DNA from: a virus
Length of the DNA: 64,000 nt
Reading direction: 5' to 3' (one strand)
IMG/VR virus record: IMGVR_UViG_3300003321_000095
Coordinates: 1-64,000 of that record
Of this stretch, positions 1-64,000 are shown piece after piece. Made by a program: the position numbers and the translations under genes. A model generated the notes under the pieces. The model was not told the origin of the DNA. It ran no database searches and saw only the letters and a list, made by a program, of their open reading frames with translations. Positions within the stretch are counted from its first letter, which is position 1; every line of letters starts with the position of its first letter.

Positions 1-108
1 TAAGATAGTTTGTGACTTATTATCTTTCGATTTGATTAGGTCGAGGATACTTTCGACGGTGCGAAAGTATGGTTTCTTATCGTATAAAGATGTGAATAGT
101 GTGATCAA
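1..108 (-). CDS. Partial hypothetical protein cut by the window edge
   Basis: An open minus-strand frame enters from a TTG at 106-108 and stays open to base 1, giving 36 residues with a normal charged and hydrophobic mix. The TTG lies only three bases after the stop of the neighbour at 112-345, as expected in this tightly packed operon. There is no ATG, so the start is uncertain. No family recognised. Confidence 0.45.
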   Translation of the reverse strand, partial: MITLFTSLYDKKPYFRTVESILDLIKSKDNKSQTIL

Positions 109-111
109 ATG

Positions 112-345
112 TTATTTCTTTAAAGAATTTTTGTAACCTTCTAGAATTGATTCGTTCGAAAGTATGTAGACATCTAAAAATCCTTCTCTTTCCAAAAAGC
201 TAAGTAGACCCAAAGCGAATTCATCACGTTGCGCTTCGATGTATTTGTTCATTATCTCTTCACCGATCAACATTTGTGATTCACCGGCAGGGACGTCCTT
301 TAAAATTTCTTCAAGAACCTCTTCTATTCTTTTATTTGTTATCAT
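112..345 (-). CDS. Hypothetical acidic 77-residue protein
   Basis: A small, acidic, helix-rich protein of unknown function. Its ATG lies inside the restored end of the frameshifted DUF3310 gene (stop at 332-334), a 14-base overlap of the kind seen throughout this operon. It has no signal peptide, membrane segment or metal motif. Confidence 0.7.
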   Translation of the reverse strand: MITNKRIEEVLEEILKDVPAGESQMLIGEEIMNKYIEAQRDEFALGLLSFLEREGFLDVYILSNESILEGYKNSLKK

Positions 346-585
346 TCTTCAATTTTTGAATATGTCTGTTTAGATACCAAGCTGCTTTTTCGAGATCTTG
401 GATAGCGTTGTTGTCGGCTTTTTACCATGTCGAGCAATATACTTGATCGTATTACCGAGACAGAATCCTAACTCCCACGCTTCGATTACATTGATCGGTT
501 CGTAATGTTCATCGGCGTTACTATAGTGTTTTGGATGGTTAATGTTGTCAGGATGATTCTTTCTGTAAGATGCTACCGGCATCAT
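332..585 (-). pseudogene. DUF3310 family protein, split by a -1 frameshift
   Basis: The family signature is clear: an N-terminal NHPKHY motif followed by PINVIEAWELGF and NTIKYIARHGKK. In the starting frame the protein then runs into unrelated residues and stops at 370. Moving one base back at the AAA AAG codons (near 423-430) restores the expected family ending, with a DLEKAAWYLNR motif, and a stop at 332-334. Either one A is missing from the A5 run (mutation or sequencing error), or the ribosome slips -1 there. The start is one of two adjacent ATGs at 585 and 582, overlapping the small Cys-rich gene upstream. DUF3310 proteins are common in phages; their role is unclear. Typed as a pseudogene only because of the frame break; it may be functional. 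Confidence 0.75.
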
Positions 586-649
586 GAAGTGCAAATGGAC
601 AGTCTTCATTGTCGGCGCAGTTTTCACAGTGTGGACATTCCTTTCTCAT
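548..649 (-). CDS. Cys-rich mini-protein, putative zinc knuckle
   Basis: A 33-residue protein beginning MRKECPHCENCADNEDCP. It has four closely spaced cysteines (C5, C8, C11, C17) and a histidine, a likely metal-binding knuckle. The ATG overlaps the stop of the M15 peptidase gene as ATGA (646-649), and its 3' end overlaps the DUF3310 start, so it appears translationally coupled on both sides. Function unknown. The coupling and the cysteine pattern are the reasons for calling such a short gene. Confidence 0.65.
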   Translation of the reverse strand: MRKECPHCENCADNEDCPFALHDAGSILQKESS

Positions 650-1107
650 AAATTTGTTTTTGTCTCGAAATGAAAATAATCTCTCATTTTCCAACGACCT
701 CCCCAACGCAATCCCATCTTCTCTGCCTCCCTCCCAACCACATAATAGTGTTTTCTTTTCATGTAGATGTCGACAGCAAGACCATACTGGTGCTTCGACT
801 CTCCGCCTTTCAACATAGTGACTCTTGGTCTGAGTTTGTACAAGCTGTCCTGGCGTTCCGGTGATCTGTACGTTTCAATCACTCTGACCTTAATATGTTT
901 GCGTTCACAGATAGAGAGCAGTTCTTCGATCTTACATCTAAACTCAGGATCGAGATAGCAGAGATCATCTTTGATAGAGAAATCACACTTCTGTTCGATT
1001 ATCTTAACTTTTTCATCGGGCTCCACAGAAACTCTTAACTCATACCTCTTCTCTTCGGCACCAAAATAAAATAACATCAAAATAACACAAAAAATGAATG
1101 TTTTCAT
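646..1107 (-). CDS. M15-family peptidoglycan peptidase (endolysin-like)
   Basis: A 153-residue zinc peptidase of the D-Ala-D-Ala carboxypeptidase / L-Ala-D-Glu endopeptidase group. The conserved SxHxxGxAxD motif is at residues 104-113 (zinc ligands H106 and D113), the third ligand is in DYFHFE (H146), and the substrate-side arginine is in ETYRSPERQ (R81). Residues 1-16 are a hydrophobic stretch that looks like a signal peptide or signal anchor, so it probably acts in the periplasm to cut cell-wall peptides. A sigma-54-like promoter at 1136-1150 lies just upstream. A second lysin, of CHAP type, is at 42444-42935, so this may be the lysis enzyme and the CHAP protein the virion-associated one. 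Confidence 0.85.
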   Translation of the reverse strand: MKTFIFCVILMLFYFGAEEKRYELRVSVEPDEKVKIIEQKCDFSIKDDLCYLDPEFRCKIEELLSICERKHIKVRVIETYRSPERQDSLYKLRPRVTMLKGGESKHQYGLAVDIYMKRKHYYVVGREAEKMGLRWGGRWKMRDYFHFETKTNL

Positions 1108-1135
1108 GAGTGTTTAGGATAAGCCGCTAGATATA

Positions 1136-1150
1136 GCAAATATCGTGCAA
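1136..1150 (-). promoter_or_regulatory. Sigma-54-type promoter upstream of the M15 peptidase
   Basis: On the minus strand the site reads TTGCAC-GATAT-TTGC, one base off the -24/-12 consensus TGGCAC-N5-TTGC, with the invariant N5 spacing. Transcription would begin near 1124, about 17 bases before the peptidase ATG at 1107. It shares the extra GAT after the -24 box with the other sites of this window. Confidence 0.65.
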
Positions 1151-1202
1151 GAAACGATGAAAGCAACTACCGGCGAAAATCTGTCTCAGTTTGAGCCAAG
1201 TT

Positions 1203-1433
1203 TTATATATTCTCATCAAGCACTTTTAGAACACTCTTCCACAGATCTTCTGAGGAGTATTCGAGCAGGATTGGCTCTCGGCGTCGTTCCAGGTAAATGT
1301 AGATACAGAACCATCCTTTGAGTTCTATCCACGCGCTAATGGATACGACCGTATCAATATACACGCTCAGATGAGGTGTGTTATCGAGATAAATCTTCAA
1401 CCATTTCGATTCGACTTTGGAAGAGATTGTCAT
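1203..1433 (-). CDS. Hypothetical protein
   Basis: A 76-residue protein with a hydrophobic, beta-rich middle and a charged C-terminus. Its ATG overlaps the stop of the gene at 1430-1609 as ATGA. No family recognised. It is the last gene before the sigma-54-like promoter at 1136. Confidence 0.6.
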   Translation of the reverse strand: MTISSKVESKWLKIYLDNTPHLSVYIDTVVSISAWIELKGWFCIYIYLERRREPILLEYSSEDLWKSVLKVLDENI

Positions 1434-1609
1434 AGTTCTTCTAAAATTAGAACTGTTTTGGTGACACCGTTTACTAAACCTTCAACGATTACTTTACTTT
1501 TACCGTTGTTGTCGAAATCCGTAGTAGATGGATTGCGTATATGGGCAATGTGCTCGATACCGTCTTCCGTGATCAATGTTATCTTAACGTCTTCTTTCTT
1601 AAGTTTCAT
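1430..1609 (-). CDS. Hypothetical 59-residue protein
   Basis: Starts MKLKKEDVKITLITEDG and ends in an ATGA overlap with the gene at 1203-1433. The alternating pattern suggests a small beta-sheet protein. No family recognised; called on reading frame, coupling and composition. Confidence 0.6.
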   Translation of the reverse strand: MKLKKEDVKITLITEDGIEHIAHIRNPSTTDFDNNGKSKVIVEGLVNGVTKTVLILEEL

Positions 1610-1648
1610 ATTTTTGATTTGTTATCGACCCTGACAAACACTCTTAAT

Positions 1649-1801
1649 TCATAAATTGGATGCACCGATGAATGTTCCAGCAATCTCATATCTTATCTGA
1701 CCAAGTCTACGAGCTTCTTCTATATTCGGCGTTTCGAGCACATAAGTATTTAGAACTCTGAGTGTCTTTACTTCTAATTTGAATACTTTGAATTTTTTCA
1801 T
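1649..1801 (-). CDS. Hypothetical 50-residue protein
   Basis: A small basic protein beginning MKKFKVFKLEVKTLRVLN and containing a predicted helix (IEEARRLGQIRYEI). It fills the space between the methyltransferase gene and the gene at 1430-1609. No family recognised. Confidence 0.55.
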   Translation of the reverse strand: MKKFKVFKLEVKTLRVLNTYVLETPNIEEARRLGQIRYEIAGTFIGASNL

Positions 1802-1883
1802 ATTACAAAATCGGTTAGTTTTATTATGTTTTGTATCATCATAGCCAGCTTCAACCTGTCTAGTCTACTATGAAATATGAGTT

Positions 1884-2465
1884 TTAGACTGTCCATTGTT
1901 GCGCTATAGCAGCAGCTATACCGGAGTATGTCTTCGAGCGAAGGATACCACGATCTGCGCTCGGTCCCATCTTCCATATCTTCTGTTCTCTACCTTCTAC
2001 AATGTTAGTAGGTATCAGTTTAGGAAGCCCATACAACCAGAAACCAGTCTTCTTTGTTTCCCCATGACCGAACATCCAGGGTTGAACGTATTGTGGTTTT
2101 GGGAGTTCTTTGATCAATCGATTCAACACTCCGACTGGATTCTCTAAAGCCACTTTCGGACAGATTGAGATTGCTTTGAGCCATAATTTTCTGATCCATT
2201 CCGCTGATTGTATTCTTTCAGCCTCCTTGATCATACCTTTACCATAGGTACCGTTTCCTGAAACTGCGACTGCTGTACAGGGAGGATGCAGGATTATTAG
2301 ATCCCACTCACCCCACTCAAGAGCCTCGAAGATATCCATTTGAAGATGCCATTCTGGGTGACCACCCGAGCAAGGTAACAAATCACATGAGTACGCCTCG
2401 TGCCCTAATTCTCTCAGACGTTTAGTTATTTCTTGTGATTCCTCACAACCAACTAATATTCTCAT
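1884..2465 (-). CDS. DNA cytosine-5 methyltransferase-like protein
   Basis: A 193-residue, short phage form of the C5-cytosine methyltransferase family. The N-terminal MRILVGCEESQEIT strand-loop-helix fits the SAM-binding motif I. HPPC (residues 60-63) carries the catalytic Cys63, and ENPVG (108-112) is the expected ENV-type motif. The C-terminal part has the GHGETKKTGFWLYGLP block typical of phage members. It is far shorter than bacterial C5 enzymes and has no clear target-recognition domain. It probably protects phage DNA from host restriction, together with the adenine methyltransferase at 4177-4692. Confidence 0.8.
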   Translation of the reverse strand: MRILVGCEESQEITKRLRELGHEAYSCDLLPCSGGHPEWHLQMDIFEALEWGEWDLIILHPPCTAVAVSGNGTYGKGMIKEAERIQSAEWIRKLWLKAISICPKVALENPVGVLNRLIKELPKPQYVQPWMFGHGETKKTGFWLYGLPKLIPTNIVEGREQKIWKMGPSADRGILRSKTYSGIAAAIAQQWTV

Positions 2466-2501
2466 CTATTGTTCTCTAACGAATATCTATTGAAATGGTT
2501 G

Positions 2502-2903
2502 TTAATTTAACTTTAGTAACCCTGGATTTTGATAGATATTGCCGATGATCCACCAATGAGGAGGAATGTCAAAGATATCTCTCCCGCCGTTCCCCACTGC
2601 CTTGTAACCGATCCTCACGAACTCGATCACGAACGTATACTTCTCGTTTTCATTACCTGTCACGATATCTCCTTCGTATATTTCGTCTCCCAAAGCGTCA
2701 TGAAGACCGGTAAACTGCATCAGATCACAATCAAAGAAATCTTCTTTGTCATCAATATAATAGCAATACAGTTCACCATCCTCGCTCGCCTGAATCTCGT
2801 ACTGGCGCGTGTGACCGTTTGACTTGTCGAATTCAGTCACTAATCTTTTTCGCTCCCTGTCCCAAGCTCTAAATTTGTGTACCCTTCTCTCAATCTTTCC
2901 CAT
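2502..2903 (-). CDS. YopX domain protein
   Basis: A 133-residue protein with the features of YopX-family phage proteins: KFRAWDRERK near the N-terminus, LMQFTGLHDALGDEIYEGDIV in the middle and IGNIYQNPGLL at the end. Family members are common in prophages and phages of Firmicutes and Bacteroidota and have no settled function. It overlaps the gene upstream by 14 bases. Confidence 0.85.
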   Translation of the reverse strand: MGKIERRVHKFRAWDRERKRLVTEFDKSNGHTRQYEIQASEDGELYCYYIDDKEDFFDCDLMQFTGLHDALGDEIYEGDIVTGNENEKYTFVIEFVRIGYKAVGNGGRDIFDIPPHWWIIGNIYQNPGLLKLN

Positions 2904-3309
2904 CTACGTAAGGTTTGAAATGTTCTAACTGTTTCGAATAGTCTATACTAGTCATTTCTTCAATCGCCTGAAGCGCATTGACAAACCCATGTTGTAACCC
3001 CGTATCATACCAGTTTCGATCTTCTGGATTTGTTGGTTCGATTGGAGCAGCATCCTCCACAATAACCTCTAAAACATAATTGTTCTTCAGAAGCTCGTCG
3101 AGAGATCCCCACCAGTGAAGATTCTCGCCATCCTCATGATCGCGCAGTTTAGGTAGATGTACCCACAGGTTGTTGATAATGTTCTTTTCTTCGGGTGATA
3201 GAAAGATATAACCCTCATCTACAGAAGCATCCCCTTCCGAAGACATCCCTCTCACTTTGATTGATTTACCTGGTGAGGGTTTTCCGATTAGTTTGTTCCA
3301 ATGTGTCAT
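2890..3309 (-). CDS. Hypothetical protein
   Basis: A 139-residue acidic protein beginning MTHWNKLIGKPSPGKSIKVRG. Tryptophan-rich HWW and a helical C-terminus (DTGLQHGFVNALQAIEEM) are visible. Similar small proteins occur in phage accessory operons, but I do not recognise the family. It overlaps both neighbours by a few bases. Confidence 0.7.
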   Translation of the reverse strand: MTHWNKLIGKPSPGKSIKVRGMSSEGDASVDEGYIFLSPEEKNIINNLWVHLPKLRDHEDGENLHWWGSLDELLKNNYVLEVIVEDAAPIEPTNPEDRNWYDTGLQHGFVNALQAIEEMTSIDYSKQLEHFKPYVDGKD

Positions 3310-3539
3310 TTCAATGTTATTTTTCTAGCGTTTTTAGTACCCATCAGGTAGAGCTTATACCCGTATTTGCACAGCGTTTCTCGTTTTGTAGAAGCAATCA
3401 TTTTTCTCAAGTACATGGTTTTCCATTCATCCCCGAAAGGCAATAGTTTCATCTTGTCTATTGGAAATGGATCTGGCCACATTTTACTAGCCAGTTTCTC
3501 GATTTGCTTTTTCAGCTTTTCTTCAGTCATTGTCGTCAT
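3306..3539 (-). CDS. Hypothetical basic protein
   Basis: A 77-residue lysine-rich, helical protein. It overlaps the gene upstream by 17 bases and the gene downstream as ATGA. No family recognised. Confidence 0.65.
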   Translation of the reverse strand: MTTMTEEKLKKQIEKLASKMWPDPFPIDKMKLLPFGDEWKTMYLRKMIASTKRETLCKYGYKLYLMGTKNARKITLK

Positions 3540-3723
3540 ATTCGTATTCCGGTTCTATGATGTCATCGACCAGTTCCGATAAGAGTACCGGTGCGTATAT
3601 CTGACAGTCGTCATCCTGCATGATGTGTTCTCCGCTAAAAGCTCTGTATTCGTTAATCCATTCTTCGATAGCCTGGATAACGGCTTCTTTCTTTTCGGGT
3701 GTCCAATCGATTCTTATTGTCAT
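3523..3723 (-). CDS. Hypothetical acidic protein
   Basis: A 66-residue protein with a very acidic C-terminus (EPEYEYDDND) and a helical N-terminal half. Its start overlaps the stop of the zinc-binding gene upstream as ATGA. The charge pattern recalls DNA-mimic inhibitors, but nothing else supports that idea. Confidence 0.65.
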   Translation of the reverse strand: MTIRIDWTPEKKEAVIQAIEEWINEYRAFSGEHIMQDDDCQIYAPVLLSELVDDIIEPEYEYDDND

Positions 3724-3929
3724 TTATATGGTGGATATGGATAAGTGTCTATTCGAGCATCGTATTCTATTGTTTTCTTGACCCAACAGTTCTTGTGGTA
3801 GTAGGCCTCTCTCAGCACTGATATTTTCTCCCAATCGTAAATAGCCTCGGAGTAGTGTTCCTCCTTGAGAGGGTTCAGAAACCTCCCACAAACCTCACAA
3901 TTAGGTAGCATGGCGCGAGAGTATTTCAT
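3720..3929 (-). CDS. Small zinc-binding protein (CxxC...HxxC)
   Basis: The start at 3929 overlaps the stop of the preceding gene as ATGA and is preferred over the longer start at 3965. The 69-residue product has CEVCGRFLNPL near the N-terminus and YYHKNCW later, a C-x2-C ... H-x2-C set that would hold one zinc ion. The C-terminus is rich in Tyr and Pro. Probably a nucleic-acid- or protein-binding accessory factor; family not recognised. Confidence 0.65.
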   Translation of the reverse strand: MKYSRAMLPNCEVCGRFLNPLKEEHYSEAIYDWEKISVLREAYYHKNCWVKKTIEYDARIDTYPYPPYK

Positions 3930-4156
3930 CGGAGAGGCTCTATGATAAACATCTCTTTTGCCCAACTCATACCGTCGAGGTGCATGGACAAATCGATAGA
4001 GCGATCATCGTCGAAGTGGATTTCCACAGAACCAGTAACCGGTTCGATTTTCTGGACGTATTCTATACTAGGTGGAACCTTTATGTTTCTATTGATGATC
4101 AATAGATAGTCTCCCTCCTCAATTTGGTCTTTTCTGGTTACTGTTGTTAGTCTCAT
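3926..4156 (-). CDS. Hypothetical protein
   Basis: A 76-residue protein with an SH3-like beta pattern (IEEGDYLLIINRNIKV, then VEIHFDDDRSI). It sits directly after the adenine methyltransferase and overlaps the zinc-binding gene by four bases. No family recognised. Confidence 0.65.
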   Translation of the reverse strand: MRLTTVTRKDQIEEGDYLLIINRNIKVPPSIEYVQKIEPVTGSVEIHFDDDRSIDLSMHLDGMSWAKEMFIIEPLR

Positions 4157-4176
4157 ATTCTATAGTATCTGTCATT

Positions 4177-4692
4177 TTACCAAGCTTTAAACACCTTCCC
4201 CAACCCAGCGGCTTCCGCATTCCTGAGTGCCCTACACGCGCGATCACCATAAGCAAACAATGTGGACCCATTACTCGGAGATCCTCTTTTACCAGGTTTA
4301 CTTTTGTACTCCTTCCCATCACTTCCGATAAACCTAATCTTCTTGTTAACAAGCAAGAACATATCGCATTTGTTTGCAGCTTCCTGCCACCAAGGCGCGG
4401 AAGTTCGATCAGCCGTCAATACTATCCCATTCCCGTGTTTCCACATCTTTTCGAGCCATAATCTGACACTGTTCTTTTTACCATAGGGAGGATTGCACCA
4501 AGTGAAACCAGTCCATTCTTTAGAGAGAGAGTCCTCGGTTATATGATTTTTAGCGGTAACACAACAATGAGTTCTATCTACCGGACTGGCTGCGTCGGTA
4601 TCAAACCACACGTTCAACGCCTCCATGACGTACTTCGGAGTATAACACTCGTCTGATCTGTCCTTATGACTTCCGTTTTCCCAATGGCTCAT
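4177..4692 (-). CDS. dam: Phage DNA N6-adenine methyltransferase (Dam type)
   Basis: A 171-residue protein of the phage Dam family. It has YTPKYVMEALN near the N-terminus, the catalytic NPPY motif at residues 67-70 and the LTADRTSAPWWQEA block that follows in this family. The C-terminal KPGKRGSPSNGSTLFAYG is also typical. It transfers a methyl group from SAM to adenine in DNA, probably giving protection from host restriction or marking DNA for packaging. It is the first gene after the long structured spacer 4693-5621. Length is normal for the family. Confidence 0.88.
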   Translation of the reverse strand: MSHWENGSHKDRSDECYTPKYVMEALNVWFDTDAASPVDRTHCCVTAKNHITEDSLSKEWTGFTWCNPPYGKKNSVRLWLEKMWKHGNGIVLTADRTSAPWWQEAANKCDMFLLVNKKIRFIGSDGKEYKSKPGKRGSPSNGSTLFAYGDRACRALRNAEAAGLGKVFKAW

Positions 4693-4874
4693 TCTTGATT
4701 GATTATCCCCTCTATTAACGAGAAACTCATTAGATAGGTTACATAACGCTCAGAAACCTCCTCTGGGATGTTTGCCTCCTAACGGGGCATCTTTCTACCT
4801 CTTCTCTAAAGTCTCGTCAGAGAGCCTGTAATGACGCGTAGAGACCCTTTAAACGCACAATCGTACCTGACAAA

Positions 4875-5608
4875 CACCCCTAGTCCCAACATCTACTGCT
4901 CGTAAAAGTGAATTTTACCGGGATAAGCATCTATCATAAGAGAGAAGAGAACACTAAAAACAAAAGATCATAGAGACTTATTAGAGGGTGCTATAGAAAG
5001 AAAACCGCATTTGCAGTCTCTATAGGGGGATTCGCCGTTTAGAGGGGGCTATAACGGGGGTACTAGAGCCAATTTTTCTGGGGGTGAAATAAGGCTAATA
5101 GCAGCACGCCCCCACCCCATGACGCCTTCAAGTCAAGTGGCCCCCGGCACATCGTTCCTGGCCCCAAAAAAGCATTCTTTATTTAGACTAATTATTGATT
5201 AGTTGCTCCCTTGATAGTGTCAACGGAGATGTTACATGTGTCTCGTTATGGGGGACATAGATCTTCCCAACTGCATTTCTAGCGTAGAATCGCAGATTAT
5301 TTGTTTGTATAATTTATATTATGAAAAGCAGAGCGCTCCTATGTTAGTTATGTTACGCTCCGAGCGGAGACACCGATAGACGGGGGAACGATCCCGATTA
5401 GTTCTGAAAAGTAGAAAGATATGTGTTGATGCGGAGAACGCACGGCGATTGAGAACTAAGACTTTAGTTGATGACCCCCGTTAGGGCACCTGTCACCCCG
5501 TTAGGAGGTCTACCAATGAAAAACCACCTATTTGTTCTTTAGGTGGTCTCTCTGTGTTGTCTCTATTGCTGTTAGATGTTTTACGAGCAAGTGTTGGGAC
5601 TAGGGGTG
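4875..5608. repeat. Long-range imperfect inverted repeat
   Basis: The arms are 4875-4907 and 5579-5608. They match over 11 and 16 bases with a 6-versus-3-base difference between the blocks. The right arm ends 13 bases before the HNH gene stop. The spacing of about 670 bases is too long for a terminator and suggests an RNA closing stem or element boundaries. Confidence 0.75.
5516..5547 (-). terminator. Intrinsic terminator after the HNH gene
   Basis: An 8-bp stem ACCACCTA/TAGGTGGT (5523-5530 with 5540-5547) is followed on the minus strand by a run of five T. It would end transcription about 75 bases after the HNH stop, or mark a boundary inside the structured region. Confidence 0.65.
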
Positions 5609-5621
5609 GTCGCGAGGTTCG

Positions 5622-6236
5622 CTACGCTGCCTTTTGGATTGGTTCAAACTCTATAAGGCCCTTCTTATGCAATCTATGGACGTTTACGGAATACGTTCCC
5701 ATAGCTTTGGCTAGTTCGTTCAGACTTGTATAACGTTCGCCCTGGTGAATGTAATAACCTTTAAACTTGGGGTGTTTCTCCCCCATCTTTGCCCGAGACA
5801 TTAAAGATTTAGATTCGGCAGATCTTTTAGAACCGAAATTAGGGTGTTCTTCCCCCTTCAATAGATTTTTAGCGCGTCTGCCTTTATCGAAACTATCCTG
5901 AATGTTCTGTTTTTGAGTGCACCAATAGAGGTTAGTATAATGATTGTGTTCGGGATTGTCATCCTTATGCCCGACACACACTTTGATTGATGGATCACTA
6001 TTAGGAACATAAAGAAAGGCAACCAAACGAGATATACGATACCAACGAGGTTTAAGCCCCTTTCCTCTCTGATCTTCGTAAGGTGTTATCCATACTTGAG
6101 GGTAACCCCCTGCATTCTTTTGAGTTTTTAACCATTTTAGTTTACGAAGTGACCAGATAGCGTGACCATCTTCAGGAACTATGTAAGGTGCCCATTCTAG
6201 TTGTCGACCTTTCGGGGGTTGTGGTAGTTTGTTCAT
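5622..6236 (-). CDS. HNH homing endonuclease with C-terminal HTH
   Basis: A 204-residue free-standing HNH endonuclease. The nuclease core spans about residues 85-115: VGHKDDNPEH (H90, N94), then NHYTNLYWCTQKQN, the usual HNH layout. The N-terminal third resembles NUMOD4-like segments. The tail has KHPKFKG and a helix-turn-helix (YTSLNELAKAMGTYSVNVHRL) for target recognition. It would nick or cut DNA at an intron-less or related-phage site and spread by copying. It is the first gene after the sigma-54-like promoter at 6277 and lies next to the structured region 4693-5621, which might be part of the same mobile unit. Confidence 0.85.
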   Translation of the reverse strand: MNKLPQPPKGRQLEWAPYIVPEDGHAIWSLRKLKWLKTQKNAGGYPQVWITPYEDQRGKGLKPRWYRISRLVAFLYVPNSDPSIKVCVGHKDDNPEHNHYTNLYWCTQKQNIQDSFDKGRRAKNLLKGEEHPNFGSKRSAESKSLMSRAKMGEKHPKFKGYYIHQGERYTSLNELAKAMGTYSVNVHRLHKKGLIEFEPIQKAA

Positions 6237-6276
6237 TGAGATATTTTAACGATTTAGATTAGATGTTAGTTATATT

Positions 6277-6292
6277 ACAAATATCGTGCCAA
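6277..6292 (-). promoter_or_regulatory. Sigma-54-type promoter for the left minus-strand operon
   Basis: The minus strand reads TGGCAC-GATAT-TTGT, matching TGGCAC-N5-TTGC except for the last base. Transcription would start near 6265, about 28 bases before the HNH gene ATG. It lies in the divergent region between the leftward block and the rightward early block. Confidence 0.7.
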
Positions 6293-6349
6293 GTTATATT
6301 ACACCAGTGATTACCCGAAATAGGGAGTTTTCGCGAAATCCGCTCTAAC

Positions 6350-6378
6350 TAGTTGACTTACACAACGTTTTAGATAAT
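6350..6378 (+). promoter_or_regulatory. Possible early promoter of the plus-strand block
   Basis: TTGACT followed after 16 bases by TAATTA lies in the 244-base divergent region before the first plus-strand gene (6481). This is nearer to a sigma-70 pattern than to the Bacteroidota TAnnTTTG pattern. No exact TAnnTTTG was found before 6481, so this is tentative. Confidence 0.3.
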
Positions 6379-6480
6379 TAGACGTACAAATACATAGGTC
6401 TATCTATCAATTAGGAGCGAGATAGATTTGGAAATGTTGTAAACATCTATTTACTTTGTGATAACAAAACACAAAACTTT

Positions 6481-6735
6481 ATGACACTCTCAGAAAAGAA
6501 ACAAGAATTAGGCAAAGCGTTTAACGATGGTAAACCGGTAACTTTAATAGATTTTCAAGGGCACGAAAGAACTTTTACAAAGTTTGACGTTGCTAAGATG
6601 TTCAGTGTACATCCGGATTCTTTCAGTTTAGTTAATGTCCTGAAGTATGGAGAATATAAAATACCTGGATTTACGGAAGTCAAACCAAAGTTCGATCTGA
6701 ATAAGGTATTAGGTTCGGATGATTATGAATTTTAG
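6481..6735 (+). CDS. Hypothetical early protein
   Basis: First gene of the plus-strand block; 84 residues, with helix-rich N-terminus and an acidic end. It is preceded by an A-rich leader without Shine-Dalgarno, as usual in Bacteroidota. Two hairpins follow it (6741-6757 and 6760-6779). No family recognised. First genes of early phage operons often act against the host, but nothing in the sequence shows this. Confidence 0.7.
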   Translation: MTLSEKKQELGKAFNDGKPVTLIDFQGHERTFTKFDVAKMFSVHPDSFSLVNVLKYGEYKIPGFTEVKPKFDLNKVLGSDDYEF

Positions 6736-6740
6736 CCGAA

Positions 6741-6779
6741 ACGCCCCTCTAGGGCGTCTGTAAGGGATTGTCTCCTTAC
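6741..6779 (+). terminator. Two tandem hairpins after the first early gene
   Basis: ACGCCC/GGGCGT (6741-6746 with 6752-6757) and GTAAGG/CCTTAC (6760-6765 with 6774-6779). No T run follows, so they may be a processing or partial-termination site rather than a full terminator. Confidence 0.4.
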
Positions 6780-6818
6780 ACTGAAGATGGCAGACACATC
6801 TAACAAAACACAACAACT

Positions 6819-7046
6819 ATGAAAAAGACCGACAAACACTATGTTGAATGGGCGGGAAAGATTGTGAAACTTTCAAACGAGGGTGATCACATCAAAATGA
6901 CTAAACAAATCGACGCATTCTCGAAGTCAATTGGTAACACACATCAAGTGTGGGGCTATCTTCGTAATGAGTTCGAAGGTAAACCTTCAGGCTTGCAAGA
7001 CTTTGCTTCAATCGTTATCTATTATCACATAATCAAACAGTCATGA
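6819..7046 (+). CDS. Hypothetical protein
   Basis: A 75-residue helical protein. It ends with an ATGA overlap with the small membrane-protein gene at 7043. No family recognised. Confidence 0.7.
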   Translation: MKKTDKHYVEWAGKIVKLSNEGDHIKMTKQIDAFSKSIGNTHQVWGYLRNEFEGKPSGLQDFASIVIYYHIIKQS

Positions 7047-7165
7047 AAACTAACTTAATCGACGAAATCAAGAAACTGGATAAGGTGATACTTATCACAG
7101 TGTTTGCCCTTGGCGTATTGGTCGGCGTTGTGAGTACTCTCATTTGTATACTGAGAATGTTATGA
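7043..7165 (+). CDS. Small membrane protein (40 residues)
   Basis: A short N-terminal helix (MKTNLIDEIKKLDK) is followed by one membrane segment (VILITVFALGVLVGVV). It is coupled by ATGA overlaps to both neighbours (7043-7046 and 7162-7165), which is strong support for translation. Function unknown; could be a membrane-acting early toxin or exclusion factor. Confidence 0.7.
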   Translation: MKTNLIDEIKKLDKVILITVFALGVLVGVVSTLICILRML

Positions 7166-7302
7166 CTATTAACCCACGTTCGATCATTACAGCCTCGTAT
7201 ATAGCGGGGCGTAATTTCAAAGGCACCAATGCCCGACTAATCGACAAGGCTATTGTATGCCTCGTCTACATTCAACAAACTGATAACACACGTTTAAATT
7301 AA
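7162..7302 (+). CDS. Hypothetical 46-residue protein
   Basis: Begins MTINPRSIITASYIAGRNF. Coupled to the preceding membrane-protein gene by an ATGA overlap. Helical and basic; no family recognised. Confidence 0.6.
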   Translation: MTINPRSIITASYIAGRNFKGTNARLIDKAIVCLVYIQQTDNTRLN

Positions 7303-7344
7303 TAACAAAATCCCTTATCGCTAAAAGGTCAAAGCGAAACGATT

Positions 7345-7962
7345 ATGAAAGTACAAACATGGTTACCTGTCTTTAGTGGTTTCTACAATACAATCTGGGA
7401 ACCCGATACTGAAAAAGAAATAGAGTGGATCAATGAGCAACGCGCCACAAAAGGATTTGCCCCCGTTAAGTATAACGATTGTGAATGGGACAATCAAGAC
7501 TACGAACAAAGAATAGCTGAAGCGGTAACCCGTCACATCGGTAAAACGCTTGTTGAAAAAGGTTTTATCAAATCGTTCGAATTTGAAAGATTAGTGTCAC
7601 CCCGCGAATATAATTTCATGAACGATAAAATATACGTTACGTTTAACCTCATCAAATCAAATAAGGTTGCTATTCTCAACTACCTTAACGAACATTCAGC
7701 CCAATTCGCTAACCACATCAAAGAGACTTACACGTCTCGCAGTGGTTTTATATCGAGCTATCCGAACGTACCTAGTGAATTTATGGAAGGAAAACCACTT
7801 GAACACGAACATAAGTTGGGCGCCATACTTAACTTTATTCTTTCGAATGAGAATGAAGATTTTGAGTTCCACATTTACGAAGATGTTACCGGAAATAATG
7901 AAGGTATCCAAGCATCGAACTACGAAAACCTTGTGAACGGTATTGAACCTGAAAACGAATAA
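7345..7962 (+). CDS. Conserved phage/plasmid-type hypothetical protein
   Basis: A 205-residue acidic protein starting MKVQTWLPVFSGFYNTIWE. Proteins with this VFxGFYxT start are, to my memory, widespread in phages and plasmids of Bacteroidota and Firmicutes, without a settled role. The many acidic residues in the second half (NENEDFEFHIYED) would allow DNA mimicry, but that is only an idea. It stands alone, with short spacers on both sides. Confidence 0.75.
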   Translation: MKVQTWLPVFSGFYNTIWEPDTEKEIEWINEQRATKGFAPVKYNDCEWDNQDYEQRIAEAVTRHIGKTLVEKGFIKSFEFERLVSPREYNFMNDKIYVTFNLIKSNKVAILNYLNEHSAQFANHIKETYTSRSGFISSYPNVPSEFMEGKPLEHEHKLGAILNFILSNENEDFEFHIYEDVTGNNEGIQASNYENLVNGIEPENE

Positions 7963-7983
7963 CACACTTTAAACAACTATTTT

Positions 7984-8154
7984 ATGAAAAAAGCTAAATT
8001 GATTATTGGAGTACTTGCGTTACTGTATGCGCTCGCTGGCATGTTCTCGTTATCTTCGTGTTCGTCGGCACACTATTGTCCTAGCTATGGAACAGGCAAG
8101 GTAGGCGGTCACGTGTCATCACCGTACAACACGGGTTATTACGTTAGACGATAA
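7984..8154 (+). CDS. Small lipoprotein
   Basis: A 56-residue protein with a charged start, a hydrophobic segment and a lipobox LSSC near residues 22-25, followed by a short HYCPSYGTGKVGG tail. It should be lipid-modified and membrane-attached. Very similar short tails (CP-Y-G-GKV) are familiar from chromosomal Bacteroidota lipoproteins, which suggests transfer from a host. It could act in superinfection exclusion. Confidence 0.75.
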   Translation: MKKAKLIIGVLALLYALAGMFSLSSCSSAHYCPSYGTGKVGGHVSSPYNTGYYVRR

Positions 8155-8239
8155 CGATTAATCGGGAAACGGTTTAGCCGTGGTCATTCGATTGACATTC
8201 CCGAACGAACTTTAAACAAACACTTAACTATTAAATTTT
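8155..8239 (+). promoter_or_regulatory. Structured leader
   Basis: An outer stem TCGGGAA/TTCCCGA (8162-8168 with 8198-8204) encloses a small hairpin ACGG-TTTAG-CCGT (8169-8181). The gene at 8240 starts 36 bases later behind an A-rich leader. Possible RNA control element; no known family seen. Confidence 0.4.
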
Positions 8240-8572
8240 ATGAAAACAAACGAACAAAAAGAGGCTATTGAATCTCTTAAGGAAATGCTGAAACCGGGCG
8301 ATACTGTTTACACGGTCGTAAAGCACGTGTCTAAATCAGGTATGACCAGACACATACAACCCTATATCGTTAGGGATGGTAAGATTGAGTCTATAGGATG
8401 GTATGTTGCCCGTGCTTTAGACTGGTCACTTGTAAAAGGAACGCATCAAATCAAAGTGGGTGGAGCGGGGATGGATATGTGTTTTCACCTCGTGTACACG
8501 TTAGGTCGTGTATTGTACGGCGGCACTAACGTAAAAGACGCTGGCTACTCATTTAATAACGAGACTATCTAA
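8240..8572 (+). CDS. Conserved phage protein (SKSGMTR / GMDMCFH motifs)
   Basis: A 110-residue protein with the blocks LKPGDTVYTVVKHVSKSGMTR, GWYVARAL and VGGAGMDMCFHLVYTLGRVL. From memory, this combination belongs to a hypothetical family found in phages of many phyla. Its role is not known. It is coupled to the next gene by a one-base TAATG overlap. Confidence 0.8.
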   Translation: MKTNEQKEAIESLKEMLKPGDTVYTVVKHVSKSGMTRHIQPYIVRDGKIESIGWYVARALDWSLVKGTHQIKVGGAGMDMCFHLVYTLGRVLYGGTNVKDAGYSFNNETI

Positions 8573-8877
8573 TGCCAGTCCAACTAAACAAAGTAGTCAG
8601 ACGGCAACTTGTGTCATCTGATCGCAAAGGTCGACCGCTTATTGTCACGCTTTCACCTGGTGACATAATAAGCTTCAGACCCAAAGGTGCAAAGCGAACT
8701 GTGAGTGTTTATATAGGTCATTGTTTCACGCTTGCACAAATCGCTACCATTGACAAAGAGTATAGCAAGGCTATGGCTGATTACAACACTAGGCGTAAAG
8801 CCGGCGAACGCTATCTACGCAAGCCACGCAAGCCTACTCTATTCTATGACAAGATTTATTTTGATGCGTTACGCTAA
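8572..8877 (+). CDS. Conserved phage protein (RPLIVTLSPG motif)
   Basis: A 101-residue basic protein with GRPLIVTLSPGDIISFRPKG, a pattern seen in small phage proteins of several phyla that are often next to the family encoded upstream. The basic C-terminus (RKAGERYLRKPRKP) suggests nucleic-acid contact. Function unknown. Confidence 0.75.
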   Translation: MPVQLNKVVRRQLVSSDRKGRPLIVTLSPGDIISFRPKGAKRTVSVYIGHCFTLAQIATIDKEYSKAMADYNTRRKAGERYLRKPRKPTLFYDKIYFDALR

Positions 8878-8944
8878 CCAACAAATAAACCATAAGGTAA
8901 CAAAAGGGAGGCTTGCCCCTCCCGCAACTTAAATAAAACAAACT

Positions 8945-9250
8945 ATGAAAACACAACACACAAAAGGACCTTGGAAAGTCGCCGTAGACACACGTTATAC
9001 ACGTGGTCTGTTAGTTCGAGATAACAATGGAGAGGGTTATGTAGTCGCTGTCTGCGATTATGTGAACAATTCAAACGCTAAAGACGTAAACAATTCTATC
9101 GAAGCAAACGCACGTCTCATCGCAGCCGCGCCGGAATTGTTGGAAATCGTGAATAGATTGTTAGAATTAGTTGATAGTTCGCAAATGGCATGCGATCACA
9201 ATTTGATCATAGAAGCACGTGAGGTAATCGCCAAAGCAACGGGTGAATAG
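8945..9250 (+). CDS. Conserved phage protein with ANARLIAAAPELL motif
   Basis: A 101-residue protein opening THTKGPW-like (HTKGPWKVAV) and containing IEANARLIAAAPELLEIVNRLLELVD, the hallmark of a very common phage hypothetical family. Last plus-strand gene before the bidirectional terminator at 9278-9298. Confidence 0.85.
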   Translation: MKTQHTKGPWKVAVDTRYTRGLLVRDNNGEGYVVAVCDYVNNSNAKDVNNSIEANARLIAAAPELLEIVNRLLELVDSSQMACDHNLIIEAREVIAKATGE

Positions 9251-9277
9251 ACCAACTTGTAAATTCGAATTTAATAA

Positions 9278-9298
9278 AAAGGGGCCTTACGCCCCTTT
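9278..9298. terminator. Bidirectional intrinsic terminator
   Basis: Stem AAAGGGGC/GCCCCTTT (9278-9285 with 9291-9298) and loop CTTAC, with A/T-rich flanks on both sides. It separates the convergent genes 8945-9250 and 9287-9796. The stop codon of the minus gene lies inside the hairpin. Confidence 0.8.
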
Positions 9299-9796
9299 AC
9301 TTTCTTTCACCTCATTAATGAGCACATTCCCGTCACGCTTATAAAACTTGATGTTTGGTAACATTCGCTTGTCGTGTAAGTACATAGCTAACCGATCTTT
9401 GTCGATACTTTTAAACTCAAGTTTCACGGTGGCAAAAAGATCGTCAAACTTTATCACCCTCTCTTTTTTCTCGGCGGCCTGTTCAAAGTGTTCCTTCAAA
9501 AACTTAAAAATACCCAAGTTCTTACGTGTGAAACCACCATCATTTTCACGGTGCTTTTTGGGATCGTCGCTGAATTTAGTAATACCTTTGTCGACAGTCT
9601 TTACCTCCACCACAGCTTGGCGAACGGCTCCTTTGTCTTCGTGGTAACGAACACGATCCGTGACGTAACCATATCTTGACATCAACCACTTGTCCAAAGC
9701 ATCACTGAGCTTTTTGTTCTTCACAACGTATTCGAGAGAGGCATCTTTGATCTCATTCTCGTTCAGTTCAACTCTACCTTTCAATTCTGTTTTCAT
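9287..9796 (-). CDS. Lone reversed gene in the early block; hypothetical
   Basis: A 169-residue basic, lysine-rich protein. A longer start at 9826 exists, but the promoter at 9824-9855 would place the transcript start near 9817, so the ATG at 9796 is chosen. Visible features are a helical middle and alternating charged strands (VIKFDDLFATVKLEFKSIDKDRL); no DNA-binding motif stands out. Own promoter, own terminator and opposite direction make it a candidate regulator or a moron-like cargo gene. Confidence 0.75.
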   Translation of the reverse strand: MKTELKGRVELNENEIKDASLEYVVKNKKLSDALDKWLMSRYGYVTDRVRYHEDKGAVRQAVVEVKTVDKGITKFSDDPKKHRENDGGFTRKNLGIFKFLKEHFEQAAEKKERVIKFDDLFATVKLEFKSIDKDRLAMYLHDKRMLPNIKFYKRDGNVLINEVKESKGA

Positions 9797-9823
9797 AAAA
9801 GTTTGTGTGTTTTTAGTTTTCTT

Positions 9824-9855
9824 CAAATATACAATCGAGAAAACTCTATAGTCAA
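9824..9855 (-). promoter_or_regulatory. Bacteroidota-type promoter for the reversed gene
   Basis: The minus strand has TATATTTG, an exact TAnnTTTG -7 element (9824-9831), with TTGAC at 9851-9855, 19-21 bases upstream, as the -33 element. This is the clearest host-type promoter in the window. Confidence 0.7.
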
Positions 9856-10132
9856 GAGAAATATCAACAATTTTTAGATAACATTCACTTAATCAGATAG
9901 TTAAAAACAGGAATGGTGTGGATGAATCTCCACAGTTTTGTAGAAAGAAATCGTAACTTTTGTTGTGAGTTAACGTTAAAGTGTGTATATTGACTGTTGA
10001 AACGTAACACCTAAAAATCATGCCAATTTTTACAATTGAGATTTTTATTTTTTCTGATACCGGACGGTTCAACATCGAATGTGAGAGAGTGCGTTATCGA
10101 AAATTCGATTTTAGATTATTTGTAAATTGAAA
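9832..10132. other. Intergenic control region between reversed gene and next early gene
   Basis: Roughly 300 AT-rich bases without a convincing gene. Besides the minus promoter it holds TTGACTGTTGAAACG near 9988 and a near-promoter TTGTAAATTG just before the next ATG at 10133. A minus-strand frame at 9893-10075 looks spurious. Confidence 0.45.
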
Positions 10133-10297
10133 ATGACTATAAATTTCTACTATTCTGATGGTTGTCGCAAGGCGCTGACCATCGAACGTGTACTTGGCTC
10201 AGACAACAGAGGCCAGGATATTGTACAAACACTTTTTCAGAGCGTCTCTGACATCGTTCAAGAAGGTGGTGGAGGTACAATCACTCGAAGAGCGTAA
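10133..10297 (+). CDS. Hypothetical 54-residue protein
   Basis: Begins MTINFYYSDGCRKALTIERV and ends GGGGTITRRA. It overlaps the next gene by about 30 bases in another frame. No family recognised. Supported by start context and regular composition. Confidence 0.55.
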   Translation: MTINFYYSDGCRKALTIERVLGSDNRGQDIVQTLFQSVSDIVQEGGGGTITRRA

Positions 10298-10454
10298 CAA
10301 AGACAAGGCTCGTCTGGCAACCGCTATCAGAGCACACAACGATCTCAAGAAAAATCACAAAAGTCTCTATAAAGAGAATCGTGACGAAGTAATCAAGGCG
10401 ATTGTTGGTGCAAGGACGCCGAATTGGGGATCATTTAAACTTTCAATACAATGA
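10266..10454 (+). CDS. Hypothetical basic helical protein
   Basis: The frame is open from upstream, but the residues look coding only from about 10266, where two GTG codons are possible starts. About 62 residues, rich in Lys, Arg and Glu (LEERNKDKARLATAIRAHND). Its stop overlaps the next ATG as ATGA. Start uncertain. Confidence 0.55.
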   Translation: MVEVQSLEERNKDKARLATAIRAHNDLKKNHKSLYKENRDEVIKAIVGARTPNWGSFKLSIQ

Positions 10455-11023
10455 AAACAATAGAAATCAACAAAGAATTGGCGGCGAAAGTAGTTGAAAC
10501 CGTTAATTTCGGTCTATGTTCTGGATTAGGAACACCTGAGCCGGGTAAAATGTGCGTAGAAGCTGCTGTGAACTACGCTTGTGGTCTCCCTCATGACGAT
10601 AATCCCTCATGTGTTGGAGGTGCTGTAAGAGCGTTTAAAATCGCTCTGAACGATGCTGCATGGTCAAGTAACAAAGCAAGGGGGGAAGGTATGAAAAAAA
10701 TTGCCGTGGCTCAATTGGGATCTAACACACTCGATCAAATTGAGTTCTCAAGAAGAATGGCTATTAAAAACACAAACATTGTGTTACCGGTCCTCTTCAG
10801 AAAATTAAAAATGGACGAAGAAGTATCTAAACGTTGCGAAGAGGTTAAAGATTTAGACGCCGCCGAGTCCGCCGCCAAGTCCGCCGCCGAGTCCGCCGCC
10901 GAGTCCGCCGCCTGGTCCGCCAATGATCCAGATTTCTTCTTGAAATTGTCTGCGCAAGTATGTCTGGACGTTCTTATCGAAATGAAATCACCAGGCTGTG
11001 AATTCTTATATCTCTGTGAATGA
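10451..11023 (+). CDS. Conserved phage protein with alanine-rich SAAE/SAAK repeats
   Basis: A 190-residue protein. The N-terminal part has GTPEPGKMCVEAAVNYACGLPHDD and VRAFKIALNDAAWSSNKARGEG, a conserved set I recall from hypothetical phage and bacterial proteins. Residues about 137-155 are repeated ESAA/KSAA/WSAN units encoded by a 12-base tandem repeat (10858-10921). After the repeat comes a helical end. The repeat probably forms a helix whose length can change by slippage. Coupled to both neighbours by ATGA overlaps. Confidence 0.75.
   Translation: MKTIEINKELAAKVVETVNFGLCSGLGTPEPGKMCVEAAVNYACGLPHDDNPSCVGGAVRAFKIALNDAAWSSNKARGEGMKKIAVAQLGSNTLDQIEFSRRMAIKNTNIVLPVLFRKLKMDEEVSKRCEEVKDLDAAESAAKSAAESAAESAAWSANDPDFFLKLSAQVCLDVLIEMKSPGCEFLYLCE
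10858..10921 (+). repeat. 12-base tandem repeat coding for (E/K)SAA
   Basis: About five units of GAGTCCGCCGCC with single-base variants (AAG, TGG). The repeat is in frame and GC-rich compared with its surroundings, so copy-number change adds or removes four residues without breaking the gene. Confidence 0.9.
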
Positions 11024-11433
11024 TTACGCACAAAGTCACAACGGAGACTTATATCTATCCTGTCTATAAGGGGTCGCAGCGAGTTCAGGAGAACGGAAGA
11101 GCGCCTCTAGGACTGATTTGTACGGGTAACAGCGGCATTATGATTTCTCAGGCTATCTGGACACATCTCCCTCACAAAGATATCTGTGAGATATTCTACA
11201 TTCGAAAAAAGAACGAGATTTCACACGGATATACTGACGTGATGGGAACACCTGATATCTTGATTCTTGTCGACGATTTCATCAGTCTTGGTCACACAAT
11301 GCACGAGATCTCTAAAAATCTCTCTCATCTTCAGAGATCAAATGTGAAAGCAATCGCTGTTCAGGCGACGGAAATTCAAATCGAAAATTCAGTCCTTCCT
11401 CTCTTTCCAAACATCAACCACTTAATCTCATGA
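11020..11433 (+). CDS. Phosphoribosyltransferase-like protein
   Basis: A 137-residue protein with the type I phosphoribosyltransferase PRPP loop: ILILVDDFISLGHTM at residues 80-94, holding the acidic pair D85-D86. The upstream LICTGNSGIMISQAI fits the core beta-strand/helix. It is shorter than metabolic enzymes and lacks a recognisable hood region, so the substrate cannot be named. It could salvage nucleobases during infection or modify a nucleotide. Overlaps the preceding gene as ATGA. Confidence 0.7.
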   Translation: MITHKVTTETYIYPVYKGSQRVQENGRAPLGLICTGNSGIMISQAIWTHLPHKDICEIFYIRKKNEISHGYTDVMGTPDILILVDDFISLGHTMHEISKNLSHLQRSNVKAIAVQATEIQIENSVLPLFPNINHLIS

Positions 11434-11582
11434 AAAAACATCAAGATTCTAATGATTATCCACTCTATCTTCGCAAGAATGGTACGAAAATTGCACAAAT
11501 AGGCACTCTTGCTACATCACGCGAGAAACTATTTCTCTCTATTTGTAACGTTTTAGGTCTGAAATCCGTTAAATTGAGTTAG
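11430..11582 (+). CDS. Hypothetical 50-residue protein
   Basis: Starts MKKHQDSNDYPLYLRKNG; an ATGA overlap with the phosphoribosyltransferase-like gene supports translation. Compact beta-then-helix pattern. No family recognised. Confidence 0.6.
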   Translation: MKKHQDSNDYPLYLRKNGTKIAQIGTLATSREKLFLSICNVLGLKSVKLS

Positions 11583-11584
11583 TT

Positions 11585-11872
11585 ATGAAAGAAGCCACCC
11601 CAGACGCTCAGAAGCGCACACCGATTGTTGCTAAGGTAATTGATAAATTACAAGAATTGGATTATAATGGTTTGTCATGGGATCTTTCAGAGGAAAATGC
11701 CGCCCTCCTCGCCGAGCGCGACCAGCTACGAAAGGAACTGAAAACACTAGTGAAAGCATTAACAGAAATTGCAAAAGTGATGCCCGATGATTTTAACTGG
11801 CCCGGGGCTTTAGGTGAAGTACATCGGATCGCTGACGCCGCTCTCTCCACACTACAGACAGATAAAACGTAA
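11585..11872 (+). CDS. Hypothetical coiled-coil protein
   Basis: A 95-residue protein with a heptad-like helix (ENAALLAERDQLRKELKTLVKALTEI) in the middle. Followed by a leader ACAGATAAAAC that recurs before neighbouring genes. Function unknown. Confidence 0.65.
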   Translation: MKEATPDAQKRTPIVAKVIDKLQELDYNGLSWDLSEENAALLAERDQLRKELKTLVKALTEIAKVMPDDFNWPGALGEVHRIADAALSTLQTDKT

Positions 11873-11878
11873 AGAGAT

Positions 11879-12118
11879 ATGACGGATAAGCAATGGGTAA
11901 AAATAATCGATAAGAGCGTCAAACACCTAAAGATTGCATTCTCTTTGCGTGTAACAGCTGAGGAAGAATATGTGAAGCGATACGGCAATCATCCTTCTGA
12001 AATAGACGATGATTGGTGGATTGACACTCTTCATTATGCGAGAGGAACAACAGATCTTAGTAAAATCATCGAAAGCGCCGAACTTCATAAAAGAAGAATT
12101 CAAAGTAAAAATCGTTAA
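11879..12118 (+). CDS. Conserved phage hypothetical protein
   Basis: A 79-residue protein with EEEYVKRYGNHPSEIDDDWWIDTLHY, a block I recall from phage hypothetical proteins. Helical, charged, soluble. It lies just upstream of the structured spacer 12119-12324. Confidence 0.7.
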   Translation: MTDKQWVKIIDKSVKHLKIAFSLRVTAEEEYVKRYGNHPSEIDDDWWIDTLHYARGTTDLSKIIESAELHKRRIQSKNR

Positions 12119-12324
12119 CCCAGACAGATAAACAAGAATGAGTAAGGCATATAACTGTGGGTGAGCGCAAGCAATAGAGCAGTTTCCGGGGTAGTTTCCC
12201 TTAACGATCCGGGCAAAACCAGTGAGCTTATCGCGGCTAACCAATAGTCAGAAGCTGGTAAAATAGGGACAATCGGGAAAGACCGATAAACTTTAATCCT
12301 CTACAGATAAACAGAGATAGGAAG
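12119..12324 (+). ncRNA. Structured spacer; possible small RNA or leader
   Basis: 206 bases with three possible hairpins: AACTG/CAGTT (12153-12157 with 12180-12184), ACCAG/CTGGT (12218-12222 with 12255-12259) and ATCGG-GAAAGA-CCGAT (12272-12287). The phrase ACAGATAAAC occurs at both ends and before the gene at 11879. The first copy is followed by an eight-codon frame, MSKAYNCG. Could be a decayed gene, a leader, or a small RNA. Confidence 0.35.
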
Positions 12325-12576
12325 ATGAAAGCAACAGAGGCAAAAGAATTGTCAGAAAAAGCAGAAAAGGAAGCTAGCGATAGAGATTTAAAAGACCTAG
12401 AGATTGTTTTTGATAAAATCAAACGTGCAGCTAACGAAGGTCGCCGAAGTATCAAACCTGGGTATGTAACGCCACGACAAAAGACGGTCCTACTTGGTCT
12501 TGGTTATATCTTTAGTACCGAGACAGAATTCGATCAAAGGCAAGGCGATTATGAAGTCACAGTTATTAAATGGTAA
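12325..12576 (+). CDS. Hypothetical protein
   Basis: An 83-residue protein: an N-terminal helix (MKATEAKELSEKAEKEAS) followed by IKRAANEGRRSIKPGYVTPRQKTVLLGLGY and a beta end. Looks like small phage proteins with a two-part helix/strand fold. Function unknown. Confidence 0.7.
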   Translation: MKATEAKELSEKAEKEASDRDLKDLEIVFDKIKRAANEGRRSIKPGYVTPRQKTVLLGLGYIFSTETEFDQRQGDYEVTVIKW

Positions 12577-12588
12577 CCCCCTTCCTCT

Positions 12589-12936
12589 ATGAAGAGCGAC
12601 AAACCAGAACGCGATAATTCTATGATCTTAGGATCACCAGAAAGAAACTGGCCTGAAGATTTCGAGCACGAGAACGGCAACTACGTGAACAAGTGTGGAG
12701 GCTGTGGTGAATATTTCAAAGGGCACAAGCGCCGTGTTCGTTGTAAATTATGCGATTCATCACAAGACATGAGCACCGACACACAAGACACTGAGAGATG
12801 CTTCCATTGTGGGAAGACGCGAGACGAGCATGTGAAGTTATTAATGAATACTTTAACATTCTATTTCTGTGACACCTATATGTCACGCACAACTTACTTC
12901 CCTCGAAAATCCAAAAGCCAACCACCAAAGCAATGA
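12589..12936 (+). CDS. Double zinc-ribbon protein
   Basis: A 115-residue protein with CGGCGEYFKGHKRRVRCKLC (first C-x2-C ... C-x2-C ribbon, about residues 36-55) and CFHCGKTRDEH (second half-site). The phrase FKGHKRR with flanking cysteines is typical of small phage zinc proteins. Likely nucleic-acid or protein binding. Overlaps the next ATG by four bases. Confidence 0.75.
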   Translation: MKSDKPERDNSMILGSPERNWPEDFEHENGNYVNKCGGCGEYFKGHKRRVRCKLCDSSQDMSTDTQDTERCFHCGKTRDEHVKLLMNTLTFYFCDTYMSRTTYFPRKSKSQPPKQ

Positions 12937-13289
12937 ATAAGAAAGTAACAGGGTTTAATAACTTTTGCAGGGTCTTTGAACTACCCGAAAAGTTCTCGTC
13001 CGAATACTGTTTCGGCGGAGGAATAACAACAACTTTTAAAATGGTTGATTGGTTTAACCCTCTGCCGCTGCCGCAATGGGCTATTTCGGAAGATCAATAC
13101 AAGAAACTCATTGAATCAGGTGATATGGAAGAGAGTCCTGATCACTCGGCTGAATATACCGAATCGACAGAAGCAGACCTGATTGCATTCATACAAAAGA
13201 AGAAGTATTGCATTAATGGTCGTAAGTATCTTGTCATTTTTAATTTCGACCACGTTTTGATTTTCACATGCATCAAACCTCAGGAGTAA
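12933..13289 (+). CDS. Hypothetical protein
   Basis: A 118-residue protein of mixed composition with an acidic middle (GDMEESPDHSAEYTESTEAD) and a hydrophobic beta end. Coupled by ATGA overlap to the zinc-ribbon gene. No family recognised. Confidence 0.65.
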   Translation: MNKKVTGFNNFCRVFELPEKFSSEYCFGGGITTTFKMVDWFNPLPLPQWAISEDQYKKLIESGDMEESPDHSAEYTESTEADLIAFIQKKKYCINGRKYLVIFNFDHVLIFTCIKPQE

Positions 13290-13309
13290 AACAATAAAGC
13301 ATTTAATTC

Positions 13310-13573
13310 ATGACCCTCGACCAACTAGAGCAACTCGTAAGGAAAAGAGCAGAAGCGCGTTATCCATTAATTCCGCAAGATCAAATAAATGAGACTCCTT
13401 TTGAGCGTGATCGTGAAGAAATGAAACTCGCCAACAGGCATTCCAAGATGCAGCAAGGCGCATTTATTGAGGCCGGTCTCGAATTCGGGCGGCTCATGTT
13501 CGATAGAGGTTATGAAAAGGGGCAGCAAGACATAGATGATTACAATTATCGAAAAGAACAAGACAGTAACTAA
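13310..13573 (+). CDS. Hypothetical helical protein
   Basis: An 87-residue charged protein, starting MTLDQLEQLVRKRAEARYP and ending in a very polar tail. Has FIEAGLEFGRLMFDRGYEKGQQD, reminiscent of small phage proteins with an AxxFGxL helix. No function assigned. Confidence 0.65.
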   Translation: MTLDQLEQLVRKRAEARYPLIPQDQINETPFERDREEMKLANRHSKMQQGAFIEAGLEFGRLMFDRGYEKGQQDIDDYNYRKEQDSN

Positions 13574-13580
13574 CTAACAA

Positions 13581-13970
13581 ATGAAAATAGAATCAGTAAA
13601 AGAGAACTACAAAAAGTCGTACACAACAGCGAACGGCACGTTCTACGTGCATGGACTCACCTTCGAAGGTGACAAGACGGTCCACGAGTTACACGCAAAG
13701 AAAGACACCTGTAAGTACAAACCAGGTGAAGATGTTGATGCCGAGTTCAGTAAAGTTGGTATCAACAATCGTGTAAAGATCAAGGCTCCGAATACTTTCA
13801 ACGGTGGAGGAGGATCTCGTCCTAGTACACCGGCAACATCTTCCAAAGCAAGTATCTGGCTCCAAATCTTTCAAGGAATTTGTACGCTGAAAAGCAACGA
13901 TGAGAAGACTTCTCTCGTTAGAGTAGTAGAAGAGACCGACAAACTGGTTGAAAAAGTCTCGGCACTCTAA
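13581..13970 (+). CDS. Hypothetical OB-like protein in the replication cluster
   Basis: A 129-residue protein with a beta-rich first 75 residues, a glycine/serine/proline linker (NGGGGSRPSTPATSS) and a helical end. The layout, a small beta domain, flexible linker and position before an SSB-like gene, suggests a nucleic-acid-binding role, but no diagnostic motif is visible. Confidence 0.65.
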   Translation: MKIESVKENYKKSYTTANGTFYVHGLTFEGDKTVHELHAKKDTCKYKPGEDVDAEFSKVGINNRVKIKAPNTFNGGGGSRPSTPATSSKASIWLQIFQGICTLKSNDEKTSLVRVVEETDKLVEKVSAL

Positions 13971-13971
13971 A

Positions 13972-14052
13972 ATGAAACACCTACAAACACTAACTACAAT
14001 AATTGGCTACATAATAGTTATTGTTTCACTTTTTAAACTTTTCTATGTCTAA
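13972..14052 (+). CDS. Single-pass membrane mini-protein (26 residues)
   Basis: MKHLQTLTTIIGYIIVIVSL and a short end make one membrane helix. The start follows the previous stop by one base, and its end overlaps the next ATG (14045). Very short; called because of position and membrane pattern. Confidence 0.45.
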   Translation: MKHLQTLTTIIGYIIVIVSLFKLFYV

Positions 14053-14227
14053 AAAAATGTTCGCTCTGTCCCAAGAGCAACTCACCAATCTCCTCAAGTA
14101 TCTCGCTACACGCCCCTATCAAGAAGTAGCACAGGCCATCCAGGAATATTCTAATCTCCCCCTCGTCGATGTCACTTACCCAGAACCAACTACCCCCGAA
14201 ACGATCCCAACGCCGACTCCTCAATAA
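14045..14227 (+). CDS. Hypothetical protein with Pro/Thr-rich tail
   Basis: A 60-residue protein. The ATG at 14045 overlaps the stop of the membrane mini-protein and is preferred to the earlier in-frame ATG at 14021. Contains LSQEQLTNLLKYLATRPYQEVAQ, a helical block similar to those in other Bacteroidota phage proteins, then a PTTPETIPTPTPQ tail. Confidence 0.65.
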   Translation: MSKKMFALSQEQLTNLLKYLATRPYQEVAQAIQEYSNLPLVDVTYPEPTTPETIPTPTPQ

Positions 14228-14381
14228 AGACGACCGACTCCGTATCAAAGCTGTAGACCAGGCTATTCAATTTATGAATGGCCGGTCTGTGGCAGATCTC
14301 GACAAAACTTCTAAACAGTTCAAGACTGTGTATGAAGAAATTTACAATTTTTTAACTAATAAACCCTATCGAAATGGCTGA
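14169..14381 (+). CDS. Hypothetical basic protein
   Basis: A 70-residue Lys/Arg-rich protein. It overlaps the preceding gene by 59 bases if the first ATG is used, so the true start may be later. Its stop overlaps the SSB-like gene start (ATGGCTGA). Function unknown. Confidence 0.55.
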   Translation: MSLTQNQLPPKRSQRRLLNKDDRLRIKAVDQAIQFMNGRSVADLDKTSKQFKTVYEEIYNFLTNKPYRNG

Positions 14382-14661
14382 TCAAAGACCACCAAAACAA
14401 TACATCAATAAAATATTTATCTCTAAGAAGTGGGAGGATAAGGCAAATGATTCCGTGCTTTACTCTGTTGGCATCGTTGTTGACGACTTCATCAAAGAAC
14501 TGAAGAAACATCCGACTAATGACAAAGGTATTCTCAACCTAACCCTGGTAACTCAGAAGACAGACAAGAACAAGATGAGTTTGTTCTATGAGGAGTGGAA
14601 AGGTAAACCCAAAGATAATATCGCTCCCGGTAAAGATGACGAAGATTCGCTTCCTTTTTAG
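14374..14661 (+). CDS. Putative single-stranded DNA-binding protein
   Basis: A 95-residue protein with a beta-rich core and an acidic tail ending DDEDSLPF (residues 88-95). That tail is the kind of acidic tip used by SSB proteins to dock replication partners. It sits four genes ahead of the DNA polymerase. The body is shorter than a full bacterial SSB and I cannot align the OB fold by eye, so the call rests mainly on tail and context. Confidence 0.5.
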   Translation: MADQRPPKQYINKIFISKKWEDKANDSVLYSVGIVVDDFIKELKKHPTNDKGILNLTLVTQKTDKNKMSLFYEEWKGKPKDNIAPGKDDEDSLPF

Positions 14662-14662
14662 C

Positions 14663-14953
14663 ATGAAAACAGTCAAAATCAACGTTACCAAATATCAGAT
14701 AGAGAATGGGACGAGAGTTTCACCGTATAATTGCCCGATTGCCAGGGCTATTCGCAGAAATATAATGATCAAAGGTGATAGGTATAAGGATGTCAGTGTC
14801 GGAGCGGACAACGTAGATATCTTCTCTCTACCTAAGACAGTAAACGTCAAATTACCAAAAGAAGCGAAAGAGTTTATACGTCGTTTCGATAGTGGTCTTC
14901 CAGTCAAACCTTTCTCTTTTACCTTACGTGTACCCGACAAATTTGCGAAATGA
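14663..14953 (+). CDS. Conserved phage-type hypothetical protein
   Basis: A 96-residue protein beginning MKTVKINVTKYQIENGTRVS. The phrase NCPIARAIRR resembles small phage proteins with a CPIAxAI block, and FIRRFDSGLPVKPFSF is typical of their C-terminus. The ATG at 14663 is chosen over an upstream frame extension. Coupled to the next gene by ATGA. Confidence 0.7.
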   Translation: MKTVKINVTKYQIENGTRVSPYNCPIARAIRRNIMIKGDRYKDVSVGADNVDIFSLPKTVNVKLPKEAKEFIRRFDSGLPVKPFSFTLRVPDKFAK

Positions 14954-15111
14954 ACGAAAGCGAACTCGAACAACTACTCGCTAACACTAATTTCTCAGAG
15001 AAAGAGAAGAATAGGTGGAGACGGCTCTACATGGAGAGCGATCCTCTCGAAATAGCCGACATGAGAGAATCATTGTTATCACAACAATACGACGAAAGAG
15101 AGGAGGACTGA
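14950..15111 (+). CDS. Hypothetical acidic 53-residue protein
   Basis: Begins MNESELEQLLANTNFSEKEK; helical and strongly charged. ATGA-coupled to the upstream gene, and its last codons carry the AGGAGG that serves the sigma-factor gene. Possibly a partner of the sigma factor, for example an anti-sigma or adaptor, but only position suggests it. Confidence 0.6.
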   Translation: MNESELEQLLANTNFSEKEKNRWRRLYMESDPLEIADMRESLLSQQYDEREED

Positions 15112-15603
15112 TTGAGGTATTATTATGAAGCAATTCGCTACGCCGGTAGACTAAATCTATATCCACCCTTCGAGGCTCGTGATCTCGTACACGATTCTTA
15201 CGTTGCTTGGTACAACAAGACAAAAAGCAATTTGTTCGAAGAGTCTCCCCGCACAATATTTTCTGTTGTCCGAAACGTCTTTAGAGATAAACTCAAGCGT
15301 AGTACTTGGACATACGACAAAGAGAACCAGGGAACGAGACAAATATTCACGTTCGAAGATCAGTTGTCTTACGATATTACTCCTCTCGATGAAGTTATAG
15401 GAGAAGAAACGAAGAACGAATTAGTCAATTTGATCGAAACAACTACACCACCTCTCAAAGACATTTTGTATTTGAGGATGGAAGGTTACACTAACAAAGA
15501 AATATCGGAAGCCTTATCTAAAAGCAAAGCGTTTGTTACACATCATCTTAAAAAAGTAAAATGGTTCAAGGACAGAAGGGGAAGATCTCGGTCTACGATA
15601 TAG
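15112..15603 (+). CDS. ECF-like RNA polymerase sigma factor
   Basis: A 163-residue protein with the two-domain layout of ECF sigma factors. Region 2 is at about residues 20-65 (FEARDLVHDSYVAWY, then TIFSVVRNVFRDKLKR) and region 4 helix-turn-helix at about 112-152 (LKDILYLRMEGYTNKEISEAL). The start is TTG at 15112, five bases after a strong AGGAGG (15101-15106), one of the few clear Shine-Dalgarno sequences here. It should redirect host RNA polymerase to phage promoters. The 3' end overlaps the DNA polymerase gene by 43 bases. Which promoters it reads is not known. Confidence 0.75.
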   Translation: MRYYYEAIRYAGRLNLYPPFEARDLVHDSYVAWYNKTKSNLFEESPRTIFSVVRNVFRDKLKRSTWTYDKENQGTRQIFTFEDQLSYDITPLDEVIGEETKNELVNLIETTTPPLKDILYLRMEGYTNKEISEALSKSKAFVTHHLKKVKWFKDRRGRSRSTI

Positions 15604-17495
15604 AAACTCTCGCTAACGTGTTCTCGTGTACCTTCTTAGATATCAAAACTAAGGAGGTACGTTCGTTTTTGGTGACACCGTGGGTTAATGAATGGGCTTT
15701 ATTCGCCCAGTATTACCTCTCTCACGGGGGGCTTATTGGTTTCAACAACGTCGACTTTGATGAAAGAGTCGTGCATCCTTTCTTAGATGAAGCAGATAAA
15801 TATTCATCGATGTCAGGTGAAGAATTAGTCATCTTAATCAAGAAACGAGCAAACGAAGTAATCAAAGAAGACTTTAAGGAGCAGCGAGTACCACCACACG
15901 TGCCCCAACGAGATCTCTTCAAAATATGGCACTTCAATAACAAGGCTCGGATGACGTCGTTGAAGTATCTTCAGATTAACATGGGTTGGAAGGATTGTCG
16001 TGAGATGCCCTTCGCCCACGATAGTGTCCTGACACCAGAGCAAATACCAGAACTACTCTCATACAACTTGAACGACTGCGAGTCAACCCTGGCATTCTAT
16101 CACCTGTCTAAAGATAAAATCCGTCTCCGCAACAAACTTGGTGAGAAGTATGGCGTCAACATGGGTAACTTCAACGATGGTAAGATAGGGGAGGCGATAT
16201 TCTTGAAAGAGATTAGCAAGAGGACTGGGAGGACGGAGCGAGATATCAGATCAAGAAACACACCCCGCAAGAACATCGTCATCAATGATCTCCTCGTGCC
16301 AGGTATAATGTTTAAGTCAGCCCCCTTCAACAAAGTACTCTCTGATTACAAGAAAATGGTAGTAACTTCTACTAAAAAAGCTAAGAAACAGGCTCTTTAC
16401 TGTAACTTTGATGGGGTTCAATATGAATTTGGATTTGGAGGTATACACGCATGTCGAGGTAACGGCCTGTACCATAATGTGACCTCTGCCGACGTGTCAT
16501 CATACTATCCTAACATCGCGATCAAGAACAGGATCTATCCACTACATCTGGGGCCTGTCTACTGTGACGTATACGATCTCATCTACCAGGAGAGGCGCTC
16601 TTATGACAAAGAGTCTGACGAGAGTAAAGGTCTCAAACTGACACTCAACATACCTTTCGGACAATCAAATAGTAAATGGTCGATATTCTACGATCCCTTA
16701 TATACGATGAGTATAACGGTGAACGGGCAGCTTCTTCTAGCAATGCTGTGTGAAAGATTGACTTTAGAGGGGGCTGGTAAGATTATCATGGCGAATACGG
16801 ATGGTATCGAATTAGACCTGTACGACAAGGCTAAGTTCGACAAAATCTGCCAGGAGTGGCAAGATCAGACAAGATTGACGCTTGAGTTCTCTAAATATAC
16901 GAAATTGTTCATTAGGGATGTGAATGCATACGTCGGGTTGAAGGAGAAAGGCGAGCCTAAACTCAAGAACGATTTCGAGATTGAGAAGGAGATTTACAAG
17001 GACCAGTCGATGAGAATTGTGCCGATTGCGGTCTTGGCGTATTTTCAGTCGGGCACACCAGTCGAAGAAACTATTAGAAATTGTAAAGATATTTCTAAGT
17101 TTTTGTTGGGAAAAAGGGCTAAAACGGGTAATTTAGAGTATAGAGACGCAAGTTCTGGTCAATTAGTAAAACAAAAGTTACCTAAAAACGTTAGGTACTT
17201 TATTAGCAGAACAGGTGGTTCTATCGTCAAACTCACTAAACTGACAGATAAGCAAAAGAAGAAGGAAGAGGTGCCGGAGAATCAGTTGTCTATGTTTGGT
17301 GAGAAGGTGGGGAAAATCAAGGGGGCACCAGTTGAGAAGGTGAAAGTAACATCGACTCACAAAGGCTACAGAAAGACTCTCTTCAACAAGTGGTTCGACG
17401 TACCATTCGACGACTATGGAGTAGAATTACAGTTTTACGTTAGAGAGGCTAACAAGTTAATCAACAGTGTTTTAAATAATCAGACAGAGATATGA
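15561..17495 (+). CDS. Family B DNA polymerase with 3'-5' exonuclease
   Basis: A 644-residue replicative polymerase. Exonuclease motifs: YDIET (D13, E15), GFNNVDFDER (N63, D65) and YNLNDC (Y168, D172). Polymerase motif A is DVSSYYP (D311), motif B is KLTLNIPFG (359-367), and motif C is ANTDGIE (D414), the NTDG variant of the usual DTDS, which keeps the second aspartate. No terminal-protein gene or protein-priming region is evident. It is somewhat short for the family, with an insert near 560-590 (KKKEEVPENQLSMFGEK) holding a QLSMF string that resembles a beta-clamp-binding motif. The gene starts inside the sigma-factor gene, so the two are probably co-translated. Confidence 0.9.
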   Translation: MVQGQKGKISVYDIETLANVFSCTFLDIKTKEVRSFLVTPWVNEWALFAQYYLSHGGLIGFNNVDFDERVVHPFLDEADKYSSMSGEELVILIKKRANEVIKEDFKEQRVPPHVPQRDLFKIWHFNNKARMTSLKYLQINMGWKDCREMPFAHDSVLTPEQIPELLSYNLNDCESTLAFYHLSKDKIRLRNKLGEKYGVNMGNFNDGKIGEAIFLKEISKRTGRTERDIRSRNTPRKNIVINDLLVPGIMFKSAPFNKVLSDYKKMVVTSTKKAKKQALYCNFDGVQYEFGFGGIHACRGNGLYHNVTSADVSSYYPNIAIKNRIYPLHLGPVYCDVYDLIYQERRSYDKESDESKGLKLTLNIPFGQSNSKWSIFYDPLYTMSITVNGQLLLAMLCERLTLEGAGKIIMANTDGIELDLYDKAKFDKICQEWQDQTRLTLEFSKYTKLFIRDVNAYVGLKEKGEPKLKNDFEIEKEIYKDQSMRIVPIAVLAYFQSGTPVEETIRNCKDISKFLLGKRAKTGNLEYRDASSGQLVKQKLPKNVRYFISRTGGSIVKLTKLTDKQKKKEEVPENQLSMFGEKVGKIKGAPVEKVKVTSTHKGYRKTLFNKWFDVPFDDYGVELQFYVREANKLINSVLNNQTEI

Positions 17496-17593
17496 CACCG
17501 TGGTGGATAAGTTCAGCACCTTTGCTTTTCTACTTTATAGTGTGGTTTGTAATCATGGGAATATTGATTTTTACTAAAAGAAAAGACAAATGA
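17492..17593 (+). CDS. Small membrane protein (33 residues)
   Basis: MTPWWISSAPLLFYFIVWFV then a short basic end: one membrane helix. ATGA overlaps join it to the DNA polymerase gene upstream and the gene at 17590 downstream. Function unknown. Confidence 0.65.
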   Translation: MTPWWISSAPLLFYFIVWFVIMGILIFTKRKDK

Positions 17594-17847
17594 CAATTCA
17601 ATACATAAAAGAAGACGGGACGATTTACGCGATCAGTGAAGACTGTGAGTACAAGAAGAGAATGTATGACGAGTTGATGTGGGCGGAGATCGAGACTAAC
17701 GATGCTGGTGATGTACTCCTGAAATGGGAGGATGATTATATGAAGCCTGTTATCTGCGAAAGCGTCAGTCAAGCAAAGACAACCATACAAAACGATCACA
17801 TGTTACACACACCTCACGTTAACGGAGCATCTTACGAAATCAAATAA
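17590..17847 (+). CDS. Hypothetical acidic protein
   Basis: An 85-residue acidic protein (DECEYKK-like, WAEIETNDAGDV), soluble. ATGA-coupled upstream. No family recognised. Confidence 0.7.
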   Translation: MTIQYIKEDGTIYAISEDCEYKKRMYDELMWAEIETNDAGDVLLKWEDDYMKPVICESVSQAKTTIQNDHMLHTPHVNGASYEIK

Positions 17848-17850
17848 GTT

Positions 17851-19092
17851 ATGTCAAATTTAATAGGACGATATTTAAAAGCGAAAAGACGCGGTGCTAA
17901 GGGGATAAATATAGAAGAAGGAGAGTATATCCTCCTAACGGGGGACGGACTCGGTAAATCTCATACACCGAAGCCCCATCAAAAGAATTTAAGTTGGTCT
18001 GTTCACGGTCCCTATGATGACGGAGATTTCGAGTTAATGCCGGAAGGATGGTCACCAACCACGTCAGAAGCATCCACCAAACCAACACTCGAAGAAGTTA
18101 AGAGAAGGTATCCTATTGGTACGAAGTTTTATTGTGCTCATCTCACCAAACAAAAAGATCAAATTGGTGAAGTTAAGACATACAACAATATACAAATCGG
18201 TGAGAGAATGATCACATTGGATTGTAGTTGTTGTTATGGTTGGACACCAAATCTGATGTGGGATGGTAAGTGGGCTGAGATAGTAAGTTTACCAGCAACA
18301 AATGGAGCAACCCCCTCCTTCGTCTCTGGCGATTGGTTCTTTCCGACAGATCCTAATTGGGGCAAAGCAGTAGCCTTATCTGGTAAGGCTCATCAAATCA
18401 CGAGAATAGAGGACACCTGGTTATATATAAACAATGACCTATATTCTATTCATATCTCAAATGTTCGCAAAGCCACTCCCGAAGAGATTAGGAAGGCTAA
18501 GGGTGAGCCGGATGATTGGTGCGTGAAAGTTACAAAAGATAACAGAGAGGTTGTGAGGAAATGGATGAACGACGATAGATACGCCTACACGACAGAAGGT
18601 TTTTATGGATTAAAAGAAGGAAAGAAATACGGTTATGGTTCTCTCTGGGCCTTAGTCATCTCAACCGAAGAGTTCTACAAGAAGATAGGTCATGTTGAGA
18701 AAACACCCGATGTCTTCAGATTTAAGATGGGTGATAAGGTCAGAACGAAAAGTTTACACTGGCAGTCGTGGACTGGTACAAATAGCGGTAAAATAGTTAT
18801 TAATCGTGTAGATAAAAACCAATCGATTATAGCGCAGAAAATAAATAATGATGGCGTTTGGTATCAGTTAGAAAAAGGTGGAAATTGGTATTTAGAGGAT
18901 GGTCTGGAATCAGAAGAGACTGCGCAAAAACTCGAAGACTACTGCAAGATAGATGTGGAGACTGTCTATAAATTTGGCATCGACCCTATCGATAAAATAT
19001 CTAAAGAAAATCATCAAACTTTAGAACTTTATCATCAGGCTCCCGTTATAATGAAAAGAAAAACTTCTAAAAATAAACTTTTAACAATCTAA
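17851..19092 (+). CDS. Multi-domain hypothetical protein with SH3-like repeats
   Basis: A 413-residue protein assembled from several short beta-rich modules. Recognisable pieces are LEEVKRRYPIGTKFYCAHL, SGDWFFPTDPNWG, IRKATPEEIRKAKGE and FKMGDKVRTKSLHWQSW. Module phrases such as RKATPEEI recur in hypothetical proteins of Bacteroidota phages. One CSCC cluster (about residue 126) might bind metal. No enzyme motif seen. It is the largest unknown in the early block. Confidence 0.7.
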   Translation: MSNLIGRYLKAKRRGAKGINIEEGEYILLTGDGLGKSHTPKPHQKNLSWSVHGPYDDGDFELMPEGWSPTTSEASTKPTLEEVKRRYPIGTKFYCAHLTKQKDQIGEVKTYNNIQIGERMITLDCSCCYGWTPNLMWDGKWAEIVSLPATNGATPSFVSGDWFFPTDPNWGKAVALSGKAHQITRIEDTWLYINNDLYSIHISNVRKATPEEIRKAKGEPDDWCVKVTKDNREVVRKWMNDDRYAYTTEGFYGLKEGKKYGYGSLWALVISTEEFYKKIGHVEKTPDVFRFKMGDKVRTKSLHWQSWTGTNSGKIVINRVDKNQSIIAQKINNDGVWYQLEKGGNWYLEDGLESEETAQKLEDYCKIDVETVYKFGIDPIDKISKENHQTLELYHQAPVIMKRKTSKNKLLTI

Positions 19093-19102
19093 ACAATTAA
19101 AA

Positions 19103-19447
19103 ATGGGAAAGTTTCTCAATTATGTGAAAGAGGTCACCGCTCGTTTAACAGGTGATGAAGCAGGTGCTATTGCGGCGTTCAACGCTCGTAAGGCCGAAAG
19201 TGCACTGAATGGTCAAATTGCCGCTCTCAAGGCAAAACAGGTCGATGACGAAGGATCTCTGGACGATGCTAAGGAGGCTCTCAAGGCAGCTTATTATCCT
19301 ACCACAAAGATCAGCGACAACAAGAGTTATGTCGATGGTATTCGTCGTGCCCAGGAACGCGTAGACGCAGCACAAGAGACACTCGATAACACGACGTCTT
19401 CTGTGAAGTACTACGAAGGGCTGATCGCTGAGTTCGACAAGGCGTAA
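19103..19447 (+). CDS. Coiled-coil protein
   Basis: A 114-residue, alanine-rich, heptad-patterned protein (SALNGQIAALKAKQVDDE; RRAQERVDAAQETLDN). Probably a long helical hairpin that oligomerises. Precedes a terminator-like hairpin and the tRNA-Ile-like gene. Role unknown. Confidence 0.7.
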   Translation: MGKFLNYVKEVTARLTGDEAGAIAAFNARKAESALNGQIAALKAKQVDDEGSLDDAKEALKAAYYPTTKISDNKSYVDGIRRAQERVDAAQETLDNTTSSVKYYEGLIAEFDKA

Positions 19448-19454
19448 AGAAAGG

Positions 19455-19487
19455 CTCGCGTTGACCTGTCCACGGCGAGAATTTTCT
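19455..19487 (+). terminator. Possible intrinsic terminator
   Basis: Stem CTCGC/GCGAG (19455-19459 with 19475-19479) followed by AATTTTCT. It lies directly after the coiled-coil gene and before the tRNA. Confidence 0.4.
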
Positions 19488-19543
19488 AGCAATAGAAGAC
19501 GTCAAATAGTGGAGGTGTGACAGACGGGGAGAGACCCGTACAC

Positions 19544-19615
19544 GAAGAAGTAGCTCATAGTAGAGCGTCGGACTGATAAACCGAAGGTAGGTGGCTCGTA
19601 TGCCATCCTTCTTCT
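19544..19615 (+). tRNA. tRNA-Ile (GAT)-like gene
   Basis: A perfect 7-bp acceptor stem GAAGAAG/CTTCTTC encloses a D arm GCTC-ATAGTA-GAGC, an anticodon arm with loop CTGATAA (anticodon GAT) and a T arm GGTGG/CCATC. Oddities: the D loop is six bases without GG, the anticodon stem has an A-A mismatch next to the loop, and the T loop is eight bases. No CCA is encoded. Confidence 0.7.
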
Positions 19616-19629
19616 CTTAATCAAATTTT

Positions 19630-19956
19630 ATGAAAGAAGAAAAGACATTATCGGAATCATTGGGTGAATTGTGTATAGCGGTATTCTTGATGATACACGG
19701 CATACTCGCATGGTCGTTGGTAGGACTACTGTCTTATGATTGGTTCATCAAACCGCTTAATTTGATATACACACCCTCGTTCACCTACGCTAACTTTGTA
19801 GGAATAACTATGTTTTTGGCTGTGATTTTTCATTCGTCTTGGATTCATCTAATAAAGGACGAGTATAAGGTATCAAAATCAACACAGAATGGTTACAGCA
19901 TTATCAATCCGTGGTTGTTTCTTCTGGTATCGTACATCGGTCATTTGTTTTTATGA
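19630..19956 (+). CDS. Integral membrane protein
   Basis: A 108-residue protein with three probable membrane helices (about residues 14-36, 57-77 and 94-108). An acidic N-terminal tail and polar loops alternate with them. Its end overlaps the next gene as ATGA. It could alter the host envelope or block superinfection; no family recognised. Confidence 0.7.
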   Translation: MKEEKTLSESLGELCIAVFLMIHGILAWSLVGLLSYDWFIKPLNLIYTPSFTYANFVGITMFLAVIFHSSWIHLIKDEYKVSKSTQNGYSIINPWLFLLVSYIGHLFL

Positions 19957-20129
19957 CAAAGAAGCAAAAGCAAATGCTCAAATCTATGATCAAAACTCTG
20001 AAAATTGATTTGAAGAACGCTGCCGGTGATTGTAGGGAAACAGCGAATGCATACGTTGATGCAGAAGTCGCTTATCGAAAAATAGAAAGAACTCTCGAAC
20101 TGGCTCAATCTAAACTGAAAAATGGCTGA
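19953..20129 (+). CDS. Hypothetical helical protein
   Basis: The ATG at 19953 is in the ATGA overlap with the membrane-protein gene and is preferred to an earlier in-frame ATG at 19911. The product has 58 residues and is a long charged helix. Its stop overlaps the next start (ATGGCTGA). Confidence 0.65.
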   Translation: MTKKQKQMLKSMIKTLKIDLKNAAGDCRETANAYVDAEVAYRKIERTLELAQSKLKNG

Positions 20130-20319
20130 TAAGATAGAGTTAGAGGATGGTGCCTGGTACGATGTCAAAGAATTTGCTTGGTCAAGATATTATATTGGTT
20201 ATCTCGAATCAAGACTTCACGCTGCTCCGAATGGACCGCCCATCGATAGTGAAGAATACAAATCAATACGAGATCAATTCGATTCAGAATGGCTACAGAA
20301 GATAAAAAAGAACAGTTAG
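20122..20319 (+). CDS. Hypothetical protein
   Basis: A 65-residue acidic protein beginning MADKIELEDGAWYDVKEFAW. It overlaps the next gene by 31 bases. No family recognised. Confidence 0.65.
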   Translation: MADKIELEDGAWYDVKEFAWSRYYIGYLESRLHAAPNGPPIDSEEYKSIRDQFDSEWLQKIKKNS

Positions 20320-20711
20320 CGATCATCAAGATCCACGAACTGATCAACTTTCTCGCTCAGAACGTTGAGTCACAAGATATCCACAGTTTAGGTACCAAGA
20401 TGTCAGAACTCGCTGTGTGGACAGCAAACTTTGCTAGTCAGGTTGGAGACGCTCACGCTCTAATGAATGATCTGGAACACGAGTACAAGACTCTGGTTGC
20501 GGAGTACATCAAAGACAACGGTCAAGGGAAGGGAGAGTTGGGAAAGGCTGAGAGAGCGGCAGAATTGAAGTACGCCGACAAGAAGAAGGAATACATTACT
20601 TGGAAGAACACTTACAAGAAACTCTCTCTTAAGTTAGAGAGTATTGATCGAATCATCGATGTGTTCAAGCAGAGGGTGAGTGCGCTTAAACAAGAAATGA
20701 AACATATATGA
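20289..20711 (+). CDS. Hypothetical coiled-coil protein
   Basis: A 140-residue almost entirely helical protein with repeated heptads (NDLEHEYKTLVAEYIK; TYKKLSLKLESIDRIID). Of the kind often seen next to recombination or replication genes in phages, but no specific family can be named. ATGA overlap with the lipoprotein gene. Confidence 0.7.
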   Translation: MATEDKKEQLAIIKIHELINFLAQNVESQDIHSLGTKMSELAVWTANFASQVGDAHALMNDLEHEYKTLVAEYIKDNGQGKGELGKAERAAELKYADKKKEYITWKNTYKKLSLKLESIDRIIDVFKQRVSALKQEMKHI

Positions 20712-21001
20712 AAAGAATCATCTTACTCGTTATCGTGATAGCAACACTCGTGTCGTGTGGTCAATCGATCAAAGAAGGAACTGTTGAAAAAGACAATCTC
20801 GTACCTCTCGAACTATCCGATTCTACACAATGGAGAACGGTCCAGGTTTACGAGACTAAACATCACGATCTTTACGTCAGAGAGAACGATCAATTATACA
20901 AAGTAGATACGATTGATTTCGGAAATACTTTCGGTCTTGTGTTCCTTATGTTGATAATTGTTTTCGTCATCGGTGTGATCATAGGTTTATTGGAACGATA
21001 A
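20708..21001 (+). CDS. Lipoprotein with C-terminal membrane helix
   Basis: A 97-residue protein. Residues 1-17 form a lipoprotein signal with lipobox LVSC. The middle is a small exported domain and residues about 73-94 form a strong membrane helix. Lipid plus membrane anchor would hold the middle domain in the periplasm. Candidate superinfection-exclusion or lysis-timing protein. Confidence 0.7.
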   Translation: MKRIILLVIVIATLVSCGQSIKEGTVEKDNLVPLELSDSTQWRTVQVYETKHHDLYVRENDQLYKVDTIDFGNTFGLVFLMLIIVFVIGVIIGLLER

Positions 21002-21229
21002 ATGATTCACCTCTTCAAACACTCACTCGACAGAGTTGACATTTTTGTCTATGGTATAGACGCAGACAAACGTCTGATCACCTACGAAGCAAGAGACAAA
21101 GAAAAGGGGATGCTGATGGAACCCCGTCATACATCCCCCTATGAGATACTAGATGGTAAAGTCTGCTTCGACTCTATTCGGTGGATTTCTCTACCGACTT
21201 GGATGCAGATGGCTGCGACCCTGTCCTAA
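21002..21229 (+). CDS. Hypothetical protein, last gene of the plus block
   Basis: A 75-residue protein of KTFN/YGID-like beta pattern (RVDIFVYGIDADKRLITYEA); starts right after the lipoprotein stop. Its last 56 bases overlap, tail to tail, the holin-like gene on the other strand. Confidence 0.65.
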   Translation: MIHLFKHSLDRVDIFVYGIDADKRLITYEARDKEKGMLMEPRHTSPYEILDGKVCFDSIRWISLPTWMQMAATLS

Positions 21230-21443
21230 GCCCGATCAACTGTTCAATAGTCACCACACCCAACAACAAGAGAGCAAACGACAACCACACCATAGTCAGT
21301 TCGACTACGTTACGATCATCACCGAATCTCCCCGTGATGTAGATGGCTGTGATGACGCCCACCAAAGCTGATAACTTCCTGGCGCTATAACCACCCTTTT
21401 CAGTAGTAAGACTGAGTAGTACGTTTCTTACGACTTGCCTCAT
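21174..21443 (-). CDS. Putative holin
   Basis: An 89-residue protein with two membrane helices (about residues 23-37 and 50-66) separated by a short loop (FGDDRN), a basic N-terminus and a polar tail. Size and topology fit a class II phage holin, which opens the inner membrane for the lysins. It is the last gene of the late transcript and overlaps the plus-strand gene 21002-21229. Confidence 0.55.
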   Translation of the reverse strand: MRQVVRNVLLSLTTEKGGYSARKLSALVGVITAIYITGRFGDDRNVVELTMVWLSFALLLLGVVTIEQLIGLRTGSQPSASKSVEKSTE

Positions 21444-21622
21444 TTACCACTCCACACTTGTGCGGGCTGGTAACCCTCTCCCCTGGTTCCACCATTGTCC
21501 ATACCCTTCTTTTTAGAGAAAGAATACTCGATAGTAGTGTCACTAGAGATTGGAGCCTTTTTGTTGAAAGAGTAAGGAGTTACGTCCTGCTTACCTGCCA
21601 TAGATACTTCTTTGTTTTTCAT
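21440..21622 (-). CDS. Hypothetical polar protein
   Basis: A 60-residue, disordered-looking protein rich in Ser, Lys and Gly (YSFNKKAPISSDTTIEYSFSKKKG; two YSF(N/S)KK phrases). ATGA overlaps on both sides support the start at 21622. No family recognised. Confidence 0.6.
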   Translation of the reverse strand: MKNKEVSMAGKQDVTPYSFNKKAPISSDTTIEYSFSKKKGMDNGGTRGEGYQPAQVWSGK

Positions 21623-21831
21623 AGTTTTAGTTTATTGATTAGTTTCTTTGTGTAATGTGCAACGAATGCACCGATGAATCCTGTCAACGCAGCACCCACC
21701 ACCGAATGAATAATAGTCAGTAGTATTTCGTGTGCGATTGCAGAACCCGCTGCTCCACCCGTTATGAATCCTGTGACCTCGTAAATGTTATTGTTGATCC
21801 AACTATTGTGGAGTAGTACTGATTTATTCAT
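21619..21831 (-). CDS. Small two-helix membrane protein, holin-like
   Basis: A 70-residue protein with a glycine-rich helix (TGFITGGAAGSAIAHEILL) and a second helix (VVGAALTGFIGAFVAHY), then a basic end. Possible second holin or antiholin next to the holin-like gene 21174-21443. Confidence 0.55.
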   Translation of the reverse strand: MNKSVLLHNSWINNNIYEVTGFITGGAAGSAIAHEILLTIIHSVVGAALTGFIGAFVAHYTKKLINKLKL

Positions 21832-24800
21832 TGATGTAATTTATTTGGGGTTCACGATATTTTCTTTTACCTGGTTTTTGAAGTCTTCTTTCTCGGTCGA
21901 TTGCATTGACTACATCAGAGGGCATTTTACCATTGATGTTGAGACCATACAACGCCGCAACCAGCAGTGTAAACCGTTGCTGTTCTGGTGTTAATTTCTT
22001 GATCTTATCACCCACCCTTCGTTCACCACTCAATCCTTCTTCAAGAACAGAAGCAGCCTTAAACAGTTTCTCTGGACCAGCACCGTATGGTCCCATGATA
22101 TCGGCGATTTGTTCGACCGGTGATGTAGGGCCACCTTTGTATTCGTACAGAGGGTCTTTGTAGTTAAGAAGTCTGTCTGACGCGTCGTTGATCGTCGAGA
22201 CGAGAGCTTTTTGGCCAGGATCAGTGAGTACGATAGGTAAAAGATCACCCACCATGTTGGCTTTCCACATATTAATTGCGTTCTCCCAATCCTTTTCTCC
22301 CCTCTTCTTATCTTCAGGAAGGTCGAATAGACCAGCAATGTACTGCCCTATCTGTGACCAAACGTATATTTTGAGTGCCGCCGATACAGTCTGAAACGCT
22401 ACCTGCTCAGTAACAGTCCCTGCTAGATCTTTAGCAGCCGCTTTTTTCTGTTCAGAATTACCAGCAACGAGAGAACGAATATCTCCCCACATTCTAATTT
22501 TGGTATTTGTGGAGAACGTTCCAAAAGGCACCAATAACGCTTTAGCGACCTGCGCAAAGGCTGACTGGTCTTTTACCCTCTTACCTAATTCGGCGGGATT
22601 AGAGACGACCTGAAGGGCATCTACGCGTTGTTTGGCGTAAGCCCTGGCTTCTTGCCTGACCTTATCAGTCTTCTGTTCTGTTTCCTTCTTAAAACCCTCC
22701 CATTTTTCGCCGTTCTGCTGAAGATAGTCTTTGTAGAAGGTGAGGTAACTTACCTTAGCCGCACTCACGTCAGCCCACACAAGAGGTTTAAGACCCAACC
22801 AACCCTCGAAACGTTTGTCGACAAAATCGTTAACGTTTTTCTGTATTTGATCGGCTTTGGTGGTGCCGGTGAGTTCGCCAAGAGATAACTGTGATTTCTG
22901 CGTACCCCTCAAACTGATTGATTCTCCTTTGAAGAAGGCATCTTTCGATTCTTGAGAACCCCTGCTTAGATCGCCGATACTAGTAAACATATTACCAGCG
23001 TTTCCTGAATTGATTGCAATATTCGAAAGTACCGTCAACTGTTTGGGTATCTGGGAGAAGCCGCTCAAGGACAATGTGTAACCAATCTTCCTGAGAGGAT
23101 TAAGAATTGCTGCGATATTCCTTTCTGTTGAATCGGGCACCTTGCGAGATGCGACGTGATCTTCAAAGTCAAAGTAACTACCGTCTCTCTTGTTGAATAT
23201 TTTATTGTAGAGATCGTTTGCTTTTTTAATTGAGTCGGGGTCACCCTCTTTAGCACCAAACAACTTAGCCATATCTTCCTGACGAGATAAGTTCTCGCGA
23301 ACCTGAAGCATCGGTAGCATCCCTTCTATACCAAACACTGCATTCTTAACACCTCTCGTCATGTTCATGTGCTTGTTGAAGTCTAATACAGCATCAGTAC
23401 GCTCACCCCCTGTAAATTCTTTGGCTGAAGAAATTTGTTTTGGTTTGTTGGCGGCGCTGGTGAATGGAGAAGGCGCATTGTCGGGATTAATCGCTCCAAA
23501 TTCTTCCATATCACTTTCAAAACCCATTCCTTTCTTTCGCCATGTACGAGGTCCGCTATAGTTATTCACCTTAGTAGTCTTCTTGTTAAAGAAACGGTCG
23601 TTATATGCAGCAATCTCATCGGCGAAGGGTCTATAATAATCAATAGCGTAATCGATTACCTTCTTACCACCCTCATCAACCTGACCCATTATACGTTCTG
23701 CGTCAGAGATTGTCAGAGCGTTTTTGAATGGTTCATACAGACTATTGATTCGATCTGCTTCTTTCACCTCACCAACCTTACGATGATTCTCGATAGACTG
23801 TTCAATAACACGTTTGTTCTGAGCGAGTGCTTCGGTGGGGTCTTCGTCCTCGTTGTACCTGATCAGTTCAGAATAGATGCCCTGCCTGATGATTGAGTCG
23901 TCCTGAAAAGCTTTCTTATATTTCTTACGGAGTTCGTCCAGTCCCCTCACAAATTGTTCTTCGGAGGTTACTGCCTTAACCGAAGCATCTCCTACTCCCT
24001 TCATACCCATGTATAATTGAAAAAGAGCAGCGTTTTTTGGTAGGCCAGTTATGGCTTGCAACGCCACTGGTAAACTCGCCCAGTTATTTCCCAGATCGGT
24101 TATGTTGAGAATCTTCCAGTCTTTCGATACTTTTTGTAATTCTTTAAAGTCTTGTTGAGCCTTTGAAATCGCTGTCAATCTACCAACACCACCCCAGTCC
24201 TCATTTGTGTGAATCCTATCAACTACCTTAATAAAATCTTTCAGTTGTTGATTGGTTAGAAGTGACAAATCGATGTTCTTAAGACCCTCAATATCGTCCT
24301 TAGCATATTTACCATCCCCTTCAATCTCACCTTCTTCGAATGTGTTCTTTGCTTGATCGGCGGTATTTTGTAATGCTGTCCTTATCTGTTCTGCTTTCTC
24401 TTTGTTAGCGGCTGCTTTCTCGGCGGGAGTTTCTTCTGTCAAAAGAATTTGGGCTTCTTCGAAAGAAAGACCAAGATCTTCTGCTAGTTTTTCTGCTCTC
24501 TCTCTTTCAGCAACCTCTGCGCTATTTGGTTGTTGAGAGACGTAGTTGCTTATATCAGACAGGTTGAGTGTCTTACGATTCTTAACGTCGCCGAAAGTCT
24601 CAGCAATCCCCTCAGCTTGTTTCAAATACTGATCAATGTCAACTTGTGAAGGGTCGACTTTACTGAATGATTTGAGAGCATCTTTTTCTCGCCAGGATAA
24701 CCCCTCGCTACCTTTCCTCTTCTTGATTCTACCCCTCAGTTCGTTAGCCCTCTCGATCTTGTCGGCGTAGACTGAATCATTGGTTACTTTTGTAATGAAA

Positions 24801-26542
24801 TCATTCAATCTACTGACAGAACCAGCCGTGAACAAGTTAGTACTTCTCAATTTACTCAAGATGCTTCCGACTTGTCTTGGTGTGAGGTTATACTCTTTGA
24901 GAGCGTCCTGTACTTTCTGTACTAATTCCTTTGTCCCCTCTTGCCCCTTTCTGACCCCTTTGGTCATACCCCTATAGAACGTTTGTACTTGGTGCTTGAT
25001 CGCTTCACTAGGAGTCATTCGAACAGACTTCTCGGGCTTGGTAACCCCTGTTGTATTTTCAATCGTTGATTTAACGGCTGACTTTTTATTAGAGGTTTTC
25101 GCGGCAGGTGCTAGTTTCGCTGCTGCCTCACGAGCCTTCAGTAATTGTTCGTACTGACTAGACAAATCTGCTGTGGGATCAGCAGATGCTTGTTCAGCGA
25201 ATACTTTAGATAGATTGCTGATCTCTTCGAGAGCCTTAGTGTACTCAGGGGAAGGTTGTTGTTCACTTTCTGATGTCTGTTTAGGTTCCGTGGACGTTTC
25301 GTTTTCTTGAACATTTTCTTTACCCTGTAAAGTATTGTTTTCCTCTTCTAATTTCTGTCTCTCCTCTGTTGATAGTGTCTCACCACCTTTTGCTTTGTTA
25401 AGGTTATCCTGTGCAAGCAATTCTTCATTCTCCGCAACCTTCTTGTCGATTAATTCACTAGACGACAACTCTGGTTGATTGTTAGTCAGATCGGTGACAA
25501 TGTTCTGAGCGGTATTGTCGATAGCTTCTGACAGAGGTGCGACCTCGGGAGATATTTGATCATCGACTACAGAAGAACTTTGATCAATAGACGTTACCTG
25601 CTTAGCCAATTCATGCAGTTCTTCTACCTTCTTCTCAATTTTTCCACTGTGTTCACTGGTCGATATTGTTGCACCGATTCCGGGTAATATCATGCCGACC
25701 ACACCACCTACAGTAGCAGCCCTCGCTACGCCCCAGAAAGGATCTCTGTCTGGATCATAGGATGATTTGGCAATCTCGTTCGACAGATATGTTTGAACAC
25801 CCTCCTGTAAACCTTCCTCAACAGCATTGGTGCCGGCGACCTTAGCAACATCTAGTACCTTGTTAAGTGTTGTACCACCAGTGATCTTATTCAGTTTACC
25901 GAACATGTTTTGTATCGGTAACGCTTCTGTCTGACCAACCAAATAGTTCTTGACGAGCACTCCAAAAGCATCGTCGTCACTCAAGCCAGCAGCCTTCGCA
26001 GCTTCATACTCCGGTACAGCAGTCATTGCGCCACCGAGCGCACCTGTCGGTGTGAGAAGGTTCTGTTCGATTGCACGCGCTGTTGTGGGTAATAGTCCAG
26101 AGTTAACAGTCTGGGTAGCAAGACCACTTCCTCTAGTTAACGCGCTCGCGCCACCAGTACCAAGCATCGCAAGACCAGTACCTAAACCTTGAGCCACTTG
26201 TCCACCAAAACTATTCTGTGTTTCTTGGTCGACGTAGGGCTGATAGAACTCAGCAACATCTGCTCCCCATTTAGAAGCGGGCGAGGTGTACTGCCCCTTT
26301 GTAATACCTAACGGACGATAAACATAATTATTCATCATCTCATCAATAGCGCCGAGTGCCTTAAGAGGGAGTGAAGTATAATTACTAACCAATCCACTCG
26401 CCGTTAGTTCGGCGTAATCGAGGGGTGAAGATGTCTCTCCGATTTCTTTAGCGTTAACGGGTGGTTCCCACACCTTCGCATTGGAGGGAGGAGTCCATTC
26501 TTTGGCATCGGCCGGTGGCGTCCATATCTCGTCTTCCTCCAT
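21824..26542 (-). CDS. Giant internal virion (ejection) protein with polyvalent-protein features
   Basis: A 1572-residue protein. The N-terminus carries three copies of a W-x-PP-x-(D/N)AK repeat (residues about 7-33). Next comes a hydrophobic, glycine/alanine-rich stretch (about 115-300) with EEGLQEGVQTYL, a phrase typical of phage polyvalent proteins. A long charged, partly disordered middle (about 300-520) follows, then long helical segments. The last third has the KPLVWADVSAAKVSYLTFY region found in large polyvalent proteins. Position after the tail genes and the membrane-active stretch suggest a protein carried in the head and injected with the DNA, as T7 gp16 or the cargo proteins of crAss-like phages. 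No lytic or protease motif was found. Confidence 0.65.
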   Translation of the reverse strand: MEEDEIWTPPADAKEWTPPSNAKVWEPPVNAKEIGETSSPLDYAELTASGLVSNYTSLPLKALGAIDEMMNNYVYRPLGITKGQYTSPASKWGADVAEFYQPYVDQETQNSFGGQVAQGLGTGLAMLGTGGASALTRGSGLATQTVNSGLLPTTARAIEQNLLTPTGALGGAMTAVPEYEAAKAAGLSDDDAFGVLVKNYLVGQTEALPIQNMFGKLNKITGGTTLNKVLDVAKVAGTNAVEEGLQEGVQTYLSNEIAKSSYDPDRDPFWGVARAATVGGVVGMILPGIGATISTSEHSGKIEKKVEELHELAKQVTSIDQSSSVVDDQISPEVAPLSEAIDNTAQNIVTDLTNNQPELSSSELIDKKVAENEELLAQDNLNKAKGGETLSTEERQKLEEENNTLQGKENVQENETSTEPKQTSESEQQPSPEYTKALEEISNLSKVFAEQASADPTADLSSQYEQLLKAREAAAKLAPAAKTSNKKSAVKSTIENTTGVTKPEKSVRMTPSEAIKHQVQTFYRGMTKGVRKGQEGTKELVQKVQDALKEYNLTPRQVGSILSKLRSTNLFTAGSVSRLNDFITKVTNDSVYADKIERANELRGRIKKRKGSEGLSWREKDALKSFSKVDPSQVDIDQYLKQAEGIAETFGDVKNRKTLNLSDISNYVSQQPNSAEVAERERAEKLAEDLGLSFEEAQILLTEETPAEKAAANKEKAEQIRTALQNTADQAKNTFEEGEIEGDGKYAKDDIEGLKNIDLSLLTNQQLKDFIKVVDRIHTNEDWGGVGRLTAISKAQQDFKELQKVSKDWKILNITDLGNNWASLPVALQAITGLPKNAALFQLYMGMKGVGDASVKAVTSEEQFVRGLDELRKKYKKAFQDDSIIRQGIYSELIRYNEDEDPTEALAQNKRVIEQSIENHRKVGEVKEADRINSLYEPFKNALTISDAERIMGQVDEGGKKVIDYAIDYYRPFADEIAAYNDRFFNKKTTKVNNYSGPRTWRKKGMGFESDMEEFGAINPDNAPSPFTSAANKPKQISSAKEFTGGERTDAVLDFNKHMNMTRGVKNAVFGIEGMLPMLQVRENLSRQEDMAKLFGAKEGDPDSIKKANDLYNKIFNKRDGSYFDFEDHVASRKVPDSTERNIAAILNPLRKIGYTLSLSGFSQIPKQLTVLSNIAINSGNAGNMFTSIGDLSRGSQESKDAFFKGESISLRGTQKSQLSLGELTGTTKADQIQKNVNDFVDKRFEGWLGLKPLVWADVSAAKVSYLTFYKDYLQQNGEKWEGFKKETEQKTDKVRQEARAYAKQRVDALQVVSNPAELGKRVKDQSAFAQVAKALLVPFGTFSTNTKIRMWGDIRSLVAGNSEQKKAAAKDLAGTVTEQVAFQTVSAALKIYVWSQIGQYIAGLFDLPEDKKRGEKDWENAINMWKANMVGDLLPIVLTDPGQKALVSTINDASDRLLNYKDPLYEYKGGPTSPVEQIADIMGPYGAGPEKLFKAASVLEEGLSGERRVGDKIKKLTPEQQRFTLLVAALYGLNINGKMPSDVVNAIDRERRLQKPGKRKYREPQINYINE

Positions 26543-28086
26543 TATTTCACATAGATTTTACCATCCGGACCTCTTAATGTATCACCGGGAGAAAGTGTCT
26601 CCCATTTAGAATTAAATTCTTCCGGACTAATTTTATTAGTCAATGATGGTGGAGTTGATGTGTTCTTAATACTATCGTTTTTTCTAAATTGATCGAAGTA
26701 GCCACTATCATTGAGTAATTTCAGAACTCCTTCTTTCGATTTCTCTTCTCGTTTATTATCAGTGACATAATCAACATAATAATTTCCACCGATTGTCTTT
26801 TTCTGAATTGTTATTTTGGTACCATCAGGAAGAGTAATAGGGTATTTATCAGGGGAGAATCTAGATAGATTATTAAGAGTATTTGTAACCTTATTCTTTT
26901 CGTCCTGCACTTTTGCTTCGATTGCAAGTTTTGTGGTTAATCGTTTACCTCTCTCCTTTAGAGTTCCTCCTTCGGGACCAAATACGGCGTCTTCGTTCAA
27001 ACCGAAACCCTCATCGTGCAGGCCCAACGTTTCGATTGCTCCATACATTTTTTGAGAGTTACCGAAGCGTGGATTGAATTGTTGGAGACGTGCTGTAATA
27101 TCTGCCGCATCCTGATTATTAATCTGTTCTGGTGCGGGTGTCTCACCTGTTTCTGCATCCGGTTGAAAAACCAGATAAGTATTACCTTTCGGATCGGTTT
27201 GAATCTCTTTAATGATTGCTCTGACAGGCTTACCATCGCTAAGTTTAGCATTAATGGTTTCACCCGTCAAAGCATTGCTAACTCCGACCATTCTACCGTT
27301 TCTTTCTTCAACACTATGCTCATTGTCACCAAAATATCCATTCTTAAGTGATGCAATTCGCTTAACAAATGTTACTTCTCTGGATGCTGCGGCGGCTGCT
27401 TTATCGGCTGCCGCTTTAGTCTTATCTTGATGTTGCTGATAGAAATAGGGGTGTGTCTGCCAAGTTGTACCTGCTCCTTCGAGTGCCCTGATATTGTTTT
27501 GAATATAAGGACTATCTACGTCTGGACGAGATCTCAGTTTAGCGAGTGCTTGTTCCCTGATTTGCGTACGAGCACGCTCCGCTTCCGCTTGTGAATAGAA
27601 TGGACCATCCATAATCTTAAATGCTTCCTGAACTTCTGGAAGTAACGAGGTAGGTGTATAACTACCATCATCGTTTTGAATAGTCTGACCAGTCGCAACA
27701 AGCGGTCTCATCTGTTGCTGCTCTTTCAATTGGTTACCCAACTTATTAGCAACAGCCATGTTATTGGCTACTAATTTTTGATATGTTTTGAAAGGAAGAC
27801 CACCACCCGGTTGACTATAATCAGGAGCAGTTACATCGACGTTATTCTTCAACCACATAGATTTAGCGTAAGCCTGTAACTTACCCCAACTATCGTAGTA
27901 AGAATCGGTCAGACCTTCTACATCGGCGAGAGTACCCGGTGCTGCCGGTCCGCCCATAGGTGCAACCATCTCTTGTGGAGATTGTTGTGCGGGTTGTTGT
28001 TCGCCTTGAATATATCTATTGTCGGGCAGTTCTACATCGTAGCCGCTCGATTGTGATGGAAATCTATAGTAACCCTGTTGTGGCAT
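26542..28086 (-). CDS. Internal virion / cargo protein
   Basis: A 514-residue protein with a Gln/Pro-rich N-terminus (EQQPAQQSPQEM), helical middle (KAAADKAAAAASREV) and a beta-rich second half. Lies between the giant ejection protein and other late structural genes, with one-base overlap. Likely packaged in the head; no enzymatic motif. Confidence 0.6.
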   Translation of the reverse strand: MPQQGYYRFPSQSSGYDVELPDNRYIQGEQQPAQQSPQEMVAPMGGPAAPGTLADVEGLTDSYYDSWGKLQAYAKSMWLKNNVDVTAPDYSQPGGGLPFKTYQKLVANNMAVANKLGNQLKEQQQMRPLVATGQTIQNDDGSYTPTSLLPEVQEAFKIMDGPFYSQAEAERARTQIREQALAKLRSRPDVDSPYIQNNIRALEGAGTTWQTHPYFYQQHQDKTKAAADKAAAAASREVTFVKRIASLKNGYFGDNEHSVEERNGRMVGVSNALTGETINAKLSDGKPVRAIIKEIQTDPKGNTYLVFQPDAETGETPAPEQINNQDAADITARLQQFNPRFGNSQKMYGAIETLGLHDEGFGLNEDAVFGPEGGTLKERGKRLTTKLAIEAKVQDEKNKVTNTLNNLSRFSPDKYPITLPDGTKITIQKKTIGGNYYVDYVTDNKREEKSKEGVLKLLNDSGYFDQFRKNDSIKNTSTPPSLTNKISPEEFNSKWETLSPGDTLRGPDGKIYVK

Positions 28087-28089
28087 AAA

Positions 28090-29106
28090 TTAGTATTGAC
28101 TATCCTCCCATGTTTTGTACATAGTGTTTGTCCCGTCCCAATGATTTTGAACATCGCCGTGAGCATCCGCTGCTATCTTAGCATTGTCTGTTCCGTACCC
28201 CTGCGCAATCATTCGATTGTAGATGTCGTTGTACTTAGCGTTGGTTGCGAGGTTTCCAATAGCTCCTGGTAACTGCTGTGCCAACCCCGTCAAGGATGTT
28301 CTGAGATTGTATCTTCCCGTCTGTCCTAAACCAGCGCCCATTTGTTGATTGAGGTTGTATTGGTAAAGATCTTCGGGATAAAAACGACCCTGAGAAGCGT
28401 TAATCGCCTCCCCCTCCTGAACGTGTTGTCCCACCAACGAATCGTATCTGCGTTGATTCTCACGGCGGACCTGATCACCCAGAGGGACCAGGTTCAGATT
28501 GGCCTGATTTCTTCGATTTACGGCACTCTGAGCGTAAGCCCCATAAGCACCCGCTTGCCCACCCGCAGCCGTTCTAGCGTTAGCCAAATCAGCCTGATAG
28601 GCATCATTGATCCCCTGTTGCGCTGGAAGCAACGCCCTTGTGACATCGTTTCTATTGTTACCGGCATCAGCGAGAGCATTGGCCAACAACTGGTCTCTTT
28701 GGAGAACCGGTGGTCGGACTGGTCGACGGGCGTTTTGAGTGATCTGGTTACCCTTCTTGATTTGTTGGAGGGATGTCGCGATGTCTGTCCCCGCTAATGC
28801 CAGGTTAAGCCCCATTCTGACATTCTGAGATATCTTACCTTGTTCTACCTTTTGAGCTAATCCAAGCACCTTCTCCTTGTTCTCAGGAGAAGTCAGCATC
28901 TTTCTTGTCTCGTTGAAGAGAGCATCATAATCAGCGTCTTCCAGAGGGGTACCCGCTTTTACCTTCTCGTTAATAGAGTCGAATACTTTGGGATCTGCTT
29001 CCGAGTGAGCAGACGTAAAGAAATCTCTATCGTCTTTAGAGATTTTGCGACCTGCCTTCATAGCAGATACTATTCGGAAATATTTAATCCAGTCCGCTTC
29101 GTTCAT
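28090..29106 (-). CDS. Internal virion protein
   Basis: A 338-residue protein, mostly helical, rich in Asn, Gln and Ala (LLANALADAGNNRND; RTAAGGQAGAYGAYAQ). Comparable Ala/Gln/Asn-rich proteins are the ejected proteins of podoviruses. An internal sigma-54-like site (29270-29284) lies upstream within the preceding gene. Confidence 0.6.
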   Translation of the reverse strand: MNEADWIKYFRIVSAMKAGRKISKDDRDFFTSAHSEADPKVFDSINEKVKAGTPLEDADYDALFNETRKMLTSPENKEKVLGLAQKVEQGKISQNVRMGLNLALAGTDIATSLQQIKKGNQITQNARRPVRPPVLQRDQLLANALADAGNNRNDVTRALLPAQQGINDAYQADLANARTAAGGQAGAYGAYAQSAVNRRNQANLNLVPLGDQVRRENQRRYDSLVGQHVQEGEAINASQGRFYPEDLYQYNLNQQMGAGLGQTGRYNLRTSLTGLAQQLPGAIGNLATNAKYNDIYNRMIAQGYGTDNAKIAADAHGDVQNHWDGTNTMYKTWEDSQY

Positions 29107-29601
29107 CTAATATAGGTAATTTTGTGAGAGGCGACGCCTGTAATCGGCATTAGCCATTTGTATATCGTTGTAGCCCTGTGTAGCGGTGTTGAAGTTTTGC
29201 TGATAGGCTGAGGCTTGTGAGAGAGCGTCCGCTTTTTGTTGTTCTTGTCTGTGACGACGCCTATTACCCGCAAAAATCGTGCCACCTAATCCAACAAGGG
29301 CACCGATTCCTGCGCCGAGAGGACCGAACGCGGCTCCTGCGCCAGCACCTTGTAATGCTCCCCCAACGATTTCCCCTGCACCCGTGTGTTGAGGTTTGAA
29401 AGTTGCTGCGTTATTGTAGAACTGACCGGCGCCGTAAGAAGGTATCCCGTTGTCATTACCGGTATTATCGAGTGTACCGAGTCCAGCACCCTGGTGAGCC
29501 ATTCCAGACCACTGACCGACAAGATTAGTTGCGCCAGCAACCGCTTGTGCGTAATTAGGTGCTTGTTCTTGAAACTGTTCTTTAAAATAAGGATTAATCA
29601 T
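29107..29601 (-). CDS. Small internal virion protein with glycine-zipper segment
   Basis: A 164-residue protein. The middle is a glycine/alanine-rich membrane-active helix (GALQGAGAGAAFGPLGAGIG), followed by a basic (RRRHRQEQQK) and polar end. Glycine zippers are common in ejected proteins that make a channel. One base separates it from the next gene. Confidence 0.6.
   Translation of the reverse strand: MINPYFKEQFQEQAPNYAQAVAGATNLVGQWSGMAHQGAGLGTLDNTGNDNGIPSYGAGQFYNNAATFKPQHTGAGEIVGGALQGAGAGAAFGPLGAGIGALVGLGGTIFAGNRRRHRQEQQKADALSQASAYQQNFNTATQGYNDIQMANADYRRRLSQNYLY
29270..29284 (-). promoter_or_regulatory. Intragenic sigma-54-type sequence
   Basis: The minus strand reads TGGCAC-GATTT-TTGC, a full match, but it lies in the coding region of 29107-29601, where it encodes GTIFAG. 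If active it would start transcripts for the genes from 28090 downward. May be chance. Confidence 0.35.
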
Positions 29602-29602
29602 A

Positions 29603-32600
29603 TTAGAATGGTGTTCGTGAAGATTTTCTATATTTAGTGAGCACTGTTGTCAAGGTAGCTGTGTCAGTAGTACCTGTTTTCCAATTCACCGTCGTAAGCA
29701 ACCTTGTTCCCCTGAGACGGGCGCTTCCGCTATCTCTCGGTATCTTAATCCTGAAGTTACCCTCTACGTCACTGATATCGAGGGAAGCCGTAGATGTCTG
29801 ACCATTTAATTGAACCAGGTAATCGACAGATCCTAATCTACCGGTAGACACGAAAGCCTGATCGTCGAATGTTTTAGCAAGTTCGGGGTCAGGGTTAACA
29901 ACAAATGTTACACGGGGTGTTTTGGTAACTCCGAATATCTGATTGTAATTACCCGCATACATCTTGTGTAGTACCACTGATGATCCGTTCTTTGATACTA
30001 TGTAAAGTGCGTCATCATACACACCGTCCCCCAACTTGTTACCACTTCCACTTGTCTCCAGATCTCCTATCCACAAATTTAGTTGTTCCGAGAAAACATA
30101 AGCAATCCCCTGATTATTGTCTACAAGCCAATACTCTTTTCTCGAAGAGTCGTAGAGAGCAAGTAAGTTATTGGACAAAGAGCGTGCGTTCGTTCTCATA
30201 CCATTCTCTTCAAGCCATTTTAATTGTTGACCGCTCAAAGCGTAGATAGAGTCGTTGAGGGGATCGGGAATGAAGATAGTATTACCTGTTTCAATGATTG
30301 ATTGGAGTTGTTGTCCACCTCTTTTTGAGTCGATCACAAGAGGTCGACTAATCACATCACCCGCGCCAATCGCCAAGATATTAGCGTCTGTCAATTCGAC
30401 AGAGGTTTTACCTGTGGGTAGGTAAACTATCCTGTTATTTTGAATAGCGTACAGGTTGTCCCCCTCCAATGCTAGTTTAGTGATTCCACCACCATTCTCT
30501 TCAAGGTCGTAGATGTTACCTACCCTGAAGATATCAAATCCCTGTGTGTCGCTACCATAAATCTTGACATCGCTGTACATCACACGAGCTTTGTAGTTAC
30601 TCTGTTCGAAGTTAAAGGCTGGTCGAGCGAAGTAGACTCGTTGGTCATCTTGCTTGGAGATGTTGATGTTATAGAGGTAAGTCAAAGGTGAACGGATTGC
30701 ACCAGCAGACACAAAGAACTTATTGTGATTCATGATGGGAAAACCTCCTTCTGGATAGTCTACACCCCCTACACTTATACCCATTATGTTGTCTTCAGCC
30801 ATTACTCCTCCGTTATACTCTGATTCGAGCACACACTGGACGAATTGAGAAGCTCCTTCAAGAGCGATGGGTAAAGATATAGCCGCACCACCCTGATTCA
30901 AATAATAACGACCATCCCAATTTGTTAACAAATCGGACGATGATTCGGCAGAAGGTGGTGCGTAATTTTTAGCTTGATTGATTACCGAATACTGTGTATC
31001 TGAAACTTTAAATACGTGAGATGACAGAAAACAATCCCCACCAAAAACAGTGATATCTACGTCGACCCTGTTACCTGCTTTTACGTCTACCAACTCACCA
31101 CTCGTGAAGGTATATGAGGCACCCGTTGAGATGAATTCGTGTGGTGTGTCTACGCTACCATATCTGTCATCACCATAATTATTGACAGCGTTGACGATTC
31201 TAAACGCTTGTGTGGGAAGAGTATTGCTGTAGTCTGGATATTCGTTTATAAACGCGTTAGAAATACTGTCGGACATTGGATATTTAGGACCACTTGATCC
31301 AACAATATAACCACCATCTGCTCTGACATTGTATACACCTGCTGCAAAAGTAACAGAGGCAGTTCTATTTAATTCTTCGAACGCTTCCGAGGTCTCGATA
31401 ACAACACCCTTCTGTACCTGTTGTTTATATCCCCAGTTCACACCCTGTCCATTCAACGAATCGTAATCAAAGAAACTGTTACCGTTAAATGTGATAGGTT
31501 CGGACAAGGACTCGACGAACTGGTAGTTTTTGATTGTAGTGGGGGTAGTTGTAATGCTCTTCGCTGACCAACCACTATCGAAGAAATAGTTTGCATCTTT
31601 CAGGGCATACCACACACCACTCACTCTTGTCTTGATGTAATTACCAGTTATTGGATGAGAGGTATCGTCAAAATCTACAATACTGGTTTTATTCAGTGTA
31701 TAGTCAATTGTTTCTAGTTTCTCCGATCCAGTAAACTTATACGGAGTATCCCCGTACATTGTTGATTGGGGATAAATCATCGAGAAAGAGAACTTGTTAT
31801 CGTCATCAAGAGCCAACGCTGCTTCTCCCTTCTTACCCAAAGAAGCCCCCGACCCAGTCTGTGTTAGTTTACGTTGGATGTTTCTTAGTTCTGGCCAGAA
31901 TAGATTCTTAGGAGTGTATGTTCTCAGTGATTTCTGAGGTTGTGCGTCTGGGTAAGATTTATCACCCTCCACACCATCGTCCTGCGTTACTGCGAGAGAA
32001 GGATAAGAGTCAAGAGCACCGATACCCTCGATGTACATCATTGGTATTACGGGAGTCTGAAACAATATCCTCTTGATCCTTTTAGCGCGAACGATCTCAA
32101 ACCCAACAGCCCAGGTTGGGTGATTGTGAATATTCGAAAGAGTAATACCTAATGCTCTCAGTTGATCGGTGCTGCTGAATATAGTGTAAGCGTTCGATGT
32201 GCTTCGAGCAGGGAAATGTACGTCGGGTAGTGAGCCGGTTATCTGGTTACCAGTCAAACTGTTCAGATCAAGCACCGAGACTGGACCCTTGTTACCATAC
32301 TTATCTTTGTAGACTATGCCGAAACGATATGTTTCGTCTCGGAAGTAACCCTTGAACTTCGAAGAGTAGTACCCATCACTGTAGATATCGTTCTGGGTAG
32401 ATACCACTGTTGAGACTTCTATGTTACCACCATCAACAGCGGGTGTACCATTGTCAAATTGAAGATCGTGGTATTTTATGTTACCCCTGAATAACCTGTT
32501 CTGTTTGACCGCTAGTGTCTTCGATGAGCGTATCGCGGCTGGATCGATAACAATGTCCTGGATAGCGACTAAACCAACTCTATCGTTCGATTTGTGAACG

Positions 32601-33496
32601 TATTGAGTGTTGGCGCTTGTCAATGAGGTGATTGGTAGCAGTGCCGCTGTTTGTACGGGATTGTCGACTCCATACACATTCTCTATAACAGCTAACTGAA
32701 AGTAATCGAAATGATCTACTTCATCAGGAGATGGAGAAACTATGACCGTTAATGCAAAAGGAGACGGAAGACCTGGTGCGGAATAGACGGGTTTGTCATC
32801 ATTTACTTTACTGTAAACGTGAAATGGTTGTGACAGTGTCGACCACCTGGTGAAGCGTTTGTGTGTTGGATCGACGCAGCGATAAGCATATTGATACGTA
32901 CCCGTCAAAAGAGTACCTGTATCAATCGATAACAAAGATACTTTACCGTTCGCCCCCCATCTCTGTAGCGATATGTCGAAATCAGTTAGGAAGAAGGCTG
33001 CTGAACCGGTTGGTATTTCACACCTTAACTGTCTTCCTTCGTTATAGTTATCTTCGAAATAAACATAGTCTATACCGTTCTCAGGATAGACTCTTGTATC
33101 AACGACTGTGTCTGAAGAGAAATAGCCGCTCGGTAACGACTGATCTTTGAAGAGATAATACAGAACGTTATTATCGAGATCATAACAGTTGATATAGAGT
33201 GCGTCGTGACCACTCTCCTTAGCAACAATGAAAACAGTCAAACAGTTGACAGCTTCTACCGAACCAATCTTATATTTTGTTGGTACAATTCTTACATTAC
33301 AATCTATAATTGTTGATATGGTTCCACTCAACGAACCAATCTGTGAAGTACCCTTGATATTAGTCAATGCGAGATAATCACTACCGCTCGACAACGTTAC
33401 GTTGTGTGCCGAGATGTAGTGTGTTGGATCTTTGATGGAGTTGTTTGTGTCACCATCGAGTCCCTGATGAAAGCGGTTAGCTACTATTTCTTGCAT
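29603..33496 (-). CDS. Tail stabilization/hub protein (P22 gp10-like layout)
   Basis: A 1297-residue, almost all-beta protein. The N-terminus NRFHQGLDGDTNNSIKDPTHY and ALTNIKGTSQIG resembles phage tail stabilization proteins that close the head-tail tube. Repeated strands, with LAVKQNRLFRGNIKYHD about residue 325 and IEVSTVV phrases, suggest a propeller-like hub. The C-terminal end (RIKIPRDSGSARLRGT) forms a small beta domain. It is much larger than P22 gp10, as in crAss-like phages. No enzymatic motif. Confidence 0.6.
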   Translation of the reverse strand: MQEIVANRFHQGLDGDTNNSIKDPTHYISAHNVTLSSGSDYLALTNIKGTSQIGSLSGTISTIIDCNVRIVPTKYKIGSVEAVNCLTVFIVAKESGHDALYINCYDLDNNVLYYLFKDQSLPSGYFSSDTVVDTRVYPENGIDYVYFEDNYNEGRQLRCEIPTGSAAFFLTDFDISLQRWGANGKVSLLSIDTGTLLTGTYQYAYRCVDPTHKRFTRWSTLSQPFHVYSKVNDDKPVYSAPGLPSPFALTVIVSPSPDEVDHFDYFQLAVIENVYGVDNPVQTAALLPITSLTSANTQYVHKSNDRVGLVAIQDIVIDPAAIRSSKTLAVKQNRLFRGNIKYHDLQFDNGTPAVDGGNIEVSTVVSTQNDIYSDGYYSSKFKGYFRDETYRFGIVYKDKYGNKGPVSVLDLNSLTGNQITGSLPDVHFPARSTSNAYTIFSSTDQLRALGITLSNIHNHPTWAVGFEIVRAKRIKRILFQTPVIPMMYIEGIGALDSYPSLAVTQDDGVEGDKSYPDAQPQKSLRTYTPKNLFWPELRNIQRKLTQTGSGASLGKKGEAALALDDDNKFSFSMIYPQSTMYGDTPYKFTGSEKLETIDYTLNKTSIVDFDDTSHPITGNYIKTRVSGVWYALKDANYFFDSGWSAKSITTTPTTIKNYQFVESLSEPITFNGNSFFDYDSLNGQGVNWGYKQQVQKGVVIETSEAFEELNRTASVTFAAGVYNVRADGGYIVGSSGPKYPMSDSISNAFINEYPDYSNTLPTQAFRIVNAVNNYGDDRYGSVDTPHEFISTGASYTFTSGELVDVKAGNRVDVDITVFGGDCFLSSHVFKVSDTQYSVINQAKNYAPPSAESSSDLLTNWDGRYYLNQGGAAISLPIALEGASQFVQCVLESEYNGGVMAEDNIMGISVGGVDYPEGGFPIMNHNKFFVSAGAIRSPLTYLYNINISKQDDQRVYFARPAFNFEQSNYKARVMYSDVKIYGSDTQGFDIFRVGNIYDLEENGGGITKLALEGDNLYAIQNNRIVYLPTGKTSVELTDANILAIGAGDVISRPLVIDSKRGGQQLQSIIETGNTIFIPDPLNDSIYALSGQQLKWLEENGMRTNARSLSNNLLALYDSSRKEYWLVDNNQGIAYVFSEQLNLWIGDLETSGSGNKLGDGVYDDALYIVSKNGSSVVLHKMYAGNYNQIFGVTKTPRVTFVVNPDPELAKTFDDQAFVSTGRLGSVDYLVQLNGQTSTASLDISDVEGNFRIKIPRDSGSARLRGTRLLTTVNWKTGTTDTATLTTVLTKYRKSSRTPF

Positions 33497-33507
33497 TTGC
33501 TGGTTTT

Positions 33508-33560
33508 AAATTAAGTGCCCAGACTTAATTTGATAATATTAAGCCTATATCCTTAATATT
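33508..33560. terminator. Two tandem AT-rich hairpins
   Basis: AAATTAAGT/ACTTAATTT (33508-33516 with 33523-33531) and AATATTAAG/CTTAATATT (33535-33543 with 33552-33560), each with a 9-bp stem. They fill the only spacer between the tail stabilization gene and the connector gene, and could attenuate or protect the transcript. Confidence 0.5.
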
Positions 33561-34239
33561 GAGAAAATTGAAACGATGGAATATTTCTCATCCAAACACT
33601 ATTGACTATTCTCTTCATGTGTTCTGGCGTGAGAGAAGCCATTTTCTTTTTAGCTTTTACTCGATCTGCCTCTAGCATCCACCATTGCCTATTCTGTTCT
33701 ATCTCGGAACGGTTGTCGTTATTTCGGGCACTCCACATAAAACGACAGAAGTAAACACAGGCAAGAGCTTCTTCTTGTCGAATCAGCGGAAGACCTGTTT
33801 CATCATCAACAGGGTACGAATAATATCTAACTACTATGGAGAATACCTGATCTGCGTTAGTGCCTAGATGAAAGGATGTAGTATCCATCGAAATGTCTAC
33901 TGGAATCCGATCATTCAACGTTTGTTGAGAGGTGGTGGCCACTGGTCGAAGTCTATCGTCACGGTAAATTCTCTTACCCCCCGCTCTGAATTTATGTTGA
34001 AGTTGACAACCATTGCTATCAAACACATTAACATCGATAAGTGCACGAAAATCTTTTGGTTTGAGAACAGTATAATTAATAGGTATCAATTCTACCACAC
34101 GAACATCATCGTCGGATATACCTAATTCAGGAAGAGCTAATGACGCCACCCATTGGCGGCACAACAGTTTAAACTTTGAGTCTGCGTCCTTCACTATTGT
34201 GGAGGCAGTTGCAACAACTTCATCGAGTGATATAAACAT
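33553..34239 (-). CDS. Connector / ring protein
   Basis: A 228-residue structural protein. Beta-rich with a strongly conserved-looking C-terminal helix (MKRIVNSVWMRNIPSF). Together with the proteins at 34239-34961 and 35331-35972 it forms a set of three consecutive mid-size proteins, the size and order expected of podovirus head-tail ring or tail-tube proteins. Overlaps the next gene by one base. Confidence 0.55.
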   Translation of the reverse strand: MFISLDEVVATASTIVKDADSKFKLLCRQWVASLALPELGISDDDVRVVELIPINYTVLKPKDFRALIDVNVFDSNGCQLQHKFRAGGKRIYRDDRLRPVATTSQQTLNDRIPVDISMDTTSFHLGTNADQVFSIVVRYYSYPVDDETGLPLIRQEEALACVYFCRFMWSARNNDNRSEIEQNRQWWMLEADRVKAKKKMASLTPEHMKRIVNSVWMRNIPSFQFSQY

Positions 34240-34961
34240 TATTGTTCAGGTTGAGTTGGTTGTTCTTGAGAAGGATTAGCGATTGCCCGATGATATAAGA
34301 CATCTTTAGGATCAACACCATCGTTAGACTGATCGCTGGATGTTCCATAAAGTTCCGACTTCAGCAAATCAACAACTCTCTCGATCATATAAGAAAGAGT
34401 CTTGTCGCTGATAACAATCTCGTCACTATCTGCCATCGCTATCACATCTTGTTTTGGAATGTAATAGACCATAATCTTGTTGAAGTCAAGATCGGATGGA
34501 TTGAGGCCTTCTACGAAGATGTTATCACCTTGCCTCGACCAAAGCAGTAACTCGGGAGACGGCGCTGTATACTTCATCTTTCTGAATGTAGGCATCATCT
34601 GAAGAGAGGCCTTGTACACTTCATCCCCTTCATCTGTTAGAACCTGGACAATTCCATTATCGTCGAACGTGTCGAGCACTTGCTCGGAAAGACCGAAATA
34701 ACTTCTCTCTTCACTGTCGTCAATACACGCCACTACTTCCGGTGAGAGTTGATTACATACTTGTCTGGATATGTAGATTGGTGGTATCTGATTACCCTTC
34801 TTTAGTTCATTGTCTATCTCACGAGCTTTCAAATCGTTCAACATGATGTTAACGTGATAGGCAATCTGATCGTATTCTAACTCAGAGTCTTTCGAAGGAG
34901 CACCTTGGTTTAGTTGTAACTCAATATCACCGATTAATTTTTCTTTAGTTATACGTGCCAT
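34239..34961 (-). CDS. Connector / ring protein
   Basis: A 240-residue structural protein with an acidic helical start (EKLIGDIELQLNQGAPS) and a Gln/Pro-rich end (NPSQEQPTQPEQ). No enzyme motif. The context and size fit a head-tail ring protein. It overlaps the nuclease gene by 17 bases. Confidence 0.55.
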   Translation of the reverse strand: MARITKEKLIGDIELQLNQGAPSKDSELEYDQIAYHVNIMLNDLKAREIDNELKKGNQIPPIYISRQVCNQLSPEVVACIDDSEERSYFGLSEQVLDTFDDNGIVQVLTDEGDEVYKASLQMMPTFRKMKYTAPSPELLLWSRQGDNIFVEGLNPSDLDFNKIMVYYIPKQDVIAMADSDEIVISDKTLSYMIERVVDLLKSELYGTSSDQSNDGVDPKDVLYHRAIANPSQEQPTQPEQ

Positions 34962-35331
34962 CCATGTAATTGTCTATGATTTCTATGGCTTGATCTAATC
35001 CCACTGCGAACACAGCATAATAACCTTTATCTCTTAGTTTCTTCAACGTCTTGTTCTGTGCCTCTACGTGTTCGTTCGATCTAAGTGTGCCGTCTTTCTT
35101 GTAAATGTGAGCCTCTTCTGTTTTTAGTTCGAGCACGAGACCATGATACTTGCCGCGAGGTTCTAAGATGTAAAGATCAGGAAGTGTGTCGTTAGAACGG
35201 ATCTTCTTGAGTTTTATCGCCATACCCTTACCGACGCGAATCCCAGAGGCTTCCGAAATAAACACAATACCAGGATACTGATAACCTAAATAATGACACA
35301 CCGATTGGTGCATCTTTTCTTCTTTTCTCAC
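34945..35331 (-). CDS. VRR-NUC type nuclease (PD-(D/E)xK)
   Basis: A 128-residue protein with a PD-(D/E)xK core: LPDLYILEP (D52), LVLELKTEE (E68, K70) and EHVEAQNKTLKKLRDKGYYAVFAVG, the VRR-NUC layout. Such enzymes cut branched or flapped DNA. It is unusual to find it among tail-connector genes; it may resolve branched DNA before packaging or travel in the virion. Start and stop overlap both neighbours. Confidence 0.8.
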   Translation of the reverse strand: MRKEEKMHQSVCHYLGYQYPGIVFISEASGIRVGKGMAIKLKKIRSNDTLPDLYILEPRGKYHGLVLELKTEEAHIYKKDGTLRSNEHVEAQNKTLKKLRDKGYYAVFAVGLDQAIEIIDNYMDGTYN

Positions 35332-35972
35332 TACTTAGTATTTTGAAGTGTTACTCCTTTTAAAGTCTCTATCAATTCTGAATCACGTACACTTACCCCA
35401 CATAGTTGTGCTGCCAGACTTATAACGCCGTACATTTGATAGTCACCAAATTCAGGATCAACACTACCTGAGACGATTCTTGGTTTCTTAATCACGTTGA
35501 GTAGAATAGGACCTGTTGTGGTTGTTGGATAGATTTGTAGACCATTCGCTGCGACAGTATATCTTAACTTTGTGCTGGAAGGGCGCTTAAAAAAGTTTCT
35601 CTGAAAAGCCCAGAAATTATTCTGTCGGACGAATCGGATGGGGAGTGTTCCTTTACCTATCGAGCCAATTCTTAAGTACTCAGCACCAACCTCTGACGCA
35701 GCAGTAGTCAACGCTGTATTAATATTAGAAACAGTTATCAATCCGCTAGAAGGAGTAAGGGATAGGTTAAAGATGAGAGGTTGAAGATTCATCATCACGT
35801 TCTCATCCTGTTCCCAGTTCTCTATACCACCTTCTGTATCAGGCAATAGCCTATTTACATACTCGTTGATAGCGTGGTTCAGGTAAGTATAGACTTCGCT
35901 CGTGATCACTGAAGGTGATCCATACTTATCTATTAATACTTGAAAATAAGTCACTGCTTGTGCTGTTGTCAT
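35331..35972 (-). CDS. Connector / ring protein
   Basis: A 213-residue structural protein. An N-terminal helical part (LNHAINEYVNRLLPDT) and a beta-rich body with FWAFQRNFFKRP. The layout fits a head-completion or ring protein. One-base overlap with the nuclease gene. Confidence 0.55.
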   Translation of the reverse strand: MTTAQAVTYFQVLIDKYGSPSVITSEVYTYLNHAINEYVNRLLPDTEGGIENWEQDENVMMNLQPLIFNLSLTPSSGLITVSNINTALTTAASEVGAEYLRIGSIGKGTLPIRFVRQNNFWAFQRNFFKRPSSTKLRYTVAANGLQIYPTTTTGPILLNVIKKPRIVSGSVDPEFGDYQMYGVISLAAQLCGVSVRDSELIETLKGVTLQNTK

Positions 35973-35974
35973 GC

Positions 35975-36265
35975 TTAAACACCTAAACCAACAAGAGCTA
36001 CCATATTAGTAGCTGTGGTATTTGTTGAATTAATTCTGAGAGATTGAATGTAAAGAGTAGTTCCTGTCGGGACAGCTTTAAATAATATCGGTGTATTGTC
36101 GGAAGTGACCACTACTACATCACCCCCACCCCCAACATAAATAGCACCAGCTAAACTATAACCTTTTGGATTGTTGCTGGTATCATCTACAAAATTAACA
36201 CTGTCTGATTTAGCGATAATGAAAGCGTCTTGCGCTTGACGAAACGGATATATTTTTCTTCCCAT
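35975..36265 (-). CDS. Small virion protein, spike- or cement-like
   Basis: A 96-residue beta protein with a GGGGDVVVVTSDNT phrase and the ending NSTNTTATNMVALVG, common in small phage spike-base or decoration proteins that present a trimeric beta unit. Sits directly beside the giant tail fibre. Confidence 0.55.
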   Translation of the reverse strand: MGRKIYPFRQAQDAFIIAKSDSVNFVDDTSNNPKGYSLAGAIYVGGGGDVVVVTSDNTPILFKAVPTGTTLYIQSLRINSTNTTATNMVALVGLGV

Positions 36266-36275
36266 AATTTTTATT

Positions 36276-39200
36276 TTATCTAATTCTTCTGGCTCTTATT
36301 GATCCTACGAATTGTGGATTACCTACCGTGAATGTGGCTTGTGTATTTAAATAATATGTGGTGTTAGAAGAAATCGATACACGATAAGGTGTTATCGAAT
36401 CTGAAAATTTAGATGTACCCAACAAGGCTGCTTGTGGAACATAAGCGATATTTAAACCTTCTGTCGCACCAGCCGCACTAGCCGTTGTAGTCGATATAAC
36501 GAAGATTCCGTTTGAAGCAGCCGTTATTGTTGCCGAATTAGAACTATAAACGAAGAATGCGGAAATATCCCAATCTCCGGGTGTCAAACTGATAGATGTC
36601 ACATTTTGATATGTGGCTGTGGTCGTATAATCCGTATAAGTACTGATAGTAGATGATATTTCTTCACCCACATCTCCCGCCGTAGGGGTATCGTTAGTAG
36701 TCGTACCTATGATTCTAACTATACCCGGAGTTCCACCACCATTGGGTGTACCTCCTTTTATCACTACATTACCCGCGTTTGTGGTGCCACTAGTATAACC
36801 GCTACCGCCAATAATCTGAAGATCAGATCCCGCCGTGGCTCCAAAAACACCAGATGCAGCAATGATAGCATTGAAAAACGATCCGGATACTTTACCGAAA
36901 GTTACTGCTGTTCTGCTTATTTGGTTATAAGCGACATTTGTACCGTCACCTATCTGTATAGCACCTTGATTACCATCGTTTTCAAAAATCGTAAGACCAC
37001 CCGATCCTTTAGCGAGAAATTTATAATCAATTTGAGAATTTGTCCCACTTACGGTGAAAATACGTGTAGCACCGGTCGTAGTAGTTATACCGAGTTGTAA
37101 ACCTCCATTCGCGGTCGATAAAATTTCAGAAGATTGCAGAGTTGTTCCGCCGGTACCGTTTGCGATGAGAATAGCTTTGTCGGTTGCTCCTGTCGAGCCT
37201 CCTATTCCTGTCGAAGATATAGTAAGTGATCCTGAGCCAGGAGTAATCGAAATGTTTGTACCGGATGTTAAAGAAGCTACGGTATAATCGGTTCCATTGC
37301 CAATCAACAATTGCCCGTTTGAGGGGGTAGTATTATTAGATAATGGAATTCTTTTGCGAGTTGTTGATGGTGATAGATAGAAATTTGTTCCATCGTATTC
37401 CGCAACACCTGCTTCCGCTGTAGTAAGAATAGTTCCGGAAGTAAATTTCAGAGGTGCTGAATTAGCAGAAGCTGTTCCGGCAGGTAAATGCAATCGCGCT
37501 GTTGGAGCGGTCATACCGATACCCACATTGCCTCCACTAGAAATAAGGAATTTAACTGTTCCATTCGTATAAGGATCAGTTGTTCCGGTGGGCGAAGTGG
37601 CTATGAAAAAATCCGTAGGCACTGACGAGGTAGTCACGGTTCCATTCACGCGAGTACCGATCGACACGGTTCTCAAATAAGAACTTCCGCTATAATGATC
37701 AAATTTAACTGCCGATCCATAATCAGTATCATTGATTGCTGCCGCAGAAGATAAACTACCTCTACTCTTTCTTAAAAGAACTGTATTCTCTGTTTGTGAT
37801 GCTGCGTGGAGTTCGACTAAAAGACCTTGATTAGTGTTGCCGTCATTCGTTAGATGAAGTTGTGCGAGTGGATTGGTGTTATTAGCTCCTATGCCGAACA
37901 AACCTGTAGCCAATCCTCTAAAGTACGTCGTCATTGTCGGAACATTTGACCCTGCGGCTATGCCCGTGTTACTTCTCCAAGACAACGCACCGTCTTGTAG
38001 CACTATTTCCGAGTTTCCTGCTGTTCCAGTCGAAACGTTATTTGAGCCATCGAAAACCATTCCTGAACGAATCGACGCATGAGTAGCTGTCGTACTAACC
38101 ATGCCTCCGCCATAAGTTGGATTTGTGGCATCGTTTCCAACAATTAATTGTTGCTTATTATTTATAGATTGTAGATTGTAAGTAGGCGTGAATGGCGTTG
38201 CTGCTCCTAATCCTAAAAACCCATTATAAGTATATATCTGTGATCGATTTGATCTCGTTTTTGATGTAGGAGTGATGACTCCTCTACTTCTCAAATCCTG
38301 ATATAGAAAATCGGCCATCAGTTTATGACCCATCCAATTGGGATGAAGAAGATCAGCATTTACTAACGCTGTTTGCATTCCTCCCGAACCATTATTGAAG
38401 GATTGATACCAACGAATAAGACCCGCGGCATAATTTGTTTGATATGCTGTATTGTATGTTTGTACTTGAGAAGAGAAAGTTGAATACGGAAGAACCTCAC
38501 ATACAAAAAGATTAGTTCCTAAAGTCCACCCCGCTCCTAAATCCGTGATTATTTGATTGATGTCCGTAATAATCTGCGTGCTAGTTCTACCCGTTATTAC
38601 GTCATTGACTCCGATATCTATGACAACGATTGTCTTTGTTGGATCTGCGTATCTGAGAATATCAGCGCCTCTTAAATCTCTCGCAACATTGCCGCCTCCC
38701 GACCATCGCATTACCTTTAATCCACTAAGTTCTTCTAATTGTTTAGGGAAGGATTGTTCGACGTTGATAACTCCCGCTCCTGTGGCTATTGAGTTACCGG
38801 CAATTAAAATATTCGGGGCAACCGGATCATTAATAGTCACTATGTGATTATCGAACGAATGTGTTCCACCAACCACACCGAAGCCAAACTGAATTGTACT
38901 GTAATTTGCCCACGGTGTACCGACAACAGGAGATGTAGTTACTGACACTACGATTGGTTGTACGGAGGTCTGCGTTAGATTTGTAGCCTTGAAAATATAT
39001 TCGTTTTCAAGAACATCGACTTCTAATTTAACAATATCACCGGTTGCAACAGTAAGCGCCACTACACTACTAGGACCCTGAACAGGCGTACCGGAAACAT
39101 AATAAGTTTCCAAAAATCCTAATCTGGCGGTGTTGAGTCGAAGAACAAAACTAACACCGTTCTGCCCACCAATTCCCTTTCCAAAAAGCGATAGTTGCAC

Positions 39201-41207
39201 TCCTTGGCTTGTCGAACTTAAAGTACCGATAGTTACCTCAACACTCTGAGAAGAATTTCTTATTGCTGTATTACCCCATCCTGAATGACTGACATAACTA
39301 GCGAGATCGAAGGATGTGCCACCCACTCCTTGCAATTTTCCACTTACTATCGACCAAGTTGCTGAACCTGTTACAGTATAGTTAGAGAATGAGGAAGTGA
39401 AGGTTTCATTGATGATTTGTCCCTTAGTAGCAAATTGCCCTGCGGCTTTATCTGCATACGCGGTGGTAGATATTTTTGTAGAATTATCGAATTGTGCTTG
39501 TGTTGTCGTGGTTGGACTTCCCGATAAGGCAACGCTCGATTTTATTGTTGGGTTCGGATAAGTACCAGCTAAATCTCCTCCGGCAGGACCTGTAGGAGCG
39601 GCACCACTAGATGATAAGACATTTCCTGTCATCACAAGTCCACCACCTAAACTTATTTCTTCCCAATTACCCGTGGTGCTACTGTTTCTACCGAGCAAAA
39701 GCGAAGTTGTTGACGGGGCTGTTAAATTAGAATAAGCCAAACGAGAAGTGCCGACTGTCCCTGATTTAGATAAATCAAGCGATCCGAAAGCTAAAGTAGT
39801 ACCGGCACTATCTATACGAAATACCTGATCTGTAGTGCCAACAATCGACGCTAGATTCGCTGTCGAATTACCTGTCACACCGAGTACCGAGAGACCAGAA
39901 CCTTGCACTATATTGGCGAAAGATAATCGACCTGTGACTCCGGTTGTTAATGAAACATTAGTGATCGTATTAGCCGAACCATTAATTGTTTTATTGGTGA
40001 ATGATTGCGTACTATCGAGATTAGCGAAGGTCCTGGTGACACTGTTCCATGAACCTTTGAAATCATTAGTTGAAGTGTCATACCACATATCACCAGTAAT
40101 GATTGTGGCTGGATCACCAGCAATGCCTCCAAAGTTCAATCCCGATTTAGTACTGTTTGGAGACAGCACTAATCTTCTCATACTTACAGCCTTGTCGGTA
40201 CTATTCCAAGTATAAGTGCTGTCGCCGATATAAAGTCTGCCAGATTTAATGGGAAGTTGTAATGAGGAGAGTGGATTAGAATCATCTTCCCCCATAAATC
40301 TGAAAACGTCACTGGAGGTGTTTTTCCAGAAAACATATCCGTTAGAAGCCCACATGTCTCCTCCTATCGCACCTACTCCCGTGGCTTCTGCGAGATTTAT
40401 AGGAGCTTGAGTACCACTTAATTTTTGAAAAAGAACTTTACCGTTCCTGAAAAATAATTGATTAGTGGTCGCGCCCATATCAATTATAACATTGCCGGAC
40501 AATGAACCACCTAAATCGTAGGATGTTCCATTCCATGTGGTGGCGTTACCGTTAGACATTGCTGCGTCAACTAATATATTGCCATCAACATCGGGCAAAT
40601 AGAAGGTTCTATTTGTTCCTGTGGAAACTGATGAAGCCGATAATGTAATGGTCGCCGTATTATCTCCGTTTTGATATACCAAAGGAGAAGCATCTGAAAA
40701 AGGATTGAGCGAAGGAAAATCAGCACTCACTAATGATCTGAATGTCGGTATACCACTAGAACCGTCTGGTCCTGCATAAACTTTATTAGCAGAAACAGAA
40801 GACGCAGAGAAAGATAGCGACGGAGTTGTCGTTGGGTTACTTACAGATGTTGTGAATAAAGGGGATAGATTACCGCTTGAGAAATTAGTAACCGAACCAG
40901 ATCCTCCCCCACCATTGATTTCGATATTAGGACGGGTGTGAAGTTCAAGTACCGGAGATGTTGGGAAATCATTAACACCACTAATCTCTATCAATTTATA
41001 AAGTATCTGAAGACGTTGTGTCTTTGTAAGAAACTCTTTATAATCAAGAGCTTTCAACCAATACCTAATCTTGGCTGCTTTTTTAACTTTAGACCAATCG
41101 ATAATACGTTTATTGGCGATATCTAAAGCAAGCGTGGCAAGCGATGTACGTGCCTGATAACGTACGGCATCTTCACTTACTTCTGTTTTTATTGATTCTA
41201 TTGCCAT
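36276..41207 (-). CDS. Giant tail fibre/spike with an SGNH esterase domain
   Basis: A 1643-residue protein. Residues 1-80 are a helical attachment domain. After this come tail-fibre beta repeats, then a LamG-like beta domain at about 600-795. An SGNH hydrolase lies at about 800-975: GNS (nucleophile S806), GGN (838-840), GVND (866-869) and the D952/H955 pair in ADLLHPN. The C-terminal 650 residues carry more fibre repeats, including the GIGMTAPTARLHLPAG phrase typical of Bacteroidota phage fibres. SGNH domains in fibres remove acetyl or acyl groups from capsule or LPS sugars, which would help this phage through the host envelope. No self-cleaving C-terminal chaperone was seen. Confidence 0.85.
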   Translation of the reverse strand: MAIESIKTEVSEDAVRYQARTSLATLALDIANKRIIDWSKVKKAAKIRYWLKALDYKEFLTKTQRLQILYKLIEISGVNDFPTSPVLELHTRPNIEINGGGGSGSVTNFSSGNLSPLFTTSVSNPTTTPSLSFSASSVSANKVYAGPDGSSGIPTFRSLVSADFPSLNPFSDASPLVYQNGDNTATITLSASSVSTGTNRTFYLPDVDGNILVDAAMSNGNATTWNGTSYDLGGSLSGNVIIDMGATTNQLFFRNGKVLFQKLSGTQAPINLAEATGVGAIGGDMWASNGYVFWKNTSSDVFRFMGEDDSNPLSSLQLPIKSGRLYIGDSTYTWNSTDKAVSMRRLVLSPNSTKSGLNFGGIAGDPATIITGDMWYDTSTNDFKGSWNSVTRTFANLDSTQSFTNKTINGSANTITNVSLTTGVTGRLSFANIVQGSGLSVLGVTGNSTANLASIVGTTDQVFRIDSAGTTLAFGSLDLSKSGTVGTSRLAYSNLTAPSTTSLLLGRNSSTTGNWEEISLGGGLVMTGNVLSSSGAAPTGPAGGDLAGTYPNPTIKSSVALSGSPTTTTQAQFDNSTKISTTAYADKAAGQFATKGQIINETFTSSFSNYTVTGSATWSIVSGKLQGVGGTSFDLASYVSHSGWGNTAIRNSSQSVEVTIGTLSSTSQGVQLSLFGKGIGGQNGVSFVLRLNTARLGFLETYYVSGTPVQGPSSVVALTVATGDIVKLEVDVLENEYIFKATNLTQTSVQPIVVSVTTSPVVGTPWANYSTIQFGFGVVGGTHSFDNHIVTINDPVAPNILIAGNSIATGAGVINVEQSFPKQLEELSGLKVMRWSGGGNVARDLRGADILRYADPTKTIVVIDIGVNDVITGRTSTQIITDINQIITDLGAGWTLGTNLFVCEVLPYSTFSSQVQTYNTAYQTNYAAGLIRWYQSFNNGSGGMQTALVNADLLHPNWMGHKLMADFLYQDLRSRGVITPTSKTRSNRSQIYTYNGFLGLGAATPFTPTYNLQSINNKQQLIVGNDATNPTYGGGMVSTTATHASIRSGMVFDGSNNVSTGTAGNSEIVLQDGALSWRSNTGIAAGSNVPTMTTYFRGLATGLFGIGANNTNPLAQLHLTNDGNTNQGLLVELHAASQTENTVLLRKSRGSLSSAAAINDTDYGSAVKFDHYSGSSYLRTVSIGTRVNGTVTTSSVPTDFFIATSPTGTTDPYTNGTVKFLISSGGNVGIGMTAPTARLHLPAGTASANSAPLKFTSGTILTTAEAGVAEYDGTNFYLSPSTTRKRIPLSNNTTPSNGQLLIGNGTDYTVASLTSGTNISITPGSGSLTISSTGIGGSTGATDKAILIANGTGGTTLQSSEILSTANGGLQLGITTTTGATRIFTVSGTNSQIDYKFLAKGSGGLTIFENDGNQGAIQIGDGTNVAYNQISRTAVTFGKVSGSFFNAIIAASGVFGATAGSDLQIIGGSGYTSGTTNAGNVVIKGGTPNGGGTPGIVRIIGTTTNDTPTAGDVGEEISSTISTYTDYTTTATYQNVTSISLTPGDWDISAFFVYSSNSATITAASNGIFVISTTTASAAGATEGLNIAYVPQAALLGTSKFSDSITPYRVSISSNTTYYLNTQATFTVGNPQFVGSIRARRIR

Positions 41208-41209
41208 TA

Positions 41210-41731
41210 TTAACTAATGTAAGTTAATGTTAAGTAACCTCTGTTGGATGAACCCGAAAAAGCAGGATCATCGAACACACCTCCTGTTTTTCTGTATAGT
41301 GTTATTAATTGTGTCAGTGCCGAACCGATACCGCCTTGAGTACTTGTTCCATCGAACCAATCAAGAGGATATTGTGCTGTTGTTATACCGTCAGCCATTA
41401 TCGTAACTTTCACCCCTAATACTTGTGTATACGCTTGATCTAATACCACTTGTATACTATCTGTTGTATCCATGTTCCAAGTCCCAACATCAAAAACTTT
41501 GGTTTTGATTCTAGTACCATCCTCGGTGGTGAAACCATTAGGTACGGTGGGGAAAGAATGATATCCCTTACCACTACTTGAATCTGTACCGTAATATTTA
41601 CTGGCACCTGGTGTATCCTGATCACCAACTAGATGAAGAAAGTTGTCGGCGGGATCGGTGATTAAAGAATCTTTGACTCCCTCCAAGCCTGCGCCGACAC
41701 GTTGAAGAACGATTTCTGGACGGTTCGGCAT
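41210..41731 (-). CDS. Virion protein next to the tail fibre
   Basis: A 173-residue beta-rich protein (TKVFDVGTWNMDTTDSIQVV). Position and composition suggest a fibre-attachment or decoration protein. No family recognised. Confidence 0.55.
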   Translation of the reverse strand: MPNRPEIVLQRVGAGLEGVKDSLITDPADNFLHLVGDQDTPGASKYYGTDSSSGKGYHSFPTVPNGFTTEDGTRIKTKVFDVGTWNMDTTDSIQVVLDQAYTQVLGVKVTIMADGITTAQYPLDWFDGTSTQGGIGSALTQLITLYRKTGGVFDDPAFSGSSNRGYLTLTYIS

Positions 41732-41732
41732 A

Positions 41733-42431
41733 TTATGTTAATTGAAATTCAATTGCGAGAGATTGTATACGACGAGCAATTCGTTCACCATCGGCGTATT
41801 GAGCGCGATCTGAATCCACATAGCAACCATCAACAAGAACAGCAAGCAGTTCGTAGATATTTACGTTTCTTTCTCGTTCTGCGTCACCACCTTCAGTACT
41901 CGCTATAGCAATAGCGTTTGAGAAATAGTACTCGGAATTTCCAAGCACTTCTATTTCATAGATTGTTGACGAGATGTTTCCACTTTGATTTGTCTCACCT
42001 TCGTTCTCTGCGAGTTCGGCTGGATCTGCTATTAATTCCCACCAAACATTATCGGTGAGAGAGTTGTTTAGATTACCGGCCTGTACTGAACGATACACTG
42101 TTTTTGATGTTGGTTCGAACACCGCGTCGTATTGTGCGTAAGTTGTTCCTGTGTCGTAATCAGGAATGATTACGAAGGGAAAACGGTGCCATCCGTCGCC
42201 TTGTGAGATTAGGATCGTCCAAATACTATCGGAGTTAGGATCATTGTTGTTCCCTGTACTCGTCAATACTTGTTGTACTGTCGAGTCATACTTCATCTTC
42301 TTCGCTTTCAGATACACGCCAACAGCGTTACGCGCTGGTGATGTATAAGTGCTCACATCTGTGATTGTGATCGAAGTTCTGTCAGCGGAAATCGTCGAGT
42401 ATTGTAACGAAGGGGGGCTTGGAAGTGCCAA
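41733..42431 (-). CDS. Virion structural protein
   Basis: A 232-residue protein. Beta-rich start (LQYSTISADRTSITITDVS) and helical end (RIARRIQSLAIEFQLT). It is next to the fibre-side genes and separated by one base from its neighbour. Likely a tail or head-tail component; not further assigned. Confidence 0.55.
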   Translation of the reverse strand: MALPSPPSLQYSTISADRTSITITDVSTYTSPARNAVGVYLKAKKMKYDSTVQQVLTSTGNNNDPNSDSIWTILISQGDGWHRFPFVIIPDYDTGTTYAQYDAVFEPTSKTVYRSVQAGNLNNSLTDNVWWELIADPAELAENEGETNQSGNISSTIYEIEVLGNSEYYFSNAIAIASTEGGDAERERNVNIYELLAVLVDGCYVDSDRAQYADGERIARRIQSLAIEFQLT

Positions 42432-42443
42432 TGTAGTGTTGTT

Positions 42444-42935
42444 TTAGATTATGACAAAACCGAGCAATCTCAGTCCGTCTATGTTTGTATAATTAACTGC
42501 TCTTTTCTTTTCTGCAACCTCGATACCTTCTCTACCACCGGCTGCGTTAGTGTTGCCCTCAATAGATTTGAACTCTTTGTTAGGGAAAACTTCGGATACG
42601 ATACCGGCGTGTCCTTGCCACGTAGCGACTCCTTCCTTATAGTGTTGCCAGATAACCAGGGCGTCTTTGACTGGATCAAGGCTGATTTTGTAGCCAGCCT
42701 TCTTAAAATTATTGAAGGTGACTATTGCTGAAGCATTGAATAGTTTATCGAGTTCTGCGAAACGAGAAGGATAGGCATCTTTAAATGCTACCTCTGCTGC
42801 GTAAGCACACCATGCTTCATGATCATGCTGACCAGCAGCATGGACCTTCTTACCGAACTCCGTTCTATCAGAGAAGGTATTATTAGGATCTTCGTGAACT
42901 CCTATATATCGAGCAAATGATTGTGACGGTGTCAT
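42444..42935 (-). CDS. CHAP-domain lysin
   Basis: The start at 42935 is chosen because a terminator (42944-42979) lies between it and an in-frame ATG at 42986. The 163-residue CHAP (Cys, His-dependent amidohydrolase/peptidase) domain has WCAYAAE (nucleophile C43), GHAGIVSE (H109) and SIEGNTN (E126/N128). It cleaves peptidoglycan amide or peptide bonds. Its place between capsid and tail-fibre genes suggests a virion-associated lysin used at entry, in contrast to the M15 enzyme at 646-1107. Confidence 0.82.
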   Translation of the reverse strand: MTPSQSFARYIGVHEDPNNTFSDRTEFGKKVHAAGQHDHEAWCAYAAEVAFKDAYPSRFAELDKLFNASAIVTFNNFKKAGYKISLDPVKDALVIWQHYKEGVATWQGHAGIVSEVFPNKEFKSIEGNTNAAGGREGIEVAEKKRAVNYTNIDGLRLLGFVII

Positions 42936-42943
42936 ACTGTTTT

Positions 42944-42979
42944 GAAAAAGTAAGCCCTGAACCTTATGGCTAGGGCTTA
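42944..42979 (-). terminator. Intrinsic terminator before the CHAP gene
   Basis: Stem TAAGCCCT/AGGGCTTA (42951-42958 with 42972-42979) followed on the minus strand by ACTTTTTC. It separates the capsid group from the CHAP/fibre group and decides the CHAP start. Confidence 0.65.
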
Positions 42980-43000
42980 ACTTCATTTATGATTGAGAAC

Positions 43001-43861
43001 TTATAGACTGTTTTCAGCTTGTTCTTTCTTGTTTGTGGAGCCTTTAGGGCGACCGCCTTTGTTCTTAACAGGAGCCGTTGATTTAGCCTCTGTACCGAGA
43101 TCGACTTTATTTTGGAGAGCGTTGAGGATTTGTTCGTCTTTGAGAATTCGGGCAACTGCTTCATTCTCGTCGGCTCCCATTACTGTAGTCTCCCAATAAA
43201 TGATAGAACCTTTCACTGTGAACAAACCGTCTGCGATTGCTTTTCTAACTATCGCTCTGACATTTCTGTCACCAGCGTTGAGTAGTTTGAAGTAATCGGC
43301 TGGACGTTTCTCTGCGAATTCGAGCACCGTCAATCTCATCTGACTACCAGGACTACCGAAGAAGCCGATATTAGCGGCTATTTCTTGCATCGTCTTGTCG
43401 TCGAGATTAAAGGCACTTGACTTTGCTTTGGTCCTTTGAGCTTCCGCTTCGAGTGCTACATCAGCATCTTTATCGCTATCGAGTTCTCGGAAGATTACTC
43501 CTTGTTGGATTTCAACTCCATCGACTTCGATATAGTGACCGTTAGGAGATCCTTCACATTCTGGATAGTTCTTGAGAAACTCGTATTGACTGACTCCGTT
43601 CATATCTTTGTCAGTCTCGCGAACCTGAAGCCTGCGTCTTGATTCGTCAAGCACGAAGAACTTACTGAGTGCTTTGCCATCCGAACCTTTAGATGTGATA
43701 TATTCTATCAATCTACCTGGTTCTCCGAGTGCGCCAGCGTGATCTGTATAATGACGAAACGATATTGTTCCACCACGATTGATTCTGTCGAGTCCATCAC
43801 CCACAACAACGAACCATTTGAATCGTGTGCTGTCGTAGGGTCTTATAAATTGTTTTGACAT
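43001..43861 (-). CDS. Head-associated protein with AT-hook-like tail
   Basis: A 286-residue protein right after the major capsid gene. N-terminal alpha/beta part, helical middle (DDKTMQEIAANIGFFG) and a basic GRPKGSTNKK end that resembles an AT-hook. Might contact DNA inside the head or at the portal. No known family recognised. Confidence 0.6.
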   Translation of the reverse strand: MSKQFIRPYDSTRFKWFVVVGDGLDRINRGGTISFRHYTDHAGALGEPGRLIEYITSKGSDGKALSKFFVLDESRRRLQVRETDKDMNGVSQYEFLKNYPECEGSPNGHYIEVDGVEIQQGVIFRELDSDKDADVALEAEAQRTKAKSSAFNLDDKTMQEIAANIGFFGSPGSQMRLTVLEFAEKRPADYFKLLNAGDRNVRAIVRKAIADGLFTVKGSIIYWETTVMGADENEAVARILKDEQILNALQNKVDLGTEAKSTAPVKNKGGRPKGSTNKKEQAENSL

Positions 43862-43877
43862 TTTGTTAAAGTTTAAG

Positions 43878-43912
43878 TTTTTAAAAAGTAGGAGAATGTT
43901 AGTTCTCCTACT
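43878..43912 (-). terminator. Intrinsic terminator after the major capsid gene
   Basis: A perfect 10-bp stem AGTAGGAGAA/TTCTCCTACT (43887-43896 with 43903-43912), loop TGTTAG, followed on the minus strand by TTTTTAAAAA. The strongest terminator in the window. It would make a short, capsid-rich transcript. Confidence 0.85.
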
Positions 43913-43939
43913 GTAAGTAATTGATTATCAGATTTTTTA

Positions 43940-45280
43940 TTAACTGTTAGCGAATAGCAAACCTAAACGGTTAGGAGAGTATACAGCAGTCGTGAACTCA
44001 GTCAAGAGTTGACCTTCGATACCATCATAAGCGTTAGATACTTCAAGACCGGGCGACGCCATACCGGGGATCATCTTCTGGATGAACTTAGCACCATCAC
44101 GGTATTTCACCTGGATGTTACGCTCGTTAGCACCTGCTACTGTACCGAAGTCAAGAGCAAGCACAAGGTTGTTAAAGTCTTTCGCTGTTGACGAAGGAGT
44201 GACAGTAGGAACGATCGCTGTATCGCTAAACAGTTCGTAGTATGCGAAGTGAAACTTCTTACCGAGAATCTGATACGATTGGAAATCAAGACCGGCCAAT
44301 TGACGGGGCTTATCTTGCATTGCGATTGTTTGATACTTCGAACCCAAAGCGTGGTTGATATCTGCGAGGGCTTTGATACCGCACAACATGATGATATCGT
44401 TAGAACCAGCTTGAGGAACGATCTGAGTTGCAAACTGAGTAAGATCTGCTTCTTGCAAGCCGACTGCGCTCGAATAGTTAACAACCTGACCCGAACCTTC
44501 TGCGTATTCCATCAAACCACGAGTTTGATTCACACCGGTGGCCGTCTTATAACGTTTACCGAAAATCAACTTCGCTTCAAAGTCACGCATGAATTCCTTC
44601 TGTTCGAAGTCTTCTTGCTTGTAGTACCATGACTCATTGTCGACATAAGTCTTCTGAGACATCATACCGCGTTCAATCCGGAATTTCCTACGATTGATTT
44701 CGGTTACGTTGTAGTCTGTTCCGGGGAGATACGAACGAACACCACCTGCATCAGATGAACCTCTTGCGAAGCCTGTACCGATATGACCGATTTTATGAGT
44801 CGAGTTGATGAGTGCTGTTGACCAATTGCTTCCATCAAACTGTGTTACAGTCATCGTTTGGAAACCACCCGAATTGCTTACAGAAGCAACACGACCGTTA
44901 GCACCTGTGTTAGCTACACGGAATTCATCACCCACGATGAAATAACCTAGATCATTTACACCATCTGCTGTGATATCAAGAGTAAGAGTTGCTGTTGCAG
45001 TTGTACCGTTGCTGATCGCGGTGATCGTCGCGCTCTTACGAGTACGATCCATGATTTGCCAAGAATAAGTATCCGAGAAGATTGTACCACTTACACCAGC
45101 GATTTTCTCAGTCATATCCGTGAGATAGTACTGAGGGAATTTAATGATAAGTGCTTCGAGAATCTCGGGTTTTTCGAGACCCGCATTGAAAATATGTTGG
45201 GACAAGACCTGCTGATCGCGAGCTTGTGTACCTGTACCTGAGACGGAACTCGGGACGTTTGTGCCGGGGATTAAACCCAT
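43940..45280 (-). CDS. Major capsid protein (putative)
   Basis: A 446-residue protein between the scaffold gene and a strong terminator, the standard place of the major capsid protein. N-arm (GLIPGTNVPSSVSGTG), then beta-rich body with DTYSWQIMDRTRKSATI, and an extended domain. HK97 fold expected. The start has no Shine-Dalgarno. The 126-base leader before the ATG has unusual pairing (45321-45391). Confidence 0.75.
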   Translation of the reverse strand: MGLIPGTNVPSSVSGTGTQARDQQVLSQHIFNAGLEKPEILEALIIKFPQYYLTDMTEKIAGVSGTIFSDTYSWQIMDRTRKSATITAISNGTTATATLTLDITADGVNDLGYFIVGDEFRVANTGANGRVASVSNSGGFQTMTVTQFDGSNWSTALINSTHKIGHIGTGFARGSSDAGGVRSYLPGTDYNVTEINRRKFRIERGMMSQKTYVDNESWYYKQEDFEQKEFMRDFEAKLIFGKRYKTATGVNQTRGLMEYAEGSGQVVNYSSAVGLQEADLTQFATQIVPQAGSNDIIMLCGIKALADINHALGSKYQTIAMQDKPRQLAGLDFQSYQILGKKFHFAYYELFSDTAIVPTVTPSSTAKDFNNLVLALDFGTVAGANERNIQVKYRDGAKFIQKMIPGMASPGLEVSNAYDGIEGQLLTEFTTAVYSPNRLGLLFANS

Positions 45281-45320
45281 AGTATTTAATTGTTTGGTTT
45301 GTTGGATTTACTTATTGAGT

Positions 45321-45391
45321 ATCCACACAAACAGTTCTCATCTGTCCTCCGTTAAGAGGCTTGATCCATTGTAGTGTGGATTAAATGAGAA
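45321..45391 (-). promoter_or_regulatory. Possible pseudoknot in the major-capsid leader
   Basis: Two complementary pairs cross each other: ATCCACAC (45321-45328) with GTGTGGAT (45374-45381), and TTCTCAT (45335-45341) with ATGAGAA (45385-45391). A small hairpin CCTC/GAGG (45346-45359) lies between. As RNA this gives an H-type pseudoknot 40-110 bases before the capsid ATG. An alternative local hairpin ATCCA/TGGAT (45364-45381) competes. Confidence 0.45.
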
Positions 45392-45406
45392 GCGAGGAGG
45401 GATGTC

Positions 45407-46561
45407 TTAGAGACTACCAGGTGTTCTTAGAGAGCCTACATGTGCTGCAATTCTTTCAGCAGCAGATTTAGGCTTGTCGTTCGTTTGGGGTTGAGGAGGT
45501 ATAGCAGGTGTGTTCAACTGAACATTTTGTGCTTTTGAAAGGAGTTCTTTCTGACCTTTGACCTTACCTTGATCGAATTGATGTTTCGAGATGTTTTCTC
45601 CCCATTCAGCCAGTGCGAGTGTTCGAGCGAGTTTGTTAGCGTCTACCCCACTGAGGTCGACATTCTTACCAAAATGCTTTTCGATCAACTTACCACTTCT
45701 GATACCTTCATAGATATAATCGCCGTGTTTTGATTCGAGCGTTATGCCTACCTTTTCGGGAGAAAGAGTTTTAGATAGATTTTTAGAGGCTTCTGCGAGA
45801 TCCCTGTTGAACTTTTGTTTTCGTTCTTCGTTTGCTCTTGCGATCTCTTGCTTACGCATCTGTGCTCTCTGTGTCAAGTTATCCTTGATTTGATTGCCTA
45901 GGATTCGCTTTGTTGCTTCGGGAACTTCTGCGAGGGCTGCGTCGGCTGCTTCCTTGTTGTAGTTTGGAGTTCCTAGTCCGTATTGCCTGTCGATTTCTTG
46001 TTCGAACAGTTGGATGGGATCTACCTTGCTGTAGTCAACCAAGGTTGCTGCAAGGGCACCTTTCCAGTCACCTTTGTCTTTTGCTATCTTAAAAATCTCT
46101 TTGAATTCATCATCCAAATCTGAAACGAACGAAGCTTGTGATGCTTCTAGTTCCTTGATTTTCGCTTCTTGTTTTGTAAAGGTTTGTACCAGATCGTCTT
46201 TTGTCTTGATACCTTCGAGTTTCAAAGCACTGCTAAGATTCTCGATTGTCAAAGGTTGGTCGACGGGTGTCGAGGTACTAGAGAATAAATCTTTGTCCCA
46301 CGGTTCTGTGACTGGCTCTGCATTAGCGGCAGGCTCAGTAGAGAGTTCTGTTTTAGGGTCTGTGACCGGAGCGGGAGGAGTTTGAGCCACTGGCTCTACT
46401 ACTGGCTTTGGTTCGACCTGGGTGACAGCGGGTGGAACGGTAGATTCAGTATTTGTAGGAACCGCTGCGGGTGGTATTGCGCCTTGTGCAGCAGCTTCAT
46501 TTTTCATTTTGTTTGAGAAAGCGGCGAGTCCGGCTTTCATGTTCTGATCTAAATCTGACAT
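45407..46561 (-). CDS. Capsid scaffolding protein
   Basis: A 384-residue protein with a Pro/Thr/Glu-rich start (TQVEPKPVVEPVAQTPPAP), long helices (MRKQEIARANEERKQKFNR) and a basic C-terminal helix. Low-complexity, coiled-coil proteins between portal and capsid genes are typical scaffolds. A sigma-54-like promoter (46601-46617) immediately precedes it, so capsid and scaffold may have their own transcript. Confidence 0.7.
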   Translation of the reverse strand: MSDLDQNMKAGLAAFSNKMKNEAAAQGAIPPAAVPTNTESTVPPAVTQVEPKPVVEPVAQTPPAPVTDPKTELSTEPAANAEPVTEPWDKDLFSSTSTPVDQPLTIENLSSALKLEGIKTKDDLVQTFTKQEAKIKELEASQASFVSDLDDEFKEIFKIAKDKGDWKGALAATLVDYSKVDPIQLFEQEIDRQYGLGTPNYNKEAADAALAEVPEATKRILGNQIKDNLTQRAQMRKQEIARANEERKQKFNRDLAEASKNLSKTLSPEKVGITLESKHGDYIYEGIRSGKLIEKHFGKNVDLSGVDANKLARTLALAEWGENISKHQFDQGKVKGQKELLSKAQNVQLNTPAIPPQPQTNDKPKSAAERIAAHVGSLRTPGSL

Positions 46562-46600
46562 TAAAGGGGAGGTTTTAGATTAAAAAGTGTCTACTATAGA

Positions 46601-46617
46601 GCAATAATCGTGCCAAA
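46601..46617 (-). promoter_or_regulatory. Sigma-54-type promoter for scaffold and capsid
   Basis: The minus strand reads TTTGGCAC-GATTA-TTGC, a full match to TGGCAC-N5-TTGC. Predicted start near 46590, 28 bases before the scaffold ATG. It is nearly identical to the site at 53354-53370. Confidence 0.75.
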
Positions 46618-46620
46618 CTA

Positions 46621-48786
46621 CTAAGGTGCCGCTAAAGTTGCTAGAGTTTTTATCTTAGAATCGTTCAGTTTGACTTTGCCGGTCAGGGCTGTCTTATCGA
46701 GATTACCCTTGTTCTTCAATTGTTGCAGACCCATCTGACCCTGGATATTCATTTGCTGAGTAGCCATCTGATCTTGAGAGAGTTTCTGTTGTAATTGTGC
46801 GTCTCTCTCCTGCTCTGCTTGCTGCATCTGAGATTCAAGCATCTTACGGACTGTGACCTTACGTTGGAGTTTGCGAAGTGCCTGTTTGATATCTGGATCG
46901 AGCAGGATGTCAAGAGCGTCCTGAACTTCAAGTTGTTGAGACTGTACAGCTAGCATGATGAAGTTCTCGAATTTGGCTCTATCTTGTAAGAGAGGAGGCA
47001 AACTTTCAACGATCACACCTACCGATTCGAGATCGATATCGATGTTCTCTTTCAGAAAATCGACTCCCGCCGATCCGATAATAGGTTCAAAAACCTCTCT
47101 ATCGGCCATAGCGATGCGCATCAGTTTAGCCTGTTGTGTCATCACCCTTGACCAGAATCTCTCAAACCCTATGAAATACGGCTTCGTAGTCATGGCTGAT
47201 TGGAAGATAGCGGCGTCGGTCACCCCCACTGCTTGGGAAGGAGCCTGTACAACTCCCTGTCTTTCGGCAGAACTACCCAAAATAATATTCTCCTGTTGGT
47301 CCAGAAAGTTCATTATCTCAACATATTCCCTGATACCTTGAGTTATCGATAAATCGATCTCTTTGAGTACGTTCATACCCCCCTGCATCATCTGGTACTC
47401 TTTGGTATTCACCGCAACAATACCCGCAGTCTTCAGATACGATGCTACCTTGTCCAGGTTCCAGCCTTCTGGCATCAGAGCCATATCGAATACGAACCCC
47501 TTAGCACCCGCCCTGTTCATGGCAAGCTGTAGGTTGTACATCGCCATGTCTTTGAGGAGATCGAGCGCCACCACCTGTTCCACTTTAGATATTGATTGAC
47601 CTAACATATAGTTTGGTACCCAACAGGTATAAGGTGGCAACGTTTTCTCTAAAGTGTCAATGTCACGGGGTTGGTTAGGAAGTTCGCCCCATTCCCTAAT
47701 AATCTCTCCTCCGATCATTGTGATCCCCCTCCAACATTCCATTTTAGAAGTGATGATATTGGCTTTGCGAGGAGTTTTGTTCTCGTCGGTGAGTTCTTGC
47801 AGGTGTTCTGTGCCGTACTTCTCTTTGACCTCGTTCTTGTACTTGCGAGTCTTGAAGTCTTTCCAAACAGCCCTCAGTACCATGACTCTAGGCACATTGT
47901 CAATATTCCTAAACCAACCCAACGAACCGTTGTCAATACAATCGAAGAAATGATTCTGGCTGGCTCCAATGTACAAACCCGCGTTCATGTTGGTATAGAC
48001 GTTGTAGTTGTTCTGAGCCTTCTCTAATTCTTCTTGAGTTAGGTTGTAACGTTCAGCGGCTTCGGCTAAACCCATATAATAGGCTTCTAAGAAATAAGTA
48101 CTGTCGGACAGTTCGTCGTCGGTAGCGTTGGGGTCCCACACAAAGCACAGAGGTTCCACACGGAAAGGTCGCGGCACTCCTCTTACAATCTCGTTACGAA
48201 TGAAGCAAGCATTCTGTATCCATACATCTTTGAATGTAGCATTCCTAAGCCTGTCGACATTGTTACGTTTCGCCAGGTCCTTTAATCCCATCTCATACAC
48301 TAACTCTAATTTGTCTTTGTATTTAAGATCGGCCCATTCGTCTAAAGACAAATCTGATTGGGGAATGTTGGGGTCCTGAACAGGAAGACCTGTGCGTTCT
48401 TGTGCAAACTGCGCTGCATCTTGAAGTCTTCGTTGTACACGCAGTGTTTCTTTTGCTTCGTGTTTACGTGATACTGCTTCTTTAGATAACGCTCTTACTC
48501 TCAATTCCCATCCTCGCGATTCGAGTTCACCGATTAGATTCTCAATTTTCGCCTTCAACGCAGAAATACTAAAATACATCGCCGGTAAATCGCTACCATC
48601 TTGTGCTTTCTGAATCCACGGCGTCATGTCACCAGTACTTCCTTGATTGAAGTACTTAATGGCCTCTTGCTTCACGCGATACCGAATTGCCCAGGTATTT
48701 GTCAAACTATATTTAGCGAGAGCTTTACCCCATGCGAGATGGTATTCGCGATCTTTCTTTTGAGTAGCTAGTGACGGGAGGTTCAT
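46621..48786 (-). CDS. Portal protein
   Basis: A 721-residue protein beginning with a helical clip region and with a long glutamine-rich C-terminal coil (QQAEQERDAQLQQKLSQDQ), as in podovirus portals. It lies between terminase and scaffold. The middle has the AWKDFKTRKYKN / WVPNYMLGQSISKVEQVVALD region with barrel-like character. Twelve copies form the DNA channel at the head vertex. Its start overlaps the terminase stop by four bases. Confidence 0.75.
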   Translation of the reverse strand: MNLPSLATQKKDREYHLAWGKALAKYSLTNTWAIRYRVKQEAIKYFNQGSTGDMTPWIQKAQDGSDLPAMYFSISALKAKIENLIGELESRGWELRVRALSKEAVSRKHEAKETLRVQRRLQDAAQFAQERTGLPVQDPNIPQSDLSLDEWADLKYKDKLELVYEMGLKDLAKRNNVDRLRNATFKDVWIQNACFIRNEIVRGVPRPFRVEPLCFVWDPNATDDELSDSTYFLEAYYMGLAEAAERYNLTQEELEKAQNNYNVYTNMNAGLYIGASQNHFFDCIDNGSLGWFRNIDNVPRVMVLRAVWKDFKTRKYKNEVKEKYGTEHLQELTDENKTPRKANIITSKMECWRGITMIGGEIIREWGELPNQPRDIDTLEKTLPPYTCWVPNYMLGQSISKVEQVVALDLLKDMAMYNLQLAMNRAGAKGFVFDMALMPEGWNLDKVASYLKTAGIVAVNTKEYQMMQGGMNVLKEIDLSITQGIREYVEIMNFLDQQENIILGSSAERQGVVQAPSQAVGVTDAAIFQSAMTTKPYFIGFERFWSRVMTQQAKLMRIAMADREVFEPIIGSAGVDFLKENIDIDLESVGVIVESLPPLLQDRAKFENFIMLAVQSQQLEVQDALDILLDPDIKQALRKLQRKVTVRKMLESQMQQAEQERDAQLQQKLSQDQMATQQMNIQGQMGLQQLKNKGNLDKTALTGKVKLNDSKIKTLATLAAP

Positions 48787-50684
48787 CTGTTGAAGAGGGG
48801 ATTATTTGATTTTATTTGTACGCGCATTGGTGCTCCGTTATTAACTAGTTCTAGTTTACCGCCGATGCGTTGGTAGGAGGCAGAGGGATTCATGGATAGA
48901 TGTGCCGTTGTTGATTCAGCGACTCTTCTATCTGATTGTAAAAGCATGAGTGCCCATCCGAAGGCACAAGCCAAATCATCATCTGCATGGTCAAGACCGA
49001 ATTTAGCACACTCTTCGATGAAACGAATTGATGGTATTAAATCGGCATGATGCTCCCAATAACTTTCGAGTAAACCTATCATTTGTAGTTTACGTTGAGG
49101 AGTCATCTTAACACCAACAGTCATTTCGAATCCACCTTGTAATCTATCGGGGGACTTCGGAGCAAGCGATAAAAGATTAGGATAATGTTGTTCAAAATAA
49201 TCTTTTAAACGTGCTCCACCCTTATTGGTCTCAACAAGCAATGGTGTGTTATTATACCACTTCAACAACATACCGACTTGATCGTAATATGTTGTCAACT
49301 TCGGTGGACGATCTGTAAATTCAGCAACTAATTTAGGTCCATCTAAACCAAAAGGTCTTGCTAATATTGCAGTACTGAGATTAGAGTTATCTCTGCTTTT
49401 GCGTGTATCGTCATCTTCAGCCGGATCACAAGCCGCTACGTAAGCGTGTTTGATATCGGGGACTGGACGTTCGTAAATAATAATCTTACCGTCTGGATCT
49501 GGTACGAAGTCTGGCGGATTACCTGGACCTTTGGGTCTCATCCAACCAGTCACCATCTTAGGAGGATTCTCCATAAGATTCGTCGCTATCTTTGCGCGAA
49601 CCATTGGATTACCGACACCTGTGCCATTTGCTTCTAAGAAGGCATCTTCTTGTGTAAGAGGGTAACGTTGAAAAAATTTATGACGTATAATTGGAGTCAG
49701 TGTCTCCATTCGACGACGTTCATATATAATCCATCTCACACTTTCTTCAATCATATCGTTACCAAGATCGTCGACGATTAAACATTGATATCCAAAGATC
49801 GGAAGTCTTTCAAAATTATATTGTTCTGAATTTTTCCAGAATTCACGAAGTGATCTACCTGCTTTGTTTGTATCACCGACAGTACCGAAAAGTATAGGTG
49901 TTCCCACTCTAACTCCGTCCTGTATAATCGTGTCTTCACCATTAGCCCACATGGCAGTTCCCTCTTCCACTTCTCCTATTTCATCTAGGCATAAACGCTT
50001 GAACTGGGAACCGGCGAAGGCAGTTGGTGTTGGTGCAAAAGATCTTATTGATGAATTGTTACCCACCCATCTTTCTGTTTTCTCTATCCATTTACCGAAT
50101 ACCATTGCGTCGCGACGATCCGTGTTGATGTATGTGCGCAGGAACTTAGGAAGATTTCTATGAACATATTTGTGTTTATCGAATAAGAGGTAACTGTCAG
50201 TTAACCCCTTCGAACTCATCCCTATATCGAAATCTTTATTGAACGTGCACTCGTAGATATTGTCTGTTGATATATACCAACTCATTCCAACCTGGCGACG
50301 TTTGAATGTCACAGAACCTCTACCTCTTGTCTTAACTACCTTATCAAGTTTGTTCGCGAAGTCCATCATCGATGCTCTGAAATCAGGACGAATCTTACCG
50401 CGTTCCTTGTTCTTGATATAACAGGCATTGAGGTGGAAGAAGTAGCGACCACTCATGCCATCGCTTGTACCGTATCTACATTTATTTATGAAATCAAGTT
50501 CCCAATCTAACTTAGCACGTTTGTCATCTCCGAAATCCGGTATCTCAACATGCTCTATTTTTTTTGTAACACGAAACGGATTTGTCGCCATGATTCGCGC
50601 AGTGTGGTATTGTACCTCTGCTTCGAGATCTTCCTTGTATTCGTTCCGCGAGATAATTATGGGGTTATCTTCCTTCTTAGACAT
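48783..50684 (-). CDS. terL: Terminase large subunit
   Basis: A 633-residue packaging motor. ATPase motifs: a Walker A-like TFKRRQVGMSW (about 126-136) and Walker B RLCLDE (230-235, catalytic E235). The nuclease half has an ACDPAEDD motif (D420) and a second acidic set HADDDLACAFGW near residue 600. The protein resembles the large terminases of Bacteroidota podoviruses. No small-subunit gene is recognisable next to it. Overlaps the portal gene by four bases. Confidence 0.9.
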   Translation of the reverse strand: MSKKEDNPIIISRNEYKEDLEAEVQYHTARIMATNPFRVTKKIEHVEIPDFGDDKRAKLDWELDFINKCRYGTSDGMSGRYFFHLNACYIKNKERGKIRPDFRASMMDFANKLDKVVKTRGRGSVTFKRRQVGMSWYISTDNIYECTFNKDFDIGMSSKGLTDSYLLFDKHKYVHRNLPKFLRTYINTDRRDAMVFGKWIEKTERWVGNNSSIRSFAPTPTAFAGSQFKRLCLDEIGEVEEGTAMWANGEDTIIQDGVRVGTPILFGTVGDTNKAGRSLREFWKNSEQYNFERLPIFGYQCLIVDDLGNDMIEESVRWIIYERRRMETLTPIIRHKFFQRYPLTQEDAFLEANGTGVGNPMVRAKIATNLMENPPKMVTGWMRPKGPGNPPDFVPDPDGKIIIYERPVPDIKHAYVAACDPAEDDDTRKSRDNSNLSTAILARPFGLDGPKLVAEFTDRPPKLTTYYDQVGMLLKWYNNTPLLVETNKGGARLKDYFEQHYPNLLSLAPKSPDRLQGGFEMTVGVKMTPQRKLQMIGLLESYWEHHADLIPSIRFIEECAKFGLDHADDDLACAFGWALMLLQSDRRVAESTTAHLSMNPSASYQRIGGKLELVNNGAPMRVQIKSNNPLFNR

Positions 50685-51573
50685 CTGTATTTAAATAAAC
50701 CACTGTTTTACCGTTGTACGCTTTGACGTATTTCAGCATTTCGTTGACGAAGGGAATGTAGTCGAAAAGAACCCGTTGAAATATCATGGATTCCCCCCTT
50801 ACTATGAGATGAGGAACAAATGGATGTTTGGTTATCTCCTCTGTAGCATTTGGAAAGTTCTTCCAATTAATCCATGTGTCTTTGGATGCCACCTTTATTT
50901 CATCTACTGTCGAGCATAGGATGATGTTGGTGGGAGAAATTTCGCGAGGGTTGTGTAACCTATGCGCCATGAATCTCTCTACCTTTCCGTGGGGGATTTC
51001 TTGGATTTTGATACTCGACCAGAATGCTGCAAATGGTGCACTAATCTGATCGCGCCAACTACCCCCCTCAATCTCCTTCCACCAGATCTTATCGAAACTT
51101 TTCGTGTTCCCCCGTCTAACGATTACACCGCAGCGGTACAATCCATTATTCTCTGGGTACTTTAACCCCCTATATTTCGCTACCTGTTTAGAAATAGTTT
51201 CTTCAGAATCAAGTTTTTTGTCCAGTACGATCTTGGCTTCTTCATACACACATTGTCTCTGGGGATGTTTTGTCATGTGAACCCCCTCTCCCATATCTTT
51301 CACGAACTCGTTGAAATCACCATAGAGTTGATAACTGGCATCGACGTAGACTGTGACTTCGTATTTGTTGTGATTGGGTGGATTTATTTTATAGAGACGA
51401 GATAGTAGTTTCGGCGAAAGAGTTGACTGTGGTTTTACTATTTGCCATACACCTGGATTCTGAATGTCCTGATCGGTATAACAGACGTAATCGAAATCTT
51501 CAGATATTAGACGGGGTTGTTTGAGATCATCGTAAGGGCCGAAAAGGCAGGTGTAAATAAGTTTGGTGTTCAA
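50677..51573 (-). CDS. DUF616-type glycosyltransferase
   Basis: A 298-residue protein with the features of the DUF616 / TOD1-like glycosyltransferase group: an opening YTCLFGPYDDLKQP, VDASYQLYGD (DxS-type metal site, residues 77-86), TKHPQRQCVYEEA and SWRDQISAPFA (172-182). It probably moves a sugar from a nucleotide donor; acceptor unknown. It lies between terminase and a homing endonuclease, two genes away from more sugar-modifying enzymes, so a shared glycan-modification job is likely. Confidence 0.75.
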   Translation of the reverse strand: MNTKLIYTCLFGPYDDLKQPRLISEDFDYVCYTDQDIQNPGVWQIVKPQSTLSPKLLSRLYKINPPNHNKYEVTVYVDASYQLYGDFNEFVKDMGEGVHMTKHPQRQCVYEEAKIVLDKKLDSEETISKQVAKYRGLKYPENNGLYRCGVIVRRGNTKSFDKIWWKEIEGGSWRDQISAPFAAFWSSIKIQEIPHGKVERFMAHRLHNPREISPTNIILCSTVDEIKVASKDTWINWKNFPNATEEITKHPFVPHLIVRGESMIFQRVLFDYIPFVNEMLKYVKAYNGKTVVYLNTDV

Positions 51574-52311
51574 TCAGATACGTTTAAAAGTGTATCCTTT
51601 GCACGATAACCTCTTACCATTACATACCGCACCTATTTTGCACCCTATTTTATAATTATCGAACATCTGCCGTGCAGCTTCTTCGCAACTAGAAAACACA
51701 ACACCCGTTTCGATACACATAACTGGTTTAGAATGCGCTTTAGATATTTTCTCTCGAACTTCGGGTGGACGAGGAACACCTTTATTCCTCCCTATTAACT
51801 TAGCAACATGTTCAGGAGATAATTTTCTACCGTAGAATGGATGGGCTTCACCTCTCAGAATAGTTTTGTTGTTCATGATTTTAATTCGTTGTTCTTCTGT
51901 CCATTTCCTGCCTTTTCTTGTCACACTCATCTTGGCGCGGGACTCGGGAGACATTTTACGACCGATAGCAGATTGTCTCATCTTTTCTTTCGTTTCTTCT
52001 GGAAGCGGTCCGTTATTACCACCTTCTTTGATATTCATCAACTCATAACCCAGCATTCGATAGTGAGCCATATAGAAACATTCGGCGTAGTTTAGATGGT
52101 CTTGTGTAACAGTATTTTTATTGAACTCATGAATCACTTCGAACTTGTGCGCGTCCCAGCCGTGTTTTGCAATAGAGTTATGGAGACGATGTTGTTTCTT
52201 CGCTTGATCGTGTTTGTATTGTCTTTTCCGATGTTCTATGTTTCTACTCTGACCGATATAAAGATAACCGGAAGGGCTTGTGATTTTGTAAATACCTATT
52301 GTTTTAGACAT
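51574..52311 (-). CDS. GIY-YIG homing endonuclease with NUMOD repeats
   Basis: A 245-residue free-standing homing endonuclease. GIY (residues 6-8), YLYIGQSRN (16-24) and the downstream E in NYAECFYM form the nuclease core. NUMOD3-like repeats follow (GRKMSPESRAKM, GRKLSPEHVAKL), then a helix-turn-helix tail (FSSCEEAARQMF). It begins where the glycosyltransferase gene stops, which suggests insertion between late genes. Confidence 0.88.
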   Translation of the reverse strand: MSKTIGIYKITSPSGYLYIGQSRNIEHRKRQYKHDQAKKQHRLHNSIAKHGWDAHKFEVIHEFNKNTVTQDHLNYAECFYMAHYRMLGYELMNIKEGGNNGPLPEETKEKMRQSAIGRKMSPESRAKMSVTRKGRKWTEEQRIKIMNNKTILRGEAHPFYGRKLSPEHVAKLIGRNKGVPRPPEVREKISKAHSKPVMCIETGVVFSSCEEAARQMFDNYKIGCKIGAVCNGKRLSCKGYTFKRI

Positions 52312-52335
52312 TTCTTAAATTCGATTAGTAGCACA

Positions 52336-52365
52336 TAAAGCCCCTTGATCGAAATCTTGGGGCTT
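52336..52365. terminator. Hairpin terminator between capsid-side genes and homing endonuclease
   Basis: Stem AAAGCCCC/GGGGCTTT (52336-52343 with 52358-52365). The T-rich tail is on the plus side; on the minus side the tail is weak. May be bidirectional. Confidence 0.55.
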
Positions 52366-52392
52366 TTGTTTTAATTATTTTTAGTGAGTTAC

Positions 52393-52674
52393 TTAAGATC
52401 CACTTAAATCCGTGGCGCTTAATCCTGTAGCTACATCAGCACTTTCTTGTGTAATGTAGAGATTGAAGCCATCCGAGGTTACAAGAAGCGAATCATCTGT
52501 TGATGTCGAGCCTGTGCGAGCAGGGATTGAATAGATAATCGCTGAAGTACCCCACATCATAAGGGTTACTTTTTTAGTAGTACCTGCGGTTGTTGATCCA
52601 CCGTTGAAAGAAATATTACCCTGAGGAGTTACAATCTTCCAGGCATCCACCGTTATTACGCTTTTCTGTGCCAA
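52393..52674 (-). CDS. Small structural protein
   Basis: A 93-residue beta-rich protein, Thr/Ser-rich (NGGSTTAGTTKKVTLM), similar in feel to decoration or spike-base proteins. Last gene before a terminator hairpin. No family recognised. Confidence 0.55.
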   Translation of the reverse strand: MAQKSVITVDAWKIVTPQGNISFNGGSTTAGTTKKVTLMMWGTSAIIYSIPARTGSTSTDDSLLVTSDGFNLYITQESADVATGLSATDLSGS

Positions 52675-52717
52675 TTTGGGAAAAAGTTTAGTTTTGGGAA
52701 ATTATTAGAGAGAAAAA

Positions 52718-52945
52718 TTATGCTTCTTTAAATTCAACGTAGTACTCTTTGCCTGGCTCAAACAATTCGTTAGAGAATGCTCCGAGTTCTATCTTACCTG
52801 TTGGAGTTACGGCTAAGAAATCTTTGTTTTCTTGACTGCCTGTTGTTACAGGATTGAGAGACGCTGTATAGAGAAATCGTCCGCTTCCGTCCCAGTGTTT
52901 GGTTTTGGTGACAGACGTACATTGAAATTTTGCGATTGTTGACAT
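52718..52945 (-). CDS. Hypothetical small protein
   Basis: A 75-residue beta-rich protein (MSTIAKFQCTSVTKTKHWDG, ending YYVEFKEA). The pattern resembles small decoration proteins found next to capsid genes in some phages. No family recognised. Confidence 0.55.
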   Translation of the reverse strand: MSTIAKFQCTSVTKTKHWDGSGRFLYTASLNPVTTGSQENKDFLAVTPTGKIELGAFSNELFEPGKEYYVEFKEA

Positions 52946-52989
52946 AAATGTTAGAATAGCTTAAAAAAGTTTTTCGCGGCCTTCGATAA

Positions 52990-53016
52990 AGACCCCCGTT
53001 CAAATCACGAGGGTCT
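52990..53016 (-). terminator. Hairpin after the tRNA
   Basis: AGACCC/GGGTCT (52990-52995 with 53011-53016); on the minus strand it is followed by TTTATC. Probably ends or processes the tRNA transcript. Confidence 0.45.
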
Positions 53017-53083
53017 ATTTCTCAATAAACGCATCTGAGTGCGTCGAATCAACAATACTATTGTCGATGAGGAAAATGTATGT

Positions 53084-53152
53084 TGCGGGAGTCGGTCTTG
53101 ATCCGACGTGAGACAGGTTATGAGCCTGGTGACTAGCCCTAGTCTATCCCGC
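53084..53152 (-). tRNA. tRNA-Met (CAT)
   Basis: On the minus strand: acceptor stem GCGGGA/TCCCGC, D arm GACT-AGGGCT-AGTC, anticodon stem CAGG/CCTG with loop CTCATAA (anticodon CAT) and T arm GTCGG-ATCAAGA-CCGAC. The D loop is only six bases and no CCA is encoded; otherwise the cloverleaf is good. Could instead be tRNA-Ile2 if the C is modified. Confidence 0.75.
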
Positions 53153-53205
53153 GATATAAGACTCACCCTAGGACGCTGTTCTTATGGGTAGCGTGGTAAG
53201 TACTA

Positions 53206-53337
53206 TTATTTCTTATGTTTGAAGTACTCTACCTGGCGGAGGCGCTTTTCGGCTTGTTTCTTAGAGAGGTTCTTCTTACTGAGAGGTTTGCCTTTTTCGC
53301 TAGTGACTTCGTAGCCTTTGCTTGTTTTCTTAATCAT
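53206..53337 (-). CDS. Small basic protein (43 residues)
   Basis: Begins MIKKTSKGYEVTSEKGKPLS and ends with KRLRQVEYFKHKK. Short proteins ending in this EKRLRQVEYFKH block are, to my memory, common in phages and large DNA viruses. It starts only a few bases downstream of the predicted start of the sigma-54-like promoter (53354-53370), so its leader is very short or the real start is different. Function unknown. Confidence 0.7.
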   Translation of the reverse strand: MIKKTSKGYEVTSEKGKPLSKKNLSKKQAEKRLRQVEYFKHKK

Positions 53338-53353
53338 AAAAGACTATTCTACA

Positions 53354-53370
53354 GCAATAATCGTGCCAAA
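53354..53370 (-). promoter_or_regulatory. Sigma-54-type promoter
   Basis: The minus strand reads TTTGGCAC-GATTA-TTGC, identical over this stretch to the site at 46601-46617. Start expected near 53343. It would drive the small basic protein, the tRNA-Met and the genes beyond. Confidence 0.7.
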
Positions 53371-53391
53371 CGTTTTCACGTGGAACCTTTT

Positions 53392-53724
53392 CTACTTCTG
53401 ATAAGTTCCTTGCACACCCCTTGCTGCTCGATCACTCGCCCGCTTACCAATCCACAAGAGAGCCTCGTCAAGTTTAGTGATAGCCATAGAGGTCTCGCGA
53501 GTAGCCATTTCTCCTACGTTATTCTCTTCGAGATATCGTTTGGCCACAGCGATTAGAGTCTCTGTGAAATAGCCTTTCTGTCGATAGATGTCGGGATTAG
53601 ACTTGTCTCCCTTGCAAAAGGTGAGTGGTTCAAAAGTTTCCTGGAATCCACCGTCTATTACTTCGTAGACTGGTACGGTGTAGGTTGCCTTTGCTGTTAC
53701 TGTTTCAATTTTTTGTGGTGTCAT
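53392..53724 (-). CDS. Putative Acb2/Tad1-type cyclic-nucleotide sponge
   Basis: A 110-residue protein. Its C-terminal half is a helical hairpin: FTETLIAVAKRYLEENN, then RETSMAITKLDEALLWIG and a basic tail. An end of the form A-x-TKL-E/D-EAL-x-W after a long helix is what I associate with the hairpin domain of Acb2/Tad1-like proteins, which bind cyclic oligonucleotides and so block CBASS or Thoeris defence. The match is from memory of the pattern only. The first 45 residues are a beta part. Directly upstream of the sigma-54-like promoter and next to the glycan-enzyme gene. Confidence 0.5.
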   Translation of the reverse strand: MTPQKIETVTAKATYTVPVYEVIDGGFQETFEPLTFCKGDKSNPDIYRQKGYFTETLIAVAKRYLEENNVGEMATRETSMAITKLDEALLWIGKRASDRAARGVQGTYQK

Positions 53725-55901
53725 AAAATTCTATGATGTTTAAGGATGTTTTCGTAAAGTTCGGGAGAAACATAGTCGAGTTCTCCGGTTGAGACCTTGT
53801 GTTTACTGTAGACTATGATGTTGTTCCGATACCAGATATCTATGTTTTTGTTTTTACATATCTTAGTTCTGAGGTGAGTTGAGGGATAGAAGCCTCTCTT
53901 TTCAAACTTCTCAGCCCACCAGAAGGCCCATTTTTCATTGTAGTGGTTGTGTCCCCCCTGACCTGGGATTGCGCCTGAGAAGAGAATTGTGCCCTTGCAA
54001 TGTCTGCATAAAGTATCTATTAAGGTATCGGCATATCTCTCTTCTAAATGCTCGCTAACTTCTACGTTTATAACCAGATCAAACATTCTGTACTCATGGT
54101 GCCTCAATCCATCTTCGTGATGGTAATAGGGTGTTCTTAGATCGTGGTCTACATAATTTTGGATTAAGAGTTTTTCGCGGGGTACGCCGAAGTCTACACC
54201 AACCTTCGTCATTGTGTTCGGTAGCACACTGAGCCAAGAACCCGTGTTGCAGCCAAAATCGATTACCGACTCAACATCCGTCAAATCAATATACTTGAAT
54301 ATCTCTTCAGCGGATCTGCGTGAATCGATGTCTTCGCGATATTGATCAGAATACTCGTCCGGCTTCTTTCTCCAACTCCATTCTCCAACATATTTTTTTA
54401 GTTCTTCTTTCGACATAGCGTCTACTTTATCGAACTCTGCGGGATTATAATGAGGATTTCTTGTGCTTGAGTTGATACCGATATAATGGTCGAAGTGGTA
54501 AAGGTTACCAGGAATACGAGCGATTCTATAACCTAATTTTTTGAATCTGCTGTAGCGTTCTCGATCTTCTTTATTGTAGCTGATAAATTTCTCATTCTCG
54601 CCACCTCCCTCAAAGAACTTTTCTTTGTTGAAAAAGATAGCACCACCTACTGATGGGTTTTCGGGTGTGTCTATTCCCTTTGCTGATTTTGAAAATACAG
54701 ATAGATCATACAGGGGGTAGATTTGGTTTAAGAGTTTTCGCGAAATCCGGGCGAATAGGTAATCGTAAGGGTAGACCATATCTGCTTGGTTCTTTCGGAT
54801 CTTCTCGACGGCTTGCCAGATTTGGGCGGGAGGCAGAGCGACATCACAATCGAAATTGACAACAATGGGAGTGTTCGCAGCTTCCGCCATCTTGTTCAAC
54901 ATCTTCGTGCGATGAAAGTGCTCTATATTGAAACTCATGTAATGGCACCACTGCTTAAAATGGCCAAACTGTTTGTTGTCACCAACTTCACCAACTATGA
55001 TGTTTGTGTCAAATGCTTTCTGTAGCAAGCAGACGGACAGTGAGAGGTTCTCAGCGCGATCTCTGCTATCACAGAAAACGGGCAAGGTAAACGTAGTGTC
55101 TTTAAGATCGACAGGTTTATCCTCCATTGATTCCCACCTCTTCAGATAGAAATTGTAATCACCTTCTTTCTTTAAGAGTTTACCATCGAATAACTTAGTT
55201 GGTTGAATAACACGAGTTCCTTCTTTCTCTCCTAAGAATGCTGAAAAAAAATGAAACGTTGAATTAGCAATGATGAAGTTATCACAGAGGCTCATCAAGC
55301 ACATCTGCTCGATGTCGGAAGAACATTCTGGAAAGTGTGCGTTCGGCAGACAACCGAAATGGAACTTGCAATAATCCAAGTCATCGCTGATGAAAACGAG
55401 ATTGTAATTCTCATAATCGAATGTCTTCAGCGCGTTGATATAATAGGACGGAGATAACACATGATAGTTTCCGTATAACTTGCCGACGTAATCTCCTCTC
55501 CTAACGCCAATCGCTATTGTCGGCTTATCAAAAAGTCTGATGAATTTTTCTTCAGTGTCCGACTTGAAGAGCGGATGGAACTCGAATAACTCTTTAATAT
55601 TCTTTTCATTCGGCCAGTACTCAGTGTGTTGAAAATATCCTTCAATATCTGTGATCGTTTCTTCACTCCACCACTTAGCATCCTGATGAATATCGTAATA
55701 TCGATACGACTTCTCCTTATAAATATTATCTGTTTTAACATTTCCTCTGGGAAACTCGTTTTTAAAATATTTGTGATAAGGCCATTCGGAAGGTATCCAC
55801 CAGTCAACACCGTACGTATTTGACATTGCGTGCAGGAGGGCTATTTGAAATAAATTATTTCCTAGTCTCCCGAGTTTTCCTAACTTACTAAACTGCAACA
55901 T
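53721..55901 (-). CDS. Three-domain fucosyltransferase / glycosyltransferase / methyltransferase
   Basis: A 726-residue fusion. Domain 1 (about 1-255) looks like a GT11 alpha-1,2-fucosyltransferase: GRLGNNLFQIALLHA at the N-terminus and GVRRGDYV (R134-R135) for GDP-fucose. Domain 2 (about 265-500) is a GT-A glycosyltransferase of galactosyltransferase type, with NFDCDVALP (DCD 351-353), VGGAIFFNK (418-426) and a following KEDRERYSRFKKLGY. Domain 3 (about 540-700) is a SAM-dependent methyltransferase with VIDFGCNTGSW (546-556) and NVEVSEHLEE. Such fusions can build and cap a methylated fucosyl glycan. Acceptor unknown: capsid, fibre, DNA or host surface. Overlaps the Acb2-like gene by four bases. 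Confidence 0.85.
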   Translation of the reverse strand: MLQFSKLGKLGRLGNNLFQIALLHAMSNTYGVDWWIPSEWPYHKYFKNEFPRGNVKTDNIYKEKSYRYYDIHQDAKWWSEETITDIEGYFQHTEYWPNEKNIKELFEFHPLFKSDTEEKFIRLFDKPTIAIGVRRGDYVGKLYGNYHVLSPSYYINALKTFDYENYNLVFISDDLDYCKFHFGCLPNAHFPECSSDIEQMCLMSLCDNFIIANSTFHFFSAFLGEKEGTRVIQPTKLFDGKLLKKEGDYNFYLKRWESMEDKPVDLKDTTFTLPVFCDSRDRAENLSLSVCLLQKAFDTNIIVGEVGDNKQFGHFKQWCHYMSFNIEHFHRTKMLNKMAEAANTPIVVNFDCDVALPPAQIWQAVEKIRKNQADMVYPYDYLFARISRKLLNQIYPLYDLSVFSKSAKGIDTPENPSVGGAIFFNKEKFFEGGGENEKFISYNKEDRERYSRFKKLGYRIARIPGNLYHFDHYIGINSSTRNPHYNPAEFDKVDAMSKEELKKYVGEWSWRKKPDEYSDQYREDIDSRRSAEEIFKYIDLTDVESVIDFGCNTGSWLSVLPNTMTKVGVDFGVPREKLLIQNYVDHDLRTPYYHHEDGLRHHEYRMFDLVINVEVSEHLEERYADTLIDTLCRHCKGTILFSGAIPGQGGHNHYNEKWAFWWAEKFEKRGFYPSTHLRTKICKNKNIDIWYRNNIIVYSKHKVSTGELDYVSPELYENILKHHRIL

Positions 55902-56088
55902 AAGTTGTCCTCTGCACTTCTTCTACTTTATTCTTTGTTTCGATTACTTTAAGTGTTAGAACCATTTCATCTGTGTCAATGTCGTTATCAATCACAGCAG
56001 AACCAATAAAAGAACGATGTTTGTCGACTGCTTCGATGAGTTCTTTGATCTTTTGAAAATCATCTTCGGGAATGAGATAGTATGTCAT
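55888..56088 (-). CDS. Hypothetical protein
   Basis: A 66-residue protein starting MTYYLIPEDDFQKIKELIE. Overlaps the glycosyltransferase fusion by 14 bases. Mixed helix and strand; no family recognised. Confidence 0.65.
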   Translation of the reverse strand: MTYYLIPEDDFQKIKELIEAVDKHRSFIGSAVIDNDIDTDEMVLTLKVIETKNKVEEVQRTTYVAV

Positions 56089-56089
56089 A

Positions 56090-57094
56090 TTAATAAATGT
56101 TGTTTCCTATAATTTTGTAGTTATTCACTCGGAAGTCACCATCTTTGTTCAAGAAATCAATTGTCGCAAAGCCATGATTCCAGTTGTTGATCGGAGCGTA
56201 GTCTGGATTGAGTAGGCATAGACAACCTGTCGAATAAGCTACGTGGCTGTTTCCTTTGAGATCCTTACATGAGTACTCGCTGATTTGATGTGTGTGACTA
56301 CCAATCACGTTCGTCTGACTCTTGAGGTAGAATGATCTGGCTGGTATGACTGAGGCATTGCTGTTTTGAAACTCGTGTCCATGAACGATGACAATCTTAC
56401 CTGCGTGAATAAGTCGTTTATACTTGACCGCTTCGATTCCATACTCTTTCAACCGCAACATTTTTTCAAGATGAAACTCCTCGAAACCCCAAACCTCCGG
56501 TGCTTTTCTCCACAAGAATTTCTCCCATCTTTCGTCATGATTTCCGAATTTGTAAATGATTTTCGCGTAAGAGAAAGTCTTGCTCAGTTGTTCCAAAAAG
56601 TTCCTAGCGACATCGATCTCGTATTTGAAATCTCGTTCGTCCGGTCGTTTCTCGAATGTTGATAGCTGATAACAATCCAGGATATCACCGTTTAAGATGA
56701 TATGTGTTGGTTTGTATTTCTTGAGATGATCGAGTGCTGTTGTAACCGCTGCGTTATTTGAAAACGGCAAGTGTAGATCTGGTAGGACCGCTACTCTGGT
56801 CTTCTCATCAACCTTGATATTGTACGGAACAAATCGTTGTTTCTCCTGTTCGGGAAGAGCGTATGGATTTATTACTGTACCGTTTTTAAAGTGTTTAACT
56901 TCTTTGATTGGTTTACGATCAGCAGCGCCGTGCGATCCTCTCGCTCTCCTTAAATGCTGACGAGCATCTTCTTTGTTGTCGTACAGGAGGGGATATTCTT
57001 TGACGAGAATGTCCGCGAGGTTCGAGTTACCTGTTGAGGGATATTTAAAAATTGCTTCTTCTGCCTTAAGACGTTTGGTTGTTTTCTCTGCCAT
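56090..57094 (-). CDS. Metallophosphoesterase
   Basis: A 334-residue calcineurin-like phosphoesterase with all metal motifs: VLPDLHLPF (D106, H108), LNGDILD (D137), FGNHDERW (N185, H186), VHGHEF (H238, H240) and IGSHTHQ. The N-terminal ~95 residues form a helical region with HLRRARGSHG, a possible DNA-binding part. It may hydrolyse phosphomono- or diesters, perhaps removing DNA ends or signal nucleotides. The next genes upstream encode small hypothetical proteins. One base separates it from the gene at 57094. Confidence 0.82.
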   Translation of the reverse strand: MAEKTTKRLKAEEAIFKYPSTGNSNLADILVKEYPLLYDNKEDARQHLRRARGSHGAADRKPIKEVKHFKNGTVINPYALPEQEKQRFVPYNIKVDEKTRVAVLPDLHLPFSNNAAVTTALDHLKKYKPTHIILNGDILDCYQLSTFEKRPDERDFKYEIDVARNFLEQLSKTFSYAKIIYKFGNHDERWEKFLWRKAPEVWGFEEFHLEKMLRLKEYGIEAVKYKRLIHAGKIVIVHGHEFQNSNASVIPARSFYLKSQTNVIGSHTHQISEYSCKDLKGNSHVAYSTGCLCLLNPDYAPINNWNHGFATIDFLNKDGDFRVNNYKIIGNNIY

Positions 57095-57384
57095 TATGCT
57101 GTCTTTCGTGGAGTGTTGATTTTGGAACTAGGAGTGTTTGTGGGAGTCGGTATATTCACCTTCCTATATGAATGATCGTTATAACCAATCTTCGTACTCA
57201 TCAATCGACTCACTCGTGCGAGAGGAGATTTCTTAAACAATACTTTTAGAACCGTTGTCTGAATCTTTCGTAGTATCTTATACTCTTCGTAACTCATATT
57301 GTCCGGTCGACGAGTGATGATCTCTTTGTCCTTAAAGACTATCTGAGCCGTAGAGTCCTCTATTTTTGATTCGTTTGATTTCAT
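57094..57384 (-). CDS. Hypothetical basic protein
   Basis: A 96-residue protein, basic and helical, with RPDNMSYEEYKILRKIQTTVLK, a block I recall from Bacteroidota phages. The Pro/Thr-rich end looks disordered. It overlaps the upstream gene by 53 bases if the first ATG is right, so the start may be later. Confidence 0.6.
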   Translation of the reverse strand: MKSNESKIEDSTAQIVFKDKEIITRRPDNMSYEEYKILRKIQTTVLKVLFKKSPLARVSRLMSTKIGYNDHSYRKVNIPTPTNTPSSKINTPRKTA

Positions 57385-57589
57385 CTATATTTTCTGAAAA
57401 TATTTTTGTAAACTCTTTCAGGTTTGTCGAGAAAGGACAATTGAATCCTCTCTTGATTTTACCGTGTTCGATCATCACACGATAACCTCTATCCTTGATG
57501 GCTATTATAGTGTAAGTCGTATCCGGAAGATCTTTTACAATGTCGCGAGCGGTCATATCAAACCACTCGTGCTGCAATTCTATATTCAT
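57332..57589 (-). CDS. Hypothetical protein
   Basis: An 85-residue protein beginning MNIELQHEWFDMTARDIVKDL. Alpha/beta pattern; no family recognised. ATGA-type overlap upstream (57586-57589). Confidence 0.65.
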   Translation of the reverse strand: MNIELQHEWFDMTARDIVKDLPDTTYTIIAIKDRGYRVMIEHGKIKRGFNCPFSTNLKEFTKIFSENIDEIKRIKNRGLYGSDSL

Positions 57590-58335
57590 TGTATGTTATG
57601 AATTATTCGTCTGCCTGTTTCTACGAGAAGAGCATAATGTGCTTCGAGCAGGTCTGTGTAATCGAGATTAGTGCGGCGATCATCGCTACCATATCGCTTC
57701 AATGCTTCCGAAGCTTTTGAGATGTTCACACCAGCGCCGAGCACAGAACTGTAGCCGTCTTCATCATCGACAGCATTCGAAGGAGAAGTAACTTCTTCTA
57801 CGTAGAAAATCAACTCAGAAAGAGCGTCATAGAGAATGGGATCGAAGTTTCTGATATTGACGAGTGATTCACCGATCTTGTGTAGGTACTTGTCCTCCTG
57901 GTCACTTTGAATGACATTCATCACTTGTTCTGAGGTGAGATTAGGTATTTGTTGTTGCGGTTGCTCCACTCCTAGTGCTTGTTTTAATGATTGATTTTTC
58001 TCTTTGATCCATACTAAAAGCATGTGAAGGTCTCTCTCTGCGAGATTCAAAGAGAGAATGTTATTCTTGGTGATTTCTATTATCTCAGAACGATAGTTGT
58101 ACTCGCTTTCCTCTCCTGTTATCAGAACAGGTAAGTAAACAGCAGTCATTTTCTTCGTCTCATCCATATAAACGAGACGATATGTCTTTGTTTCACGATT
58201 GACGACTGCGCGGTATACAAAACCTCCTTTGGGCTGACCTACGTTGTTCTCATTATCGATGGGATCAAACCACTCGAAACTCTTAACGTAGAGATATACT
58301 ATTTCACTGTTATCTGTTGTGTCGGGTAGTTTCAT
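57586..58335 (-). CDS. Hypothetical protein
   Basis: A 249-residue protein: beta-rich N-terminal half (RAVVNRETKTYRLVYMDET), helical C-terminal half with a Gln/Pro linker (GVEQPQQQIPNLT). Not recognised. It is ATGA-coupled to both neighbours in an operon with nucleotide-handling enzymes. Confidence 0.65.
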   Translation of the reverse strand: MKLPDTTDNSEIVYLYVKSFEWFDPIDNENNVGQPKGGFVYRAVVNRETKTYRLVYMDETKKMTAVYLPVLITGEESEYNYRSEIIEITKNNILSLNLAERDLHMLLVWIKEKNQSLKQALGVEQPQQQIPNLTSEQVMNVIQSDQEDKYLHKIGESLVNIRNFDPILYDALSELIFYVEEVTSPSNAVDDEDGYSSVLGAGVNISKASEALKRYGSDDRRTNLDYTDLLEAHYALLVETGRRIIHNIQ

Positions 58336-58952
58336 AGTTTCGCGTTTACTCTGTCGATTGTACTCATCTCTTCTCCTTCTTCGTCTGTGTCAGGCACACC
58401 AACTAAATCAGCAGATGTATTCGTCGTGATGTTCATCTGGATAGGTTCTTTTGACTTGATTCTCTGTTCGAGATCTTTTCGAACGACATAGAGAGCGTTG
58501 ATACCAGCACCAAACTTCATGGCTTTCTCTGTCAACTTAAAAGCTAATTCGGGATCTTTGTTAGCCATCTTCATCTTGTCCATCTCCATCATCTCACGAG
58601 CTTCTGTGATCTGACGGTTAATGGCTGCTAATGCGGCTTTATCTTCATCGAACTGATGTTCTCTATACCAGTTAATCGCTTTCTCAACGTTATCAACTTT
58701 ACCGTTGATTAGATTTCGAACATTTCTGTCTGGGCGACCGTCTGCTTCAGTACCTAAATAACCGGCGATCCTGGCTGCTTTCTCACGCTTTATCTTATCG
58801 GGAAGTGTGCGAAGAGGATTATCGTAATCTGTGTCGGCTACCAGACACACGAAGAAAAACTGACTACTTGTTAGATCGGTTAATTCTTTGATTGCGCGAG
58901 CGCCAGGATTAAGTTCGTGAATGTCTTTGTCGTGGATGAGTTTGAATAGCAT
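58332..58952 (-). CDS. Hypothetical helical protein
   Basis: A 206-residue protein. The ATG at 58952 overlaps the stop of the HAD gene (TGATG) and is preferred to an in-frame ATG at 58997. It is mostly helical with a long charged stretch (NRQITEAREMMEMDKMKMAN) and an acidic end (DTDEEGEEMS). An early-phage DNA-interacting or regulatory protein is possible, but unproven. Confidence 0.65.
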   Translation of the reverse strand: MLFKLIHDKDIHELNPGARAIKELTDLTSSQFFFVCLVADTDYDNPLRTLPDKIKREKAARIAGYLGTEADGRPDRNVRNLINGKVDNVEKAINWYREHQFDEDKAALAAINRQITEAREMMEMDKMKMANKDPELAFKLTEKAMKFGAGINALYVVRKDLEQRIKSKEPIQMNITTNTSADLVGVPDTDEEGEEMSTIDRVNAKL

Positions 58953-59386
58953 CAGAGAATACCTTTCATTGAAAGAAGTAATCTGACCGATTTCCAATCA
59001 ACGTACGGACGCTCGTCGTCCGCTTGAATCAAAGGACAACCTAACGCAGCGTCATCGATATAGATATGAGCGTAACATTTTGGACTTTCTGTCCAGTTAT
59101 GTTGAGTTGGATTTTTTTGAATTCCGTAAAGAGGGATTCCTTTACGTTTGAACCATGCAACGGCCTCGTCAAGATGTTTTCCTTTATGATTAACCGGGAC
59201 ATCGTCACTAAATCCTTCATGTTCTTGACTATTTGATCTCATCGTATATAGTATCAAACGATGACCATTAGTGACCAATTCGCGAAGAACATCTTCAGCA
59301 CCGATATCTTTTCCTATTTCAGGGAACTCGTGAGTCACGCAGGTTCCGTCAAAATCTATCGCGAATATTATCGAATTGCTTTGCAT
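58952..59386 (-). CDS. HAD-family hydrolase
   Basis: A 144-residue haloacid-dehalogenase-like protein with AIDFDGT (nucleophile D11, D13), LILYTMRSN for motif II (T) and YIDDAALGCPL for motif IV. It is the small phage type, without a cap, likely a nucleotide or sugar phosphatase. It may supply or trim nucleotides during replication. Starts inside the end of the preceding small gene and stops on the next ATG. Confidence 0.8.
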   Translation of the reverse strand: MQSNSIIFAIDFDGTCVTHEFPEIGKDIGAEDVLRELVTNGHRLILYTMRSNSQEHEGFSDDVPVNHKGKHLDEAVAWFKRKGIPLYGIQKNPTQHNWTESPKCYAHIYIDDAALGCPLIQADDERPYVDWKSVRLLLSMKGIL

Positions 59387-59517
59387 ATTTCCAGTAGTTT
59401 AGTGAGATATTCTTCAGACTTGTCGGACAGTTGGTCGAAGTATACTGTACCGTCCGACTTAGTGATTTTAAGTATCTGTTCGATGAGTTTAGCTTTCTTG
59501 TCTTTAACCGCCGCCAT
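59368..59517 (-). CDS. Small hypothetical protein (49 residues)
   Basis: Begins MAAVKDKKAKLIEQILKITK, helix then short beta hairpin (KSDGTVYFDQLSD), then helix. Overlaps the HAD gene by 19 bases and the spanin-like gene by 14. No family recognised. Confidence 0.6.
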   Translation of the reverse strand: MAAVKDKKAKLIEQILKITKSDGTVYFDQLSDKSEEYLTKLLEICKAIR

Positions 59518-59896
59518 GTATTAATGATAGGATTAGTATGATTCCAGCACCGACGAAAGCGCCTGTTTTTTGTCGCTTTTGTTTCTTGACTTCTTTGTTC
59601 AAATCTTCAATAGCGTTATTTGTTATTTCTAATTCTTTATTTTTGAGAAGTAGTTGTTTGGAGTGAGTAGTTGAATCATTCACGTAAGTTTTGATGATTG
59701 CGCTATCGGCAGTTACCATTTGTTCGAGCAGGGTGATGTCTGCTTTGAGATTGACAACACGATCTTCGAGAACCTTACGTTTCTCGTTCTGCTCTAAGAA
59801 CCAGCGGGCCGCATCGTCGGGAATAGTGACGGTTTGGGCGCCGCTGGCTGTTGCAAAAAATAAAAACAACACTATTAAAAAACTCTTCACAATCAA
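59504..59896 (-). CDS. Putative spanin-like exported coiled-coil protein
   Basis: A 130-residue protein. Residues 1-20 are a signal peptide (MIVKSFLIVLFLFFATASG|AQT); next a periplasmic coiled coil (QNEKRKVLEDRVVNLKADI); then a C-terminal membrane helix (FVGAGIILILSLI). It forms an ATGA pair with the gene upstream. Similar two-gene sets in other phages are spanins that join inner and outer membrane at lysis. No lipobox was seen. Confidence 0.5.
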   Translation of the reverse strand: MIVKSFLIVLFLFFATASGAQTVTIPDDAARWFLEQNEKRKVLEDRVVNLKADITLLEQMVTADSAIIKTYVNDSTTHSKQLLLKNKELEITNNAIEDLNKEVKKQKRQKTGAFVGAGIILILSLIHGGG

Positions 59897-60243
59897 TGAT
59901 TTTTATTGTACTCAAGCATCATCTGCGCTTGAAGTTGTTCCGAGGTCAAGTTCTTGAATTTGCCTGGAATGATTTTTAATTTGGCATCGTCGATAGAATC
60001 CTGCCTAATATGATCGAGATGAAGAGCAACAAGAGAATCGTACCGTAACCGAATAGAATCTCTTTGTTTTTCTGAAATCTTGAGAAGATGCTCGTACGCC
60101 AACTCTTTTGTATGAAGAGAATCCTGGACTTGTTTGTTGTCGACATTTTGATGAGGTGGTGGATTGAAAAGTAAAACTATCGCTATTCCGATCAACAGAC
60201 CGAAAACACTAAGGAATGGTATCTTATACTTTTGCTCCGCCAT
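59893..60243 (-). CDS. Putative spanin partner with N-terminal membrane helix
   Basis: A 116-residue protein with one membrane helix (residues about 9-27, PFLSVFGLLIGIAIVLLF) and a periplasmic helical domain. It lies directly upstream of the exported coiled-coil protein, so the two may work as a lysis pair. Confidence 0.5.
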   Translation of the reverse strand: MAEQKYKIPFLSVFGLLIGIAIVLLFNPPPHQNVDNKQVQDSLHTKELAYEHLLKISEKQRDSIRLRYDSLVALHLDHIRQDSIDDAKLKIIPGKFKNLTSEQLQAQMMLEYNKNH

Positions 60244-60691
60244 TGCGTATTTCTCTTGCCTGTTTAAGTGTATCGGTCGCCAAGTTCCAATATCCGAACG
60301 CTTCGTGCCATAACGTATTGAATGCTTTATTGCTCTCGATCACGTTTCTATATGCGGCGAATGTTGTAGTGATTTTAGGTTCGAGCAAACTGTGTAGTTC
60401 TTCGAGATCGTCGAGTATTCTGTTATCCTTAGATGAGGTTTTCTCACTCAGGCGAAGGAAGTCAGATTGCATTCTGTATTTATCTTCGTCGAAAGAAACA
60501 ACAGAGCCTAATGAAGCAAGTGTACTAGCGGTGCGTCTCACATTGAATGCGTACCAGGTGAGCGCGTAGTTCATGTCTTCTAACAAAGAACATGCTTGAA
60601 CATTCTCAGTAGTCGCGGAGATATCACCCAAATCAGTCAAAATAATACACAACTCTTCGAGAAGTAAGTTAGGAGATTCGCCTTTCGTCAT
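60224..60691 (-). CDS. Hypothetical helical protein
   Basis: A 155-residue protein; the ATG at 60691 overlaps the stop of the small upstream gene (TATGAC) and is preferred to an earlier ATG at 60748. Long helices with LLEDMNYALTWYAFNVRR. Cytoplasmic, unknown role. Confidence 0.65.
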   Translation of the reverse strand: MTKGESPNLLLEELCIILTDLGDISATTENVQACSLLEDMNYALTWYAFNVRRTASTLASLGSVVSFDEDKYRMQSDFLRLSEKTSSKDNRILDDLEELHSLLEPKITTTFAAYRNVIESNKAFNTLWHEAFGYWNLATDTLKQAREIRNGGAKV

Positions 60692-60846
60692 AGAAACAGA
60701 GATCCAAATATTGCGCCTACGACAACACCAATAGCACCACAAAACCACATTCTGAATTTCATGAGTCCGACAGTTGTATCGAAATCAAGATTCCTTCGAC
60801 AGAAATCATCAAGAATGTCTTCAACACTTTCAATCTTTCTTTTCAT
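60688..60846 (-). CDS. Small membrane protein (52 residues)
   Basis: Polar helical start (MKRKIESVEDILDDFCRR) and a C-terminal membrane helix (WFCGAIGVVVGAIFGSLF). Overlaps the genes on both sides, with ATGA at its end. Possible holin-type or membrane anchor. Confidence 0.65.
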   Translation of the reverse strand: MKRKIESVEDILDDFCRRNLDFDTTVGLMKFRMWFCGAIGVVVGAIFGSLFL

Positions 60847-61249
60847 AGTGGTGCTTTTTATCACAGATATTAGTTGTAGAGATCGTTAAGGCGTGAGTGG
60901 CGTGTTTGAAATTGTTTTTCAGAGGTGTCACAAAAACGATAAAACCACTACCTTCGTTATGAATCGCCATCATTGTGTAGATATCGTCGTTGAGTTGATT
61001 CACCAGGAGGATCTTCTTAGACGGATACTCGACAAGCGCCAGTGTGTCTGTCTCTGTGACGAAACCGAATCGATCAGGACCAGCCATCATGAGTACACGT
61101 TGCTTGCCGCAAGAGTATTTTGCTGTCTCTGTGACAGGTGAACGCTCCACCCACAGGTCGAGCTTCGCCGCTTGAAGTTGGGCAAAGCCGACCGTAGGAA
61201 GGAAGGAGGGGAGTAAACCTAAAACGCAGAACAATAAATATCTTTTCAT
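60830..61249 (-). CDS. Secreted hypothetical protein
   Basis: A 139-residue protein with a signal peptide (residues about 1-23, ending VGFA|QLQ) and a beta-rich exported domain with two cysteines (C47, C130). Its last 17 bases overlap the next gene. Perhaps periplasmic, acting in lysis or exclusion. No family recognised. Confidence 0.65.
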   Translation of the reverse strand: MKRYLLFCVLGLLPSFLPTVGFAQLQAAKLDLWVERSPVTETAKYSCGKQRVLMMAGPDRFGFVTETDTLALVEYPSKKILLVNQLNDDIYTMMAIHNEGSGFIVFVTPLKNNFKHATHALTISTTNICDKKHHYEKKD

Positions 61250-61728
61250 AATTTGATTTCTTAAAAGTCCGGATGACGACTGTTCACGTCTACGAGTTCA
61301 CCGGTCCGATATCAAACCGATCATTTCCAGCATCTTAAAATGAGATTGACCTTCCCTCTGTCCCGATCCTGCCATAGCGCAGATTGGACGAACCTGTACG
61401 CGGCAAAGGGTATCTATGGTTTGTTAAGGTCAATGTTTTTAAAGAACGTTTTTGCTCTATTGAGCGTTGTGCCGACTCCTGTATCCTTCAGATTTCTCTG
61501 GGAACGCGATTCACCCGTTCGGCTTGGGATCTGGTCTATTCAATCTTTAAGAGCAGATGAAAGGTCGTAGTATTGACTGAGTCAACCGATTGAACCTTTT
61601 GATATTTCCATGAACGTTTGTCTCGTTAGAGACTTTGTAAGAGTCGGCTCGTTTCCGTATGACCGACTCTCTAAAAACACACAACTATTTTTTAAATTGA
61701 CTACTCTTTATTTAACGTAAGATGCTAT
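61250..61728. ncRNA. 479-base structured spacer without a gene
   Basis: No convincing reading frame on either strand. It holds complementary pairs ATTGACCTT (61345-61353) and AAGGTCAAT (61436-61444), a nested hairpin AAAGGT ... TTGACT-G-AGTCAA ... ACCTTT (61561-61600), a hairpin GTCTC-GTTA-GAGAC (61621-61634) and AGAGTCGG/CCGACTCT (61641-61671). Candidate small RNA, long leader of the secreted-protein operon, or origin region. No known family recognised. Confidence 0.45.
61641..61671. terminator. Possible terminator of the exonuclease operon
   Basis: An 8-bp stem AGAGTCGG/CCGACTCT (61641-61648 with 61664-61671). The T run on the minus side is weak (CTTACAAAG). It lies just after the 3'-5' exonuclease gene. 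Confidence 0.4.
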
Positions 61729-62445
61729 CTAAGGTTGCAAAGTTACTAGAGATTTTTGTAGGAATCTTCTAAAGATATTGGCGCAAGCCAAGACATCCTG
61801 AGCGCAATATTCAGCGATTTTTGCGTGATTTCCTTTGTAATACTCGTCAGAGACTTCGTTACCGTGCATTGTTGTTTTCGGATTGGCTAGACCAAGTGCG
61901 GCAGCGACAGCCATTAGAGAGTCTGGATAGAAAGAGTTTCCTTGCCAGACTTTAGATAGGTCGAGACTGACTATCTCCCAGGGTTTCAAAGATCCCTGGT
62001 CTAGCAATGAGGGTAGCGTAATGTCGTTCACAAGCATCCTCTTTGTGAGGAACGGTCCATCAAATCCGACACTATTAAAACCTGTCGGTGTAAGATCGAC
62101 ATGTGCCGCGTTGACTGAAGTCAAATCTTTTGCAAAATCGCTGAGTAGTTTTTTCTCATCGGGTCCACTATACGCTTTGAGTCTGAGAACATTATCTGTG
62201 ATGCGACCAGCGACGATACAGGCTACTTTAGCGAATGGTGCGTAAAGAGCAGCCTTTTCCATAAAATATTCTTCAGGAGTGAACTCTTCACCAGTCTTCT
62301 TTTTCATTTCGCTGTTATAGCGATTTTTGTGTTCCCATGCGAGTTTGAGTGGCTCGGGCAGACTCTTATAATCTTTCGCACAGCGCGAGGTCTCTATATC
62401 GTAAAACAGAAGATCTGATTCGTTATACTGTCGGAGTTGTTTCAT
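61729..62445 (-). CDS. PolB-type 3'-5' exonuclease
   Basis: A 238-residue DEDD exonuclease. Exo I FYDIETS (D16, E18), exo II TGFNSVGFDGPFL and exo III IAEYCAQDVLACANIF are present. It resembles stand-alone proofreading exonucleases related to family B polymerases, including the acid-rich inserts seen in that group (KNRYNSEMKKKTGEEF). It may work with the polymerase at 15561-17495, which also has its own exonuclease, or in DNA degradation. ATGA overlap with the small upstream gene. Confidence 0.82.
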   Translation of the reverse strand: MKQLRQYNESDLLFYDIETSRCAKDYKSLPEPLKLAWEHKNRYNSEMKKKTGEEFTPEEYFMEKAALYAPFAKVACIVAGRITDNVLRLKAYSGPDEKKLLSDFAKDLTSVNAAHVDLTPTGFNSVGFDGPFLTKRMLVNDITLPSLLDQGSLKPWEIVSLDLSKVWQGNSFYPDSLMAVAAALGLANPKTTMHGNEVSDEYYKGNHAKIAEYCAQDVLACANIFRRFLQKSLVTLQP

Positions 62446-62609
62446 TCTTTAATCAGTAAAGTGTAAACTAAGCGAATATTTCGCCACGTGTATTCGAGAC
62501 CCAAACTTTCAATCAGTTGCTTGAGGTACATTTTGAACGCGCTCCTACCCATCATTATAGGAGCGTCAAAGTTAAAATCGATATTTACTAAACTCGCTTC
62601 GATGCTCAT
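62442..62609 (-). CDS. Hypothetical 55-residue protein
   Basis: Begins MSIEASLVNIDFNFDAPIMM; a beta strand then a helix (SAFKMYLKQLIESLGLEY). Squeezed between the two exonuclease genes and joined to both by ATGA overlaps, so almost certainly translated. Perhaps an accessory subunit. Confidence 0.7.
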   Translation of the reverse strand: MSIEASLVNIDFNFDAPIMMGRSAFKMYLKQLIESLGLEYTWRNIRLVYTLLIKE

Positions 62610-63283
62610 CTTTCTAATAATTCTTTCGGTACGTCTCTTTTCAAATACAACAAATCATACACTTCATCGAACGCTTCTTGTCCTTTCTCGCCGTACTGCT
62701 TGTTGTACAGTCCAAGCACTTTCTCTTTCATCTGCTCGATTGTCAATCCTTCGAGAAGTGGCGGCGCTTTCGCTTTGCCGATCCTGTTGATTCCCGGAAC
62801 GTTATCACTGCTATCTCCAATCAACATCTGACAGTAGAAATTGAACCAAGCTGTGTCTTCGTCTTGCTCTACAATCGTATTGTGATAAGTATTGTAGATA
62901 TGACCAGGAAGTTGAAGAAGATCTTTGTCATGTGAGACTACGATAGTCCTACCAGGCGCATGAAGTGTTGCCAGAGCATCATCGCATTCAAAGCCATTAA
63001 CCACAATCGCACCTTTAAAGTCGACCATGTAATCTCGCAGGTCGTTGAAGAACCTAGGTTTGAACGAAGGTCTATTTCCTTTGTATGGTTTGATAGTCGC
63101 TCGCTCATATCTGAAGTTGCCTTTACCTGTTAAAAATATTTTCGATTTGTTTTCGAACAACTCTTCTATTCGCGCAATGAACTCGTCGATGTCGGCAACA
63201 CAATCTGTCCATGCAATATTTTCTTTTGTTGTGAGTGCTCGCCAAACTTGAAGATCACCGTCGATAAGTGGAATGAGGTTCAT
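62606..63283 (-). CDS. 5'-3' exonuclease (FEN family)
   Basis: A 225-residue exonuclease of the phage FEN/PIN-like type. It has IDGD (D8), GFECDDALATL (E99, D101, D102), VVSHDKDLLQL (117-124) and IGDSSDNVPGINRIG (155-169), the helix-hairpin part that binds DNA. It removes RNA primers or flaps, or resects ends during recombination. Shorter than DNA polymerase I 5'-nuclease domains. Part of a compact replication module with the genes 62442 and 61729. Confidence 0.88.
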   Translation of the reverse strand: MNLIPLIDGDLQVWRALTTKENIAWTDCVADIDEFIARIEELFENKSKIFLTGKGNFRYERATIKPYKGNRPSFKPRFFNDLRDYMVDFKGAIVVNGFECDDALATLHAPGRTIVVSHDKDLLQLPGHIYNTYHNTIVEQDEDTAWFNFYCQMLIGDSSDNVPGINRIGKAKAPPLLEGLTIEQMKEKVLGLYNKQYGEKGQEAFDEVYDLLYLKRDVPKELLER

Positions 63284-63726
63284 TCGAGAACAATTTCATC
63301 ACCCAAGAATCCTTTTCTACCGAGATAATCGAACATTGGCTCTTGTGAACGTTCGTCTAATACTTTCTCGATAGACGAGGCGCAAACAATATCGATGATT
63401 ATTCCCATTCTTATATCCTTACCGTTAAGGTATTCGTAACGTAAAACGATATGATTGAAAAGGGGATAGGGTCTGAAAGGGGGATCAGAACTACACCAAA
63501 CATTACTGTTGTCTTTGGTGTACAGATCGTCGATGTGCTTTAGGGGTGTTATCTCGTCAACGATTGCCACATATCGGCATTTATCTTCTTTGTCTAGGAA
63601 CAAATGAAGTTTCCATTTATCAGATTTATATAGATCTGTTTTCTTGGGTTTCGGAAAAACGACACGATAAGCCATGTTACCTAACTCTATACAATCTTCC
63701 TGGGTGAGTTCTTGTAAATGTTTCAT
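63280..63726 (-). CDS. Hypothetical protein
   Basis: A 148-residue acidic, beta-rich protein. The ATG at 63726 is preferred to a longer frame start at 63759, which would overlap the neighbour. ATGA overlap with the exonuclease gene. No family recognised. Confidence 0.65.
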   Translation of the reverse strand: MKHLQELTQEDCIELGNMAYRVVFPKPKKTDLYKSDKWKLHLFLDKEDKCRYVAIVDEITPLKHIDDLYTKDNSNVWCSSDPPFRPYPLFNHIVLRYEYLNGKDIRMGIIIDIVCASSIEKVLDERSQEPMFDYLGRKGFLGDEIVLE

Positions 63727-63728
63727 AA

Positions 63729-63935
63729 TCAATCTTCGATTGCCCATGCCGCCATACAAGCAAGATTATGGGATATAGTATCGAAATGTTCATCGGTCAT
63801 TTTATGAATAGGTGACATTTCGTCTTTAGTGTACATACGCATTATATTATACATGATCCGCTGTTTATGAGAAAACTTCTTGTAAATTCTCATCGGGCAC
63901 TTGAAGGGATTATGTATTTTCTCGCGTGTTCTCAT
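63729..63935 (-). CDS. Hypothetical protein
   Basis: A 68-residue, Met- and His-rich basic protein. It is the first gene of the late-side block in this window and starts just beside a divergent intergenic region. No family recognised. Confidence 0.6.
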   Translation of the reverse strand: MRTREKIHNPFKCPMRIYKKFSHKQRIMYNIMRMYTKDEMSPIHKMTDEHFDTISHNLACMAAWAIED

Positions 63936-64000
63936 CCTCTTCCAATCACTTTAATTGACGTATTGTAAATTTGAAAATGCGAGGCTGGTAGAGGCATCTG
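63936..64000. promoter_or_regulatory. Possible divergent promoter region at the window end
   Basis: On the plus strand TAAATTTG (63966-63973) is an exact TAnnTTTG element, suggesting a rightward gene beyond the edge. It shares the phrase TTGTAAATT(T)GAAAATG with the region before the gene at 10133. No convincing -33 TTG at the right distance. Confidence 0.35.

Follow-up and report, generated by a model that had tools for sequence, protein, structure and literature searches.

A single conserved polypeptide of 726 amino acids, encoded by a virus from an environmental sequence collection (IMG/VR), carries three intact domains of GT11, GT7-like GT-A and class I methyltransferase type. The DNA analysed here (the window) comprises 64,000 nucleotides, positions 1 to 64,000 of virus record IMGVR_UViG_3300003321_000095, whose full length is 71,232 bp; labels beginning with L denote related contigs or sequences in the analysis. 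The protein belongs to a widespread phage family with interchangeable third domains, so far undescribed in the open-access literature, of which an incomplete search found no earlier description of the GT11-GTA fusion. An initial annotation, made from the letters of the window, had placed the gene at 53721-55901 and had read it as a GT11-like fucosyltransferase, a DxD glycosyltransferase and a SAM methyltransferase fused in this order. The position is correct and the strand is minus, the plus strand across the interval being riddled with stops. Pfam matches and motifs bear out the three kinds of domain in the order given, as do, for the two glycosyltransferase domains, PHROGs matches and the fold of a structure model.

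Three domains in a single conserved polypeptide

The gene, its domains and its predicted catalytic motifs are as follows.

53721..55901, minus strand: whole fusion gene, 726 aa; GT11, GT-A (GT7-like) and class I SAM methyltransferase
55131..55901, minus strand: domain 1, GT11 fucosyltransferase-type, residues 1-257 (PF01531, phrog_2644, fold matches)
55491..55502, minus strand: GT11 motif I RRGD, residues 134-137; R134 and D137 are the same in all 25 fusion proteins
54372..55109, minus strand: domain 2, GT-A of GT7 type, residues 265-510 (phrog_15655, Glyco_transf_7C, B4GalT profiles, fold)
54843..54851, minus strand: DxD motif D351-C-D353, predicted sugar-nucleotide/metal site; neither Asp varies among 25 fusions and 9 phage GT-A domains
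54564..54569, minus strand: E445-D446 in FISYxxEDxER, invariant in 25 fusion proteins
53724..54323, minus strand: domain 3, class I SAM methyltransferase, residues about 527-726 (Methyltransf_23, UbiG-type profiles)
54240..54266, minus strand: predicted SAM-binding motif I VIDFGCNTG (DxGxxxG), residues 546-554; 15 methyltransferase homologues share the D and both Gly without exception

Each of the three Pfam matches exceeds its curated gathering cut-off. The first domain matches Glyco_transf_11 (PF01531) at E=1.3e-16 over residues 128-257 (61.2 bits against a cut-off of 23.9), as do all of the fusion proteins (25/25), and the glycosyltransferase family phrog_2644 at 2e-36 over residues 1-257. 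The second matches phrog_15655, a family of unknown function, over residues 265-510 (3e-47) and Glyco_transf_7C over residues 409-472 (5.5e-6; 26.4 bits against 23), and a profile search with this module recovered B4GalT7 (4irp, 1.4e-4) as well as B4GalT1. By profile, fold and motifs, this domain is closest to a GT-A fold of the GT7 (beta-1,4-galactosyltransferase) type, and family knowledge suggests that its E445-D446 pair is the counterpart of the GT7 GWGxED catalytic motif, presumably equivalent to the GT7 base. Finally, the third domain matches Methyltransf_23 at 3.1e-7 (residues 540-678; 30.7 bits against 27), with UbiG and further class I methyltransferases returned by profile search.

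A fold search was needed because phmmer with the whole protein against the PDB gave weak StiE methyltransferase matches only, and a GT11 profile matched no PDB sequence. An AlphaFold model built on a 49-row alignment of viral and bacterial relatives reached a mean pLDDT of 91.7 and a pTM of 0.75, falling below pLDDT 50 only at residues 514-524, the linker between the GT-A and methyltransferase domains; a single-sequence model was discarded (pLDDT 32.5). Against the PDB, the model retrieved the fucosyltransferase WrtF (E about 1e-7, target-normalised TM about 0.6) together with beta-1,4-galactosyltransferase 1 (B4GalT1), GalNAc-T2 and chondroitin polymerase, and a viral structure library yielded alpha-1,2-fucosyltransferases. 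The kind of structural comparison suggested by the initial annotation thus recovered, from the whole-protein model, the fucosyltransferase and GT7-type folds; no methyltransferase was among the listed PDB matches.

A full-length homologue, 78% identical, is present in another virus contig. Measured against it, dN/dS is 0.075 overall, 0.075 in the GT11 domain and 0.10 in the methyltransferase domain; in the GT-A domain dS is saturated and dN is 0.20. A dN/dS of about 0.08 indicates that the fusion frame and all three domains are under purifying selection. A one-off chimaera or assembly artefact was rejected in view of an identical contig and the 78%-identical syntenic contig, both from other samples, and of the existence of the fusion family.

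Key catalytic motifs are intact. In the GT11 domain, motif I keeps RRxD and has Gly in place of the leading His of HxRRxD (GxRRxD); downstream, SDD and ANST(F/Y) are kept and SWWGAWL reads HFFSAFL, the altered WW motif being found in both the window and L002. Because motif I is without its usual His and SWWGAWL is altered, the donor or activity of this domain could differ from the usual. These departures in the window and L002, along with the degraded second domain of some Flavobacterium relatives, also suit a protein in which at least one domain is catalytically dead or a sugar-binding module, leaving fewer than three activities. Such a protein is unlikely here: R134, R135 and D137, the DxD and ED pairs and the SAM motifs are conserved, the domains are under purifying selection, and the His is missing in other family members as well. 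Its position is occupied by Phe in the nearest relative of the window protein and by Ser, Gln or His elsewhere, so that the leading His is not a family constant.

The fusion family and its third domain

Viral contigs were scanned with an alignment of the GT-A domain and their frames were then read, giving at least 23 IMG/VR contigs with the GT11-GTA core besides the window and its identical contig. The initial annotation had thought the design unusual in tailed phages. It is not rare: the same glycosyltransferase pair is fused in many metagenomic phage contigs, at least 13 more of which have a methyltransferase as third domain (L011-L015, L018, L020, L023, L025, L027, L028 and the divergent pair L050 and L056), and cyanophages also have the same glycosyltransferases as neighbouring separate genes. 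Among the matches listed, the third part is GT25 in L035 (1.6e-17), Stealth_CR2 in L017 (3.1e-9, slightly under the curated cut-off) and a short Lys-rich tail in L016, L019 and L021; L022, L026, L036, L037, L040, L043 and L048, likewise among the matches listed, have no third domain. A free-standing GT25 gene adjoins the fusion gene in the short-tail group, and a Stealth-type gene (phrog_7999) adjoins it in L012 and L018. Since GT25 and Stealth-type genes also lie free beside fusion genes, adjacency and fusion appear to interchange in the family. The methyltransferase fusion may have arisen once or several times: on a tree of the core, the methyltransferase label needs 5 changes, the starred branches forcing only 1. 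As a separate observation, one family member (L024:2266-3408) has its frame broken within the GT-A domain. The Flavobacterium GT11 proteins L092, L093, L095, L097 and L098, of 436-473 aa, have at their C-terminus a degraded-looking stretch that can be aligned to the GT-A domain.

Whole members of the family may also have been replaced. In L172, whose terminase large subunit (TerL) is 56% identical and whose gene order is similar, the corresponding slot holds a two-domain member only 37% identical to the window protein. L171 carries a three-domain protein 78% identical to that of the window, though its TerL is only 60% identical, and the window and L037 are not sisters on the core tree. From these identities and the tree, the slot has probably exchanged family members.

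The modules have separate relatives in two settings. Cyanophages possess GT11 and phrog_15655 GT-A as adjacent or near-adjacent separate genes; for example, in cyanophage S-SCSM1 the two lie in a cluster with GDP-mannose 4,6-dehydratase and GDP-fucose synthase. These Kyanoviridae glycan clusters contain the same two glycosyltransferase modules, 27-36% identical, but the transferases are unfused and without an attached methyltransferase, the glycan operons are larger, and both the phage group and the host are different. In polysaccharide clusters of Chitinophagaceae (UBA4407) and Mucilaginibacter (UBA5151), GT11 (28-39% identical) and methyltransferase (37-38% identical) genes adjoin in the order GT11 then methyltransferase, together with GT2s; there, unlike in the fusion, they are separate chromosomal genes without a GT7-like module between them. 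As the GT11/GT-A and GT11/methyltransferase pairs are each linked elsewhere, the fusion seems to unite two gene pairs, which supports one common pathway.

Phage, host and gene neighbourhood

Several genes bear on the identity of the phage. A 1297-aa protein (window 29603-33496) matches crAss_MUZ, the Crassvirus muzzle protein, at 1.6e-42, window 34239-34961 weakly matches CrAss_Ring_2 (0.0022), and by tblastn TerL shares about 25% identity with terminases of crAss-like phages. On the muzzle match, the weak ring match and the TerL likeness, the phage is a divergent environmental crAss-like virus. Its portal is P22-like, and a search for relatives of its major capsid protein in isolated phages gave none. 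In the open-access subset of the literature, nothing was found on crAss-like fucosyltransferases. A 1572-aa protein (window 21824-26542) weakly matches a phage virion RNA polymerase family (phrog_2206, 1.9e-5).

A Shine-Dalgarno-like motif precedes 3 of 37 long ORFs, which by a rough estimate is not above chance; scarcity of such motifs is typical of Bacteroidota. The nearest cellular relatives of the GT11 and methyltransferase domains belong to Flavobacteriaceae, Chitinophagaceae and Mucilaginibacter. Given the crAss-like phage, the few Shine-Dalgarno motifs and these relatives, the host is likely a member of Bacteroidota.

Two genes downstream of the fusion gene are of particular relevance.

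50677..51573, minus strand: companion glycosyltransferase of TOD1/MUCI70 (former DUF616) type (PF04765, 5.7e-8; phrog_26101, 5e-26)
48783..50684, minus strand: terminase large subunit (TerL), downstream of the fusion gene (phrog_6681, 8e-34; late/packaging context)

The initial annotation had pointed to a DUF616-type enzyme at 50677 and an SGNH fibre. Both are present, the former as the TOD1/MUCI70-type companion, which is syntenic in L171 (61% identical) and L172 (36%), and the latter as a GDSL/SGNH domain in a 1643-aa protein. TerL lies within about 4 kb of the fusion gene in the window and likewise in L171 and L172. A tRNA-Met gene (window 53082-53153) lies between the fusion gene and the terminase and is kept in the relative L002. 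Directly downstream of the fusion gene, and overlapping it, is a gene for a 110-aa protein (window 53392-53724) that matches phrog_2428 (8.5e-14) and, weakly and below threshold, the Acb2/Tad1 hairpin domain of anti-CBASS/anti-Thoeris sponges (E=0.0033). GIY-YIG/NUMOD3 homing endonuclease genes occur at window 51574-52311 and L171:11976-12794, on opposite sides of the terminase gene in these two related phages. Between L171 and the window, the portal is 89% identical and the adjoining terminase only 60%, indicating mosaic exchange across the packaging genes.

The 71-kb record was also searched for genes that would indicate other settings. No tyrosine integrase was found in it, and a prophage or serotype-conversion setting is not supported. 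GT11 and GT7 are families known to act on glycans, the domain homologues sit in polysaccharide clusters, and the record holds no thymidylate-synthase-family hydroxymethylase; these points make it very improbable that the enzyme attaches glycans to modified bases of the phage DNA (hypermodification) as a protection from restriction, and a DNA-hypermodification setting was set aside. In favour of such a role, phage glycosyltransferases have been described as able to add glycans to DNA (Pyle et al. 2024, as cited in PMC12619734).

Proposed mechanism and target

The preferred reading is that the window protein would act as a soluble cytoplasmic enzyme of three activities, building and capping the outer end of a short glycan as A064R of PBCV-1 does. 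Its enzymatic part alone, addition of a hexose and a fucose-type sugar to a short glycan followed by methylation, is considered probable; the whole statement, virion target included, is held with a little less than even confidence. Through its DxD/metal site, the GT-A domain would add a hexose (galactose-type) from a UDP-sugar, and the GT11 domain would add L-fucose or a related sugar from GDP-fucose. As the 71-kb record yielded no gene of the PF16363 (dehydratase) family for making GDP-fucose, the host would supply this donor. Sequence does not tell which sugars are used; going by how GT7 and GT11 enzymes usually act, a Fuc-alpha-1,2-Gal-beta-1,4 (H-type-2-like) unit is a plausible product, which the methyltransferase domain would O-methylate as a cap. 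Less surely, the acceptor may be a glycan on phage structural proteins, begun by a different enzyme, for instance the TOD1/MUCI70-type companion; no enzyme that starts a protein glycan could be recognised with confidence. The third domain may likewise be a plug-in, swapped in other phages for GT25, a Stealth-type transferase or nothing, and glycan ends would therefore differ between phages.

In A064R, domains D1 and D2 attach a pair of rhamnoses, and D3 completes the capsid N-glycan by methylating the final rhamnose at O-2; D1 was first mis-assigned to UDP-glucose (PMC9614988). The initial annotation had likened the window protein to this enzyme, and in design the likeness is borne out by the domains and the model: each is a viral polypeptide (638 aa in A064R, 726 aa here) with the order GT-GT-MT, soluble in the case of A064R and probably so here. 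The families are different, however, in that A064R-D1 is a GT34-like GT-A and D2 a new family, whereas the first two domains of the window protein are GT11 and GT7-like GT-A; moreover, the host of the window phage is prokaryotic. The solved A064R-D1 was absent from the profile matches of the window GT-A module, which matched GT7 instead. Because its first two domains come from other families, the window protein is not classed as a homologue of A064R, and by analogy it would work like A064R.

Phage-encoded glycosyltransferases also serve Che8-type virion glycosylation in mycobacteriophages, there on capsid and tail proteins. Those transferases, for which there is biochemical proof, are separate enzymes in phages of actinobacterial hosts and, as far as is known, of other families. 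To our knowledge, glycosylated phage particles have been proven in few groups only. For a virion target, the capsid and tail glycans reported in mycobacteriophages are a precedent (Freeman et al. 2023, as cited in PMC11256854 and PMC12619734).

In 11 of the 17 fusion contigs examined, the fusion gene has a portal, terminase or major head gene at a distance of about 4 kb or less, a raw count; in the remaining 6 its surroundings differ, with lysis genes, for instance, or without any recognised phage gene. Since fusion genes recur near head and packaging genes, the virion is slightly favoured over the host surface as the target. Only a little less likely is that during infection the enzyme alters the polysaccharide of the host surface (an O-antigen, a capsule or an exopolysaccharide repeat), on which it would place fucose/hexose and a methyl cap so that the receptor is changed, other phages are excluded or progeny are kept from sticking to debris. 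Methyl caps terminate chains in known O-antigen systems. Close GT11 and methyltransferase relatives neighbour each other, with GT2s, in Bacteroidota polysaccharide clusters, and the cyanophage equivalents lie in large sugar-nucleotide/glycosyltransferase clusters interpreted as serving cell-wall/LPS modification and cell-surface polysaccharide synthesis (PMC9602691). Against a host-surface role, no Gtr-type flippase or membrane component was noticed beside the fusion gene, the lack of an integrase in the 71-kb record argues against the usual lysogenic conversion, and the recurrent place among head and packaging genes suggests late morphogenesis expression. Virion and host surface are held nearly equal, because the placement is a raw count and the polysaccharide-cluster context of the homologues favours the host surface.

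Taking the virion as the target, it is tentatively proposed that Bacteroidota tailed phages, crAss-like phages included, may use single-polypeptide glycan assembly lines, each a GT11-GT7 core with an exchangeable third domain, to cover their own capsids with fucosylated, methyl-capped glycans that differ from strain to strain; this would be a bacterial-virus counterpart of, and independent of, chlorovirus A064R. A compact, clonable three-in-one enzyme from a crAss-like phage makes own-glycan building by such phages directly testable. With natural third-domain swaps on a constant two-transferase core, the family should be of use for studying how glycan ends vary in phage-phage and phage-host competition, and for engineering multi-step glycosylation.
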